Source of the DNA: Pleodorina starrii
Taxonomy: Eukaryota; Chlorophyta; Chlorophyceae; Chlamydomonadales; Volvocaceae
Direction: 5' to 3'
Length of the DNA: 64,000 nucleotides
Assembly: GCA_030267565.1 (NCBI GenBank)
Contig: BRXU01000016.1
Coordinates: 1,940,501-2,004,500 of the forward strand
Position 1 is the first letter of the stretch; each line of letters opens with the position of its first letter. The notes beneath the pieces are model-generated. The model was given only the letters and a program-made list of their open reading frames with translations. It had not been told where the DNA came from and searched no databases. This document shows, one piece after another, positions 1-64,000 of this stretch. Both the position numbers and the translations under genes were made by a program.

Positions 1-3000
1 AGGGGAGGAGATGGGGGCGGGGGCGGGGGGTTCACGGATGGGCGAGGCGCCGCGTCGAGCCTGGGGGGGAGATGCTGCTGCTGGCCGCGGCCGCGACTTG
101 TGGACCTGCCCTGCATTGACCGGCCCGATGACCTTCCCCCTCCCTGCTGGCCGCTGTTGCTGCTGCAGCTGCGGTTGCTAGCTTGTTATCCTCCCGCCAA
201 GGTGCACCTCAGAGCTCGAACCTTCAGCCGCCTCTACAACACACACACACACACATACACACATACACACACAACACCCCGCCGCCACCGCCGCCACCGG
301 ACCGGACCTGCAGCAGCTGGTAGCGCTCAATGGTGGCGACCGGCAGACCTGCGGCCTCGGCCTGCGCGGGTGGTTGCGTTGGGGGGGAGGGGGGGGAGTA
401 GGGGAGGGGTTCTTTCCACGAATGGACCGGAGGTTCAGAGAGGGAGTGAGGGAGAGGGGGCTTAAGGGAGTCCCTGAGACGCTCTGATACAGCCCCCCCC
501 CGGCCCCATCCGGCCTATACGTGGATAACCCCACCCCCTCAAGCCGGGTTATTCCCTCACCCACCCTCCCCCGGGCAAGGCCGCTACCTGCAGCGCCGTG
601 CGGCGCAGGCTCTTGCTCAGCGGGTCCAGTCCGTTGCCCATCCCAAAGGCGCCGCGCGCTGCCAGCGCCGCGTCCCCAGCCACCGCCGCCGCGTCTGCAA
701 AGGAGCTGGCGCCCGGCAGCATCATGAAGCGCAGCATGTGCGCCTCCACCGCCTCCACATCGAGCGTGCCGGCGTGCGTGAACAGCCCCTCCGGGCCCGT
801 GCCGTACGTGTACGACTCGCCGTACGACTCGCCCTCCACCGGCGGCGGCCACGCGCCGGCGGTCCAGGTGCCGCCGCCGCCGCCGGCGCCCGACACCGCC
901 GCGGCGGCGTCGAGCGGGGAGGTGGGCGAGTCGGGGCGCGGCGGCGTGCAGCGCACGAACCCGGTCGTCAGGCCGGCGGCGGCGGTGGCGAGCGGGTCGC
1001 CCTCCACTATGAGCGAGTAGTCGGCCGGCGGCTCCGCCGCCGGCGCAAAGACGGACGCCTGGCGGGCGCCGCCCAGCGCCGACAGCGCGCCATCCAGCGC
1101 CGCCAGCGCCGCCGTCTCCGCCGCCGCCACGTTGCCTGCCTCCGTCAGGTCCTCGTCCGCCTCCACACACGCCATGTTGCGAGCCACCTGCTCCAGCAGC
1201 GCGTGCATCACCAGCGGCACACTCACTCGCTCCGAAACCACGCTGTCGAGCAGCGCGCCGTAGTAATCCAGACTCAGCGGCGGCTGACGCGGCGGCGGCG
1301 GCTGCGCCGCCGCCGCCGCCGCGGCGCCGCCTTCGGCGGCTCCGCTGCCTTCGGAGGCGGGCGGCGGCGCCGCCGCCGCCGCCGGAGCCGCATGCGGCGG
1401 CACCGGGCTCGTCGAGCGCAAGCCGACAGACGCCGGTTGAGGAGCAGGGGCGGCGGCAGACTGGCCCGACTCCGTCACGCTTCTAGACGAGGACTCGCCG
1501 GCGGCGGCAGCAGCGGCGGCAGCCGGCGGATCCTCCAGCTGCTTGCAGTCGTACACCTTGACGGAGGCGCGCCATTCCTCGTACGAACGCACGTGCGCCG
1601 CCAGGCGGTGCAGTGTCGACGCCAGGGTGTCGTACCCGGGTGCGTCCTCAGGGACGGCCGCCGCCGCCGCTGCCGCCGCCTCGGCGGCGGCCGCCGCGGC
1701 CGCCGCCGCAGCCTTGCCCTTGGCGCCGCCCTTGGCCGCCCCCGGCGCCGCCGCTGCGGCGCCCTTCTTGCCGCCCTTTGCGCCCTTTGCGCCCACCTCG
1801 ACCTCCTCGCCGCCTGGCAGGTTCGGGACGGGACACCGTCGGCCGACAAAGTGTGAGGAGGGCCGAATCAGCCGCGGGGCGCCACCACGCAATGCCCACA
1901 CCCGCCTCCTTCCCGCCTCCTCCCACAGAGCCGCCCCCCAACCCGCCGCCCAGGTGGGGCCCCCCCGCCCGTATCGACGTCCCCCGCCTTCCCTGGTCCC
2001 AGGCCGCCCATTGGCCCCTCCCCTCACCAGACCCCCCACACCACACACATCCATTGAACCCAGCACGCAGCCCGGCCGGCGCCTCCAGCACCCGTGGCCC
2101 TCAGGCCCCCCTCATACAGCGGCGGCGGCGGTGGCCCGTTATCCGCTCCCCAGCCCGGCCGGCGCCTCCGGCTCTCAGCCCCCCATCCCCTCACCCGGTG
2201 GCGGCGGCGGCTCGTATCGCGGCACCTCCACCTCCAGAGGCGCCAGACGAGCCAGCAGGTCCTCCCACAGCGCCGCCTCCGCCGCCGCCTTGACGTCAGC
2301 GTACCAGGCCGGCGGCACGGGCGGCGGCGGCGGGGGCGGCGGCGGCTCCTCGCCGCCCTCCTCGCCGGCCGCAGCCGGCGGTGGCGGCGGCGGCGCGGGC
2401 TTGGCCCAGACCACGCCGCGCAGCGGCGCGCCCGCAGCCAGCGCCCGGCGTATGACCTCCAGGGACAGGCTCAGGTTGCTGAGGGTGTAGGTCTGGTAGC
2501 AGAAGAAGGGGTCGGACTGCACCGACTGTACTCGGGCGGCCGCCTCGGCTGCGTGGGCGGCGAGATGGCGGGGGTGGGGAGAATTGCGGACTTGGGGTTG
2601 TTTGAGGACGGTGGTGTGCTGCGGAGCCGTAGCGTACCGCGCCCCGGCGCCTTTTCATGCCTCCTCCAGCCCCCTTCAACACCCCGACTCCCCCTTCCAT
2701 CGTGACGCCGCCCCCACCTGGCCGCCAGGTCCTTTCCTAACCTCCTCCACCTCCCCTTCCCCCCCCCACACACACGTCGCCCCTTACCTGCGTCCCTGAC
2801 CTTCGCCTCCGCGTCCCCCAGCTTGCTGCGCGCCTGCACCACAGCCAGCTCCTCCTGCACCCAGCCAGGTGGTCGCGGGCGATCTGGAGTCGTCAGGCGC
2901 AACACCACTACCCCAGTCCTCCCCGCATGGCTGAACCGCTGTGCAACTCACACGCGATGGACATGGCAACGACCACCCTCCCACCAAGCCACGACAGGCA

Positions 3001-4994
3001 ACGACCACCCTCCCACCAAGCCACCCACTCAGACACCCACCCACCCACTCAGACACCCAGCCACCCACCTGGGACGCCTCACGCTCCGGCGGCGGTGGTG
3101 CCGCTGTCCCGACGTCCACCTGCTGGCCGCCGCCGCCGCCGCCGCCATTGCCCTCCTCCTCCGCCTCCGCAGCAGCCAGTGCCGCCCTGCGCTCCGCCTC
3201 CTCCTCAGCCGCCCGCAGCGCTGCCGCCAGCGCCTCCTCAGCCGCCGCCACGGTGTCGCGCGCCGCCGCCAGGGCAGCCTCCGCGGCCTGCAGGTTCCGG
3301 CAGTCCCCGGGTGTCGGACGGGGGGGCCGGGAGGCGCAGGCCAATCGGTCAGGCGATCGGTCAGGGAAGGGCGCAGGGACTGCGGTCGCCAGGAGGCTGG
3401 GGCATGCGTCGTCTGCCGTGCTGTGGGTGCGAGAATCTGGGCGGGCGCGGCGCGACTGCGGTTGCAATCGCCAGACCAGTATTAAGAGCCTTTGCTGCAC
3501 TCCCACGACCTACTCCCGCCCGCCCCCTGGCCCCACCCCGTCCCGTCGCTGAGCTATCTTTGCCTACCCCCCGGGCCCCGGCTCCGGCCTATAACCTGGT
3601 TAACCCCCCCCCTCTCTAGCCCGCCCAGCCCGCCCGCCCCGCAGCTCCCCTGTCTCTCCACCCAGCGCACCTGCACCTCATCCTGAGCCGCCTGCAGCTG
3701 GGTGCGGCGGCGGTGCAGCTCCACGCGCCAGTCCGCCACCTGGTCGCGGGCAAAGCGCTCCGCAAGCAGCGCGGCGCACAGCTCGGCGCCAAAGCTGCGG
3801 GGGTTGGGGATTGGGTGGGTTGGGTGGGGAGGTGGCGTGAACGAATGGTTCGGGTTTGGGCGCCAAGGGCGGGTTGGAGGCGGCACAGGAGGCTTGCGCG
3901 GGGGCGGCGGTGCGCAGGGACAAGCCCAATCATGAGCATCAGTTGCGGTTATGGATTATGGTACAACAGGCCGTCCTGCTCCTGGTAGGGTATGCTCGCC
4001 AGGGGCTAGAGCGAACTGATGCCGCGTGTCGGAGATCAGTTCGGCCCGGTGGTGTCCCCCTCGGCTGAAATGGGAGAGCGTGTGGCACACGTGGTGGTGC
4101 AGCCGCAGAGGCCCGAGGACGGGGACGACGGGAAGGGGCGCGGCCTGTCTGGGTCTGCGCACCTCGTGGCGCATGGGGCAGGCCGGGGGAAGAGCCGCGG
4201 GGCCGGTGAGGCGCTGCGGGCATCAGCTGTCGGGCCCCGGCGAGATCCCTCGAGAGGCGCTGTGACCCGACTGCCACGCCGTGAACAGCCTCCCCCCACT
4301 GCTGCGCCGCTGCCCTCGACCGTCTTGTACTTCGTGGCCGCCTAGGAGACCTATGGGTGCCGGGGCCGAGCGCGCGGCTGCTGCTGCTGCTGCCGCAGCA
4401 GCGGCGTAAGCGTCGGCACCACATTGTCTGGCCCCGGCGGGGTCGAGACACTTACGTGCAGGTGTCCGGCCCCTGTCCCGCCGCGATGTGGGCGTCCATG
4501 ACGGCTTTGGCCTCCTGCCCCAGCGGCGTCGACGTGTCCAGACGCAGGACGGCATCCGCAAGCGCTATGTGACGCGTCAGCTCCTTCCGCTTTAGCGTCT
4601 GCTGGATGCCCCGGGCGTCGGTGCCCGGGGCGTAGTCGACGATGCTGACGACCGCCTTCCAAGTCACCGCGAAGGGACATTCCGTGAGCTCCTTGTACTC
4701 TTGAGGGAGCTGTTCGGGGGATGCACACAAACGATAGCCCGTGTCACGGGAAACGGCGTGCCCGGCGCTGCCTAAAATTTACAGCGAAAGGCTGGTCAGA
4801 GACGCAGTGCTGCAAGTCCCAACGACAACGAAATGAGTCATAAGAAATACAGTAAACCGTGTTTATGTGTGGGGATCCGAGGTCTCTAAGGTCTGTTGGA
4901 AGAAGCATGCTCGCGCGCGCCCTACCGCTTCATCAGGGCTGGGATCCGGCGGAGGGGGAGGTGGTGCCTCCGGCTTTTTACTTTTCGGAGGCAT
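1..4994 (-). CDS. PF6: PF6/SPAG17-like flagellar central-pair protein (5' part, runs off left edge)
   Basis: Homologue of Chlamydomonas PF6 / human SPAG17, a scaffold of the C1a projection of the axonemal central pair. Minus-strand exons, 5' to 3': 4994-4926, 4709-4456, 3794-3671, 3287-3069, 2854-2788, 2548-2195, 1813-588, 361-308; all joins keep frame (about 789 codons here). The start at 4994 gives a basic, proline-rich N-terminus (MPPKSKKPEAPPPPPPDPS). Exons 3287-3069 and 2854-2788 encode Ala/Glu/Arg-rich helix, probably coiled coil. The large exon 1813-588 carries Lys/Gly/Ala-rich runs, then a segment with RSYEEWRASVKVYD and, further on, LDYYGALLDSVVSERVSVPL followed by VMHALLEQVARN. These resemble SPAG17 sequence remembered as [20 protein letters not shown] and LILHCMLEQV, which is the main basis for the name. 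Further 3' exons lie beyond the left edge; I could not fix an exon in 1-300, which includes a (CA)n tract at 239-274. Confidence 0.82.
510..532 (+). repeat. Dispersed repeat family A, PF6 intron copy
   Basis: Matches the family core CCTATACGTGGATAACCCC, here antisense to PF6, within the intron left of exon 1813-588. A diverged copy with the same CTCCGGCCTATA...TTAACCCCCC frame lies at 3580-3610. Confidence 0.8.
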
Positions 4995-5341
4995 GTCGGC
5001 TCGATATTATACCGTCAGAGTTGTCATTTTGGGGTCAACTGGTTCGCTCTCCGTATTATCATTTCTAATCAGGTACTTAAACGTGCATGAGAACGCAGCG
5101 AAAATAACAAGTTTCACAGGGTACATTATCTCGCTGCAAGTAATAACCAAGCCGTACGGACACGGTTGGGCCGAAAATGTATGCAGACAGCCTGCCCCCC
5201 AGATAGCCAGCACCACACCGCTTGTGAGGGGCGCCTGATGTGCCCTTTCTGTAGCATTAGCCAGCTGCAGTAGTTAATTGAGGAGAGCGCAGAGGGGTTG
5301 CCGCAACTCTGTAGGAACACACTTCTAAGCGGCAGCAGAGC
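4995..5341. promoter_or_regulatory. Divergent promoter between PF6 and NDUFA9
   Basis: About 347 bp separate the two start codons, so both 5' UTRs and core promoters must fit here. It is clearly less GC-rich than the flanking coding DNA and has no long reading frame. No convincing TATA box was found; the AT-rich stretch near 5003-5012 (cgatattata) is a weak candidate. Confidence 0.55.
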
Positions 5342-8300
5342 ATGATGCTGCCCGTCCTTGCGCGTAATGCGGCGGGCTCCGCGTTGGCGCGGTTAGCAGG
5401 TGGGCGCAATCGGAACCTTACCCGTTTCCTGGCTCAAGGCCGTAACCACCGACATCATAGTCACCCTATATCGAACATGTTAAGATAAGGGCGTGGCTCA
5501 GGGAAGACGGTGGTGTCCTTTCCTCTAGGTCTGCGCTGGGCTGCCGCTGCCGCGTCCAGCCGGGAGTATAGCAGCCTTCTGACGGCTGAGAAGCATGGCC
5601 CTGGTGGAAGATCATCGGTAAGGCTCAGCTCTTTTGCCGAGATGAACGTGTTGCACCATCAGCGGGCGACGAAGCGCGTTTGGGGGAACGCAGGTCAGCG
5701 GCTTGGTCGCGACTGTATTCGGAAGCAACGGCTTCGTGGGCTCGTACATCGTCAACGAGCTGGCGAAGCGCGGTTCTCAGGTGGTCTGCCCGTTCCGGAG
5801 CACTGAGAATGAGGCCATGCACCTTAAGCAAATGGGCGACCTTGGCCAGGTAGGAACTGCTTATCCCGGGTTTGCCATCGTATTCTGGTTATGGACTCAG
5901 ATTCCATGTCTCAGGCGCAGCTCGCGAGGCTTCCTTCCACCATAAAAGGTCGAGCTTTGCGTGTTCGCGCAGATTGTGCTGCTGCCGGAGCTGGACATCC
6001 GGGACGACGAGCAGATCAGGCGGGCAATCAGCAGGTCCAACGTGGTCATCAACTGCGTTGGCATGCGTCTGGAAACCATGAACTGGACCTTTGAGGACGT
6101 GCACGTGGACTTCCCGAAGCGCCTCGCAAAGTGGGTCCCTCCCCTCCCCTCCCCCCGGGGGGAGTACAGCAGCTGGGAGCGCGCGCGGGCCGGGCGCCTC
6201 CGTGTTGCTTGACCGGTGTTTCGCCGGCATCGTACCAGCAAGGCCGCTGGTCCGCCTCTGAGGCGGGGATGCTGGAAGCCGAAAGGTGACATCCCCATAC
6301 CGCGGCCTGGGGACGGAAGCTGTCCTCGGTGCGCTGCTCCACTGCCCTGCCCCGCGTCACGGCCGCAGCTGTGGGCGCCCATCAGCTCTTGCCAGAACGG
6401 CCGGCCGATGTGTGCATCTCAGTGTGATGGCTGCGGTCTCCACCCCACCCCACCCCATTACCTCTCCATACATCGTCCGCTCGTGGAAGGAAACCCCGCG
6501 GGCCAGGTTACCCCACGCCATCTCCACCTTGACCACAGCCAGGACCACCTGTGCATGCACACGCCTGACGAAACCGACCTCGCTCCAGCACCACCCGCCA
6601 CCCAAACACCATCCGCCGCCCAAAGTACCCAAAACACCATCCGCCACAAAAGCGTCAATGCGCGGTCGGATCCGCTCCGGGCCAGCTGTGCATGCGTGCG
6701 CGCCGGCGGGCTGTAACGCGGCGCCGTCCTTAACCCTCAACAAACAGGATCGCGGCCGAGTCGGGCCACGTGGACCGCCTCATCCACTTTTCCGACATGG
6801 GCGCGGACGCGAACCACAAGTCCAAGCGCATGCGCACGAAGGCGCTGGGCGACGAGGCGGTGCGGGAGGCATTCCCCTCCGCCACGATCATGAGGTGGGT
6901 GGGTGGGTGGGGAAGGGGAGGGGAGGCGGGGCTGGGCGATCCCTTGGTACGTCGCGGATGGGACGCTGAAGGCAATAGGCCAACGGCGGCGGCGGCGCGG
7001 AGGTCCCTCCCGCACTCGCGTAGCTTTGGCGACCGCTGCAGTACGAGCACTGATGCCCCGAGGCAGATGGCAGGTGCCATGAAAACCCTTACCCGCTCCA
7101 TGTAAGAGAGCGGCCTGGCCTGCGCTGGCCTGGCTAACGAAGGTCGTCGCGGGGCGGGGGCCGCGTGTGGAAAGCGGTGTGTGGCCTTTGTGTTCCCAGG
7201 GAGGGTCCGGTGCGCGATGTTGGCATCTGACACCTGCGCCAGGGTGCCACCGTGCGGCTCCGTGGCCGCGGGTCCTTTCCCTACCCACCGGGCGGGGGCC
7301 TTGCATGGGGCCAGGTGGGGGCGTGGTGCAGGCGGCGGTGGTGCGACGGCGCGTGTATCCGGTGGAGGGATGAAAACGACACCTTGCGCGGTTAGTGTCA
7401 GGCCGCATATCGGTATCGCCCCAGTTGGTTGGTCGGTTCACAGCAAGCTGCAGCTACCTTGGCGAAGCGAGCTACGCCGGATGGAGGAGCCGTGAAACGA
7501 CGCAGCGCCCTGGCCGCCCGCTGCCGCCGCCGCCGCCGCCGCAGTAGCAGCAGCAGTAGCAGGCGGGTGCAGCCCGGGCCACAGCGGCGAGGGGCTGCTC
7601 AGCGCGGCGCGGCGGCGGTCCGCGAGTTACCGGTGCGCGTTTCGGGACACGGCCCCGCGGTGGGGCAGCCATCGTCCACCGGGCCGCCGCGGTTGCCACA
7701 GAAGCGCTGCAGCCGCGCCCGCATGGGTGTTGGCAGTGGCAGTAACGAAACTGGCAACGCTCATTGGTTACAGCAGTGACAGCGCTCATGTGGCGGCGGC
7801 AGCTATAGCCCTGATGCAACCACCACCAACGCCACCACCACCATCACCACTGCGCCGCGCTTCGCTCTGCTCACCCTGCGCACGCCCGCTGTGTCGCAGG
7901 CCGGGCGACATTGTGGGCATCGAGGACCATTTCTACAACTACCTGATCTACCAGCTGACGCTCACGGTGTTTGCGCCGGTGGTGGAGACGGGGTCCAACA
8001 AGATCCAGCCGACCTATGTGTTGGATGTGGCGGACGCGGTGGCGTCGGCGCTGAAGAAGCCCGAGACGGCGGGCCAGACGTACTACCTGGGCGGACCGGA
8101 GGTGCTCACGTGGGTACAGTGGGATGGGATGGGGGGGCCAGGGAGTGATATGCTCCATTGTATAACATGAGGATGGGGGGGGCCGCGTGGCGCGCGGGCT
8201 CTCTTGGGGTCTGGGTTGCGGTTTTGGGGGAGGCGGGTTTCCTGGCAAGGGGCTTGGCGGAGGTGAAGGGGGGATGGCGGAAGGCAGGGGGCTTGGGGGC

Positions 8301-10139
8301 TCCTGAAGCGGGGTGGCGGGGGGCTTGGCTCGTCCTCGGTCACTGATGTGCAGGCCGCAAGCGCACCCTCCCTACGACCCTACCCCTCGCGCCTGCACAT
8401 TTGCACCGAATACCACATCCCCACAGCCAGGTCTGGCCTGCCCGACCTCCCACCCACCCACTCTCACGTTCCACCGCTGCGGTTTCCTGGTGTCTTACCT
8501 CCTATCGCCGTCCCTGCCCCTGTCCCTGGTGCCATTCCCGGCACTCGCGCCACTCGCGCCGCCGGCCGCCCGCCGCCCGCCCGCCCCACGCTCCCCGTCA
8601 ACTCGCGCAGTCTCCGTGAGGTGTACGACCTGCTGCTGAAGACGCTGCGCATCCACCGAGATGACACGGTGCACCTGCCCGCCTGGCTCGTCAAGGCCAT
8701 GTACAAGCCAATGGACGCGATGCGGCGCAAGGTGGGAGCTGCGGCTGGGGGGCGGGGGGCAGGGCGGACGGGCGGGACAAGCGCGCGGGGTTTGGGGGGG
8801 TGCGGGCGGACGCCTGTGTTCCGGGGGTGGAGGGGGGATGAGGGTGCCCGTGCGCTTGCTTTGCTTGAACCAGGCCAGAGGCCCAACTAGGCCAGCCCTG
8901 AACGAGGAGCATTGGGATGATGAGCTCGGGACCACTACGGTATGCCCGCCTCCACCGCAGCCTGACATCAGGGGCCGCGCCCTGGCACTCCTGGGCGGTG
9001 TGGGCCGGGCCGCGTATGGGCGGCTGGGCACCCCTTGGCATGGCGTCCACGACACCTATTGGACACGACGAGGCTCCTGCACGCAGCACCAGCCCTGCAA
9101 ACTCCCGGCCCGGCCCGGCCCGGCCCGATAGTCATCCGTAGCCACCTGCCGCGACTGCCCGACCCGGGTACCCGCCCCCGCCGGGAACTCGCTCACCCAT
9201 CGAGCCCACCTCTTCGCCACACTCTCCCTTGGCGTTGCCGCAAACCCCAAACCCTGGTCGGGACACCAAATCCCGCCACGCCTTTCTTTCGACCCCCTCG
9301 AGAGACAGAGCGCCCTCTCCTTTTCTCGACGGGCTCGTCGCCACTTCCGACTCCTCGCATTCCCGCCCTGCCCCCCCCCCCCCCAATCTACCTTCATCAG
9401 CTCTCGCGCATTTCGCCCTCCCCCACCTCGCCCAGCCTGTTTCAAACACTCCCTGCGCGCATTTCGCCTTGCATCCCTTGCATCCCTCGCAGCTGCCGGG
9501 CCTGCCCATGACCAGCCCCATGGCGACGGACGACTATGTGGAGGAGTGCCTGGTGGACAAGGTGGTGCCGGGCGGCGCCAAGGGCTACACGGATCTGGAG
9601 GTGGTGCCGCAGAAGGTCACGGACGGCCTGGCCATCGAGCCGGTGCGCCACTCGCGCGTGGGAGGCTACAGGTGCGTCGCGAGAGCGCGGAGAGTGCCCG
9701 CCGCCGCTGCGCTACGACTGGCTCTCGCGCAAAGCCAAGCGCTGCGGTCTGTGCTCGCGCAAATGTGTCGGCTGGTCGGCACTTGCGGCGGTGCGTGCGC
9801 CAGTGTTCCTTATCGCCCTCGCGTGCGGCATCCTGCGAGGGTCCTCCGGCGGTAAGGAACGCGCTGGGGTGCACACCGCGGCCCTGCTCTTTTCGCCCGA
9901 TATTTCTCTGATTTGATACCGTTTACGGGCTCCGGCCTATACGTGGATAACCCCCCCCCCCGCGTTTGTTTCCGCGCCTTAAACGGGGCTTACCCCCGCC
10001 CTCGACTAGACCGACCGCACTGGTATCTCGCCGTTACATCACCACACACCGTCTTGGTCCGCGCAGGTGGGGCGACATGGCCACCGTGGCCAAGGACGTT
10101 CCGGAGTCGGTGCGGAAATACTACAACATCAAGCAGTGA
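5342..10139 (+). CDS. NDUFA9: NADH:ubiquinone oxidoreductase 39-kDa subunit (NDUFA9 family), mitochondrial
   Basis: Accessory subunit of respiratory complex I, an atypical short-chain dehydrogenase that binds NAD(P)H at the matrix arm. Exons: 5342-5441, 5529-5617, 5694-5849, 5973-6130, 6748-6894, 7900-8109, 8611-8731, 9493-9671, 10067-10139; all phases agree, giving 410 aa, close to the family size. The N-terminus (MMLPVLARNAAGSALARLAG) is Arg/Ala-rich and acid-free, as expected for a mitochondrial presequence. Family landmarks follow in order: GRSSVSGLVATVFGSNGFVG (Rossmann glycine motif), MGDLGQ, RSNVVINCVG, HFSDMGADANHKS, and near the end LPGLPMTSPM, where human NDUFA9 has LPGLEDLG. The protein ends ...RKYYNIKQ. 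The large introns 5 (6895-7899) and 8 (9672-10066) hold simple sequence and one dispersed repeat copy. The ATG at 5345 could also serve as start. Confidence 0.93.
9917..9958 (+). repeat. Dispersed repeat family A, NDUFA9 intron copy
   Basis: A long-form copy: accgtttacgggctccggcc followed by tatacgtggataaccccc, sense to NDUFA9, about 110 bp before the last acceptor. Confidence 0.85.
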
Positions 10140-11109
10140 ACGCGCGCGCCCGCGCCCGCGCGCTTTGCGGTAGCTGCAGCGGCAGCGGCGGCGCGCTCCT
10201 GGGGGGGGCCCTCCCCACTTTGCGGGCTTGGGGCCCGCCTGTCTCAGCACTGCCTGACTTGACGGCGTGGCCTTGTCACGCCGTGGCCAAACCGGCTGGC
10301 TTATCTGCGTCTTTTTCGTGTTTTGGTGTTTGGTAGGCTTGGGCGTTGCCAACGGCTCGGCGTGTGCGGCTGCGTTTCAGCGGTGATAACTCTTGGGGTT
10401 TGTGTAGGCGGGCGCTGGTCGCGTAGGCTGGCCTGGGGCCTTGCAAGCCGGTGAGACCGGCGGCTTTGCAGGAGGGGAGAAAGGGCACTGTGGGTTAGGG
10501 AGGTACGGTACGATTTGGTTTGTTGCTGTCGTGGTGGTAACCTGGTTGAGCGCTGCTCGGTGGTTGAGTGTTCCCGCGCGGCGGGTGCTGGGGACGAGGG
10601 CCCTTGGTGGCCGCGCTGACACCGCACCTGAGGCCGTAACCGAGCGAGAAACGAAAGTGTGCCCCTTCGCTTCGACCTCGTCGTTCAAGCTACTCCACTG
10701 CCCTACACGGGCCGGTCGCGAGCGACGCGGGGGGCTGGTTGCGAGCGGGTCGCCGGTCGGGAGCTACGGTCTTGAGCCCTGGCGCCTGTACAACGTGGTG
10801 CCGGCGGTGAAAGCCCCCACAAGGGTGGAAGCAGCAGCAGCAGCAGCTTTGCGCTTTCTCGGCAGCTGGAACACGTTTTCAGGCCATACGAGGCGCGTCG
10901 TACACCTACAGAATATTTGCATGGAGGTCTCCTCGGCCGGCCGGCTCGGAACGTCGGAAGGCGACCCTAGGGTGACGACGGCATGGGAGTGGTGGTCTTG
11001 CGCCCAGCGGTTCCTGAATCGAGTTGCGATGGCCGTAAGAGCAGAGGCCGACCATAAGAGGAACAGCGCTAGCGCCGAGATCACTATTCGGATGCGGTAA
11101 TAAGCCGCC

Positions 11110-11114
11110 TGTAA
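11110..11114 (+). terminator. Candidate TGTAA poly(A) signal of NDUFA9
   Basis: TGTAA is the usual polyadenylation signal in Chlamydomonadales. This is the first plus-strand copy noticed after the NDUFA9 stop, about 970 nt downstream, within the range of algal 3' UTRs. Five bases occur often by chance, so this is only a candidate. Confidence 0.35.
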
Positions 11115-11702
11115 GCAGCCGCAGCCACCAGCCAGTGGCACAAAATCCTATGAAGCGATTGGCCTGTTCCTGCATTCCCCAGCCGGAGTACGATACACGG
11201 CTACTAAACATGCCGTACACCGTGTACCGTACACCGACTACCGTACATCGTATGCCGTATACCGTAAACTGGCCGGCTGGCGGCAGGCGGCAAGCTGGTC
11301 ACAATACGCTGCGTGATTTGCACCCCGGGTGCGGGTTGCCGGGACTCCTCCCCTGCTTGGAGTCCCTGGCGGTTATGGTTGAGTCTGCGATGGCTACGGT
11401 GATGTGGCGGGTCGGCTGGCTGTGGGGTGATGCCGTCTTAAGATGGCCATGTGCCGCTTCGGTCGGAGGTTGGGGCTCGTCCGGCGTCTCCTTGTTGTTT
11501 AGGCGATGGGGCTTCTCACATTGGAGTTGCCGTTGTTAGCACCTGGTCACCTGGCTGGCCGAGGGTTGGCTCGTCCAGGCTCCGGAGCCCCTCCAGCTGT
11601 CCTCCTGCTCGTTCCCCTGAGGGGTCTCTACCCCTCTGCAGTGGGTCTTTGCTACCCCGGGGGACTGCCCCGAAGGTTTGGCTGTTCCGGGTTGGGTCTC
11701 GT

Positions 11703-11868
11703 GGGTCGCTTGGGCCCGCTTAATGCGGTTTGGGTTTGGGTCGCTTGGGCCCGCTTAACTGCGCTTAATGCGGTTTGGGCTTGGGTCGCTTGGGCCCGCT
11801 TAATGCGGTTTGGGCTTGGGTCGCTTGGGCCCGCTTAACTGCGCTTAATGCGGTTTGGGCTTCGGCCG
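11703..11868 (+). repeat. Tandem array of 35- and 45-bp units in an 80-bp higher-order repeat
   Basis: The unit reads gggtcgcttgggcccgctta then atgcggtttgggctt (35 bp). Alternate units contain an extra 10 bp (actgcgctta), making 45 bp. The order 35-45-35-45 means an 80-bp dimer has been duplicated. Units differ at very few positions, so the duplication looks recent. Confidence 0.8.
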
Positions 11869-12396
11869 CAGCAGTACTGTGTGCGGACCGCACCGGTGAG
11901 GAGGTGATCCTTTCGGGTCCCATCCAGCCCTGGTTGTACAACGGTCCATTCATGCCTGCTTCCCTGGGATGCCGTTGCTCTTGCCCCGGTCTATGCCACT
12001 GAGGTAGAGAGGGACCGGCGCCGGTCCACGCATGCAGCCATGAAGGCGAGCTGGCGGACTTTGCCCCCCTTGTTCTGGTCCCATTCTTAACAGAGAGGGC
12101 CACCAACTGCAGCGTGGTGGTCTGATTGTGGGTCTGGTTGTGGACTTTCGGGGCCGGTTTCGGAATTCCGCGGGGTTCCGCCATGGGGCCCCTCCATGGA
12201 GCGGGTCCCATGGAGGGGGTATGGAGTTACCGGTATATCTGATGTGGTTGTGAGCCAGGTGGGCCTTTCTCGCGGGTGATATCCGGACGAGCTGGTGCGT
12301 TCGCGGCCGGGGGCCGGAGGGGCCGGAGGGAGCAGAGGATCAGCTTTTCGCGGGTCTGGTTGTGTTGCTGCTTCGGCCTGTTTGTTTGGGGGGGGG

Positions 12397-12430
12397 TATC
12401 CACGTATAGGCCGGAGCCCGTGAACGGTAA
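12397..12430 (-). repeat. Dispersed repeat family A, intergenic copy
   Basis: Reverse complement of the long form, ending gagcccgtgaacggta on the plus strand. A further degenerate reverse copy (ggataggcgggcgcccgtga followed by acggta) lies at about 16403-16428 in an intron of the kinase-like gene. Confidence 0.8.
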
Positions 12431-13675
12431 AGTAACAGAAGGGGGGGCATCAAGGGGCACCTAGCCTCACCTAGCTAGGGCACAGTGCTGCTCCAATGGC
12501 AGTCCGCACGTTACTGTTTCCACTGCGGCTGCAGGGATGTAATGTAAACGCAGCCGCTCTGTGAGGAACGGTGACGAGGACCTACGACCGCTGCATCTGC
12601 CCTCAGAAAAATCCTTCGGGAAATCTGGACTCCACGTCATCAGCAACCAATACGGCAAAATACCATGCGGCGGGAGTTCAGTGCGTCGCGGAGGCCCAAG
12701 ATACACCGATGGGGTGGGCATGTTTAGTCGCCCGGACGTCGCAACGGAAGCTGTTGGCCGTCTTCGGAGCTTAAGCCCAGGATGCGCAGTACTACAATTT
12801 CTGTTCGTTACGGCAAAAACTGTCGTAAAAGCTTTGACGAGATGACGACTGCTCAGAGCCTCAAATAAGTGTGCATTTGATATCGCGGCTCCCGCTTTAT
12901 GTTTTCTGCTTAAGCGTGCCGTGTCTCCGATACGGTAATCAATGGGTTACAAACCAAACACCCTTGCTCGATAACTCTGATCTCAGAAAGTGCTAATTAA
13001 AAACAAAGACCGGACATGTAACAAGATATACAGGTTACGCGCTTTCCTCACAGAAACGCAATCCCAGCGCGACGGCTCTGCTGTGACCGATCTCTCAGCT
13101 CTGTTGCCGCCCGCGGTTGCGGATTCTGTAACTATGAGCAAAGGTTGACCTTGATCAAAAAAGAACGACCCGCGTAACGCAATTCGGGACTGGCCTATGG
13201 GCAGCCACATCGGGATGTCTGCGCGCTCTCGCACAGACGCAGGCGTCAGTGGCGCATAAGGGTACATAAAGCTGTCGCAGATGCTGTGCTGTAGTTTTAT
13301 GCGGCGGCGGCTCTGTGTGCCTCTGTCGCTTCCCCGGACCTGGGCCTCAGACTCGACCTCCGACTCGTGTTCGGACCATGCCCGCGGGCTACAAGTGTAG
13401 GCAAAATGCTGAGTAATAATGAATATCGACTTGTCCGCACCTCGAATGACGCCGACAGTGAAGTACACGCTCTTCCCGGGTGCCCCGCGTTTCAACAACT
13501 AGAATGACCGAGTTTCTTAGCGTATGCTCCTAGAAGATAAACCTAGTATGCAGCACAGTATCGAAAAGCAGTAGACCCAGCCGTATCACCCAGGTGTCGC
13601 CTGAAAACCTCTCTGCACCACGCTTCGTTGGGCCTCTGTTTTCTCGCAGCTGCCCGGCTCAATCTTTTAGAGCCT

Positions 13676-13688
13676 TTTATTTATATGC
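13676..13688 (+). promoter_or_regulatory. Weak TATA-like element upstream of kinase-like gene
   Basis: The sequence ttttatttatatg lies about 510 bp before the first in-frame ATG of the kinase-like gene, in a stretch of lowered GC. Spacing allows a 5' UTR or short upstream exon. Support is only the AT-rich string and its position. Confidence 0.2.
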
Positions 13689-14197
13689 ACTCAGCAGCAC
13701 GCACTTGCCAGCGCTGCAACCCGGAAGAGCCTCCTCTTCCACGCAGAGCCCACTTTTGGCGAGCGACGGGACAGTGCCGCTCTAGTACTTAACTCGTGTA
13801 GAAGAGCTCTGTTATGGCATGAACGACGGCGGTTATGATGCGGGGCCGAGGCGTTTCGTCGCTGGAACATCGTCGTTAGGACAAGCTGGCGCATGGAGGC
13901 ACCCGGAAGAAATCATGCGTGGTATGTACCTCACTCTGATGCACTGGGACGCACTGTGAGGCGCGGGCAAACGCGGTTGTGCCCCGGTTATTTCTTACAT
14001 TGTGCCATCTGGGGGCCTGCGCCAACAGGGAAGGGGAGCGTTTGCCCCACCAGCATTCCTCAGCTGATGGAGAACCCAGCTCATCTGGACGAGTCGAACT
14101 CAGGCGTTCTGGGTCTGGCGAGGAGCGCCTGCGAACGAGTCTGCGCGGATGTGCATCGCTGCCGCGCGTCTCGCGCAACGGCTCGGAGTCCCTGCCC

Positions 14198-17100
14198 ATG
14201 CAGTCAGCGGAGGATGTCATTCCGCAGGAGGGGCAGGCGAGCGGGCGGGCGCAGCTGCGGGCGCGTGCGCCCAGCGCAGCACGCGGACACCCGCAGGCCT
14301 CGGGCAGAAGAGCTCGCCGCGGCTCCATCGCCGACTTCTTAGGCTTCAAATCGGGGCCTGCCAGCCAGGAGTTCCTCTCCGCGTCTGCCAGTCGCGATAT
14401 AGCCTTGCAGGCAGCCGGTCCGGCGCCGTCGGCCGTCGCGCGCTCGCGCTCTCGCAGGTCCTCCTTCCTCAACACCTTCGGCATCGGCTCGCCGCAAGGC
14501 GAGCAGGACAACAACAACAACAACGAGGGCGGATGCCCCGGCGGCAGCGGCGGCGGTTGCGGCGGCGGCGGTGACTCGCCGCCGCCGCTGAACGACTCCA
14601 TGACCGCCGCCGGGGCATCCGCCGACCCCCCGACCAAACCGCCGCAGTCCGCTTCCCGCAGGCGTCGCGCCAGCATGCTCGACCTCTTCAGGGCGAGCCA
14701 CTCCCTCGAACCCGGCTCCGCCGGACCCGGCGCCGGCGCTGCCGGCGCGGAGGGCGCCGACGGCGCCGCCGCGACCGGCGCGGCGTCCGAGCAGCTGCTG
14801 CGAACCAAATCCAGCGGCAAGTCCCGCCGCGCGTCGGTCATTGACTTTTTCCGCTCCAGCAACACCGGTCTCACGACGATGGACGAGCCACCGCCCGGCA
14901 GCGCGCCCATATCCATGTCGCGGCGGCTGGCGCGCGGGGAGAGCGGCGTGGGGCGATCGCAGCGGCGGCGCAGCGTCATAGACATCCTGGGGCACTCCTC
15001 CAAGAAGGTGGGTGGGTGGTCGCGGCTTGTGGGCAGCCGGGCGGGGCCGGCTGGGCTGGGCTGGGTGGGTGGGTGAGAGGATGCTCCGGGAGGATGCTCC
15101 GAGACCACTGCCGGAGCCACCGCCAGAGCTCGGGTGCGCGCGCGGCTAGGCGGGTAGAGTTAAGGAAAGAGAGCCGCCCCAAGCTAGGTGGGTGGGAATG
15201 AACCCGGAATGAAACCCTAAGAAACGCAGCAAGCTGGGTGGGTGGGTGGGTGGGTGGGTGGGTGGGTGGGTGTATGGGGGCGCTGGGGGCGCTGGGGAGC
15301 GCTCGTGCGGGGCCCATGCCGTTCCAGACACGCGCCCCGCACCCTGGCCCCGGCCCCACGCTCAAAAGAGATTTTTCGTTTCTGGAGTCACCATGTTGCC
15401 GTGTGCGGTCGCCCGGGCAGCGCGCGCCCCGCGGCCGACGTGCGCGCTGCTCTGCTGTGCGGTTTCGGGCGTGGGCGTGGGCGCGGGAGTGAGTTACCGT
15501 GCACCGCGCACCGGCGGCGGATGGTCGGGTCGGGTCGGGACCCCCATGGGGGCGCGTCCCTCGAGGAAACTCGGCGCTGCCGACGTGCGCGGTGCGAACG
15601 TACGTCATGTGGTTGAAAGCGGCCTGTGCCGCGAACCTCCTGGGGTCCTTCAAACCACAGGAGGAGCAGCAGCAAACATCGCAGCGGGTTCGGTCCTAGG
15701 CTCCTAGCCCAAGTCTGGATGGCGCTCGCGGCCGGGCGGCCGGGATGGATCAGTCGGTCAATCTGCTGCACACAAGAATAAAAGTTTATCTCTTCTCGGA
15801 CCGATTTCGGAGCGCTCGTTTTGGTTTTGGGAGCGGGAGGGAGCCCCCTGAAAGCGTGAAAAGTCGCCCGTCGAGCGACTTCCTTTTTCCTTGCTGCTCT
15901 GTTACAGCCCGCCTCGCGAATGGGGGCAGCCTGGTGCGAGAGCGGACGCGGACGCAGATTTCTGTGGCGTTTTGTGGACGGCTCAATTCGTTTTTTTGTT
16001 ACTTGCACCCTGGCGGCGAGGGAACCGAGGGTGTGTCGTGTCGTGTCAGGTAGAGAACAAGACCCGCAGCCGGGCGACTGGAGAGGCAAACGGTCGGCTG
16101 GGGCTTGGGGTGTGGGACTGCACATTGCCGGCGCCAGCGACTGGAATTAAATGTGACTGGAATTGAATGTGCCTGGAATCGAATGTGACTGGGATTGGAT
16201 ATACGTGCAGCAGGCGCAATGGCGGGGCGGGGAAAGGGTGCGCGGGATGTGTGGGTGTGTTGCGGTGGCCTGGTCTGACTCGAGACGTCCTTGCTGTTGC
16301 AAGCGTCTGTGTGTGTACATATGGCCGTTGCCTCGTAAAAACCTCGGTGCAGGGTGCGTGCGTGCGCGTTGGGCGGTGCGTGTTAGGAGTTTTCCCACCT
16401 AGGGATAGGCGGGCGCCCGTGAACGGTAGATACGCGCATACCCCGGTGGGTGCTCCCCATGAAGTGTTGGGGGGGGGGGGTTGCGTGCGTGCTGGGCAAG
16501 CGAGCGGCGGCGCGGATGGTAGGGAACGGGCAGCTTTGCCTTTCGGAGAGGCAGCTCGATCCCCCGCGCGCCCTCCCGCGCTGCTTTGAGGCCCGTTTCG
16601 GCCGCAACCAACCAACAAACCAACAAACCAACAAACCGCGTGCGCCACAGCTCGCTCGCGCATGCGCCACCGCGCGTATGTCCCGTGTACACCCGTGCGT
16701 GCGTGCGTGTTGCCGCGCGCGTGCGACTTCTTTTCCCTTCCTGGGTGTGTTTGCGACTTCATTTTCCTTCCTTCCTGAGGGGTGTGTGTGTGACAGCGTG
16801 TGTGTGTGCGCTTCCTCCCTCGCGTCGCATCGCAGGTGTTTGCCAAGCTCATGAACCAGGAGTTCGAGGACGAGTCGGAGGAGGACGAGCTGGGGGTGGA
16901 GGGCAAGCTCTGGTTCACCAGCCTCTCGGACTTCAAGCCGCTCACGTTCAAGTACCTGTCGGGCCGCTACTCGTCCGCGTTCTTCGCCTGCTCGGTCAAG
17001 ACGGGGCAGCACTACATCCTCAAGAAGTTCGAGAAAGGTGGGAAGCGCGAAAGGGTGGGCGCGAAAGGGTGGGCGCGAAGGGTGGGCGCGGAACGCGCCA

Positions 17101-19355
17101 CGCGGCCAACGTGCTGCGAACGTGTGCCGCAGCGCGCAGTCGCAGCTTCGCAAGCGCGCAGTGTAGCGCCCGCAGCGTGCGCGCGCGGAGTGGCGGCGGC
17201 GGCAGAAAAGCGCAGCGCGAAGGCGCCGCGCAGCGGGGCGGCGGCGGCGGGGATTGGCGGCGGCGCCGCAGCGCGCGCGCGCGGAGGACGCGGCGCCGTG
17301 GCAGGAAGCAGCAGCAATCAGCAGGTCTGCAGTCATGCGGCAGCAGCCATATGCGAGATCCCGATGCCTACGGCGGCGGCGTGAACCCTTGCGGCGGCGG
17401 CGTCGGACGGAGGCCGGAGAGCCGCCCGCCCGCGCGGGAGGGTGTGTGTGTGTGGGGGGGGGGGCTTTTTGTTACAGTGCGGGCAGCGGGGGGATCTACC
17501 CGCGGTCGCTTTCCTTCCGCGCGACAGACGGAACCACGGGGCCCCCGGGGATGGGACGGGGACCTGGTTGGTGCGGGATACGCCTGCCGTCGCAGCAGCA
17601 GCAGCAGCAGCAGCAGCAGGCAGGCAGGCAGGCAGGCGGTCCTCGTTGAACTGCAGCCGAGTGGCTCTAAGCGGCTCGATTCCGACCTTGTGGAAAGGTC
17701 CGCGACCAACGCCACCCGCACACATGCGCCTCGAAGTTACGCGTCCACGCAATGAAGAACAAATAATCACAAAAGAAAATAACTTCGGTCATCGTAGTTA
17801 GGGTACACATCATAATAAATTAAAAAACGGTGAATTCAAGAAGAATTCACCGTTTGGTTAATGAGTGATACCGGTAAAATGGTAAAGGAGACCCGGCCTC
17901 AAAAGCAAAAGCAGCGCTCGATTGCAAAGCTCGCGACCCACATGTGTTTCGTCCCCGCCCCCTTTCCCGCCCCCCTTCCCACCACCAACACCACCAACAC
18001 CGCCGCCGCAGGCAAGATGAGCCTGTCAGACGAGCGCGGTGTGCGGCGCGCGCTGCATTTCGCCGAGGTGTTGGAGCACGAGCACATTGTGCAGTGCTGC
18101 GGGCTGTGGGAGGACGAGGAGGCGCTGTATATCGTGGAGGAGTACGCGGTCAAGGGGGACCTGCTGCAGGTGAGGGGGCGAGCAGTGGCGGGGGGGTGTG
18201 CGGGGGGGTGTGTATTGGAGCGGTGGCCCCAAAACCCCGGGCCCCCGGCCCCACACCCCACACCCTCACACCCCCTTACCCCCAAACCCCCAAACCCTCA
18301 ACACCCCACGCACCCCCCCCCCAGGACTCCATGTCCCACCCGGAGAAGTACACCGAGTCCTTCATGGCCACCAAGGTGGTCAAGCCGCTGCTGGACGTGC
18401 TCGTGTACCTGCACGGCGCCCATGTCGTACACCGCGCCATCTTCCCCGAGTACGTCATGTTTGGACGAGAGGACAAGCTCAAGTTGGGCCACCTCACGTC
18501 CGCCATCGATCAACGCATGGACCCGCCTTCGGAACGCATCCCCTTCCTGGATTACATGGCTCCGGAGATGCTGGCGGTGCGCGGGGAGGAGGCGTACGGC
18601 GGCGGTTTCGGAGGCGGTTTCGGAGGCGGAGGCGGCGGCGCGATGGCGGCGGTGGCGGGCGGCGGCGGCGGGGTGCAGCAGGGCGGTTTCGGAGGCGGAG
18701 GCGGAGGCGGCGCGATGGTGATGTCGCCCGCGGGGGGATCCGTGCAGGCGGGTGGTGCGGGCAGGAACAAGGTGAGGCGCGGCTGTGTGTGTATGTGTGT
18801 GTATGTGTGTGTGTGTATGTGTGTGATGTGGATGAAACCGGCGGCGAGGGGGGACGGAGGCAACGCAAGGGTGCGGCGGCGGGGGGCACACGAGTGGGTG
18901 GGCGTGTTTCTACTCTGGTGGGAGCGTGGGATGGTGGGCGGTACCTCCCTCCATTTTCCGCGGCCAGTTCCATTGCCGCATCTCCCTCTCTTGACTCTTG
19001 CCTTCCTGTATGCCTTCCTTCCTTCCTGCCTGCCTGTCTGCCTGCCTGCCTCCAAATGGCCCTCTCCCGCTGCTCCGCCCGCTCTCCGACTTTCATCGCG
19101 CGCCGTGCCCTCCCCCGCAACCCCGCACCCATCCGCACCCATTCGCACCCATTCGCGCCGCTCCGCGCCGCCAGGGCCGCACCGTTCGTCTCTCGGCGCT
19201 GTCGAACGACGGCTTCGCCGCCGCGCAGCGCGCCGGGCCGACGTCGAGCTTCGCCGCGTCGAGCGGCACGCCCGTCTTCGACTTCGGAAGCTTCTTCGAC
19301 TCTCGCACCTCCCGAACCTCTCGCACCTCCCAGCAACAACAACATCAGCTTCTTC

Positions 19356-19388
<33 letters not shown>

Positions 19389-22300
19389 CCGGCAACGGCG
19401 TCGCTGCGTCGAATCGCGGCGCCACGAGCAGCGGCGCGCAGCTGCTGGACTTGTTTGGACTGACCCACGGGTCGGAAGCCGAAGGGAGCGCGCCGTCGGG
19501 CTCCAAGTCGCCGATCTCCCGCGCCAGCACGCGCAGCGCCTTCAACCTCTTCCGCCCCGCGCGACGGCCGTCGCCTCCGCCGCCGCAATCGCAGCAGTCA
19601 CAAACGTCGTTGCAGTCACAGCAGCAGCAGCAGCGCGCACCTCAGGGGTTCTTGTCGCCTTCTGACGACGACGGCCGGCCGAGCCGCGAGGCGTCGGGAT
19701 TCGCGGGCTCGGCAGCCAGCGCCACGCGGCGGCTCCGCGGCGAGTCGGCCGCCGCCGACGCGCCGTGGCTGCTTCCGCCGGACGGCGGCTCGCGTCGCTC
19801 GTCCCAGTACGGCGGCGGCGGCGGCGCCAGCCACGGCGGGCCGCCGCGGCGGCGAAAGTCCGCGTTGGACGAGATGAGCGCGCCCTGGCTGCGACCCGTG
19901 GGTTCGGAGCCGCAGACGGATTTCGACACCGAGGAGGCGGCGGCGGCGGCGGCGTCGAACGGGCCGGGCGACGGCGCCGCCGACGCGAGGAGCGCCCTGG
20001 GCGCCGCCGCCGGCGCCTCCGCCGCCTCGGGAGCGACGGAGACGCCGGTGATGGAGACGAGATCGGCGGGGGTCACTGCCGACGGCAGCGGCGACGCCGC
20101 CGATGCCGCCGCCGCCGCCGGCAGTCCGCGGGCGGCGGCGGCGGCGGCGGTGAATGACGCTGGCGTCGTCGGCAATGCACGCTCGCCGAGCCAGCTCCTG
20201 CGCTCTCCGGCGCCGCGAGCCGCCGGCGCCGGCGCAGGCGCCGTCGCCGCGGCGGCGGAGCTGGACAACGGCGGAGACCACCACTCGCTGGTCGAGCGGC
20301 TGGATCCTGATTCCCAGGACGGCCTGCCGTCGGCGGCGCCGCCGCCATCGCCGCCGTCACCGCCGTCTCCGCAACAGCTGCAGCGGCAGCCGTCAATGCG
20401 CCAGCCGCCGCAGCGGCAGCCATCGCTGCTTCTACAGCGCCAGTACTCCAAGCACATGGCCGCCTCCGCCGCCGTCGATGGCGCGTCGTCGTCGTCACCG
20501 CAGCAGCAGCAGCAGGCGCCGTCGTCGCCGTCGCCGCCGTCGCCGTCGCCGTCGTCGCCGCCGCCGCTGCACCGCACCATGTCCTCCATGTCCTCCTGCA
20601 GGCGCACCAGCTCCGTACAGTACGGCGAGCCGACCGGCTTTCGCCCCACCTCCTCCTTCCGCGCCGGCGGCGGCAGCGGCGGCGGCGCCGCCGCCGCCGC
20701 CGGCGGCGGCGCCGGCGGCTCCCCCGTGCTCGCCTCCTCCACCCGCCCCGGCTCCGCCCTAGGGCCTCCGCCCCTCCACCACCTCCGCCCCGGTTCCGCC
20801 CTGGGCCCACAGCCCGAAGCCGGCAACCTGCCGGACCGCGATGACTGCTTGCCCGGATACGCCGCCGAGCCGGCTCCCTCGCTGTTGCAGCGCGGCAACA
20901 GCGGCTTCGGTTACCTCCAACGGATGCCGACCAGCCGCCTCGCGCCCGTCGCCGGCGGCGGCTCGCCGGGCCCCGTGACGGAGTCGCTGCTGGCGGCGGC
21001 GGAGCACACGCCGATGCTGCCGTACGATAGCGGTACGGCGCCGCCGGAGCTGTCGGAGGTGAAGCGCGTGCGCGGGACGGTGTCCTTCACCAACGGCGGC
21101 GCCGCCGCCGCGGAGGCGGCGGCGGCGGCGGCCGACGCCGCCGCCGACGCCTACGGCGACGACGCGCGCACGACGCGCTCCTCCCGAATGGTCGTATCCC
21201 GCGAGGCCAGCGTCACGTCTGGCGGCGGAGGCGGGGGCGGGGGCCAGGTCATGATGCGGACCATGAGGACTGTGGCCCGCAACATCACGGTCAAGCTGGG
21301 GATGGTGCTGGGGGGCAGGGGAGATTTGTTGATGTCGCCCGGCGGGGGCGGCGGCGCATCACACGGCGAGTCGTCGGGATGGGGCGAAGCGGCGGATGCG
21401 GCCGGCGCCGGCGGCGGTGCTGGCGGCGGCGGCGGCGGCGGCGGTGGTGGTTATGGGCGGGAGCCATCTCCGCGGCCTAGCTGCCCCGGTGACGCCACCG
21501 CCATCATCATGCCCAACAACCCGTGGGAGTGGCAGGATCACTACAATGAGAAGGTGGACCTGTGGCAGGTGGGTCTGGGGGGGGGGCGAGGGAGGTGTTG
21601 TATGTGTGTGTGAGGGGTGCGTTGGGCGGAGGCGTGTGACAGGAGGGCGTGTGGGTGCCCGGTGCGTGCGAGTGTCCGCGGGTCTCCACGCCTCTGTACT
21701 GCAGACCGGCAACCCGCTGTCTCCCCTCCAACCCGCGACCCCCCCCTCCGGTCCTCCTTTTCTTAATCCCATTCTCCCCTTTCCTTCTCCACAAAACCCT
21801 CATGACCCCCTTCCCCGCCGTTTCCCTCGGCAGGTGGGCTGCCTGGTGCACGAGATCCTCTGCCTCAGCCTGCCCTTCGAGACGGAAGACAAGCTGCTCG
21901 CCTGCGCCCTCATCCTATGGGCCGACATCGTCTCCTTCCCCGACCACCTCTCCCCCGAGTGCCACGACTTTATGCGCGCCTGTCTCACCAAGAACCCAGC
22001 CGAGCGCCCCTCCGCCGCGGACCTGCTGCACCACCCCTGGATCGTCCGCCACGCCGCCGGCGAGACGCTCAAATCCGTCCGCCAGGGCAGGGAGGAGGAC
22101 GGCCTCGCGGCCGCCTCCCACGCCCGAAAGCTCACAGTCCTGCAGCGAGCCGCATCTGTAGTGGGGCTGGGTTGGGCAGTGGGCGCCGGCGGCGGCGCCG
22201 GAGGCGCCGCCGCCGCCGCCGCCGGAGGCGGCGGCGGCGGCGGCGGCGGCGGCTGGACCAGCCCTCTGTCGTGGCTGCTCCGCCCCTGGAGCTCAAAGGT

Positions 22301-22628
22301 AACGCCGGCGGGGGCCGGCGGCGGCGGAGCGGCGGCGGCGGACGAGGGCGAGGCGAAGCTGGCGTTGGCAATGGCCATGGTGCAGGAGCAGCAAGCAGCG
22401 GCGGCGGGGCTGGGCGACGATGGCGGCAGTCGGCGCAGGATGTCGGTGGACCGGCGCCGGTCTTCGGAGCGGCGCAAGTCCTCGGATGTGGAGGCGGCGC
22501 GACGCAGCCTGGAGGTCATTCGCCACCACCAGCAGCAGCAGGCGCAGGCGCACGCGAATCCAATGTCGCCGGGCAGCTTCCGGGCATCTGGGGGCGACCC
22601 GTCCCCTCGCTGGGGCGCGATGCTTTGA
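14198..22628 (+). CDS. Predicted pseudokinase with giant low-complexity insert inside the kinase domain
   Basis: Exons: up to 15007 (first in-frame ATG at 14198; the open frame extends further upstream, so the true start is unsure), 16836-17037, 18012-18169, 18325-18771, 19175-21568, 21834-22628; all joins keep frame, about 1601 aa. Residues 1-270 are Arg/Ser-rich with five RRxS-type motifs. The kinase N-lobe starts near 306: degenerate glycine loop (YLSGRYSSAFFA), a lysine strand (HYILKKF, about 333), and hinge region ALYIVEEYAVKGDL. The catalytic loop reads HRAIFPEYVMF (about 426) where HRDxKxxN is expected, and KLGHL stands in place of DFG, so Asp, Lys, Asn and the DFG Asp all appear lost. 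APE is present (469-471), then about 840 residues of Gly/Ala/Ser/Pro/Gln runs intervene before VDLWQVGCLVHEILC (about 1333) and a normal C-lobe end with NPAERPSAADLLHHPWI. The tail holds more RRxS sites. Probably non-catalytic; family not recognised. Confidence 0.82.
16141..16204 (+). repeat. 16-bp minisatellite, four copies
   Basis: Four 16-bp units of the type ctggaattgaatgtga follow one another with a few substitutions, inside the 1.8-kb first recognised intron of the kinase-like gene. Confidence 0.7.
17825..17855. repeat. Perfect 13-bp inverted repeat with 5-nt loop
   Basis: Arms AAACGGTGAATTC (17825-17837) and GAATTCACCGTTT (17843-17855) are perfectly complementary around the loop AAGAA. 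They lie in an AT-rich island (about 17740-17900) inside an intron of the kinase-like gene, 157 bp before the acceptor. No coding or terminator role is evident. Confidence 0.75.
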
Positions 22629-25208
22629 CGACCGTCAAAGGGGGGGGAGGGCCGGCGGTGTCTGCGCGGTGCCACGAGGCAGGCGGCCTCAGCAGCGCGT
22701 AGGGCGCAGCGGGCGGTTGGGGAGGGCGGGGGGCGGAGGTAGAGGCGGCGGTAGGGGCGGAGGACGTCCCGCTGGTCTCGGAGCCGTCCGGTGCGCCCGC
22801 CGGCCCCTCCCCAAGCCACTGGAGGCGGAATGAGCAGTCTGGCTGTCTGGCTGTCTGGCTTTTGTCCGTTTCTCGTGGGGACAGGCCTGACGGTGTCGGT
22901 GACCCGGGGGGGGGGGGGCTGCCCGGGGGGGCTCGGGAGGCGCCGCATTGTATGAGGCCCCAAGGGCATCCGTCGGGAGAGGCCCCGCCTGTTGGCGAGG
23001 AGGTGGGCGGATGGACGGATGGACGGTGGCAGTATCCGGGGCAAAGCGCGATTCGAGGAGGGGGCGGGTTGCAAAGAGGTGCGTGTGCAATGGGCCGAGG
23101 CGAGGCCCGGCCCGGAGAGGTGAGGACGCCAACGCGCCCTGGGAGAGGAGAGGAATGGAGGGGAGGGGAGGGAAGCGGAGGGGAGGGGAGGGGAGGAGAG
23201 CGGAGAAGGAGGTGCCCCCGAGGTCGACCCGCAACCACCGGGTGAAGACTGTGAGGGGAGTACGAAAAACGATACCGCGGTGAGGGGACGGAGACGGCGT
23301 TAGTAAACGGAGGAGGTCGTGCGCCACGCAGGGACAGGGACAGGAGCAGGGGCAGGGGACAGAGATGGGAGCGCCGGGCGGCTCCCGCACGGGCTGAAGG
23401 GGCCATCGCCTCCGCCGCGCGGGTGTCGTACTGCCGTACTTGCGTGTACATCGGGAGGGCCGGGAGCCGCCTCTGGGAAAGGGGCGGGCCGGGTCCGTGT
23501 GTCGGCATACGTTTACGAGTTGAGGTGGAGGGCCAACGCCGCGGTGCAGGGATGCGAGTGAAGTGGTGGGGGCTGCCGGCCAGGATGGGGGCGGGTGGCG
23601 GCTGGTGGCGTGGCGGAGTGTGCATGGGGTGGGCAGGGGCGGCGGACCTGCCAGCTGTGGGTTCCGCCGCGCCGCTTGTGCCTGTTGGGCCCTGCCGGAG
23701 CCGCGCTCGCCTTCCGGCCTCAGATCGGCCGTCTGCGGACGATGCGGCTTGAGGGCCGCCCGCCCTCCCAGCAGGCATTGCTGCCGGAACGTTTGTACTG
23801 CGTCGCCTGCTGTACATGCGTACGGAGTACGATGTGATTGTGTACTACAGCTATTACGGTACGTGGCAATGCAAGTACGATGAGCAGCTGCAGAGGCTGG
23901 TCATCGGAATTGAAGATATTCATTGCGCGCGTAATGCTCTTGACAATGTATATTTGTGCTGTATTTGTGCTGCATTTGTGCCTGCGTGTCTGTCGTCGAC
24001 CTGTCTGCTCCCGGGTGTGTGTGTTGTGTACCGTATTTGTGTGTGCGTCGTTCTGTTTACTGCAGATAGAATAAGCAGTTACCAGGCGCAGGCACAAGCG
24101 CATCATGGGAGTGGAAGTTGTATGAGCGAGGCTCGGGACAAAGTGGTGGGTGGTGAGCTGCGCGTCGACTTCCTGAGGTTGAGTCGGAATCGTCCGGGCT
24201 GCGCGCGCCCACGTGACACGGCTCCATCTCTTCTCCAAACCGAGCCAGTTACGTTCGTTCGTTTCCTTTTTTTGGGACCCCGGCTTTGGTCGAGCCACTG
24301 CTCACAAGGTGCTCTGTCAATACCAGTTGGCACCGTGCTTCATAATTTTGTGTGGCTGAACGTGCGCTGAGGTGGCTTTTTGGGGGGTTGGCAGGTGATG
24401 TGTGCCCACGCGGGCGGACGCGGAAAGAGAGGACGAATTTAGCGAGAGGCGGGGCGGGGCGGGGTTTTATCAGGTTGGGCCTTCTGCGGCACGCTTCAGT
24501 TAGTTTCTTGGCTTTGCATTGGTGATAATTGAACTCTCGTACGTCCTGTCAGCTGCGCTGCTTATGCACGTTCAGGCCCTTGGGGCAGCTAATGAAAGAC
24601 CCAACAGTCGCGACGCCCCAACCGTCACTAGTGAATGATGGGGGACCTTTGCAGTGGTTGTAAAGAAAGGAAGATGTGCTCGTGAACTGGCAGCATTTAT
24701 TATGCCCCCTTGCCTTCTAAGACCGTACTCGTACATCGGGGCAACTGTAATGGTGTTGTCCCCGCCACTGGGCAAACGGCACCGCTTAGCATTTTGAAGA
24801 TTCATCTAAGACATATACTTGTAAGTACCATTTGAGTCATGACATCTGGAGCGCATGTCGATATAGCGCACATTGCGAGCGAAACGTACAAAACGTCCTT
24901 ACCCTACACGCATTACCAAGAATTTGTTAACCTATTAATAAGTTGGCAACTTTCTAACTTTTAGAGGGCGCGTTATCGACCAAGCACGTTGCGAGCATCT
25001 CTTCAGCTACTAGCTTGCAGTCGCAGGAGGGCGCAGCAAATTCGGGACGGCGAAGGGCGCTCAAGTAAACAGCCCGATAAGGAGCCCTGCTTGGGCCCTT
25101 GCGCTAGGGGTAGGGATTGCCGGCTGCAACCGGGCTTCCCCACAGCTGAGGCGGAAGGTTAGTCGCTTCCAGTTGCCAACGCTGCCCAAACCATTGCAGG
25201 GGCCATGG
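22629..25208. other. Kinase-like gene 3' region and intergenic DNA before the WD40-channel gene
   Basis: No gene is recognised. The left part is G-rich simple sequence with a reverse copy of the second dispersed repeat at 23263-23313. TGTAA strings occur at 24659-24663 and 24746-24750, about 2 kb past the stop, so the 3' end of the kinase transcript is unsettled. GC falls from about 24400 onward toward the promoter. Confidence 0.45.
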
Positions 25209-25215
25209 TATAAAA
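25209..25215 (+). promoter_or_regulatory. TATA box of the WD40-channel gene
   Basis: TATAAAA, in the context ggtataaaacgg, stands 85 bp before the ATG at 25294. A start site about 25-35 bp downstream would leave a 5' UTR of roughly 45-60 nt. It is the best core-promoter match seen in the window. Confidence 0.65.
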
Positions 25216-25293
25216 CGGAGGTCTACTAAAGTGGAGGGCGCTTAGCATTTTAGCTTGTTGAGCCGGAACTCCAAGGGAGCAACTTTACCAAAG

Positions 25294-28200
25294 ATGTTCT
25301 CTCGGGCTGGAGCGACGCAAGTCCAGCCCCTGGCTGGTGCAGGTAAAGCCCCTTCTTGCAAGCAGCATGTTAAATGGGTCAAACGGCGCTGTTCGTCAAC
25401 ATGTCAGGCGCATTAACGACAGACAAGGGGAAAGCCGTGCGCAGGCCGTGTCGGGAACGCACGCGAGTCTTGTCTTTTGAATACGGGCCTGCACTCGGCG
25501 ATGGATGTGATGCACCGAGAGTTGTCATGGGGCTGACCAGCATGTTTAGGGGAGTGGGACGCCTCAGGGAAACCATACAGAGCCAACGGCAAACGCACAG
25601 TTGACCTGGGCTGTTTTGTCTTGGCCCATGCGCGGTGCTGACTCGTTCACACCTTCCGGGCAGCGCGCGACCCCACGCACCCGGCTGGCTGGGCCGCACC
25701 CATCCCCAACAGGGTGCCGTTACACCTGTGGACATGTTGCAGCAGCCCTTGACAGCCAGCCGCTCCCCGGCGGCTTTTCCCACCCCTTTACTCACCCGCC
25801 TGGCGCTGCCAGTCACTGAGCGCGCGCCTTGCCCGTCGGATCGCACATATACTCGAGCTCATCGGGGCGGCCGGGTCGTGGTGCCCGGGGCGCATTGTCC
25901 ATACCATACATGTGCGCCACTTGTATCACCACCATTTGTATCACCACCACTTGGGTCCATCACATGAATTCCCTTTTGGGCCCTGTGCTGGCCCGACCCA
26001 CATTCGGGGGACCTCTGCCGCATCACTGGGGGGTTTGTCGGCCGCGGGGGGGCCAACCACGCCCGCCGGCACGGATGACCGCCCGCCGGCACGGATGACT
26101 GCCCCCCACGAGCCTGCGCTGTGCCCTCGCCCAGCCGAGCCGAGCCTGCAGACGCACGGTACCTACCCTGCAGGCCCCGCCTCGTCCAAATAGGGCCGCA
26201 AGGCCGACCCTGCCTGTCCCAACCCGGCCCAGCCCAGGCTCCAACCCAGATGGACCATTTCGGGGAAAGGCCTGCCGCCCTGCCCTGCCCTGCCCCTCCC
26301 TGTCTGTCGGGCCGTCTGGCTGTCTGGCTCAGGGGCGGCTGCGCTTCCCCCCCTCACGACCCCCCACCCGCCCCGCCCCGCGCACCATCCAGCCCCCGAC
26401 AACCCGGGGCTGCTCCCAACAACCATCACCCCCGCCCCGCCCCGCCCCGTGCCTGTCCCCGCCCCCTCCTCGTTCGGCACCACCCTCCACCCTCCACCCT
26501 CACCCCCCACCCCCGCAGTGACTCATGTTTATATAAAGGAGCATATCACCCCCCACCCCCATGACGTTCCCAGGGGGCCGGTTGCTGCAACCAGATCCCA
26601 CCTCCCATTGCATCCACGCACAGCGAACACTCCCACCTCCTCAATCCCCACCCTCCTCTCCCACCCCACCCCAACAACGTCCGCAGTGACTCATTGTTAT
26701 GTAAAGAAGCATATCACTCCCTGTCCCACCCTCCTCCCCCACCCCACCCCCCACCACCACCTCCACGCCTCATCACCCCCCGCCCCCCGCAGATGACTTT
26801 TTCGGTCGGCCCGACATGCTGAACAACAGCGTGACGCAGTCCCGCATGCCCACCAAGTGTAACTCGGGGCTGTTGGCGCTCAAGGTCCCCGACCCGCCGC
26901 AGTTTGCCCCCAGCGCCGTGTGCGCCATCTCGGCGGACGGCAAGATTGCGGCGGTGGGCGGCCGCGACATTGAGCTGTTTCTGTGGGACGTGGACACGGG
27001 CGACCTGCTGTCCAAGATCCGCGGACACGATATTTTCTGGGTTGGATCGCACGACAATGCATTTTTCATTACGTGCCAGGAGGACGGGAAGGTGCGGGAG
27101 GCCGAAGGGGGGGGGAGGGGGAGGCCGAGGAGGGGCGAGGAGGGGGAGGGCTGGAGGGGGAGGGGGAGTGGGGGAGAGGGCGGTGCGCGGCGCGGGAAAG
27201 GGGGGGAGGAGAGCGGAGCACAGCCGTCAGGGCGAGAGAAGGCAGAGGGGAGACGTGAGGGGGCTTTTGGAGGTGGGCGGAAGGGCTGGGGAGGCTGGGG
27301 AAGGCGCTTGGGGCGGCGGGGTGGGGCGCGGCGCGGCGTGGAAGGATGCGGGCTGGCATCGTCTTCCCGCGCCGCCGCCTGGCGCCCTTACTCCCCACCT
27401 CTCTCGCCTCTGCGGCGGGACTCGGCTGCCTGGCGGCTGCGCTGCCACTGCCCCTGCCAGAGGACGGCCGACGTGCCCGGAGGCACGCCTGCGGTTTCCC
27501 TCTACCGTCCCCCTCTACCGCCCCCTCCCCGCATGAGCGAAACCATCCCGTCTCCCCCCTTCCCCACCGCCCCTCCCCACCGCCCCGCCCTCCTCCCTCC
27601 TCCGTTCGCTCTGCACTGTTGCCCCCCCCCCTACATACACACACACCTCCCGCCCCTCAGGTGGTGATGTGGGATCGCGCCACCATGCGCTCCACTGTGA
27701 CCCTGGGGGAGGTGCCGGAGGGCATCACCTGCTGCCACATTGCTCAGGAGAACGACTTTGTCATCGTGGGAGGAGCCAAGGTGTGTGTGTGCGTGTATGT
27801 GTATGTGTGTGTGGTGGGGGGAGAGGGGGTAGTGAAGATGTTCCCGGTCGGATACATCACATGGCTCGGTCCGGCTCTCGTCTACACGTGGAGGGCGGGG
27901 CGGGCAGTGCGGGGGACACGGCGGCGGCGGAGGAGGAGGAGGAGCCGCGGAGACGTCGACTGTGAAGGGGCGTGCTATCGTGTTGTGGGTGCGAGGGAAG
28001 GTGCAGGAGCGGGGCAGGGGCACGGGGGCTGGGCGGGGACATGGCGACGGCGGGGGCGGCGGGGCGGGAGAGGAGGCGTCGACGTGCCAGGGGGCGTCCT
28101 GGTGCCTCGGGGGAGCGGAGGGAGTTGCGACAGGGGGTTAGGGTAACGGGGCCCTGGCGGCGGGCGGGGTTTGGTTTTGGAGGCCCGGTGGAGAGGCTGA

Positions 28201-31200
28201 CGGGCGGGAGGGGCCCGGCGGGAAGGAGCGGGAGGGGCCCGGCAGCGGCTGCGGCTGCGGCTGCTCTGGAGGGCAGCTGAGCGGCGGGAGGTGGTGGCTG
28301 GCGGGGGATTCGGGCAAGGAAGCGGCGCCCGGTGCGGGAAGGAGGTGCAGGGGCAGTAGTCCAGGAGGAGGAGGAGGAGGAAGGGGCGATCGATAGGCGG
28401 AACGGTGGCCTCTCAGCGGGTTGCGTTGCCGGGGGTCTGGAAGGGAATCACTGACACTGTACCTAATCGCCCCACACCGCCCCGAACCGCACCGCCCCGC
28501 ACCGCCCCGACCCGCAGGGCAACGTGTACAGTTGGGACACGGACACGGGTACGGTGGCTCACATGTACGAGGCGGGGCACAAGGGTGCCGTACAGTACGC
28601 GCAGGTCTACTCGCTGCCCAGTTACGGCCGCTGCGTGGTGTCGTGTGGGGCCAAGGACCATACCGTGGTGAGTACGGCACACGTAGGGTTTTGTGGGTTT
28701 TGGGGTACCCGGCGGGAAAGAGGGCGGGAGGACGGGCGGGTGGAGGGGTAAGGAGAGCACGAACCGCAGCGGTGTTGGAAAACGGAGGCGCGATGTTGGC
28801 GACGGTTGCGATGTTGTTGGTCCCCCGCTGCCCCCCTTTATTTTCGCTCCTCCGTTTCCGTTTCCGCCGCCCGAGTTTGTGTTTGTCCCACGGCGCCGCA
28901 CGCACGCCACTGCTCTCCTCCTCCCCCCTCGTTCCTTCGCGCTGCGGCCTCTTTCCTTATTACCCCCCTCCCCCTCCCCAGTACCACTGGCTTCTCGGTC
29001 GCCCACGTCCCTTATCGTTCAACACCCCCTCCCTCCCTCCCTCCCTCCAACCCCTTCACTCTCCAAACTTCACTCTTCAAAATTCCCCTCCCCCTCCTCC
29101 CCACCCGCCCTCCCCAAGGTGGTCTGGGACCTGCTAACCGGCGAGCCTCGCGCCCTGATTGAGATCAAGGAGTTGGAGCACGCCAAGAACCTCAAGTACG
29201 AGGTGTCCCGAGACGGCGCGCGCGTGGTGATGTGGTGCACCGACAGCGTGCCCTTCCCCAACCTGGTGGTGGTGGACGTCATGAGCCAGAACAAGATCTC
29301 GGTGTACTGCCACGAGGGGCTGGTGCGCCAGGTGAGGGCGGAGGGGCCGGAGGGCTTTTCCTGGGCATGCTAGCTGGCTTGCTCGCTCGCTCTCCAGAGA
29401 GGTTCATGGCTTTCTTTTTCCTTGCTTTCTGTTGTTTGGCTCGCCCGCTCTGCGGCTCCCTCCTCGCGCGCGCCCGCCCCTGATCGGGCTCGGCCTGATT
29501 CGCCCCCCGGTTCCGTCACGTCGCGCGTCGCGCGCCCCTGCTGCTGATGCTGGTGATGCTGCTGCCGCCCCTGCTGCTGCCCCTGCTGGTGGTGCGCAGG
29601 CTGTCTTCACTCCCAACGGCGACCGCATCATCAGCTCCGGGAACGATAACCGCCTGCAGGTGGGCGGACGGGGGAAGGGGGGATCTGGGGATTGGGGTTA
29701 CTGGGGAAGGGGGGAACTGGGGGAACTGGGGATGGGGGGTTACGAACCATCAACGCTGAGAATGGAGGCCGCTGGTGGGGCGGGGAGTTGGGGATGGGTT
29801 GGAGTGGAGTTTTTTCTCTCATTCTCTCACCGCCCCCTCCCCCCTCCTCCCAAGGACGCCTTCACGCCCGCCCCCTCCCTCTCGCGCCTCCCCCTCGCTG
29901 CCACACACCCCACCCCACCCCACCCCACCCCACACACCCTCCCCGCCTCTCGCTTTCTCTCTTTGTCACCCACCCACCCTCCCTCCCCTCCCTCCCTCCC
30001 CTCCCTCCCGGTGCACAGGTCTGGGACACGTTCAGTCTGGAGAACCTGGTGACCATGAGCGGCCACGAGGGCAGTGTGCTGTGCTGCGCAGTCAACGAGG
30101 CGGCCACGCGGGTGGTCAGTGGCGGGGAGGACTGCACCGTGAGGCTGTGGAGCCTGGACGACGGAAAGCAGCTGCTGGCCTTCCAGGTGAGGAGGGAGGG
30201 ACGGCGAGGAGGGAGGGAGGGAGGGACGGAGGGAGGGAGGGAGGGGGGGAGGGAGGTAAAAAGAAGATACCGCAGCGGAGACGGAGGGAGGGAGGGTGCA
30301 CGGAGGAACAGGGAGGAAACACGGAGGAACAGGGAAGGAGGGAGGGAGGGACGGAGGGACGGAGGGAGGGAGGGAGGGAACACGGAGCACACGTCGGCCA
30401 GGCTTGGAGGGCCCCCCGGGCAGCGCCAGCGTTCATATTATCTCCCCCACAATCCCCCTCCCCACAATCCCCCCACCCACTTTACCGTTCACGGGCTCCG
30501 GCCTATACGTGGATAACCCCCACTCGCCCCCGCACCCCCTGACACCCCCTCACGCGCCCTCAGGCCCAGGACGAGCCCATCAAGCAGGTCCAGTTCTCCA
30601 GCAGCGGTCAGAAGATCCTGTCGTGTGACGTGACGGGCCGCGTGTACGTGTGGTCCATGCACGCCGAGTTCCTGACCAACCTCATGCGCAGATACGCGGA
30701 CAACATATCGGCAGCCGCCATGAGCAACGACATGAAGCTATGCCTGGTGGGTGGGTGGGCGGGTTTTGGGGTGGGGTTTTGGGGGTGGGGGTGGAGTGGG
30801 GTTGCGATGCGGTGAAATGTACGATGCGCGATGCGTGATGCGTTGCGATATCCGACATGCAATATGCGAGACTGTGCGAGGTTGTGCGAGAGATGTGCGC
30901 GAACATGTTGGGTGCGCTGCAACAACGGCTGGCTCTCGTCTGGTGGGTCGGTGCCCTCGTTGGTCCGCAGGTGGGGTGCAACAACGGGCGCGTGATGCTG
31001 TGGGACGTGGAGCGGCGGGAGAGCGTGTGGGAGTACACGCACCACACGGGGCGGGTGGAGGCGGTGGCGTTCAACTCCATGCGCGACATGTGCGCCACGG
31101 CGGGGGCGGACGGACGCATAGTGCTGCTGTTCAGCGACAGCGGAAAGCAGGTGAGCGAGCGAGTGCGCGGGGTGCGGGGTGCGGGTGAGAGGGGGGTGTG

Positions 31201-31820
31201 TGAGGGTGAAAGGATGGGGAAGGAGGAGGCTGCGGACAGGGGGAAAGTTGGAGGGAGGAGGGAGGGGCCGCAAGGAGGGACGGAGGAGGCGGAGGGCGGA
31301 GGTCGTGAAGATTCACCAAATTTCCTCCCCACCATTTCTGGCTGTCCATTCGCGGTCCACTACTTCCCCTCCACATAAGGTACACACATCTCGTCCTCAC
31401 CCTCCACCCTCCCCCTCTACCCCCGCCTCACCCCCCTCCACCTCCCTCCCCCCTCCTCAATCCCCACCCCCCCTGCCAGGCCAACTCCTTCCTGGGTGCC
31501 GAGGAGCCTATGATGACGGTGCAGTTCTCCCCCGATGATGAGCGCATCGCGGGGTGCGCCGCCGACGGCAAGCTCTACCTGTACACCACTGCCGGCTCCA
31601 CACGCAAACCCAAGGCGGTGCTGAGGTCCTCCGTGGCCCGGATATCCAACCACGTCTGGTCGCCCAACTCGAAGCTGGTGGCGGGGGCGTGCTCGGACGG
31701 GACCATGATGGTGGGTGAGGGCGGGGGTGGGTGGGTGAGGGGATGGGTTAGGTGGGTGGGTGGGTGGGGGGGGGATGGGTGGGTGGGGTGGGGGGGGGGG
31801 GATGGGTGGGGGGGGTTGGG

Positions 31821-31871
<51 letters not shown>

Positions 31872-34800
31872 GTGGGTGGGAGTGGGTGGCTGGGTGAGAG
31901 CGGGTGGCTGGGTGGGAGTGGGTGGCTGGGTGGGAGTGGGTGAGGTGGGCGGGTGGTGAAGGACAGGCCGCAGCGTTGGGACAGAGGCGTGGTGGGGAGC
32001 TGCGAAAACCGGGCAAATTGGGCAGCTGGGGGCGTTGGGAGCTCTCGTCGTATCTGGTTCCTCTGCCTTTGCTGCCCGGCTCCCTGGCCCGGCTCCTTGG
32101 CCCTCGTCAGGCTCTCGTCAGGCACCGACCCGTCATTCACCGGGCCGAGCCCGCTCCCCAGCTAGCTCCCCCGTTGCTCCGCTCCCATGTCCCGTGCCCC
32201 GTGTGCCCCATGTGCCCTCCCCCCCCCGTCTGCCGTGATCCTGTGTGTTGTCAGGTGTGGAACGCCAGCTCTGGCGGCATCCACACAGTGCTGGAGGGCG
32301 CTGCGGTGGGTGCCACGTGCTGCTGCTTTGACCTCATTGGCAAGCTGCTGGCGGTCGGCACGGTGCTGGGTGAGAGGAGGGAAAGGGAGGGATGGGGGAG
32401 GGGGAGAGGGAGGGAAGGAGGGAAGGGGGAGGGGGAGAGGGAGGGAAGGAGGGAAGGGGGAGGGGGGGAGGGAGAGGGGAGGAGGAGAGGAGGGACTTGC
32501 AGCGATGCCTCCTCCCGCCTCCTCCCAGCTCCGAAACATGTTGCTGCTTGCGCCCCACCCCTTCGTGGGTAACACCCTTCACCCCGCACACCCCTCCTGC
32601 GGTCACATCTTCTTTGATTACCCGGGCCCCCCCCCCCCAACCCTCCTGCGATAACCCCCTCCTGCGAGCTTCACATTGATCTCACTTCCCCCCTCGCCTC
32701 TCGGGCTCCGGCCTGTCTGTGGATAACCCCCGCCCCCCCCCGCCCCCCCTGCCGCCTGACCCCGGCCCCCCCCCGCCCCCGCCCCACCCCCACCCCCGCC
32801 CCACCCCCACCACACACACGCCCCTATGTAGGCACCACCCTGTTGTACAACCTGGAGACCAGTGAGATGCTGGTGGAGCTCAAGGGCAACGCCAGCCCCG
32901 TCAAGGAGGTGGTCTTCAACCAGGAGACAAGCCAGCTGACAACCATGTGCAGCAGACAGGCCTGCGTGTGGGACGTAGGCTCGGCGACAAAGGTACGGTA
33001 GTTGAGGCGGGTGCGGGTGTGTGTGGGTGTGGGAAGGGAAGCGGAGGGAAGCGGAGGCGCATGTGCATGTGCGTGTGCGTGCTGGACTTTGGCGCGCGGC
33101 CTCGTTGCGCGTTTGGGAGCGTGTGGGTGCTGCGTGTGGGTGCGTGGTGGTGGCATGTCTATGCGGCGCCTTGGCGCCCCGGAGCCCTTACTGCCGGCCT
33201 GCCTGTCTGTCCCTGTTTGGTTGAGTTGTACGAGCCTCCCCACGCCTCTTTCCCCTCGCGCGCACACCTGCCCAACTTACGCGGGGCCGCTTGCCCCGTG
33301 CCCCTCTCCCACCTCCAAACCCCATCTTCTCCGCCCTGACCCGACCCGCTTTCCCTCCCCTCCCCCCCCCCCGGCCTATACGTGGATAACCCCCCGGCCT
33401 ATACGTGGATATCCCCCCCCCACACACACCCGGCTTCCCTCCCCCCTTCCGCCCCCCTTCCCTCCCTTCCCTCCCCTCCCTCTGCCCCAGATCCGCGTGT
33501 TTGACTTTGTCATGGACAAGGCGGGTGACTTTAAGTCCCCCCCGCACCCCTACCGCTGGGCGGTGGCTCACAACTCCACGGTGCTGTTTGACCACGAGAG
33601 CGAGGCGCTGGTGCTGGACATGCTCACCATTGATGACCCGCTGCTGAGATCCTACTACCTGTCGGACGTGCAGGTGGGGGGAAGGGGGCGGGGGAAGGGG
33701 GGGAAAGGGGGGAAAGGTCGGGGGGAGGGCACCACACACCACACACCACACCACCGCGCACGCACGCACGCCCCTCATCGTGCCCCTCCTTTCGTTGTGC
33801 TGCCTATCGCACACCTTTGTGCTTCCCCCACACCCGCTGCCCCTATGCGCAGCCTGTCCTGACTGTTTTTTCTCTGAATTCCCCGCGTCGCTCCGCGCCC
33901 CCCTTTGGTCCGCCGTCCCGTCTCTCGCCCGCCCGCCCTCCCTTCCGGCCCCTCTCAGACCATTGCCAGCGGCTTCAACCACCGCAAGCTGTTGGTGTGG
34001 TCGGCCGCCGGCTCCTCCGCCCCCGACAAGTTCCACACCACCCACGACGCCATCACCTCGACCCACTTCTCCAACGACGACCGACTGGTGGTCATGGGCA
34101 CACAGGTGGGGGCGGGTTGTGTAGGGTGCGGGTGCGGGTGGGTGCGTGCGGCTGCGTGTGGTGGGATGTGTACCGTTTTTGTGCGGTCCCCCCGCACACC
34201 CCCCTCCCTCCCCCGCAACTCCGGCCTAAACGGCGGGCTTAAGCGGAATACGTGGATGACCCCTGCCAGGTCCTCTCGCCCGCCCACCCCACCCCCCGAC
34301 ACCCCGGTCTCCTCCGCGCCTCCGCTCCTCCGCTGCGGTATCATCCTCATTCTTATATACCGTATTATCACCTCTCCCCTCCCTTCGCGCCCCCGCCCCC
34401 GCCCCCGCCCCCGGCTTTCCCCCGCCCCCGGTCCCCCTCTCAGGACGGCAACGTGGTGGTGTACGACGTGGTTCACGGCGAGACCGTTGAGATCATCGTG
34501 GGTCACCAGAACGGCCCCTGCCGCTGCGTCAAGCTGAGTGCTGACAACAAGGAGGTGCTGTCGTGCGGTGCGGACTCCAAGGTGGTTCTGTGGGACTGGC
34601 GGAAGCGCTCCCCCATGAGGATCTACTCGGGGCACTTCATATCCATCGGCTGCTGCGACATATCCACGCAGGCAAGCAGCGGAGGGGAGGGGAGAGGGGA
34701 GGAGGGGGAGGGGGAGGGGGAGGAGCGGGAGGGAAGAGGGTAGATGGCGGGACGGAGGCGAGGTGGTTCGGGGTGAAGCGTGCGAGAGTGGAGGGGGGCT

Positions 34801-37800
34801 GATGAGGGATGATGGGTGCGTGACTCCTCACAAGTGCCGCATCGCTCTCTCGTCCCCTGGTGGTGGTGCTGGTGCCGGTGGTGGTGCTGGTTCCTCCCAC
34901 TTCTGGTCTCCTGGCTCCGCCGCCGCCGCGCTCGAGCCTGTCTACATGCCTGCTCCCTCGCACAGCCGCACACGCCGCACCCGCACCCCCGCACAACCTC
35001 TGCTCCAAGGACGGTGGTGAGACGCTTCCCTCCCTCGCCCGCTCTGCCTCCCTCACTCTTCCTCCCTCGCTCTTCCTCGCTCTTCCTCGCTCGCTCGTCC
35101 TTGCTTGCCTGCCTGCCTGCCCGCACGCGCACAGGGCAACCGCGTGGTGTCGGGCGACAACCACGGCATGATTTGCGTGTGGGAGAAGGACAGCGGCAAC
35201 CCGGTGCAGACGCTGCCGCTGGCCCACTCGAAGGCGGTGCTGTCGGTCACCATCTCGGCGGACGGATCCACAATCGCCTCGGTGGGGGCGGACGACAAGG
35301 CAAGGAGGGGAGGGGGGGCGCGGGGGGCAAGGGGCGCGGGGCAGGGGGACAGGGGGGGTTGTATGCGGTAAGTGCAGCGGTGCGAAGTTGGTACTGGTTG
35401 CAGCCCACCCGGCAGGAGGGGGGGCCGCGGGCAGGTGCGGTGGCAGGGGAGGGGCGGGTGGCGGGGGAGGGGCGGGAGGGTTTCGCGCTCTGTCGCTTGT
35501 GAGATTCAGATTCGCACACAACAGGGGGTGGTGGAGGGCCATGAAAGGAGGGGCCGGGGGTGATGTGCGTCGTTGGCACTGGCGGAAGGAGTGGCCCCTG
35601 GGGGGACCGTAGGGAAGGAGGGAACGGGACGTGCGCCTTTCTTAAACAAAGCAAGGCGCCCTCCTTGTCTGGGCAGGTCGCCCAGGCAAGGTAAGGCAAG
35701 GCCCGGCACGGCTCTCGCCCAAAACCTGTTACCCTGGGCCCGCACTCCCTTCCCCCCTCCACGGCATTGTTCCCTAGCCACGCCTCTGTCCCTCCACCGC
35801 GGTATCTTCTCCTCCATTACCCCCCTCGTGCCTCGCAATCCCATCCCATCCTGCCCCTCCCCCTCCCCCCCTGCCCCTCTCCCCCCTCCCCCCTCCCAAA
35901 TTCACTCTTCAAATCCCCCCTCCCCCTCCCCGCAGGTCTCCATTTGGAATGTGGACATTGGCATTGAGCTGGTGTCCCTGACTGCTGCCATGGAGTCCCA
36001 CCCGCTCTACTGCTCCTTCTCCCCCGACGGAAACAAGCTGGCGGTCACGGAGTCAAACGGCAACGTCATGGTGTGGAACGTGGCGGCGGGATGCCAGTGG
36101 TACATGATATACCAGGTGGGGTTTGGGTGGGGGGAGGGGAAGGACTTGGGGGGGCGGCTGGGAGGGCGTGGCGCGCTGTTGCTGACGGTGTCCGCGTGTC
36201 GTGTCGCGCGTGGGATGAGGTGAGATGAGAAGAGGGGGAGTTGGGAGCTGTGTGTGTGGGGGGGGGTGGGGGCGGGGTTCAGGCGCGCGTGGGGGGAGGG
36301 GCCAGGGCGGAGGGGGAACTGTTGTATGTGCGTGTGTGTGTTCCCCGCCACGCGGCGCTGAAAAACCCCTCCTCCTCCTCCTGAAAAAACCCTTCCTCCT
36401 CGACCTCCCCCGCCCCCAACAGGCCCACAAGGGCAAGGTGACTGGCTGCTCCTGGTCCGCCGACTGCCGCAAGTTCACCACCTGCGGCACCGACAGCGTC
36501 ACCGCCATCTGGGATGCGGAGAGCGGCGCCCCGCTGTTCAAGTTCAATCTCAAGGCGGGGCCGCTCACCTCGTGCTCGGTGTCGCCCTCGGGGCTGTACG
36601 TGGCGGCGGGGTCGACCACGGGTGAGCGGCGGGAGGTGGGGGGAGGGGCAGGAGGGAGGGTGGGGTGTGGGGGGAGGGGGGAGTGGAGAGAGGCAGGGGA
36701 GTGGAGGTATGAAGGAGTGAGGGGGGAGGAGGCGGGCGCGCATGGCGGAGGAGAGACCGGGGTAGGGGAGGCCCCGAGGTCGCGCCCGGTGGAAGGGGGC
36801 GGGCGGGCGGGCGGCCTCCTCCTCCCCATCCCCGCCCGCCCGCCTGTGGGTTACTGCAGCAGCCTGATCCAATGACCGCATCGCACTATCAAACCCCTTC
36901 CCCTCCCCGTCTGCCCTTGCTGTCTTGCTGTCTTGCTACCGTCCCTTACCATCCTCCTCCCCCGCAGCGGCTTCCTCTTTAGTTACCACCCCCCTCCCTC
37001 CCTCCCTCCCTACCACACCCACCCCCCCACCCCCACCCCCCCTGCCCCAGGCACGCTGTCCGTGTCCAACCTGGTTATCGCCGCCCGCAACACCCCCGAG
37101 CCGTCGTTCCTGTTCAACTGGTTGGCCACACACGACCTCAAGGCCTCGCACTTCCTCTACCTCCGCATGCTGGCCATGTACCCCTACCTGCCTAACGTGC
37201 AGGACGCGCAGGTAGGGGGGGTTTGGGGCTGTGGGGTTTGGGGTGTGAGGGGTGGGGTGGGGGCTGGAGATGCGGGCGCGTGTGTGCGCGCTTATGTGTG
37301 TATGGGTGGGGTGGGTGGGGGGCAAAGGATGAACTGGCCTCTCAAAACCACTACCAGCACAACAACTGTAGACAGGGAGCCACCACCACCACCACCACCA
37401 AAACCACAACGGCTACCGCAACTGCCACAACTGCCACAACTGCCACAACTACCTCCACGTGTGAGGTGTGACGCTGGGTCCAACGCGGATTGAATCCCCA
37501 ACCCCCAACCACCACCACCGCCGCAGGGTTGGTCCATTGCGCTCCACGCGCTGTCCCGCGGTAACGCCGAGGTGTCGGGCATTGTCATGGACGCCCTGGC
37601 CAATGACTGTGGCGTGCTGGGCCTTATCTCGGCGGTGCCCTTCTCCATCGCCACCCGCATCAAGTTCCACAACCAGACGGACGAGCCGGGCAGCCTGTTT
37701 GGGGGCGGAGGGGGCGGCGGGGGAGGGGGTGGGGGCGGCGGCGGCGCGCGGCCGACGAGTGCCTGGGCGGGCGGCGAGAGGGGCGACCGCAGCGTGCGGC

Positions 37801-40800
37801 CGCGCACTGCGGCGGTGGGGCGCTCTGCGTCGATGGCTCCCGGGGCGGAGGGCAACAAGTCGATGCGGCGGGCGTCGCTGGCGTTTCTAAACCCCAAGGT
37901 GGGTGGCTGGGTGGGTGGGTGGGTGGGTGGGCAGGCGCGTTGGGGGGCGGGTGGTGTGGAGGCCCGTGGTTTGTCCAACCTTGATTCTGAGGACGAAAAT
38001 GGGATGTGCGTAGGGGTTTTGAGTGCGTGGCTTGAAGTTTTTTTTGTGGTGTGTGAGGGGGCGCCGTTTCGTCAGGGTTTCCCTCCACCTCCCTCCCTCC
38101 CTCCACCTCCCTCCCTCCCTTCCTCTCCCTCCCCCGCCTCTCGTCTCCCTCCCCCGCCCCTCCCCCCCTCCCTCAGGACGACGACGGCCAGTTGCTCCCC
38201 GACATGCGGCAGGGCTCCAACCTGCGCGACGTGTTGGTCCAGAAGTCCAAGGCGTCCTTCAGCCAGCAGCTCAAGAAGGTGGCGGTGGAGATGGTGACGG
38301 AGACTCGCGACACGGACCACCTGGCGCTCATTCAGAACAACTCGGTGGCGCTGGCGCTCAACTCCAAGTCGTCGGAGTGCGTGCAGGTGGGCTGGGGGGG
38401 GGGCTGGGGGTGGGGGTGGGGGGATGGGGGGCAGGGAGGGCTAATAGCTGGGTGGAGTGGGCGGGGGATGGGTGGAGAGGGCGGGCTGGGCGGGCTGGGG
38501 GAGGTTGGGGTTGGGGGGTTGCGTGCGTGGGGAGGGAGAGGGGGGTTACGTGTCTCGCGCTGGCGTACGGGCTCCCAATCAGGCTGCTGTTGCGCCCTGC
38601 TGCTGGGTCTCTCACAGCAGTTGGACGTTTGGCCTTTCGACCCGCGGAGGATCGAGAGACTCTGGCTTTGCGCGAGGGCGACGCCAGGGCGGCGTTGTGC
38701 CGCACGACCTGACGTTGTCGTGTCGTGTCGTGTCGTGTCGTGTCGTGTCGTGTCGTATCGTGTCGCGTCGCGTCGCGCCCCGCTTCGGAACCGTAGCCGA
38801 TCGACGCTCGCGCGCCCCGGTCCCGGTCCCACCTCCCAGCTTCTCCGCTCTTACGGTATTGTGGCCTCTCACCCGCCCTCTCCTGTCCTGCCCTTTCCTG
38901 TCCTGCCCTGCCCTCTCCTGTCCTGCCCTTTCCTGTCCTGCCCTGCCCTCTCCTGTCCTGCCCTTTCCTGTCCTGCCCTGCCCTGTCCTGTCCTTGGTTC
39001 CTGTCCGCCCCCACCGCCCCGCTCAGGCGGTGCTGGACGCCGCGGCAGCCAACAAGGTGAGCTGGAAGGGGGGGGAAGGGAGGGTGGGGTGAAGCGGGGC
39101 GGCTGGGCGGGGTGGTGGTGGGGGTGGTGGGGGTGGTGGTGGTGGTGGTGGTGGTAGGGGTGGGCGTGCTGGCGTGGGCTGGGGTGGATGAAGGCAAGAC
39201 GCCCTCCACACCACTCCACTCCCTCGCCCGCCTGGCCATCCCATCCCACCCCTGGTTCCACCGAATTCCACCTCTCCTCTCCTGTCCGGTCCGGTCCTGT
39301 GCTGTGCGGACGACTGTTGTTGCACTTGACCCCCATCCCCACCCCACCTCCACCTCCCAACTCCACACCGCTCCCCACGCCCCCAACCCCCCACATCCCT
39401 CCGCCCTCTACGGGGAACCCGCCCTCCGACCACCCCCACCCCACCTTTCCCCACCCCACCTTTCCGGGTCCGTTCGCTAACGCCGTCGCCGTTCCTTCGC
39501 TGCGGTATCTTCTTACCCCACATGTCCCGAACCCACCTCCCATTTCCCAACCCAACCTCCCATCCACCCCCCCCCCGCCCCCTGCAGGTCTCCTGGGGCA
39601 GCTATCACGCCATCACCGACATGATGCCCTCCCTGGCGCTGAGGTACCCCATCATGTGCTACCAGTTCCTCGCCCAACTGGACCTCCGCCACCTGGGGGA
39701 CCTGGAGGTGCCGGTGGCGGTGCTAAAGGTGGGGGGGTGTAAAGAGAATTTCGCAGCGGAGAAGGAGACGGCGTTAGCGAACGGACCCGGGGGGGAGGGC
39801 AGGGGGGGAGAGGGGCGGGACACACAACCGGGGGTTGGGTGGAGAAGGGCGGGGCACACAACCGGACGGCCCTGTCCTGTCCCTGCTCCTGTTCTGTCAC
39901 TGCATCGAAAATTGATAGGGCGGCGCGCTGCTGCTGCTGCTGCGGCTGCTGCTGCTGCTGCTGCGCTTCTTCATGCTCTCCTTTTTCTTCATCTTGCCGC
40001 CATTCCTGTCATTGTCCCCATCCTCGCCTCTCCCAAATCAACTTCGCCTCTCCCTCTCCCTCCCCCCTTGCTCCCTGCTCCCCTCCCCTCCCTCCCTCCC
40101 TCCCTCCCTCCCATGTCAGGGCCTGGACCGCTCCGTCATCCGCACGGCGCCCATCTTCACCAACGTCAAGAACCTGTGGCAGGGCCACCTGAAGCTGCAC
40201 GAGGTCAAGTTTGGGCCGCAACCGTACGCGCACGTCAAGGCCTCCATGGTACGACTGCCGTACGCCTGCTCCATCGGCCGCGACTCGCTGCTGCAGACGC
40301 TGGTGGAGAGCGACGTGCCGGTCAAGGTGTACGGCACTCCGACGCTGCGCGCCATCATCAAGCACAAGTGGCGCCTCTACGCGCGGCGCAAGCTGCTGCT
40401 GCGCTCGCTCATCTATGTGGCTTACGTGATGCTGTTTACGGTGACGGGCATTCTGTATTCGATGGAGGACCATGAGCTGGCCACGTCGAAGTACTGGAAG
40501 ACGGGGCGAGGCAAGGCGCACCTGATTATTGACGGCTACATATTCGCGCAGGTCGGTGTGCATGTGTGCGTGTGTGGGCGTGTGCGTGTATGTGTTTGTG
40601 TGTGTATGTGTTTGTGTATGTGTGTGTGTGCGTTTGTGTGGGTGGGGGGTAGGGAAAGGGGGAGAAGGGGAGTGGGCTTGGGGAGGTGGGCGCGATTGGG
40701 GTGGCGAGGGGGATGGCCTTTGGGTTTGTAGGGGCGTCGTTGCGGCAGCCGTCCCGAGCTCGTCACTTCACATCTTTGATCAGTCCGTGTTTTGTTTTGT

Positions 40801-43800
40801 GGATCCGCCCGCGGGCCGTCCGCGGGCGGCGTCCGTCCCTTACCCGTCCGTCCGCTAGTCCCACCTACACCTACACCTACACCTCCGCCTCCCATTCTCC
40901 CACCCACCCCCACCCCAGCTCCGGCCGATACGTGGATAACACCCAATACCGCCTGGTAAAACCCCTTAAAACCTCTTAAAACCCTGAAACCTTAAAAGCC
41001 TCTCTTCTCCCCCTCCCCCTCTCCCCCTCCCTCCCTCGCCCCCCAGACCGCCTGGTACGCCTGGACCGAGCTGACGCAGATGTACGCCATCGGTCTGTCC
41101 ATGTACTTCAAGAGCTACTGGAACACCTTTGACAGCGTCATGATCTGTCTGGTGCTGGTCATTCCGCCGCTGCATGTGGTGGGAGTCAGCGACCGGGAGG
41201 GGGGCGCGCTGGCGCCGCTCATCGCCTTTGCCATGGTCATGGTGGGTCCTGGGGGGTTGGGTCCTGGGGGGGTGGAGTTGGGAGGGTGTGGTGCGGCCTG
41301 CGGCGGGAGATGAGGATGATGGTGGGGGCGGTGGTATGTGTGTGTGGAGGAGGGATGTCGCCAGGGGATATGGGAAAGCGCAGCGCAGCAGCGCTTTGCT
41401 TGGCAGACTGGCAGCCCCGATCCTTCCTCCTCTCCCCCGCACATGCACACTCACACTCACACACACAGACACACAGACACACTCACTCACACACACGCCC
41501 GCGCCCGCGCCCCCCCCCCCACGCGCTGCAGGTTTGGTTCAAGACCCTGTTTTACGGTCTGGCCTTTGAGCCCTTTGGCCCCATCGTGAACATGGTGTTT
41601 CAGATCAGTCGGGCCATCCGTCAGTTCCTGGTGATGTTGCTCATGTGCTGCTGCGCATTCGGAGTGGCGCTCATGGTGCTGTCGCAGTTTGTCAGCCCGG
41701 CAGCTTACCCGGAGCAGTTTTCGAGAGACAACGAGCAGGGTGGGTGGCTGGGAATGGGGGTGGGTGGCTGGGTGGGAGTGGGGATGGGTGGCTGGGTGGG
41801 GGTGGGTGGGTGGGTGGGGGTGGCTGGCTGGGTGGGGGTGGCTGGCTGGGTGGGCACTGGGTGGTGGGTGGTGGGATTTGGGGGAGAGGGGTACTGGGCG
41901 AGGGCTACTTTTGGCGCGCGCGTGCACCGGCGCGGCGGGAGAAGGATGAGGAGGTGTGCCGCCACCGGCAATCGCTCCCATGTCCCCCACCCGCGCTGCT
42001 CCCCCCCCCCGCCAGCTTTCCCATCTGCCCGCGCTCCCCACCCACCGTCCTTCCCCCCCTTCCTCCCTTCCTCCCTCTCTCCCTGGACTCCATGAGTTAT
42101 CTGGGGAGGGGCTTGGTCTCTGCAACCAGTACCAACACGCATCGCACTCCCTCCCTCCCTCCCTCCCCCTCCTTCCCTCCCGCCGTCCCCGCCGCTCTCA
42201 CACACCCACACCCCCAGACTTTGGCCGCACGCTGTTTACCATGTGGCGCGCCGTGCTGGGCCAGTTCGACGCCAGCTGGGTGTGGGGCAGCGCCTGGCAG
42301 GAGCTGAGCATCCTGTTCTTCTCCGCCTTCATGGCCGCGGTGCAGATCCTGCTGCTCAACATGCTCATTGCGCTCATGAGGGAGGTCTACAACCGGGTCA
42401 AGAACACGGAGGAGGACGTGTTCCTTAAGGTACGGTGCTCGCTGCTGCTGGTGGTGGTGGTGGTGGCGAGGATGATGGGGCAGCTGCTTCCGCTCGCTGC
42501 TGCGGCTGCTGCATACCTCGCAGCTCGTAGCGCTCGTGCCCTCTCCCCCACTAGTGGGCTGCTGCTGCTGCTACGGCTGCTGCTGCTACGGCTGCCAACA
42601 CAAGCTGCCGCTGATGGCGCCACCATGCTTGTCCGCGCTGCCGTGTCGTGTCGTGTCGTGTCGCGCCTCGCCTCACCTCACCTCACCTCACCTCACCTCA
42701 CCTCACCTCACCTCACCTCACCTCACCTCACCTCACCTCACCTCACCTCACCTCACCTCACCTCACCTCACCTCACCTCACCTCACCTCACCTCACCTCA
42801 CCTCACCTCACCTCACCTCACCTCACCTCACCTCACCTCACCTCACCTCACCTCACCTCACCTCACCTCACCTCACCTCACCTCACACGTGTCTCGTCTG
42901 CTGTTCGTCTGCTGCTCGTCTGCTGCTGCTGGTGCCGCCCCTCAGGGTCGCGCCACTCTGATTGTGGAGGTTGAGACGCTGATGGCTCGCAAGCAGCTGG
43001 AGCGATACGCCAACATGCCGCCCTATGTGCACCTGCTCACGCCCGTCAAGCGCAACGACGTGCGAGACCGGTCGGGGGTGGAGGCGCGGCTGGAGAAGAT
43101 GGAGCAGATGCTCATGTGGGTGGGGGGAGGTCGGGTGGGGTGCTGATCCCCTGCCGGGTCGGGTCGGGCCGGGTCGGGTCGGGCGCTTGGCGGCGGGGGG
43201 GCGCGGGGGCGCCGGGGAGGCGTGTCGGCTTCGCGCGCAGTTGCGGTATCGGGGCGCGGAGGCCACTCGGAAGGCCACTTGGTGCACACCGGGAGATTGC
43301 GGCGGGAGATTGCGCCCTGCCCTGCCGCGCAGCGCAGCGCACCCGCCTTTACCCTCGACTTGCATGTTTCATCCCGCTGCTGCGCCTATCCGGGGAATGA
43401 GCTCCTCCGTGCTACTCGAGCACAACAGGACAACAGCAAACCAACCGCCTGCCTCGCGGTCGTCACCCATGCCACTCGATGCCACTCGCGCGCACTCCCA
43501 ACCCGCCTGAACCTCCCAGGTCCCAACCCGCCCCGCGGCTCGGCCCTGGGGGCCCTCCTGGCCCTTTGTCAGCTGGCCACCATGTTTGGCCTGTTTGTCA
43601 TACTTCTAATCATGTTTTTAACCCACCGCCTTGTCCGTCTTCCTCCGCCCAGAAGGCCTCTCGCCTCCATCTCATCACGCGCTGCGGTTCGTTTTCCCTC
43701 TCTCTCCCTCTTTCTCTCTCCGTCTCTGTTTGCAGGAAGCTGCAGGACGCGTTGGAGCAGGGCCTGGCGGGTCCGCGCGGCGTGCCGATGGGCGGGATGG

Positions 43801-44145
43801 GCCCCGGCGGCGGACCCGTGGGTCACCTGACCGCCGGCGACGGCCACGGCGGCGACGGCTCCAACATCAACACCTCGGCGCTGACCCAGGAGCAGCTCAA
43901 CCTGATCCAGATGCAGGCGGGCAAGCTCAAGGAGATGGAGGACCAGTTCCCCGCGGTCATACGGCAACTGGACCGGGTGCAGCGCTCCGTCAACAACCAG
44001 GTGCCGTAGCGGCCGCGTGGGCGTGGGAGTACCGTGTGTGGGGGACGTACCTTATGGGGGCCAGCGGAGGGGAGGGGAGGGGCCTTCGCGTCGCGCCCGT
44101 GCGCGTGTGTGTGCGCGCGTGTTTGGTTTTGTTTTGTGTGTGTTT

Positions 44146-44201
<56 letters not shown>

Positions 44202-44576
44202 CCTGTCCCTGTCCGTCTGCCTGTCTCGCTCTTTCTGTCTTCCAGTGTTTTTCGGGGCCTTCCTCGGTCGTGTGCGAGATAAACCCCTTTCGCGGTGCTC
44301 CCGCCTTTCTTTCTCTGTGTCTCTCTCCCTCTCTCCTCCCTCTCTCTCTTTCTTCCTCTCATTGTCCGCTGCACTGTGCGCTGCACCGTACAGGAGCTGC
44401 GGCTGGAGGGCGTTGTGACGGTGCTCCGCGACATTGAGAACCTGCTCCGGAACCAGCAGCCGGTGGTGATCCACCAGGAGAACCGACCCATGCCCCGCCG
44501 CGGCAACATCCTGACGGAGGCGGAGCTGGAGGCGGAGGTCAAGCGACTGCTGGGCAAGGGGGACGAGAAGCTGTGA
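25294..44576 (+). CDS. WD40-repeat / TRP-like cation channel fusion protein
   Basis: Thirty exons, all joins in frame, about 1869 aa: 25294-25342, 26793-27091, 27661-27780, 28518-28667, 29119-29331, 29600-29659, 30019-30186, 30564-30746, 30971-31150, 31480-31710, 32255-32369, 32832-32992, 33491-33673, 33959-34105, 34444-34671, 35135-35299, 35936-36115, 36423-36621, 37051-37211, 37527-37898, 38177-38386, 39027-39056, 39588-39728, 40120-40551, 41047-41241, 41532-41739, 42218-42429, 42946-43115, 43736-44000, 44394-44576. Residues from about 17 to 1060 hold about 19 WD40-type repeats (LFLWDVDTG, NVYSWDTDTG, VMLWDVERRES, VVLWDWRKR, VMVWNVAAG). A Gly-run linker follows. The channel starts with a TRP-style pre-S1 (AIIKHKWRLYARRKLLLRS), S1 near 1407-1429, S3, S4-S5, a pore loop (FGRTLFTMWRAVLGQFD) and S6 (LLLNMLIALMREVYNRV), then a charged coiled-coil tail. 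Predicted membrane cation channel with a cytosolic propeller array; ciliary or vacuolar location is unknown. Confidence 0.9.
26513..26722 (+). repeat. Duplicated intronic segment with TATA-like core
   Basis: Two near copies, cgcagtgactcatg followed by tttatataaaggagcatatc (from about 26514), and cgcagtgactcattgttatg followed by taaagaagcatatcac (from about 26692), lie about 178 bp apart in intron 1 of the WD40-channel gene, just before exon 2. Both contain TGACTCA; only the first keeps TATATAAA. Confidence 0.65.
30482..30523 (+). repeat. Dispersed repeat family A, WD40-channel intron copy
   Basis: Long form, accgttcacgggctccggcc then tatacgtggataaccccc, sense to the gene and about 45 bp before the exon 8 acceptor. 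Other sense copies in this gene: 32704-32730 (variant gtctgtggataacccc), 34222-34263 (interrupted), and 40918-40942. Confidence 0.85.
31820..31870 (+). repeat. (CTGG)n microsatellite
   Basis: About twelve uninterrupted copies of the tetramer lie in the intron after exon 10 of the WD40-channel gene, followed by related GGGT-rich repeats. Confidence 0.85.
33372..33412 (+). repeat. Dispersed repeat family A, tandem double copy
   Basis: Two head-to-tail cores, cggcctatacgtggataacc and cggcctatacgtggatatcc, about 80 bp before the exon 13 acceptor of the WD40-channel gene. Confidence 0.85.
38716..38755 (+). repeat. (TGTCG)8 microsatellite
   Basis: Eight exact pentamers, followed by degenerate TATCG/CGTCG units, sit in the intron after exon 21. 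A second array of TCCTG/CCCTG units occupies about 38881-38995 in the same intron. Confidence 0.85.
39466..39788. repeat. Inverted repeats flanking exon 23 of the WD40-channel gene
   Basis: The 22-mer at 39466-39487 (GGGTCCGTTCGCTAACGCCG then TC) is the exact reverse complement of 39767-39788. Weaker similarity continues inward through TTCGCTGCGGTATCTTCTT on one side and its reversed relative on the other. Exon 23 (39588-39728) lies between the arms. Confidence 0.85.
42671..42885 (+). repeat. (CCTCA)43 satellite tract
   Basis: Forty-three exact tandem CCTCA pentamers (215 bp) with no interruption lie in the intron after exon 27 of the WD40-channel gene. A short run of GTGTC units precedes it at about 42643-42663. 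On the plus strand it is pyrimidine-biased and ends about 60 bp before the acceptor. Confidence 0.97.
44147..44198 (+). repeat. (CT)n dinucleotide tract
   Basis: An uninterrupted CT run of about 52 bp in the last intron of the WD40-channel gene, followed by CCCTGT and CTCTC-rich sequence up to the acceptor at 44393. Confidence 0.9.
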
Positions 44577-45541
44577 GGGCAGGGGGGGCGCCAGGGCGGC
44601 TGCGACGGAGGCTGTGTGGAAGCGGCAGGATGGCGAGCGTGGGGAGGGGGGAGTGGGAAGAGAGCGCGAGAGGGAGGGCAGGCGCCAGCCAGCTCCGCTG
44701 CCGCTGCCGCGCTGCCACGTGCGCTGAGGCGGCGGGAGCGGCGGCGGCAGCAGCAGCGAGGGTGCGCGCGGGCGTGCACGCGCGCGATAGCAGGGCGTGT
44801 GTTTGGCCGCACGGATGCGGGCATGACGGTCGCGGCCGTGTGGGAAAGCAGAGGGTGCGGCCGATGTTTGACAAGCCCGGTGCTTGAGCGCCACGGGTCG
44901 AGAATGAATGGGGAGGTGGGTGGGGGGTTGGGTGGGGGGATGCTGATGATGTGGAGGTGCGAGCGGGTCGTGTGGGTGGAAGGGGGGCATGAATCTGGGC
45001 CGTTGGGCTTGGGCGACCGATGGGGAAGGCCGTCCCTGATGGGGTCCTGCCTCCTGCGTGCATGGCGGCACTGGCAGGCAAGCTGCCGCCTGCGGGTGCA
45101 GGCGCGGTCGTGCCAGGAGGAGGGCTGCGGCGCTCGTTCCTGGGTCCCGAGGGGTGCGGCGGGCAAGGTCGTAAAACTCGTAGCTCCTGTACTTGTGCAG
45201 CAGCAGACATCCGACGTTGGGTGCTGGAGGCGGCGGCAGAGGGAGGCGGCGGCAGAGAGGGAGGCGGCGGCATAGCATAGCATGGTTTGGGGAGGAAAGG
45301 GGGTGTTGGCCTGCGCTGGGAGCTGCTGTGAATGCAGTGCGGAGCGGCAGCAGCTAGAAACCGCCCTGACGACGTGAGCTCTGAGAGACTGTGAGCTCAG
45401 AGAGACGACACGCCTGCAGAGGCAGGGGCCCCACCCCGCATGGCAGGAGGCTGCCTGGCAGGCAATGACGCAAGCGGAGGCGGCTTTGGGCAGGGGCGGC
45501 GCGTATGCTGGGGTGGACAGGTGGGCCGACATGTGCATATG

Positions 45542-45546
45542 TGTAA
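45542..45546 (+). terminator. Candidate TGTAA poly(A) signal of the WD40-channel gene
   Basis: First plus-strand TGTAA noticed after the stop at 44576, about 965 nt downstream, nearly the same spacing as at NDUFA9. Candidate only. Confidence 0.35.
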
Positions 45547-48500
45547 GTATGTGTGTGCGTGCGTGCGTGCGCTGCGGATGCGGATGCGGATGCGGATGCC
45601 GATGTCGGGGGTTCGGCCAGATTGGCGGCATGACGGCTGTTGGGGTTGACTGCGGAGTTGACTGCGGCAGCGGCTAACACTTTGCTGCGGGCGCCTCAGC
45701 TGCACGTTACGGCCCGGCTGAGATCCTTGTGCAGGTGCTCTCTGTGGTATTCTTGCATGTGCGTGTGGGGGGTTTTATATCATCAGCAGTGCGTCTGGGA
45801 CTTCTGTGCGGGTACAGTGCAGTGCATGGGTGGCTGAGAATTGTGAACCGAATTGCGACTCCATGGGGGCGGGGCGGGGCGAAGACCTTGCCCGGATGAT
45901 GGCGGCGGTTGGTGGGCGTTGCAGCTATCGGTATCGACGGTGGCGGTGCTGCTGATGTTTTCATTAGCACACACACACACACATACGCACACACGACGCT
46001 GCGGTCTAGGAAGTGGATGGCGCGATGTTGCATTGAGGGTGGGGTGAGGTACTCATGTTTCCGTAGCCACGAGTACGCTTATTCACCACGATTCGACCAA
46101 AAGGCCTGTGCGGCCGCCCCCCGGTCGCAACGCCCTCTTGCGGAGGCTCCCGGTCAATATGCCGCGTGTGAGACGCGGCACCTATCGGAGGGCGAAGGCG
46201 AGGGGCCGACTGGAGCGAGCGGGTGTATTTTCCCTGTTGGCAGGGTGGCGGCGGCTGCGCAGGCAGACATGGACATACACCACATTAGGATACAACCGCG
46301 TGCGGCTTACAGTAACAACCGATAGCAGCGTCCAGCGTGCGTTGTGTCTGGTGGCGCGGTGCCGCTGCGGGGGGCCGCTGCGGGGGCCCCGCTGCGCGGG
46401 GCCGCTGCGTTGCGGCGGTGTGTGGGGCTGCTTGGTGGGCAGTGCAGTGCAGCCTGCTGCAGGTTGACGGTGACTGTTGAAGCATTGTTAACGCGATCCC
46501 GTGACGCTGTCCTCGGGCGCTGTGGGCGGATGCGCCCCAGCGGACCTGCGAGCCCGGCTGAAGGGGCCGCAGGGGTGGGGGTGCACGCGAGGGAGGTCCG
46601 GCTCCTGCCCCTGCCGCCGTCCCGGCTGTCTTCAGTCGGGCACTTTGTGGGGCCGTCGAGGGCGTGCTGCGGCTGCTTTGCCTAGGCTTGGGTGGCGCGG
46701 ATGGGGCAGCTGCACCTACCCATGAATAATCGATGCCGCTGAGATTCGGCTTTAGAACAAAAGACTAGCTGGGCTATGTGCTTGGGGAGGAGTTAGTGGT
46801 GCGCTCTGCTTCGCCAGGGGATGCGGCCGCGTGGTGTGCTTGCTCCCTTACCGGTACTTTTTGACGCGGTGTGACGCGGTTTCGGAGCGCCGTAATTTTG
46901 CCACCGTTGCGTATATATGGAGCTGGCGACACAAGCAGCGCGCGAGGCAAGCTGATCGGTACTCTGGCCGGTTTGTACATAGCGACATATGGTGTTGGGG
47001 GCGAAGGGGGGTGGCGAACGGGGCCGGGGGCGTCCTTCGGATTGCTACAGGACGCCCCGTGTACCGTACCGTCGTACTACTGCTGTGCAGGCAGGTGTGA
47101 TTGCGCGATTGCAGGGCATGCTGTGCGGGGTGCTGTTGGATGCATTGCACGGATGGAGCTGGGCGGTTGTTGAGGCGGTCCGTCGATGGGTGGGATACGG
47201 ATGGGAATGACGGGTGGGAAATCGCGTTGGGCGCCGGCGGTGCTGTGGCATGAGTATGGGCGCATGACGCGACGGGACATGGGCTTTCGCTGAGGAAGCG
47301 GCGCTGGCTTTGATGTAACTTCGGGTATGTGAAGCAGTGTTCGGGTTCATTTGAGTCCCCAGTGTGTCCCCGCGCCCGTGCGAATCCCCGGTGTTGCCGG
47401 AATCTGATCTGCCAGCAAGCCGCCACTCACAACAACAAGTCACGACCCTGCGGGTTGCTTCACCCGGCACGTGAAGGAGCCAGGCCAAAGCGAGACAGAG
47501 CGAGGTACGCATCACTGATCGCATGTCACGGCGGCGATGCGATATCTATCCTATCCAGAGGCCCGTGCGCGTTCACTCCTGTTCACTTGCCTCTCCCCGA
47601 CCTCACCGAGCGGCACCGCCCCGTTCTAGAGCGTGCGTCTGGAGGTCTGGTAGGTTGCATGCTGCCCTCAAGGTACTGAAACCCGGAGCGAGGGCGTATG
47701 GCTCGTAGCCTCGAGTTCCTTCAAAGCGATGGGCTGTTGCCGTGGTGTGGGTGATGGCTACAGCGGATCTAGGCAGCGGCAAAGCTGGTGGGGTGACACT
47801 GGTTCTCCGTGCAGGCCATACACGCTCCAGCGCATGCCGTACCGAACGGACGCGATGCCGTACCGCATCGACTCCATGGGGACCTTGTGCATGACAGCCT
47901 GCAACCAAAGCCGGCAATATCGCAGCAACAGCGGGCAACAAATTGGGTGGATGGCAAGTGTCCGTGGTCAGAGAGGAGCGCATGCGGCCTGCAGGCGTGA
48001 TTAACTGCAAGAGAGCTGTGCGGAGCAGACGGTTGGGGCCGGGTGTGTTCGGGAGTGCAGAGAAGCCGCGCGTGATGCAATGAAGCCAGAGGTCCTGGCC
48101 CGGCCCGACACGGTCCATAAATTCTTAACTTGAGAATGCGCGCGACAGACGCTTGGCAAAGCAACATGCACACCCTCGGAAACTCATGATGGATCTAGAT
48201 CGCTAAACACTTACACCGGCAGCTCCTTTTTTGCAGGGTCTGCGAAGCATCGTGCGTTAGGGATCCCAATTGTGTAAAGCCTTGATGAATTCTCGCCAGA
48301 GCCTCCCATGCATCAACTAAGTTGCCTTGCATCAGAGGGACATGTAAGTTGAGGGGAAAGCTGGCAGCAGAGCGCTCTCTTTTCCAGATTACTCTATGTT
48401 GTTCGGTTATATACATCTGATATCAACAATACTTGACAGTCACAAACCTTTGCTTACTTTCCGTTGGAATGCGGTAACCGATCGAAACGTTGCAACCTGC

Positions 48501-49235
48501 TAGGCGCTAGCTACTTTTTAGGCAGCGTTTTCCACCAAATATTGGGGTTATGAATCTTGTTATATTCTTCACGCTCAAAATGCGCCGTCAAGATATTTGT
48601 AGTGCATTTGGCTGGATTTTTATACAATCCTGAAAGATACTTGCATTGAAGAGCAACATGACCTTAACCTTAACCAACTAAGATAAAATTAACGTTCAAT
48701 TTTGCTCGAATGTCGTAAAAGGGGTACTGTGCAGCTGGTTCGCTGCGCTGTTCGGCTGCCCCTTGTAATAACGGCTGTGGCCTCTGCGCCTTGCGTTATC
48801 TCGTCGTTCACACGGCAACCACGATAATGGGCATAAACAAGCAAAGCCTGAGTCAACGCAATACATGCTAGGTTACCGGTATGGCGGGCACGTTCGATGC
48901 TTGCATGCACATGACGCGTCCCCACAACAAGACGCGACATTTACCTGCAGAGAGTAATTCCAGCAGCATACAGAACTTTATGGCTTTTACTAGAATGAAT
49001 ATGGCAAAAGTGGACAGTTTGATTTGGCTGGCGTTAGCCAAGGGATCAACCAAGATTCACTCTGCGGCCTCTCCGGCCGTGAGCTCACCAAATCATTAAA
49101 TGCCCTCCCCTTCAAGAAGAAGTGGCACGTATGCACCGAACGACATCTATTCCGGGGGAGCATCGAGGCCGCCGCCGCCGTGCGGTCTGCTGCGGCGGGT
49201 CATCGTTCCTTACGATAACCGACAGTCACCCAGTA

Positions 49236-49240
49236 TTACA
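49236..49240 (-). terminator. Candidate TGTAA poly(A) signal of the UVR-TPR gene
   Basis: TTACA on the plus strand (TGTAA on the minus) about 655 nt beyond the minus-strand stop at 49895. Candidate only. Confidence 0.3.
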
Positions 49241-49894
49241 GTCCGCGGCCAACAGCCTCCCAACGATCCGACACCCGCCTCCCAACGAATCCCATTTCAA
49301 GAGGCACACTCTCAGCCGCCGGTCGTGGACTCCCGCTGCCCCTGCCAGAGCGTACTCCACCAGGGCCTCGGTAAGACGAAGGGAGGCGCGCGCGAGGTCC
49401 CGCGTACGTGGTGCGCTGCCTCACTCGCTGCGCATGACTCCGCGCCGCCTGGGAGCTGGGAACCTCAGGCTGCCTGCACCTGCGCGCACGCCTCTCACAT
49501 CCCAACCACCAAAACCCTAACGCGCCCCAACCAACAAGCCCCACCGGCTGCGCCGCGCGACTGAGCCAGAGGCCCAGCCCAGCCCAGCTCGCCCAGCACC
49601 CGCCGCCGATCCGCCCGCCCAGCCAACAACATCACCGACCCATGGGTCAGGGCAACCCAATGCAATTCAAAGCAACGCTCACACGAACACGACACAGCAT
49701 ACAAATACAAGTTATACAACGTAGAGCCGCTTTCGCTTTCCTTTCCCGACCTGAAAAAACAACAATACAGCGCACTGCTGTACTACCGGTAGCAGCAGCA
49801 GCAGCGGGAGCGGCAGCGGCAGCCCCAGATAGCCAGCCCTGCAGCCCCAGCTAGCCCTACAGCCCTGCAGCCCCAGCTAGCCAGCCCTACAGCC

Positions 49895-52815
49895 CTACAG
49901 CGCCGCCCCATCCTCATCCGCCTCCTCCCGCACATGTCGCTTCAGGTCCGCAACGAAGCGCCGAATGTTGGCCATGCCGGGATGGATCGCCAGGGCCGAC
50001 TCAAAGGCCGCAAGCGCCTCCGGGAAGCGGGACAGCTGCAGCAGGCACAGGCCCATGCCGGACGCAGCGCCAAAGTGGTACGGCTGTACGACGGAGTCCA
50101 GGATCCGTACATGGGCCGTGCGTCGCGAGAAGGAGAGGGTAGACGATGGGGGATAGAGGCGCGGGGGAGGGAGGCATGGGGGGGTCGAGGAGGGGCGGGG
50201 GAGACGGGCCGAACGACGGGATGGGCGCGTGCGTGCCGGCGTCGGCACTTCAGCGGTGGGAGTGGGAGTGGGAGTGGGAATGGCGGGGAGGGGAGCGGAC
50301 GTCCGCGCAACCGCGGCTGCATATCTTCACGCCCCACGCCGCCGCACAAACTGATGCGACGCCCGCACCGCACCGCAAGAGTTGCTTGCCAGCGCCACAG
50401 CTGCTTTCCCCACTGCCTCCCCCGTGCAGCTTTCCGCAACAGCCCTACCCTGGCCCCCTCCCCCGAGCGCCTCCCCTCGCCTCCCCTCCCCTCCCCGCCT
50501 CCCCTCCCCTCCCAGCCTCCACCACCCCTCCACGCACGGAGACGCACCCACCTGCATCTGCAGCACCAGTCGGCAATCCTGAATGGACTGCTCGTAACGG
50601 CCCATCAGGTAGTGCACAGTGGCCCGCTTGTTGTAACCCTGCGGGCGGATGGCCCCACCAGGCGCAGCGGCGGGAGCAGGCGCAGAGGCAGCGGCAGGGG
50701 CAAGGTGTGACGCGGAACTGGCCGCCTGCTTGCGCCCTTCCTTTCTCCCCCCCCCCTCCCCACCCAGCCCAGCCCTCACCTCCACGAAGGAGGGCTGCAG
50801 CTGTATGATTTGGTCGAATACCTCCAGTGCCCTGTCGTACGTCCCCGGGGAGCGCATGTACGAGCAGCCCTCCGTCATCAGCTCGTTGATGCGCGGGTCC
50901 CTTCAGCCCCGGGGGGAGGGGGAGGGGGAGTCCAGGGGGGGAGGGGGAGTCCAGGGGGGGGGGGGGAAACGGGTTTGTCCCGACGGTGGGTACGGACCGC
51001 GGGGGATTGTGTGGGGGTTGCTGTGGGGGTGGCAGTAAAGAGGATACCGGTACTGCAGCGATGGAAGGGAGGCGACGTTGGCGAAGCCGAACCCGGCCAC
51101 AGCGGCTGCTCGGGTCTGGGGCCTGAGGTCCGCCGCCGGCTACACTCGACTCGACAATGCGGAGGTGTGTTCGGTTCCCGCAGGTGTGGAAAGATGGGAG
51201 GTTGTTGCCCTCACCTCACCTCCCCTCACCTGGCCCTCATGAATATGGCCCACATGGCCTTCTCCGCCGCGTCCTGCAGCTCCGGAACCGCCAGGCAGCC
51301 GGCCAGGTCGGGAATGACGGCCGGCTCCCCCGCCTCAGCTGTCCGGAGGAGGGAGGGAGGGAGGGAGGGGTTTGGGTACCCAGCGCCGGAGGGTTTGACA
51401 GGCGGGCGGGCTGGTGGGCAGAGAGGGATGGTGGGCTGGCGGGCTGGTGGGGAGGGATGGCGCAAGCCAACCCCAGGACCCTTCCCCGCCCTGGTGGCGG
51501 GCGAGTGATCCCACCACCACCACCCCCCCGGCGATCGAGCTCTGAAACAGCCCCTCTCTCAAGCTGCAGTAGCGATGGGTGGGCCCGAGGGAGGGGGAGG
51601 GGGGACTGCGACGGGGTTCGATGCTTCTCCTGGGTCCTTCGCTTCCTTCGCCAACCAGCCTTCACTCCGCCAACCACCCACCCATACGTCCACCCACCCA
51701 CCCACCCAGGTTGGCGAGTGTCTGCAGCTGCTCCGCCGCACTGCCAACCCGCAGTTTGGCGACCTGACCCAGCGCGTACTGCTGAACCGGGGGGAGGCTC
51801 TCCAACAGCACCTGGGGAAGGGGCCGGGAGGGAGGGAGGGAGGGTGGACGCGGGGGTCCGGTCCGGTCCGGTTCGGTCCGGTCCCGCATGGGCCCTGGAG
51901 CAGCGAAGGGCGGAAGCCAAGGTCCTTGGCGCCTTGCGTCAAGCCGACGTGCCCTACAGCTTTGAATCCTTCGTTCCTGGAATCTACCGTCTCGGAACGA
52001 AATCAGGACCTTTCTCGGTCCAACTCGAATAGCGCCCTAAGAACGTTCTCATCCGGAAACCCCGCTTCTGGTGTCGGAGCTGTCCTGACGATCCGCGGCC
52101 GATGTCAGCTGCCACCACCACCACAAAACGGACGTGTTGCGCACCAACACGCAAACCCCGGGCCAACCCCTTGCCCCCACTGTGGCCCCAACCCTCCACC
52201 CAGCCAGCAAAACCTAGGGGGAGGCCTTGCGTGTGCGTTTCGCGAGGGCGCGAATGCATGCGAGGCGGCGCGCCATGGCGCTTGCTTCCGTGTACCTTTT
52301 GCTCGTCCCGCAGCTTCGCGGCCAATGCGTAGTTCTCATCGGCAACCGCCACCTTCAGCTGCCTGTGTGGTGGAGAAGGCAGCCAACGAGCACGTCAGAA
52401 CGCGGGTGCAGTGGTTGTGTGGGGCCAGATTTGATGGAGTTTTCGCCGGGGAGCCTTCGGAGCCGTCGGAGGGCTGAACCCTAGGGGAGGGGAGGGGACA
52501 GGGGAGCTGTCCAGCTCGAAACCCCGAGCGTTGTCGTTATTGCGATTATCGAGTTTGAGCGTAGATATAGAACATGTTACAGCGGTTTTTTTGAATTTTG
52601 TTTTACCTTTGGATGAGGCTTAGTCGCTGCCAGGTCTCCTCCGCGTCAACCTCCACGACTCCGATGCGCCCAGAGCTCGGGGCTTCATCTGACAGCGACG
52701 CTTTCTTCGCGAGATGAGCGCTGTTGTGATGCGCTCGGTGCCGTGTCGAGCACACGCCAGTGGTGGTAGTAGCCGGTTTGTATGCAAGTCGCGAACACGA
52801 CCGAATCGCGCGCAT
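49895..52815 (-). CDS. UVR-motif and tetratricopeptide-repeat protein, putatively chloroplast
   Basis: Exons 5' to 3': 52815-52607, 52362-52296, 51811-51706, 51338-51230, 50900-50780, 50638-50552, 50083-49895; all joins keep frame, giving 295 aa. The N-terminus is rich in Arg, Ser, Thr and Ala with no acidic residue in the first 40, suggesting an organelle transit peptide. Residues about 70-92 form a UVR (UvrB/UvrC) motif, LKVAVADENYALAAKLRDEQK in two parts around an intron edge, a protein-interaction helix hairpin found in several plastid proteins. A helical middle follows (VQQYALGQVAKLRVGSAAEQ). Residues about 155-285 hold TPR units: SPGTYDRALEVFDQIIQLQP, YNKRATVHYLMGRYEQSIQD and YHFGAASGMGLCLLQLSRFP with EALAAFESALAIHPG. 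No enzymatic motif is seen. Probably a plastid adaptor; exact orthologue not recognised. Confidence 0.83.
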
Positions 52816-53204
52816 GCTTTATGGAAATATCTGCTGATTTAAAGTGACAACGTGAAAGAAAAACAAGATTGCAGTATGGGTCTACTGGAGGCTTTCGAAG
52901 AAACCCTATCGTGTGGCTGCAGCAGTTGGCACGATCTACGCTTACGCTTTGGGTAAATACTGATGTCAGCAAATTGCCACTTTACGTGCAGCATCTACCG
53001 GTTCACACGTGCAGCGCTTCCGGTCATTTGGCCAGGGTCGTTGCCGGTTGCCCGTGCAAACTGAAATCGCTCCGAAAGATTATGCACTTACGCTGCTCTG
53101 GCTGCTGACACGCGCTAAAGTGCTAAAGTGCACAAGGACAGAGAACTTCAGTGCTCAATTTTACAAGAACGACTTGCGCGGTACCAGTTTGGTCTGTTCT
53201 TTGT
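52816..53204. other. Intergenic promoter region of the UVR-TPR gene
   Basis: About 390 bp of lowered GC between the UVR-TPR start codon and the likely 3' end of the D-lactate dehydrogenase transcript. No frame or clear TATA box was found; it should carry the UVR-TPR promoter. Confidence 0.45.
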
Positions 53205-53209
53205 TTACA
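53205..53209 (-). terminator. Candidate TGTAA poly(A) signal of D-lactate dehydrogenase gene
   Basis: TTACA on the plus strand about 250 nt beyond the minus-strand stop at 53460; a second copy lies at 53161-53165. Either could serve. Confidence 0.4.
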
Positions 53210-53459
53210 AGGCTGGCGAGGACGCGGCCCTTTGCCGTATGGCTGGAAGCACGCCTCCTCGCACGCAGCCGTGGCTGTCGGTGCAAGACCCTTCCCTTCC
53301 CTTCCCAGGGTCTGGAACCCATCATAACAACAACAGCAACAGAAGCAACATACGCCCGCAACACAGCAACGACACAACACCCCGCTCTACAGGAATGGCT
53401 TTGCGCTGACCTCCTCGGCACCCTTCCTTTCCGTCACAACTTCACGATTGCCGCCGCTG

Positions 53460-56400
53460 CTATCGTACATCGCCGTACATGTCCTCCCGGGCCAACCGCT
53501 CCAGGGCGTCCGGGGGGCTGCCCAGCTTCCCGGGATTCAGGATATCGTACGGATCCAGCGCAGCCTTCACCGCGTGCATCACCTCCAGCGGCGCGCGTCC
53601 GTGCTCGGCCAGCAGGTACGGCAGCTTGCCGTACCCGATGCCGTGCTCGCCGGTGCAGGTGCCCTGTCGGCGGGGGGTGGGGGGGGGGGAAGCCGCGAAG
53701 CAGAAGCGGGCGTCAAGGGTGGCAACGAAGGAGTCGACTTGAGTCGAGCCGAGTCGAGTCGGATGCTTCTCCAGTTGCATGGCGGCCTGAGCACTCCTCC
53801 CCACTGACCACTGACCGTTGGGGGCCCCGGAGCGGGAGCGCTCGGCCAGGGCCCAACGGGATATACCCCCGTACCCCCTCAGTGATCCGTGGCGTCGGGG
53901 GCCGCAACGCCAGGGAGGGGTTGCATCGGTTTCCCTCTGTACTGAGTTACCGTTATATCCCTGCCCCCGTGCCTACACACTGCTCTACATGCTCTACACC
54001 CCCCTGGGCGGTGCGGTGATGAGGGCGAGGGTACGTCCCCCCCCCCACACACACACACCACGGCACTCACCCACCCGCTTGCGTTGCCTCCGCCCACATC
54101 GCTGCGGATTCATCTTCACTACCCACCCACCCACCCAGTCACCCGCCTCATAGCCTTCCTACCCCCCACCCCACCCCCCCACCCACCCCCTCCCCACCTG
54201 CATGTCCAGTGCCCGGTGCACCATGCGGCCCACCACCCCCCGGGCCCTCGCCACCTCCCCACCGTCCCGCGGGTCAATCACCAGCATCAGGTGGAAGTTG
54301 CCGTCGCCCACGTGACCCACCAGGGGGGCGAGCAGGCCTGGGAGGGAGGGAGGGGGGGTGGTGGTGGGCAAGTTCACGGCCCGCATTGGGAAGCTAACAT
54401 GCGGTGAAGGTGAAAGTGAAAGCGACCCAAAAGAAGTACCGGAGTGACCGCAGTGACTAGGCAGGAGAGGGCGAAGATTATCCCGATTAGGGATGGGAAG
54501 GGATGCGGGATGGAACCTCCCCTCCCCTCCCCCGGCATCCTCCCCTCCCCTGCCCTTCCCCACCTGCCCTCCGGGCATCCTCCTGGCTGTCCAGCACACA
54601 GCGGGTCAGCTGAGAGATGGGCACACACACATCCGTGGGGAAACCCTGCACGCGGGGGGGGGGGGCGGGGGAGGGGGAGGAGGAGGGTTGAAGAAGGGGG
54701 TTGAAGAGGGGGAGGAGATGCAATGGCGGGGTGCCCAACGGAGAGTGCAATGTCGTACTCCTGGTGGTGATGCCCTCCCTGGATCATGGAGGGAGGGAGA
54801 AGGACAGGGCGGGGTGTGGGGCTGCGCCGGGGGGCGTTGTGTGGGGCCGTGGGAGGGGTGGGTGGCCTTCAAAGGGCAGCTAAGGGCGGGCGGACTGTGC
54901 AGGCGAAGGCGAGCGAGTGGGGGCCACATACGGCACGGCAGCATGTGACGTTTGCGATGCGGAAGCCCGGGGTCCAGGGAGGGGAGGGGGGTGCGCCCCG
55001 CCCCCCGCCCCGCCCCCCGGCCCCCCGCCCCCCGCCCACCTTGCATCCCGGCCTCATGCTGATTGCTGCCCAGTAGGCGGTGTGGCGGGCCTTCCACAGC
55101 TGCGGGGGAGAAGGGGGGAAAGAGAGGACGGGGAAGGACAAGGGGACGGGGGCGAGGAAGGGAAAGGGGAAGGGTGGGTGATAAAGGGGTTAGATGAGGG
55201 AAGTGCGCGAGCAGGTCGAAACATGGTGGTGGGGAGGGGCACCCCGGGGGTTGGGAGGGGGTGTGGGGGGAAAGGGTCCGGCAGGTGGAGGTGGAGGTGG
55301 AGAGGGCGACGTTCGAGGGCCGCAGCCGCAGCCGCACCAGGCGGGCGGGCGGGCGGGTGGGTGGTCGGCCGGGCGGTCACTCACCCGGGCCCTATCCTCG
55401 GGGGAGGTGGCCCACTCGAATCCGGATCCGCCGTACTCTCGCGCCAGGGAGGCCACCAGCTCCGCCTGCTCCGAAACCGCGGAGGGGGAGCCGTGGAACT
55501 CTGACGGAGGGGCAGGAACAGGGGCGGGGGCAGGGGGAGGAAGGGGCGGGGAATGAGAAAAAAAGGGTGCGGAAGGAAGGGCGCTCAAGTTCTGTGGGGC
55601 CAGACGGTGCCCTGCGCAGTCGCCTGGGTGCGCCACTGCCGCCGCCCCCCCCTGGAGCTTCCTTTCTTTCCCACCGGCAGTACGACGACAGTACCAATCC
55701 CTCCGCTCTCTTGTCGTACTCACCGAAGAACAGCGTGGGCGCGACAGCGAAGGAGGTGCCCGAGTACCTGTTCACGGCCTGAAGGGCGGGGGGGAGGGGT
55801 TGGATGAGCGGGAAAGGCTCGGGGAGGGAAAAGGCCCGGGAAGGGGGCAAGGGGGCTGAGAGTGAATTATGTCATTGGTGCGGCCCCCTGGGGGGAGGGA
55901 GGGAAGGGGGGTTACAACGGGGTTCGGGAGAAGGGCTTGAGGCAGAAGTTGGGACTGCAGGGCTGGTTTCGGAACCTGGCTTTCTATAGCCCCCCCCAGG
56001 AGCTTTCGGATATCCCTCCTGCACTCCCCAACCCCACCTCACCTCACCTCCCTCCTCTCCCTCCCTCACCTCCCTCCTCTCCCTCCCTCACCTCCCTCCC
56101 TCCTCTCCCTCCCTCACCTCCCTCCGGTACCTAATCTTCTTTTTTACCTCACCTCCCTCCCTCCTCTCCCCACCTCCCTCCCCCCCACCTGGATGCTCAG
56201 CTCATCCAGCAGCTCCACTCGGGCCACCGGTACTCCGCAACCCATCACCGACACCACACACTCCACCGCGCCACGAAGACCACCGCCGCCGCCTTCGCCT
56301 TCGCCACCGCCACCGCTGCTGCTCTCCGGGGCCGGGGCGGGGCCGGGGACGGAGGGCGAGGGCGTGGCCGCTGCGGCGGTTGGCGGCGAGGCGGGTGGGA

Positions 56401-59400
56401 AGGTGACGACTGCGGCCGCCACCGCCTCGGGCACCGGGTGCAGCCGCAGGGCCACCTGCGCGGAGGCGGGTCCGGCGAGCGGTGACCCATGGGTCATGGG
56501 GCGTGGGTCATGGGAGATGAGTTCCGTCCGCCGTGCTGTCAAACAGACGGTTTTTCCTTCCTTACCCCGTCTGCGCTCTTCCCTACCCTCCCCCTTCCTT
56601 CCTCCCGCCCCGCCAAGCACCCCGCCCCGCCAAGCAACCCCCCCCGCACCCCCCGCCGGTGTGAACCCTCTCAGCAGCGTCCCCTCACTCCCACCGGTAA
56701 GCTTAACGGTGCAACCCCCCTCCAACTGCGGTAACTTCTTTCCACCCTCCCCCTCCCTCCCTCCCTCCCCTCTCCGTGTCCCGGTCCCCTCTTCCCTTTC
56801 TTATCCACCCTCCACCGCCCCCCCAAGTGCGGGATAACTTCTTCCTTACCCCCCTTCCCCCCCTTATCCTCCCCCCCTTCCCCCCGCCCCTCCCCTCACC
56901 TCCGTAATGACCCCCAGTGTGCCCTCACTGCCCACCAACAGACCCGTCAGGTCGTATCCCGCAGAGGACTTGCGACTACGGCGGCCGGTGCGGACAACCC
57001 GCCTGAGGAGGGGGGAGGGGTGAGGGGGGATTGGAGGGGGGGAGAGGAGGGGGAGGGGTTGCAGGTGCGCCTGGGAGGTAGGGCGGGAGGGAGGGCGGGA
57101 CATGCACGCCGCCTCAGAGCATTGGACGCATAGCCGCTGTGGACCCCCTGCCACCCCCCCCTTCGTGCCCACAGCTCCTGGCTTTGCCCTGGGGCCGCAA
57201 TCCCCCCCTCCCCGAGCCCCCACAGTCCCGAGACGACGACAACGAGTGCCGTCCGCCCGTCAACCCCCTCCCCCTCACCCCATTCCATGTCTTGTGCGCA
57301 ATGTGCGCACCCACCCACCCACCCAGCCAGCCCTCAGATCCCCTCAAGTTATTCGTCCGTCCGTCCGTCTGTCCATCCGTCCGCCCCGACCCGCAGCGCC
57401 GCTCACCCGTCCGCCATGACCGCCGTGAGGCCAATCACCGCGTCCCGCATGGTGCCGTACCGAACCTGCGAGGTACGACACGGCACGCACACGGACGGTA
57501 TGCCACGACGGGGATCGATGTGGCAACGTGGAGGGGGGGGCGGCGCGGGGGGGCGGGTCGGCAAGCAAAGAAAGAGAAAAGTTCACTCCCCAAACCCCAA
57601 AGCAGGTTGCTCTCCATTCAGCCAGGGCCCCTTCCCCAGATGGGAGACCCCCCCCCCCACCTCACCACCACCACCAATCCTCACCCTGCTGGGACCCGGC
57701 CCTCCGCCCCCGCCCGAACACCCGCCCCACTCACCGCGTTCGTGCCGCTGGCCCGTGTGGCCGCCATTCCCCCCAATGTCGCATCCGCCCCCGGGTCCAC
57801 CGGGAAGAATAACCCGCTGTTCCTCAGCTGATCGTTCAGCTGCTGACGACTCACACCGGCCTGAGGGGAGGGGGAGAGGGGGGAGGGGGGGATTTGAAGA
57901 GTGTAATGCAAGAACGAAACCGGGAAGAGGGAGGGAGAGGGGGAGATATTCGTGCGTTTGTGTCTGCATGTGTATGTGTGTGTGGGGGGGGAAGGAGCGG
58001 GGGGAGGTGGCAACTGACGTCAGAGAGGGGTCCAGGGAGGGCTGACATGGGGAGTGAGCTGGTCACCGATGCCTGACAGCAGCAGCAGCAGCAGCAGCAG
58101 TGGGGGGCGGCGCGAGGGCGGAGGGGAGACGATGGGGAGGGCTGGGGGGGAGGGAGGGGGAGAGGGCCGACGCTCCAATCGGCGGGGGGGGGGGCAGCTA
58201 AAGGCGGGACCGGCGGCAGCTCAGGCGCAAGGTGCGAGGTTGGGGAGTTATCCACGTATAGGCGGGGGGGGGGGGACGCGGGCCGGGGGAGTTAGGTGGG
58301 GGCTTAGCTGCACCCCAGCTACTTCACCCTCCCACACACACAGAGGACGCAGCGCGCGGCTCCCTCCCTCCCGCCCGCCCCCCCGCGCCCCGCCCTCCCT
58401 CACCTGCACTCGGCAGTCCATGTCCTCCGCCGCGACGCTCAGGACCCGATTCATACGCCGCAGGTCAAGACACACACCGCCGTACAGCGCGCTCACGTGG
58501 CCCTCGACTGACGTACCCGCGCCGTACGGTACGACGGGGGTGCGCTCCGCAGCGCACGCGGCCACCACCGCCGCCACCTCCTCCGTGCTCTGATGGGTTA
58601 TCCACGTTTAGGCCGGACGGGGGGGTTGGAGGGGGAGGAGGGGGAGGAGGGGTTGAAGGGGTTGGAGGCGCGAGACGGGGTTGGGTGAGGGCGGGGTGAT
58701 AAACTGATGATATGGGTGGGGATCGGTTTGGGCCGCAGGTTTCGGAGCTCCCGAACCGCCAACCAACCCAGCTACTGTACCCCCGGGGCGGAGAGCGCAG
58801 GTGCAAAAGCACACAGACACACACACAAACCAACCTGGCGACAAAAAAAGCAATCTGCTACGCACCCATTCTGATGCCGCCGATGGGGGCAGAAACCCAA
58901 AAGCGTGCAAGGCGCCAAGGCACAACGCCCTATCCGGCTCCATCCAACCCAAACCCCACACGCCCCCGTCCCCCGACCCCACCCCGCACTTCCCCATCGG
59001 AGACCCCACCTCGGGAAACACCACCAGGTCCGGCGGCAGCGGCTCGTGGTACGACTCGTCAGTGCCGTGCTGGACGAGCGTGTCGCGGCCCTCGGAGACG
59101 CGGCCAGGCAGCAGTGCCGCCAGACGCCCCCGGAGCACGGCGCTGGGGGCGCGACGCCGCTGGGCCGGCGGCGGCGACGGGAGCGCCGCCGCCGCCGCCG
59201 CCGCGGTGGGAGCGGGGGCTTCTGCTTCCAGGGTGCCGTACGCGCGCCGTACGAGTGCCGTACTCGAGTGCGCGCCGCCCGCAGGTAGCGGCAGGCGCCG
59301 CCGCGCCGCGGCGCCCGCCAGGAGCGCGACCAGTCCCGTCGGCACCGTCGCCAAGGGTGGGGCGGGGGACAGCGCCGGGCCGCAGCCGCTGAAGCCAAAC

Positions 59401-59726
59401 GACAGTGCTGCTGCTGTTACTGTTGCTGCTGTTGTTGCAGGCGCCTTGGGCAGGGCGCGAAGCTGGGGGTGGCAGCAGCCGGAGGAGGTGTGGGAGAGCA
59501 GCTGGGCGGCTGTGGAATGGGATGGCGGCTGTTGGTGCGGTGCTGGCCGCGGCAGCTGCCGGGGATGATGCTGTTGTTGGGCGCGGTTGGAGCCGCCCGC
59601 AAAGGCACCGCGCAGCGGCAGCTCCTCACGGCCTCGTTGGGGCCCTGACAGGGATGTCCAGCGCGCCCCGAGCCAGCCCCGCGCTGCTCGCCGCAGGGCG
59701 AAGTGAAGCAGGCGCTCCGATGGCAT
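53460..59726 (-). CDS. LDHD: FAD-dependent D-lactate dehydrogenase (cytochrome type), mitochondrial
   Basis: Oxidises D-lactate to pyruvate with FAD, passing electrons to cytochrome c or the quinone pool. Exons 5' to 3': 59726-59010, 58589-58404, 57860-57735, 57465-57407, 57002-56900, 56455-56189, 55778-55724, 55500-55385, 55099-55040, 54645-54564, 54337-54198, 53663-53460; all joins keep frame, about 704 aa. The FAD-binding PP-loop is [12 protein letters not shown], followed by [29 protein letters not shown], and [20 protein letters not shown]. The C-terminal half has [10 protein letters not shown], the metal/active-site histidine motif [10 protein letters not shown], and [11 protein letters not shown] with the catalytic His near the end. 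The first ~200 residues are Ala/Pro/Ser/Gln-rich and far longer than a usual presequence; [17 protein letters not shown] would fit mitochondrial import. An upstream in-frame ATG at 59798 is an alternative start. Confidence 0.93.
58077..58100 (+). repeat. (CAG)8 trinucleotide repeat in a D-LDH intron
   Basis: Eight exact CAG units lie in the intron between the second and third D-LDH exons, so they are not translated in the model given. Confidence 0.85.
58594..58618 (-). repeat. Dispersed repeat family A, copy abutting a D-LDH acceptor
   Basis: Read on the coding strand, ggcctaaacgtggataaccc runs straight into the acceptor ATCAG at 58590-58591 of D-LDH exon 2. Another sense copy lies at about 58247-58265 in the next intron. 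Confidence 0.8.
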
Positions 59727-59798
59727 GGGCGCAAGGGTTAGTTCGCGCAGGACAGGGCTGTGACAACCAGACAACGAGTCCAACCGATGACATGCCAA

Positions 59799-60935
59799 AT
59801 TTTGTTTAGTTGAGCTTTAGCTGCATCAAACCATTAGTTTAGGAATCCGCCGATGGGAGTGGGCGGTCAACGCCAGCAGTTTGCACCGACTTGATGTAGA
59901 TATTGGCTTTGCCTTCAATTATCGACCGTCCAAAGAAACTATGTCTTCTCATAACGTGGGAAAGCGTCGAATTTTGCAACACCTGTCGTGCACGTATACG
60001 GTCTCGTCCACACAGTCTCCGTTCGCTTTCCGTAATCGTCGCGAACAGCCTGGCTTGCCACGTTCCCGCGGCCCTTGGATGCCGGACACATGTTACCAGA
60101 CAGACGACCTTATGAAGTTAAAGTTATGATACAACTCGTGCGCCCGCCACGACAGCCACGCACCGTCGCTGGCGCCGTGATCGAAACAGTTGGATACCGA
60201 ATCCATGCACACACGCATGCACGCATACGTGCACACAAACAAACAAGCACGGGGTGCGGCAATGCATGGTAACGGCCATCAGCGGCTGCCCCCGCAGCCC
60301 CCCACCCCGCAGCGGCGGCGGCGGCGGCGGCGGCGTGCCGCCGCCCGCTCCCGCCCGGGATCCCACGGCGCCGTTGGACGGCCAGCCGCCACCGGCAGCA
60401 CCGCCGTCCCTGCCGCTGCGCCGCTCCGCCGGCAGCGCCGGCATCGGCGTCGCCGCTGCCGCCGCCGCCGGCATCGGAGCCGGCGGCGTGCTTGAGTTGC
60501 TGATGGATCGCGCACCCCCCGGGATCCTCCCGGAACCCGGGCCCCAGCCTGCAACGCACGGTACGCGCCCCCCTGCACAGCCTCCCAGCTCCTGCTGCGG
60601 CTGCCGCTGCGCTCCGTAGGCTCCTTTGGGTGGTCAGCTGGTCACCGCCGCCGCGAGAGTCCAAGTGTCCAACCCACCGTACTTCAAACCCAGGTCGCAC
60701 TTTTCTCACCAGTCAAAACTCGAAAGCCGCCGCGCCATTGGCCCATTGGTCCCCCCGGCCCTCCCGGGGAACCGCTGTGGCCCTTCCTTGCCCCGCACCG
60801 CTGATGCAATCAATTATCCATAATTTGAACTTGGTTGTGGACTTTAGGGTTGTGGTTGTTACAGCGGGCTCCAGACCCTCAGTCAGGAGGGCAGAGCTGT
60901 CGAGTCGCATTGTTTGAGCTGGACGTCCCGACTCG
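59799..60935. other. Intergenic region upstream of D-LDH
   Basis: Lower-GC promoter-like DNA for D-LDH at about 59800-60230, then a GGC-rich block (60300-60620) open in several frames on both strands because of its composition. No convincing gene. TTACA at 60859-60863 is a possible minus-strand poly(A) signal for the right-edge gene. Confidence 0.4.
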
Positions 60936-61100
60936 TTAGCTCAACAATATCGGTACCGCGCAGCCCGTCACCGCATCTGTGCAGTGACCACCCAGCCGAA
61001 ACAGAAGCCGCCCGTCCTTGCCGACGAGTTGGACGCCCGCGTGTGTGTATAAGTATATGGTACACGGCATCCAACGCCCCGTGGTGGCCCCATGGCGCCA
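60936..61100 (-). other. Possible 3'-terminal exon of the right-edge gene
   Basis: One minus-strand frame ending in TAA at 60936-60938 reads ...YLYTHAGVQLVGKDGRLLFR, then LGGHCTDAVTGCAVPILLS. It has balanced, protein-like composition unlike the low-complexity DNA around it. It could be the true last exon of the gene to the right if the frame ending at 61194 is partly intron. The acceptor is not resolved; one candidate AG is near 61170. Confidence 0.3.
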
Positions 61101-61193
61101 GGGTTTGAGGGTTTGAGGGTTTCGGAGTACCTCTGCCCCACCGATCGCGCTTCCGGGTACGGCCCCCTGGTAGAGCCAACAGCTCGTAGGGCC

Positions 61194-63772
61194 CTACGAG
61201 GGGTCATCCAGTCCGCAGCCTTCCTCAGTCCCACCTTCCCCGACCCCGTCCACCGTGTCCCCACCCCCCCCACCTCCCTCTTCCCCCGTGCCCCCCGCAT
61301 GTGCAGCGGCTGCCCCTGCCCCCGCCCCCACCCCCACCGCCCCCACCGCCGGCACCGCCTCCTCCCCACCGCCCTTCTCCTCCCCGGCCTCCTCCTCCTC
61401 ATCCTCCGGCCTGCGCCCGAAGTGCGCCGACATGCGCTTGCGACTGCGGCGGAAGAACGGCGCGCGCTCCTCCGCCGCCGCCACGCCTCCGCCTCCGCCA
61501 CCACCACCGCCGCCGGCAGCCTGCGGTCCCGCTCCCTGCGGCTCAATCCCCAGTGCCAGCAGCTTACTCAGCAGCTCCATCGCAGCCTGGCCGCTCCAAC
61601 TGGTGGTCGCCCCCAGGTCACCGCTGCCGCCGCCGCTGCCGCTGCCGCCAGGCGACGGCAGCGGGCAGCAGGCGCAGCGGGCGGCGGCTGCCGCCGCCGC
61701 CGCGGCGGCGGGGCCGAAAAACGCCCCCGCCGCGCCGGCGGATGCAGCGAACTGGCCGGCGCCGCCGCCGGCGCCGCCGGCGGCGGCGGGTGTACGGCGG
61801 ACCCGCGGCGCCGGTCTCGCCGCGAGTCCGCTGGATGAGGCTCCCCTGGAGCTCTCGGCCCGCTCCGCCGCCGCCGCCGCGTCGTCTGAGTAATGGCGGC
61901 TCCGCGCCTCCACCCAATGGCCCCGCTCTGGCGGGGCGGCGGGTCGCCCCGCTCCGCCGCCGCTGGCGGCGCCCCGAGCACCGGCAGGCCCCACCGTCAC
62001 CGCCGCCGCCGCCGCTGCGCCGCTGCCTGCTGCGCCACCGGACGAGCCAATGCGATGGGTGGCAGCCGTAGCAGCCGCCGCCGCCGCAGAAGGGGTCGAC
62101 GGCGCCGAGACCTCCAGCGCGCCCAGACGTGCCGCCAAGTCGCCGCTTCCACCCAGCGGGGTCGCAGACGCCGCCGCCGTCACTGGAATCGCTGGCATCG
62201 CGGGTACCGGCGACTGCAGTTCCGACGTCGCGGCCGCCATCTCGTCCATTTCATCCAGCTCGGCCGGGTGGAACCGGCCCGCGACGCGCGGGTACTGCTG
62301 TTGCCTGGCGGCTGCTGCTGCTGCTGCGGCGGCGGCGGCGGCGCTGTCCGCCGTGGGTACGGCGCCGCTGATCCGTGCCGAGGCCATGAGCTGCGCCATG
62401 AGTGCGGGCAGCTGCAGGCCGTCGTCCTCCTGCACACATACACACACAGAGGTACACACAGCGGCACACACACAGCGGCACGCACATAAATAACACACAC
62501 ACACACACACAAATATTTACGCCTGTATGGCCAAAGAGGAGACCAGTACATGTGAAGGGACCAAGCTGGGGTGGGGGGCGGGGGGCCAGAGGAGGCTGCC
62601 CCGCCAACCGCAGCGGAGGCAACCAGGAGCCGCAGTGAGAGCAGTGGGCAGCAAGAGCAGGGGGGCCGCCCCAGAGGGAGGGAGGGAGGAGGCCCGCACC
62701 CACCCATCCCTGGAGTGCAACAATGGAGTTCCGGGCGCGGGTAAACGACGTGTCGTACCTCCACTCGTACGGTGCTCCAGCCGGCGACCCGCGGGACGAT
62801 CTGCTGCAGCGCGTCCAGGGGCTTGTCGGGCAGCTGAACGCCGGACCACTCCATCACCTGGTTTGGTTTGGTTTGAGAGGGGTAATCGTTCGGGTAGGGG
62901 TGATTTCTGATCTCCTAATTGCTGTCTGGTTCGGTATTTAACACATCCCCACACAACCCACAAAAAAACGCGAACACGCGAGTATAGGAACCCTAAAACA
63001 GCTACAGCTGGACAGCTGGTGTGGGAAAATAAACCCAAAGTTACAGCCGTACTGTACTGCGCCGATTCTGCGGTGGTCTGGTCCCGACCCGGTGCCACCG
63101 CTGAACATTTCCCACGTGTCCAGGTACCGTACTCGGGTCGTACTCGGCGGGGACGTCTACTGCGCCCCATTTCCCCCGCCCCCCCCCCCCCGTGGATGCA
63201 CTTTCCTGCTGCAGACCTGCAGACCTGCTCGGCTGGCAGCTGGTGGCTACAGCTAATATGCGCGCGCACAACTGAACACCCACCCACCGAGTTGAATGAG
63301 GCCGCGTCCGGACACAGCAGCAGAAAGCGCCGATGCTGCAGCGCCGTACAAGGGGCAGAGCGACGCGGATGGGTCAGGAGAGGAGAACAGAGAAGGAAGG
63401 TAGGGCCAGCGGGAAGGGGTTATTGTGCCGGTATGGGTGCAATGCGAAACGGGTATTGGTTGGAATTGGAACGGGGGAAGGGGTGCCCGGTAGTGCCCAG
63501 TGGTTCGACGGGTAGCTGTCCTCCCGAGGCATCAGTGCCCTGCCCCTGCCCCTGCCCCTGCCCCTGCCCCTGCCCCTGCCCCTGCCCCTGCCCCTGCCCC
63601 TGCCCCTGCCCCTGCCCCTGCCCCTGCCCTTCGCCCCTGCCCCTGCCCTTCGCCCCTTTCCCTCCCCCCCCACCTGCGGCGTGGGGCAGTGCCCGGGCAG
63701 CTGCAGGCCGTTGCCGAAGAGCGAGATGACGTCATCGCAGTCCATGTGGCCCGGCAGACCCGACACCACCAC
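61194..63772 (-). CDS. Unrecognised Ala/Gly-rich protein (3' part; 5' exons beyond the right edge)
   Basis: Exons 5' to 3' within the window: 63772-63674, 62857-62759, 62429-61194; each of the first two is 99 bp and all are phase 0. The first two encode compact, ordinary sequence: VVVSGLPGHMDCDDVISLFG, NGLQLPGHCPTPQ, then VMEWSGVQLPDKPLDALQQI and VPRVAGWSTVRVE. The last exon begins EDDGLQLPALMAQLMASARI, then has a short acidic helix (FHPAELDEMDEMAA) and long Ala, Gly and Ser runs, a hydrophobic segment (AAMELLSKLLALGIE), and a basic patch (FFRRSRKRMSAHFGRR) next to a Glu run. I do not recognise the family. Upstream exons lie past 64000, and the last ~30 codons before the stop at 61194 look weakly coding. 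Confidence 0.6.
63540..63629 (+). repeat. (CTGCCC)15 hexamer array
   Basis: Fifteen exact hexamers in the intron just after the exon 63772-63674 of the right-edge minus-strand gene, about 45 nt past its donor. On the transcribed strand it reads GGGCAG. Confidence 0.9.
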
Positions 63773-64000
63773 CTGCACACCGCAACACGACGCAATGCAA
63801 TGCAACACAGCGCAGCACGCAGCACGCAGTGCAATGCCATGTAACACCTCGAGAGCCAATGTGGACAGCCGAGGGGCGGGATCGGCGTGTATGCGCAACA
63901 TAGCGCTCGCGTCTTGCGGCGCGGGATTCTGGGTGCGACCCTTGGTGCCGCCCTTTCAGGGGACTCTGGCGTTAATATCGCGCCATTTACCCCAGGTGCC

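What the first reader, a model, noticed from the sequence alone, without database searches (positions are those of the whole stretch)
25294..44576. WD40 propeller array fused to a TRP-like channel
A single phase-consistent 30-exon model joins about 19 WD40-type repeats to a pre-S1/S1-S6/pore module with TRP-like S6 (LLNMLIALMREVYNRV). Animal TRP channels usually carry ankyrin repeats or other N-terminal domains rather than WD40 propellers. A channel with two or three propellers on the cytosolic side would be an unusual sensor or a channel tethered to a large complex such as cilia or transport vesicles.
Basis: partly seen in the sequence, partly recalled or inferred. Interest (0 to 1): 0.75.

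Follow-up and report, generated by a model that had tools for sequence, protein, structure and literature searches.

The report
Green-algal WD40-propeller TRP channel gene
A volvocine green alga encodes one very large protein that joins about 23 WD40 propeller blades to a TRP-type cation channel, a combination kept in related algae including Chlamydomonas, where its job can be tested by genetics.

Summary
A phase-consistent 30-exon gene (25294-44576, +) encodes 1869 residues: about 23 WD40 blades, probably three propellers (the last, 724-1017, a closed seven-blade ring); helices with a probable cryptic ankyrin repeat; a pre-S1 domain; a TRPV-like S1-S6/pore; a TRP helix; a coiled-coil-like tail. 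The fusion is not a joining artefact: C. reinhardtii CHLRE_10g434600v5 matches over its whole length (87.7%), and an MMETSP transcript-derived ORF carries both halves. Colinear relatives occur in Gonium, Astrephomene, Edaphochlamys, Dunaliella, Sanguina and Chlamydomonas sp. UWO241. A second clade with the same architecture exists, also in this genome. One correction: the channel has not simply swapped ankyrin repeats for WD40; a remnant repeat probably remains between propellers and membrane. In four volvocine orthologues the propellers, pre-S1 domain and TRP helix are more conserved than the transmembrane part. Best reading: a TRPV-like cation channel whose propellers form a scaffold that places the channel on a partner complex and couples it to the gate. 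Partner, location and stimulus are unknown; cilia are only a guess. The listings of ten paper searches showed no description; the known C. reinhardtii TRP lists could not be read.

The parts
25294..25342 (+). exon 1, residues 1-16, start ATG
   Evidence: residues MFSRAGATQVQPLAGA are identical in C. reinhardtii P0002
26793..37070 (+). exons 2-18 and the start of exon 19: about 23 WD40 blades, residues 45-1017. Exons 26793-27091, 27661-27780, 28518-28667, 29119-29331, 29600-29659, 30019-30186, 30564-30746, 30971-31150, 31480-31710, 32255-32369, 32832-32992, 33491-33673, 33959-34105, 34444-34671, 35135-35299, 35936-36115, 36423-36621, 37051-37211 (part)
37071..37604 (+). exons 19-20 (37051-37211 and 37527-37898, parts): helical segment with a probable cryptic ankyrin repeat, residues about 1053-1090
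   Evidence: profile A4 against PDB sequences, best E 9.4e-5; helices 1018-1087 in the model
37605..38386 (+). exons 20-21 (37527-37898 part, 38177-38386): low-complexity linker with poly-Gly, then the start of the pre-S1 helical domain
   Evidence: residues 1113-1235 are 69-75% identical in 4 orthologues; low pLDDT at 91-216 of the fragment model
39027..39056 (+). exon 22, 30-nt micro-exon AVLDAAAANK
   Evidence: missed, found, joined in frame; same residues in P0001, P0003, P0004
39588..40551 (+). exons 23-24 (39588-39728, 40120-40551): pre-S1 domain with beta strands, then S1 and start of S2
   Evidence: pre-S1 95-96% identical in 4 orthologues; fold model
41047..42429 (+). exons 25-27 (41047-41241, 41532-41739, 42218-42429): rest of S2, S3-S5, pore, S6, start of TRP helix
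   Evidence: PF00520; hydropathy peaks; TRPV profile match
42259..42270 (+). selectivity-filter position GQFD (residues 1608-1611), aligned with GLGD of TRPV3
42946..43115 (+). exon 28: end of TRP helix, C-terminal strand PPYVHLL, start of tail
   Evidence: residues 1657-1700 93-98% identical in 4 orthologues; strand 669-675 in the fragment model
43736..44576 (+). exons 29-30 (43736-44000, 44394-44576): tail with coiled-coil-like stretch 1775-1835, stop at 44574-44576
   Evidence: heptad pattern at 1775-1835 reached by 0 of 5000 shuffles
45542..45546 (+). TGTAA, candidate poly(A) signal 966 nt after the stop
   Evidence: role recalled, not tested

Best explanation
The gene encodes a TRPV-like cation-channel subunit with an enlarged cytosolic end: probably three WD40 propellers, a remnant ankyrin-type helical piece, the pre-S1 domain, S1-S6 with pore, a TRP helix and a coiled-coil-like tail. 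Shown here: one gene, one frame, conserved architecture, TRPV-like sequence and predicted fold. Inferred: four subunits assemble around one pore; the propellers bind one or more cytosolic partners, which fix the channel at a particular complex; movement or binding at the propellers is passed through the ankyrin remnant and pre-S1 domain to the TRP helix and opens a cation (possibly Ca2+) pore. Partner, location and stimulus are unknown.
Against: No current, localisation or partner is known. The filter acid (D1611) varies: of 10 clade-A rows read, 4 have D there (window, P0002, P0004, P0006), others S, N or Q, so Ca2+ preference is not supported for clade A; in clade B 6 of 8 rows read have D or E. 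The fold model of the channel half is modest (mean pLDDT 64, 17 sequences). High conservation of propellers may reflect ordinary constraint on WD40 folds; no other WD40 or TRP protein was used as a yardstick. The ankyrin-like part, which the model uses as a link, is less conserved than the propellers both near (73-85%, 4 orthologues) and far (43-57% against 50-66%, 3 relatives), and its ankyrin identity rests on weak single-stretch scores.
Confidence: 0.6

Rival explanations
1. The propellers serve only to deliver or tether the channel to the flagellum (for example to transport trains, transition zone or axoneme); gating is by the channel part alone.
For: The named organisms with these proteins are volvocine or related algae that bear flagella (flagellation recalled). 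Other Chlamydomonas TRP channels are reported in or near flagella: TRP11, PKD2 and ADF1/TRP15 (PMC8318260, passages; PMC5068960, passages).
Against: Presence in flagellated algae does not discriminate, as they carry many non-flagellar genes.
Confidence: 0.25
2. Two neighbouring genes (a WD40 protein and a TRP channel) are merged by gene modelling in every species.
For: One TGTAA lies in the intron after exon 23 at 39738; a V. reticuliferus record stops after the ankyrin-like part (P0012, marked partial) and P0011 has no complete channel.
Against: An MMETSP transcript-derived ORF marked complete (P0005) has both halves, 59% identical over 1927 columns; the junction exons keep phase and match orthologues; clade B has the same order, also in this genome.
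Confidence: 0.04
3. The protein is mainly a scaffold that sits in a membrane, with a weak or non-conducting pore, or works only as a regulatory subunit beside another TRP.
For: S5-pore-S6 is among the least conserved ordered parts (71-83% in 4 orthologues) and the filter residue varies between D, S, N and Q in clade A.
Against: The S6 motif LLNMLIALM and the post-S6 helix are largely kept across rows; PF00520 is well over its cut-off.
Confidence: 0.12

Closest known systems
C. reinhardtii CHLRE_10g434600v5 (P0002, named hypothetical / Ion transport domain-containing protein)
   Same: Orthologue: 87.7% identity over the full length, same domain order
   Different: No functional study found; differs most in linker and S5-pore-S6
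Clade B paralogues, e.g. V. carteri VOLCADRAFT_88109 (P0016)
   Same: WD40 array then TRP-like channel in the same order; present in this genome at about C13:2577284-2595134
   Different: Channel about 30-36% identical to this one; 2142-2793 residues
Animal TRPV channels and insect Inactive/Nanchung
   Same: Best sequence and fold matches of the channel half; GQFD aligned with GLGD of TRPV3
   Different: TRPVs have a six-repeat ankyrin domain and no WD40 (recalled); here one probable cryptic repeat and a WD40 array
C. reinhardtii TRP1 (Cre10.g452950)
   Same: Algal TRP channel with ankyrin repeats (PMC6744473, passages; gene number PMC8318260, passages)
   Different: Four ankyrin repeats; 'WD40' occurs 0 times in that paper; sequences not compared here
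P0058, 1382-residue metagenome protein with WD40 and Ion_trans
   Same: WD40 at the N side and a related channel, 28% identity over 348 columns
   Different: Only one PF00400 stretch, no colinear propeller match, organism unknown

Membership tests
TRP superfamily | Six transmembrane helices with pore loop (PF00520) | tested here: met
   E 7.5e-16, 58.5 bits, cut-off 25; helices S1-S6 in the model; PKD_channel also matches, just under its cut-off (21.2 against 22.4 bits)
TRP superfamily | TRP helix directly after S6 | tested here: met
   The profile match to TRPV3 runs through S6 into the post-S6 helix; one helix 598-654 in the fragment model
TRPV | Closest to TRPV among solved channels by sequence and fold | tested here: met
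   in the single-sequence search the TRPM2 chanzyme scores close to TRPV1 (36.9 to 37.2 against 38.4 bits)
TRPV | N-terminal ankyrin domain of six repeats | tested here: not met
   No Pfam ankyrin family over its cut-off (Ank_4 E 0.097, 13.5 against 22.7 bits); one probable repeat by profile; Ank_4 and Ank_2 each match 3 of 7 members weakly; the next segment matched no PDB sequence at E up to 5. Hence TRPV-like, not filed as a TRPV
TRP superfamily | Tetrameric, conducts cations | not testable with these tools
   needs electrophysiology or a structure
WD40 repeat proteins | PF00400 repeats forming closed propellers | tested here: met
ADF1/TRP15 (deflagellation channel) | Same gene or orthologue | not tested
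   Different gene numbers (Cre09.g396142 or Cre09.g397142 against CHLRE_10g434600); sequences not compared

The most novel reading that the evidence does not exclude
A lineage of chlamydomonad algae rebuilt a TRPV-type channel by placing about 23 propeller blades before a shrunken ankyrin domain, so that a four-subunit channel hangs up to twelve propellers below the membrane and is opened by pull or binding on that scaffold: a separate class of scaffold-gated TRP channel, possibly in the flagellum.
Probability: 0.25. Interest if true: 0.75.

Novelty: new variant of a known kind. Interest (0 to 1): 0.52.

Why it matters
TRP channels are usually sorted by their cytosolic ends. This one has an end that no paper listed or read here describes, is kept in two paralogous clades, and has an orthologue in C. 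reinhardtii, where gene removal and tagging are routine. It could show which part of a TRP cytosolic domain is needed for coupling to the gate, and it adds an apparently unstudied candidate for the alga's Ca2+ signalling.

Tried and rejected
The model (29 exons) was rejected after comparison with orthologues; one search put the micro-exon 7 nt off (frame broken) and one search put it right. The search with alignment A3 was meant to score the channel alone, but its profile kept the WD40 part of the first row, so most of the 120 rows listed (of 164 matches) are other WD40 proteins; from it I kept the algal relatives and P0058. A scan of viral contigs found no relative. The segment after the linker (A5) matched no PDB sequence up to E 5, so only one ankyrin repeat is claimed. 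Literature: the listings showed no paper describing a WD40-TRP channel, by title and abstract start; several listings were cut (for example 15 of 697, 20 of 59, 20 of 27). The gene number gave 0 papers; 'g434600' anywhere gave 8, all on wheat by their titles. The two Arias-Darraz 2015 papers, of which one is said to list 21 C. reinhardtii TRP candidates (PMC8318260), are not held, so prior mention of this gene in such a list is not excluded. A place on the contractile vacuole, as suggested for TRP5, was considered and could not be tested. Hydropathy peaks over 1.5 also fall in WD40 (567-585) and in the ankyrin-like part (1083-1101), which are not membrane helices by the models; S2 did not pass that threshold. 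Of three tail stretches tested for heptads, 1775-1835 was reached by 0, 1780-1840 by 2 and 1703-1732 by 140 of 5000 shuffles.

Full report
Gene. Reading the + strand for splice sites and then correcting against orthologues gives 30 exons from ATG 25294 to the stop at 44574-44576: 5610 nt with the stop, 1869 residues, 27 GT-AG and 2 GC-AG introns. The genome held is 136 Mb in 95 contigs, unnamed; the window is C16:1940501-2004500. A search of it with the channel part gave 11 matches: five exons of this gene, five on C13 and one on C3, so a second close copy was not seen. The nearest named protein is from Volvox reticuliferus (P0012, 97% over 1114 columns, partial), so the host is a volvocine alga, probably a Volvox.

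Is the fusion real? One search returned 13 proteins: 12 of this family and one Mya TRPV5-like channel. Of the 12, ten (P0001-P0010) carry propellers and channel (P0007 starts inside the propellers; P0010 is the clade-B member), P0011 lacks a complete channel and P0012 ends before it. Identity to the window: C. reinhardtii CHLRE_10g434600v5 87.7% over 1873 columns, Astrephomene 85.9%, Edaphochlamys 84.1%, Gonium 79.3%, an MMETSP transcript-derived ORF 59.2%, Chlamydomonas sp. UWO241 51.6%, Dunaliella tertiolecta 46.2%. That TGTAA is the poly(A) signal is recalled; three sites in 19 kb is about what base composition gives by my own estimate, not by a call. A shorter isoform is possible, but the fused product is well supported.

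Ankyrin remnant. The segment after the propellers reads NVQDAQGWSIALHALSRGNAEV. Pfam finds ankyrin only below cut-off (Ank_4, E 0.097). A profile of seven relatives (A4, window not among them) matched 46 PDB sequences at E up to 5. The best four are KANK2 (E 9.4e-5 to 7.6e-4); 28 of 46 are ankyrin, KANK, ANK or DARPin proteins by the names shown, 16 more hold ankyrin repeats by recall, and two (5l0l, 3mkq) are unnamed or other. The caveat: these E-values sum several repeats of the target, and the best single stretch of the top hit has an independent E of only 0.53. Of the seven members scanned alone, Ank_4 and Ank_2 each match three, Ank_5 two (best E 2.9e-4), Ank_3 and Ank one each, and one unrelated family matched one member at 0.003; the first member matched none. 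The next segment (A5) matched no PDB sequence at E up to 5. So one repeat is probable, not six. In the fold comparison the helices before pre-S1 (fragment from 228) overlay TRPV1 from 286 on, which by recall is the end of its ankyrin domain and its linker.

Relatives. The second search, with Edaphochlamys P0010, returned 12 proteins: eight in a separate clade B (2142-2793 residues, P0010 included) and four of clade A. In this genome clade B lies on C13, with exons of both WD40 and channel parts. The channel tree of 25 rows puts clade A (11 rows), clade B (8) and the outside rows (6) each on one side of a branch, support 99/98 or more; the metagenome protein P0058 is drawn next to the algal rows, but its branch is long and the tree is rooted at the midpoint for drawing only. 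As window and P0010 align in the same order through propellers and channel, the fusion is probably older than the split of the clades.

Constraint. Against four orthologues (P0001-P0004; Gonium's model lacks part of the ankyrin-like segment) identity is 91-95% in propellers, 95-96% in pre-S1, 93-98% in TRP helix with C-terminal strand, 76-83% in S1-S4, 71-83% in S5-pore-S6, 73-85% in the ankyrin-like part, 69-75% in the linker and 72-88% in the tail; in three distant relatives (P0005, P0008, P0009) propellers 50-66%, pre-S1 66-80%, TRP helix 59-82%, S1-S4 39-50%, S5-pore-S6 39-46%, ankyrin-like 43-57%. The parts that would bind a partner and those next to the gate are the conserved ones; the ankyrin-like part between them is not.

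Literature. Seen as passages only: PMC5068960 (ADF1 is TRP15; the WD40 protein there is FAP16, a different gene), PMC8318260 (TRP table of C. reinhardtii; this gene is not in the passages shown), PMC11085791 (diatom TRPs), PMC6744473 (TRP1 structure), PMC11252407 and PMC13358043. The listings of all ten paper searches showed no described WD40-TRP channel. Sources name the proteins 'hypothetical' or 'Ion transport domain-containing', so the sequences are known but the architecture and its ankyrin remnant are, as far as seen here, undescribed.

Verdict. A real, conserved and apparently unstudied channel architecture: a new variant of TRP channel. The scaffold-coupled mechanism is an inference; its location and stimulus need the experiments listed.

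Noticed in passing
G000 C3:2051078-2054266 (L014, L019): A third TRP-like channel: its S6/TRP-helix exon is 43% identical to this one; no WD40 match to the three queries at E 1e-5 in about 24 kb upstream.
   Followed up: partly
G000 C59:147703-180033 and C3:149387-160196: Dense runs of PF00520 matches, perhaps large multi-domain channels.
   Followed up: no
window 18346-18591 and 21834-22043, +: Protein kinase pieces (PF00069) upstream of the gene; the second is over the cut-off, the first is not.
   Followed up: no
window 53523-53666 and 49979-50059, -: FAD-linked oxidase C-terminal domain and a TPR repeat on the opposite strand downstream.
   Followed up: no
window 42666-42886: Intron 27 holds about 44 copies of CCTCA, 99% matching; arrays at 31710-31956 (GGTG), 38875-38995 and 41738-41871 also lie in introns of this gene.
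   Followed up: no
window 19939-20027, -: tRNA-Arg (anticodon cct), 89 nt.
   Followed up: no
P0058 (metagenome protein, 1382 aa): A distant WD40 plus Ion_trans protein of unknown organism; the pairing may have a wider or independent origin outside green algae.
   Followed up: partly
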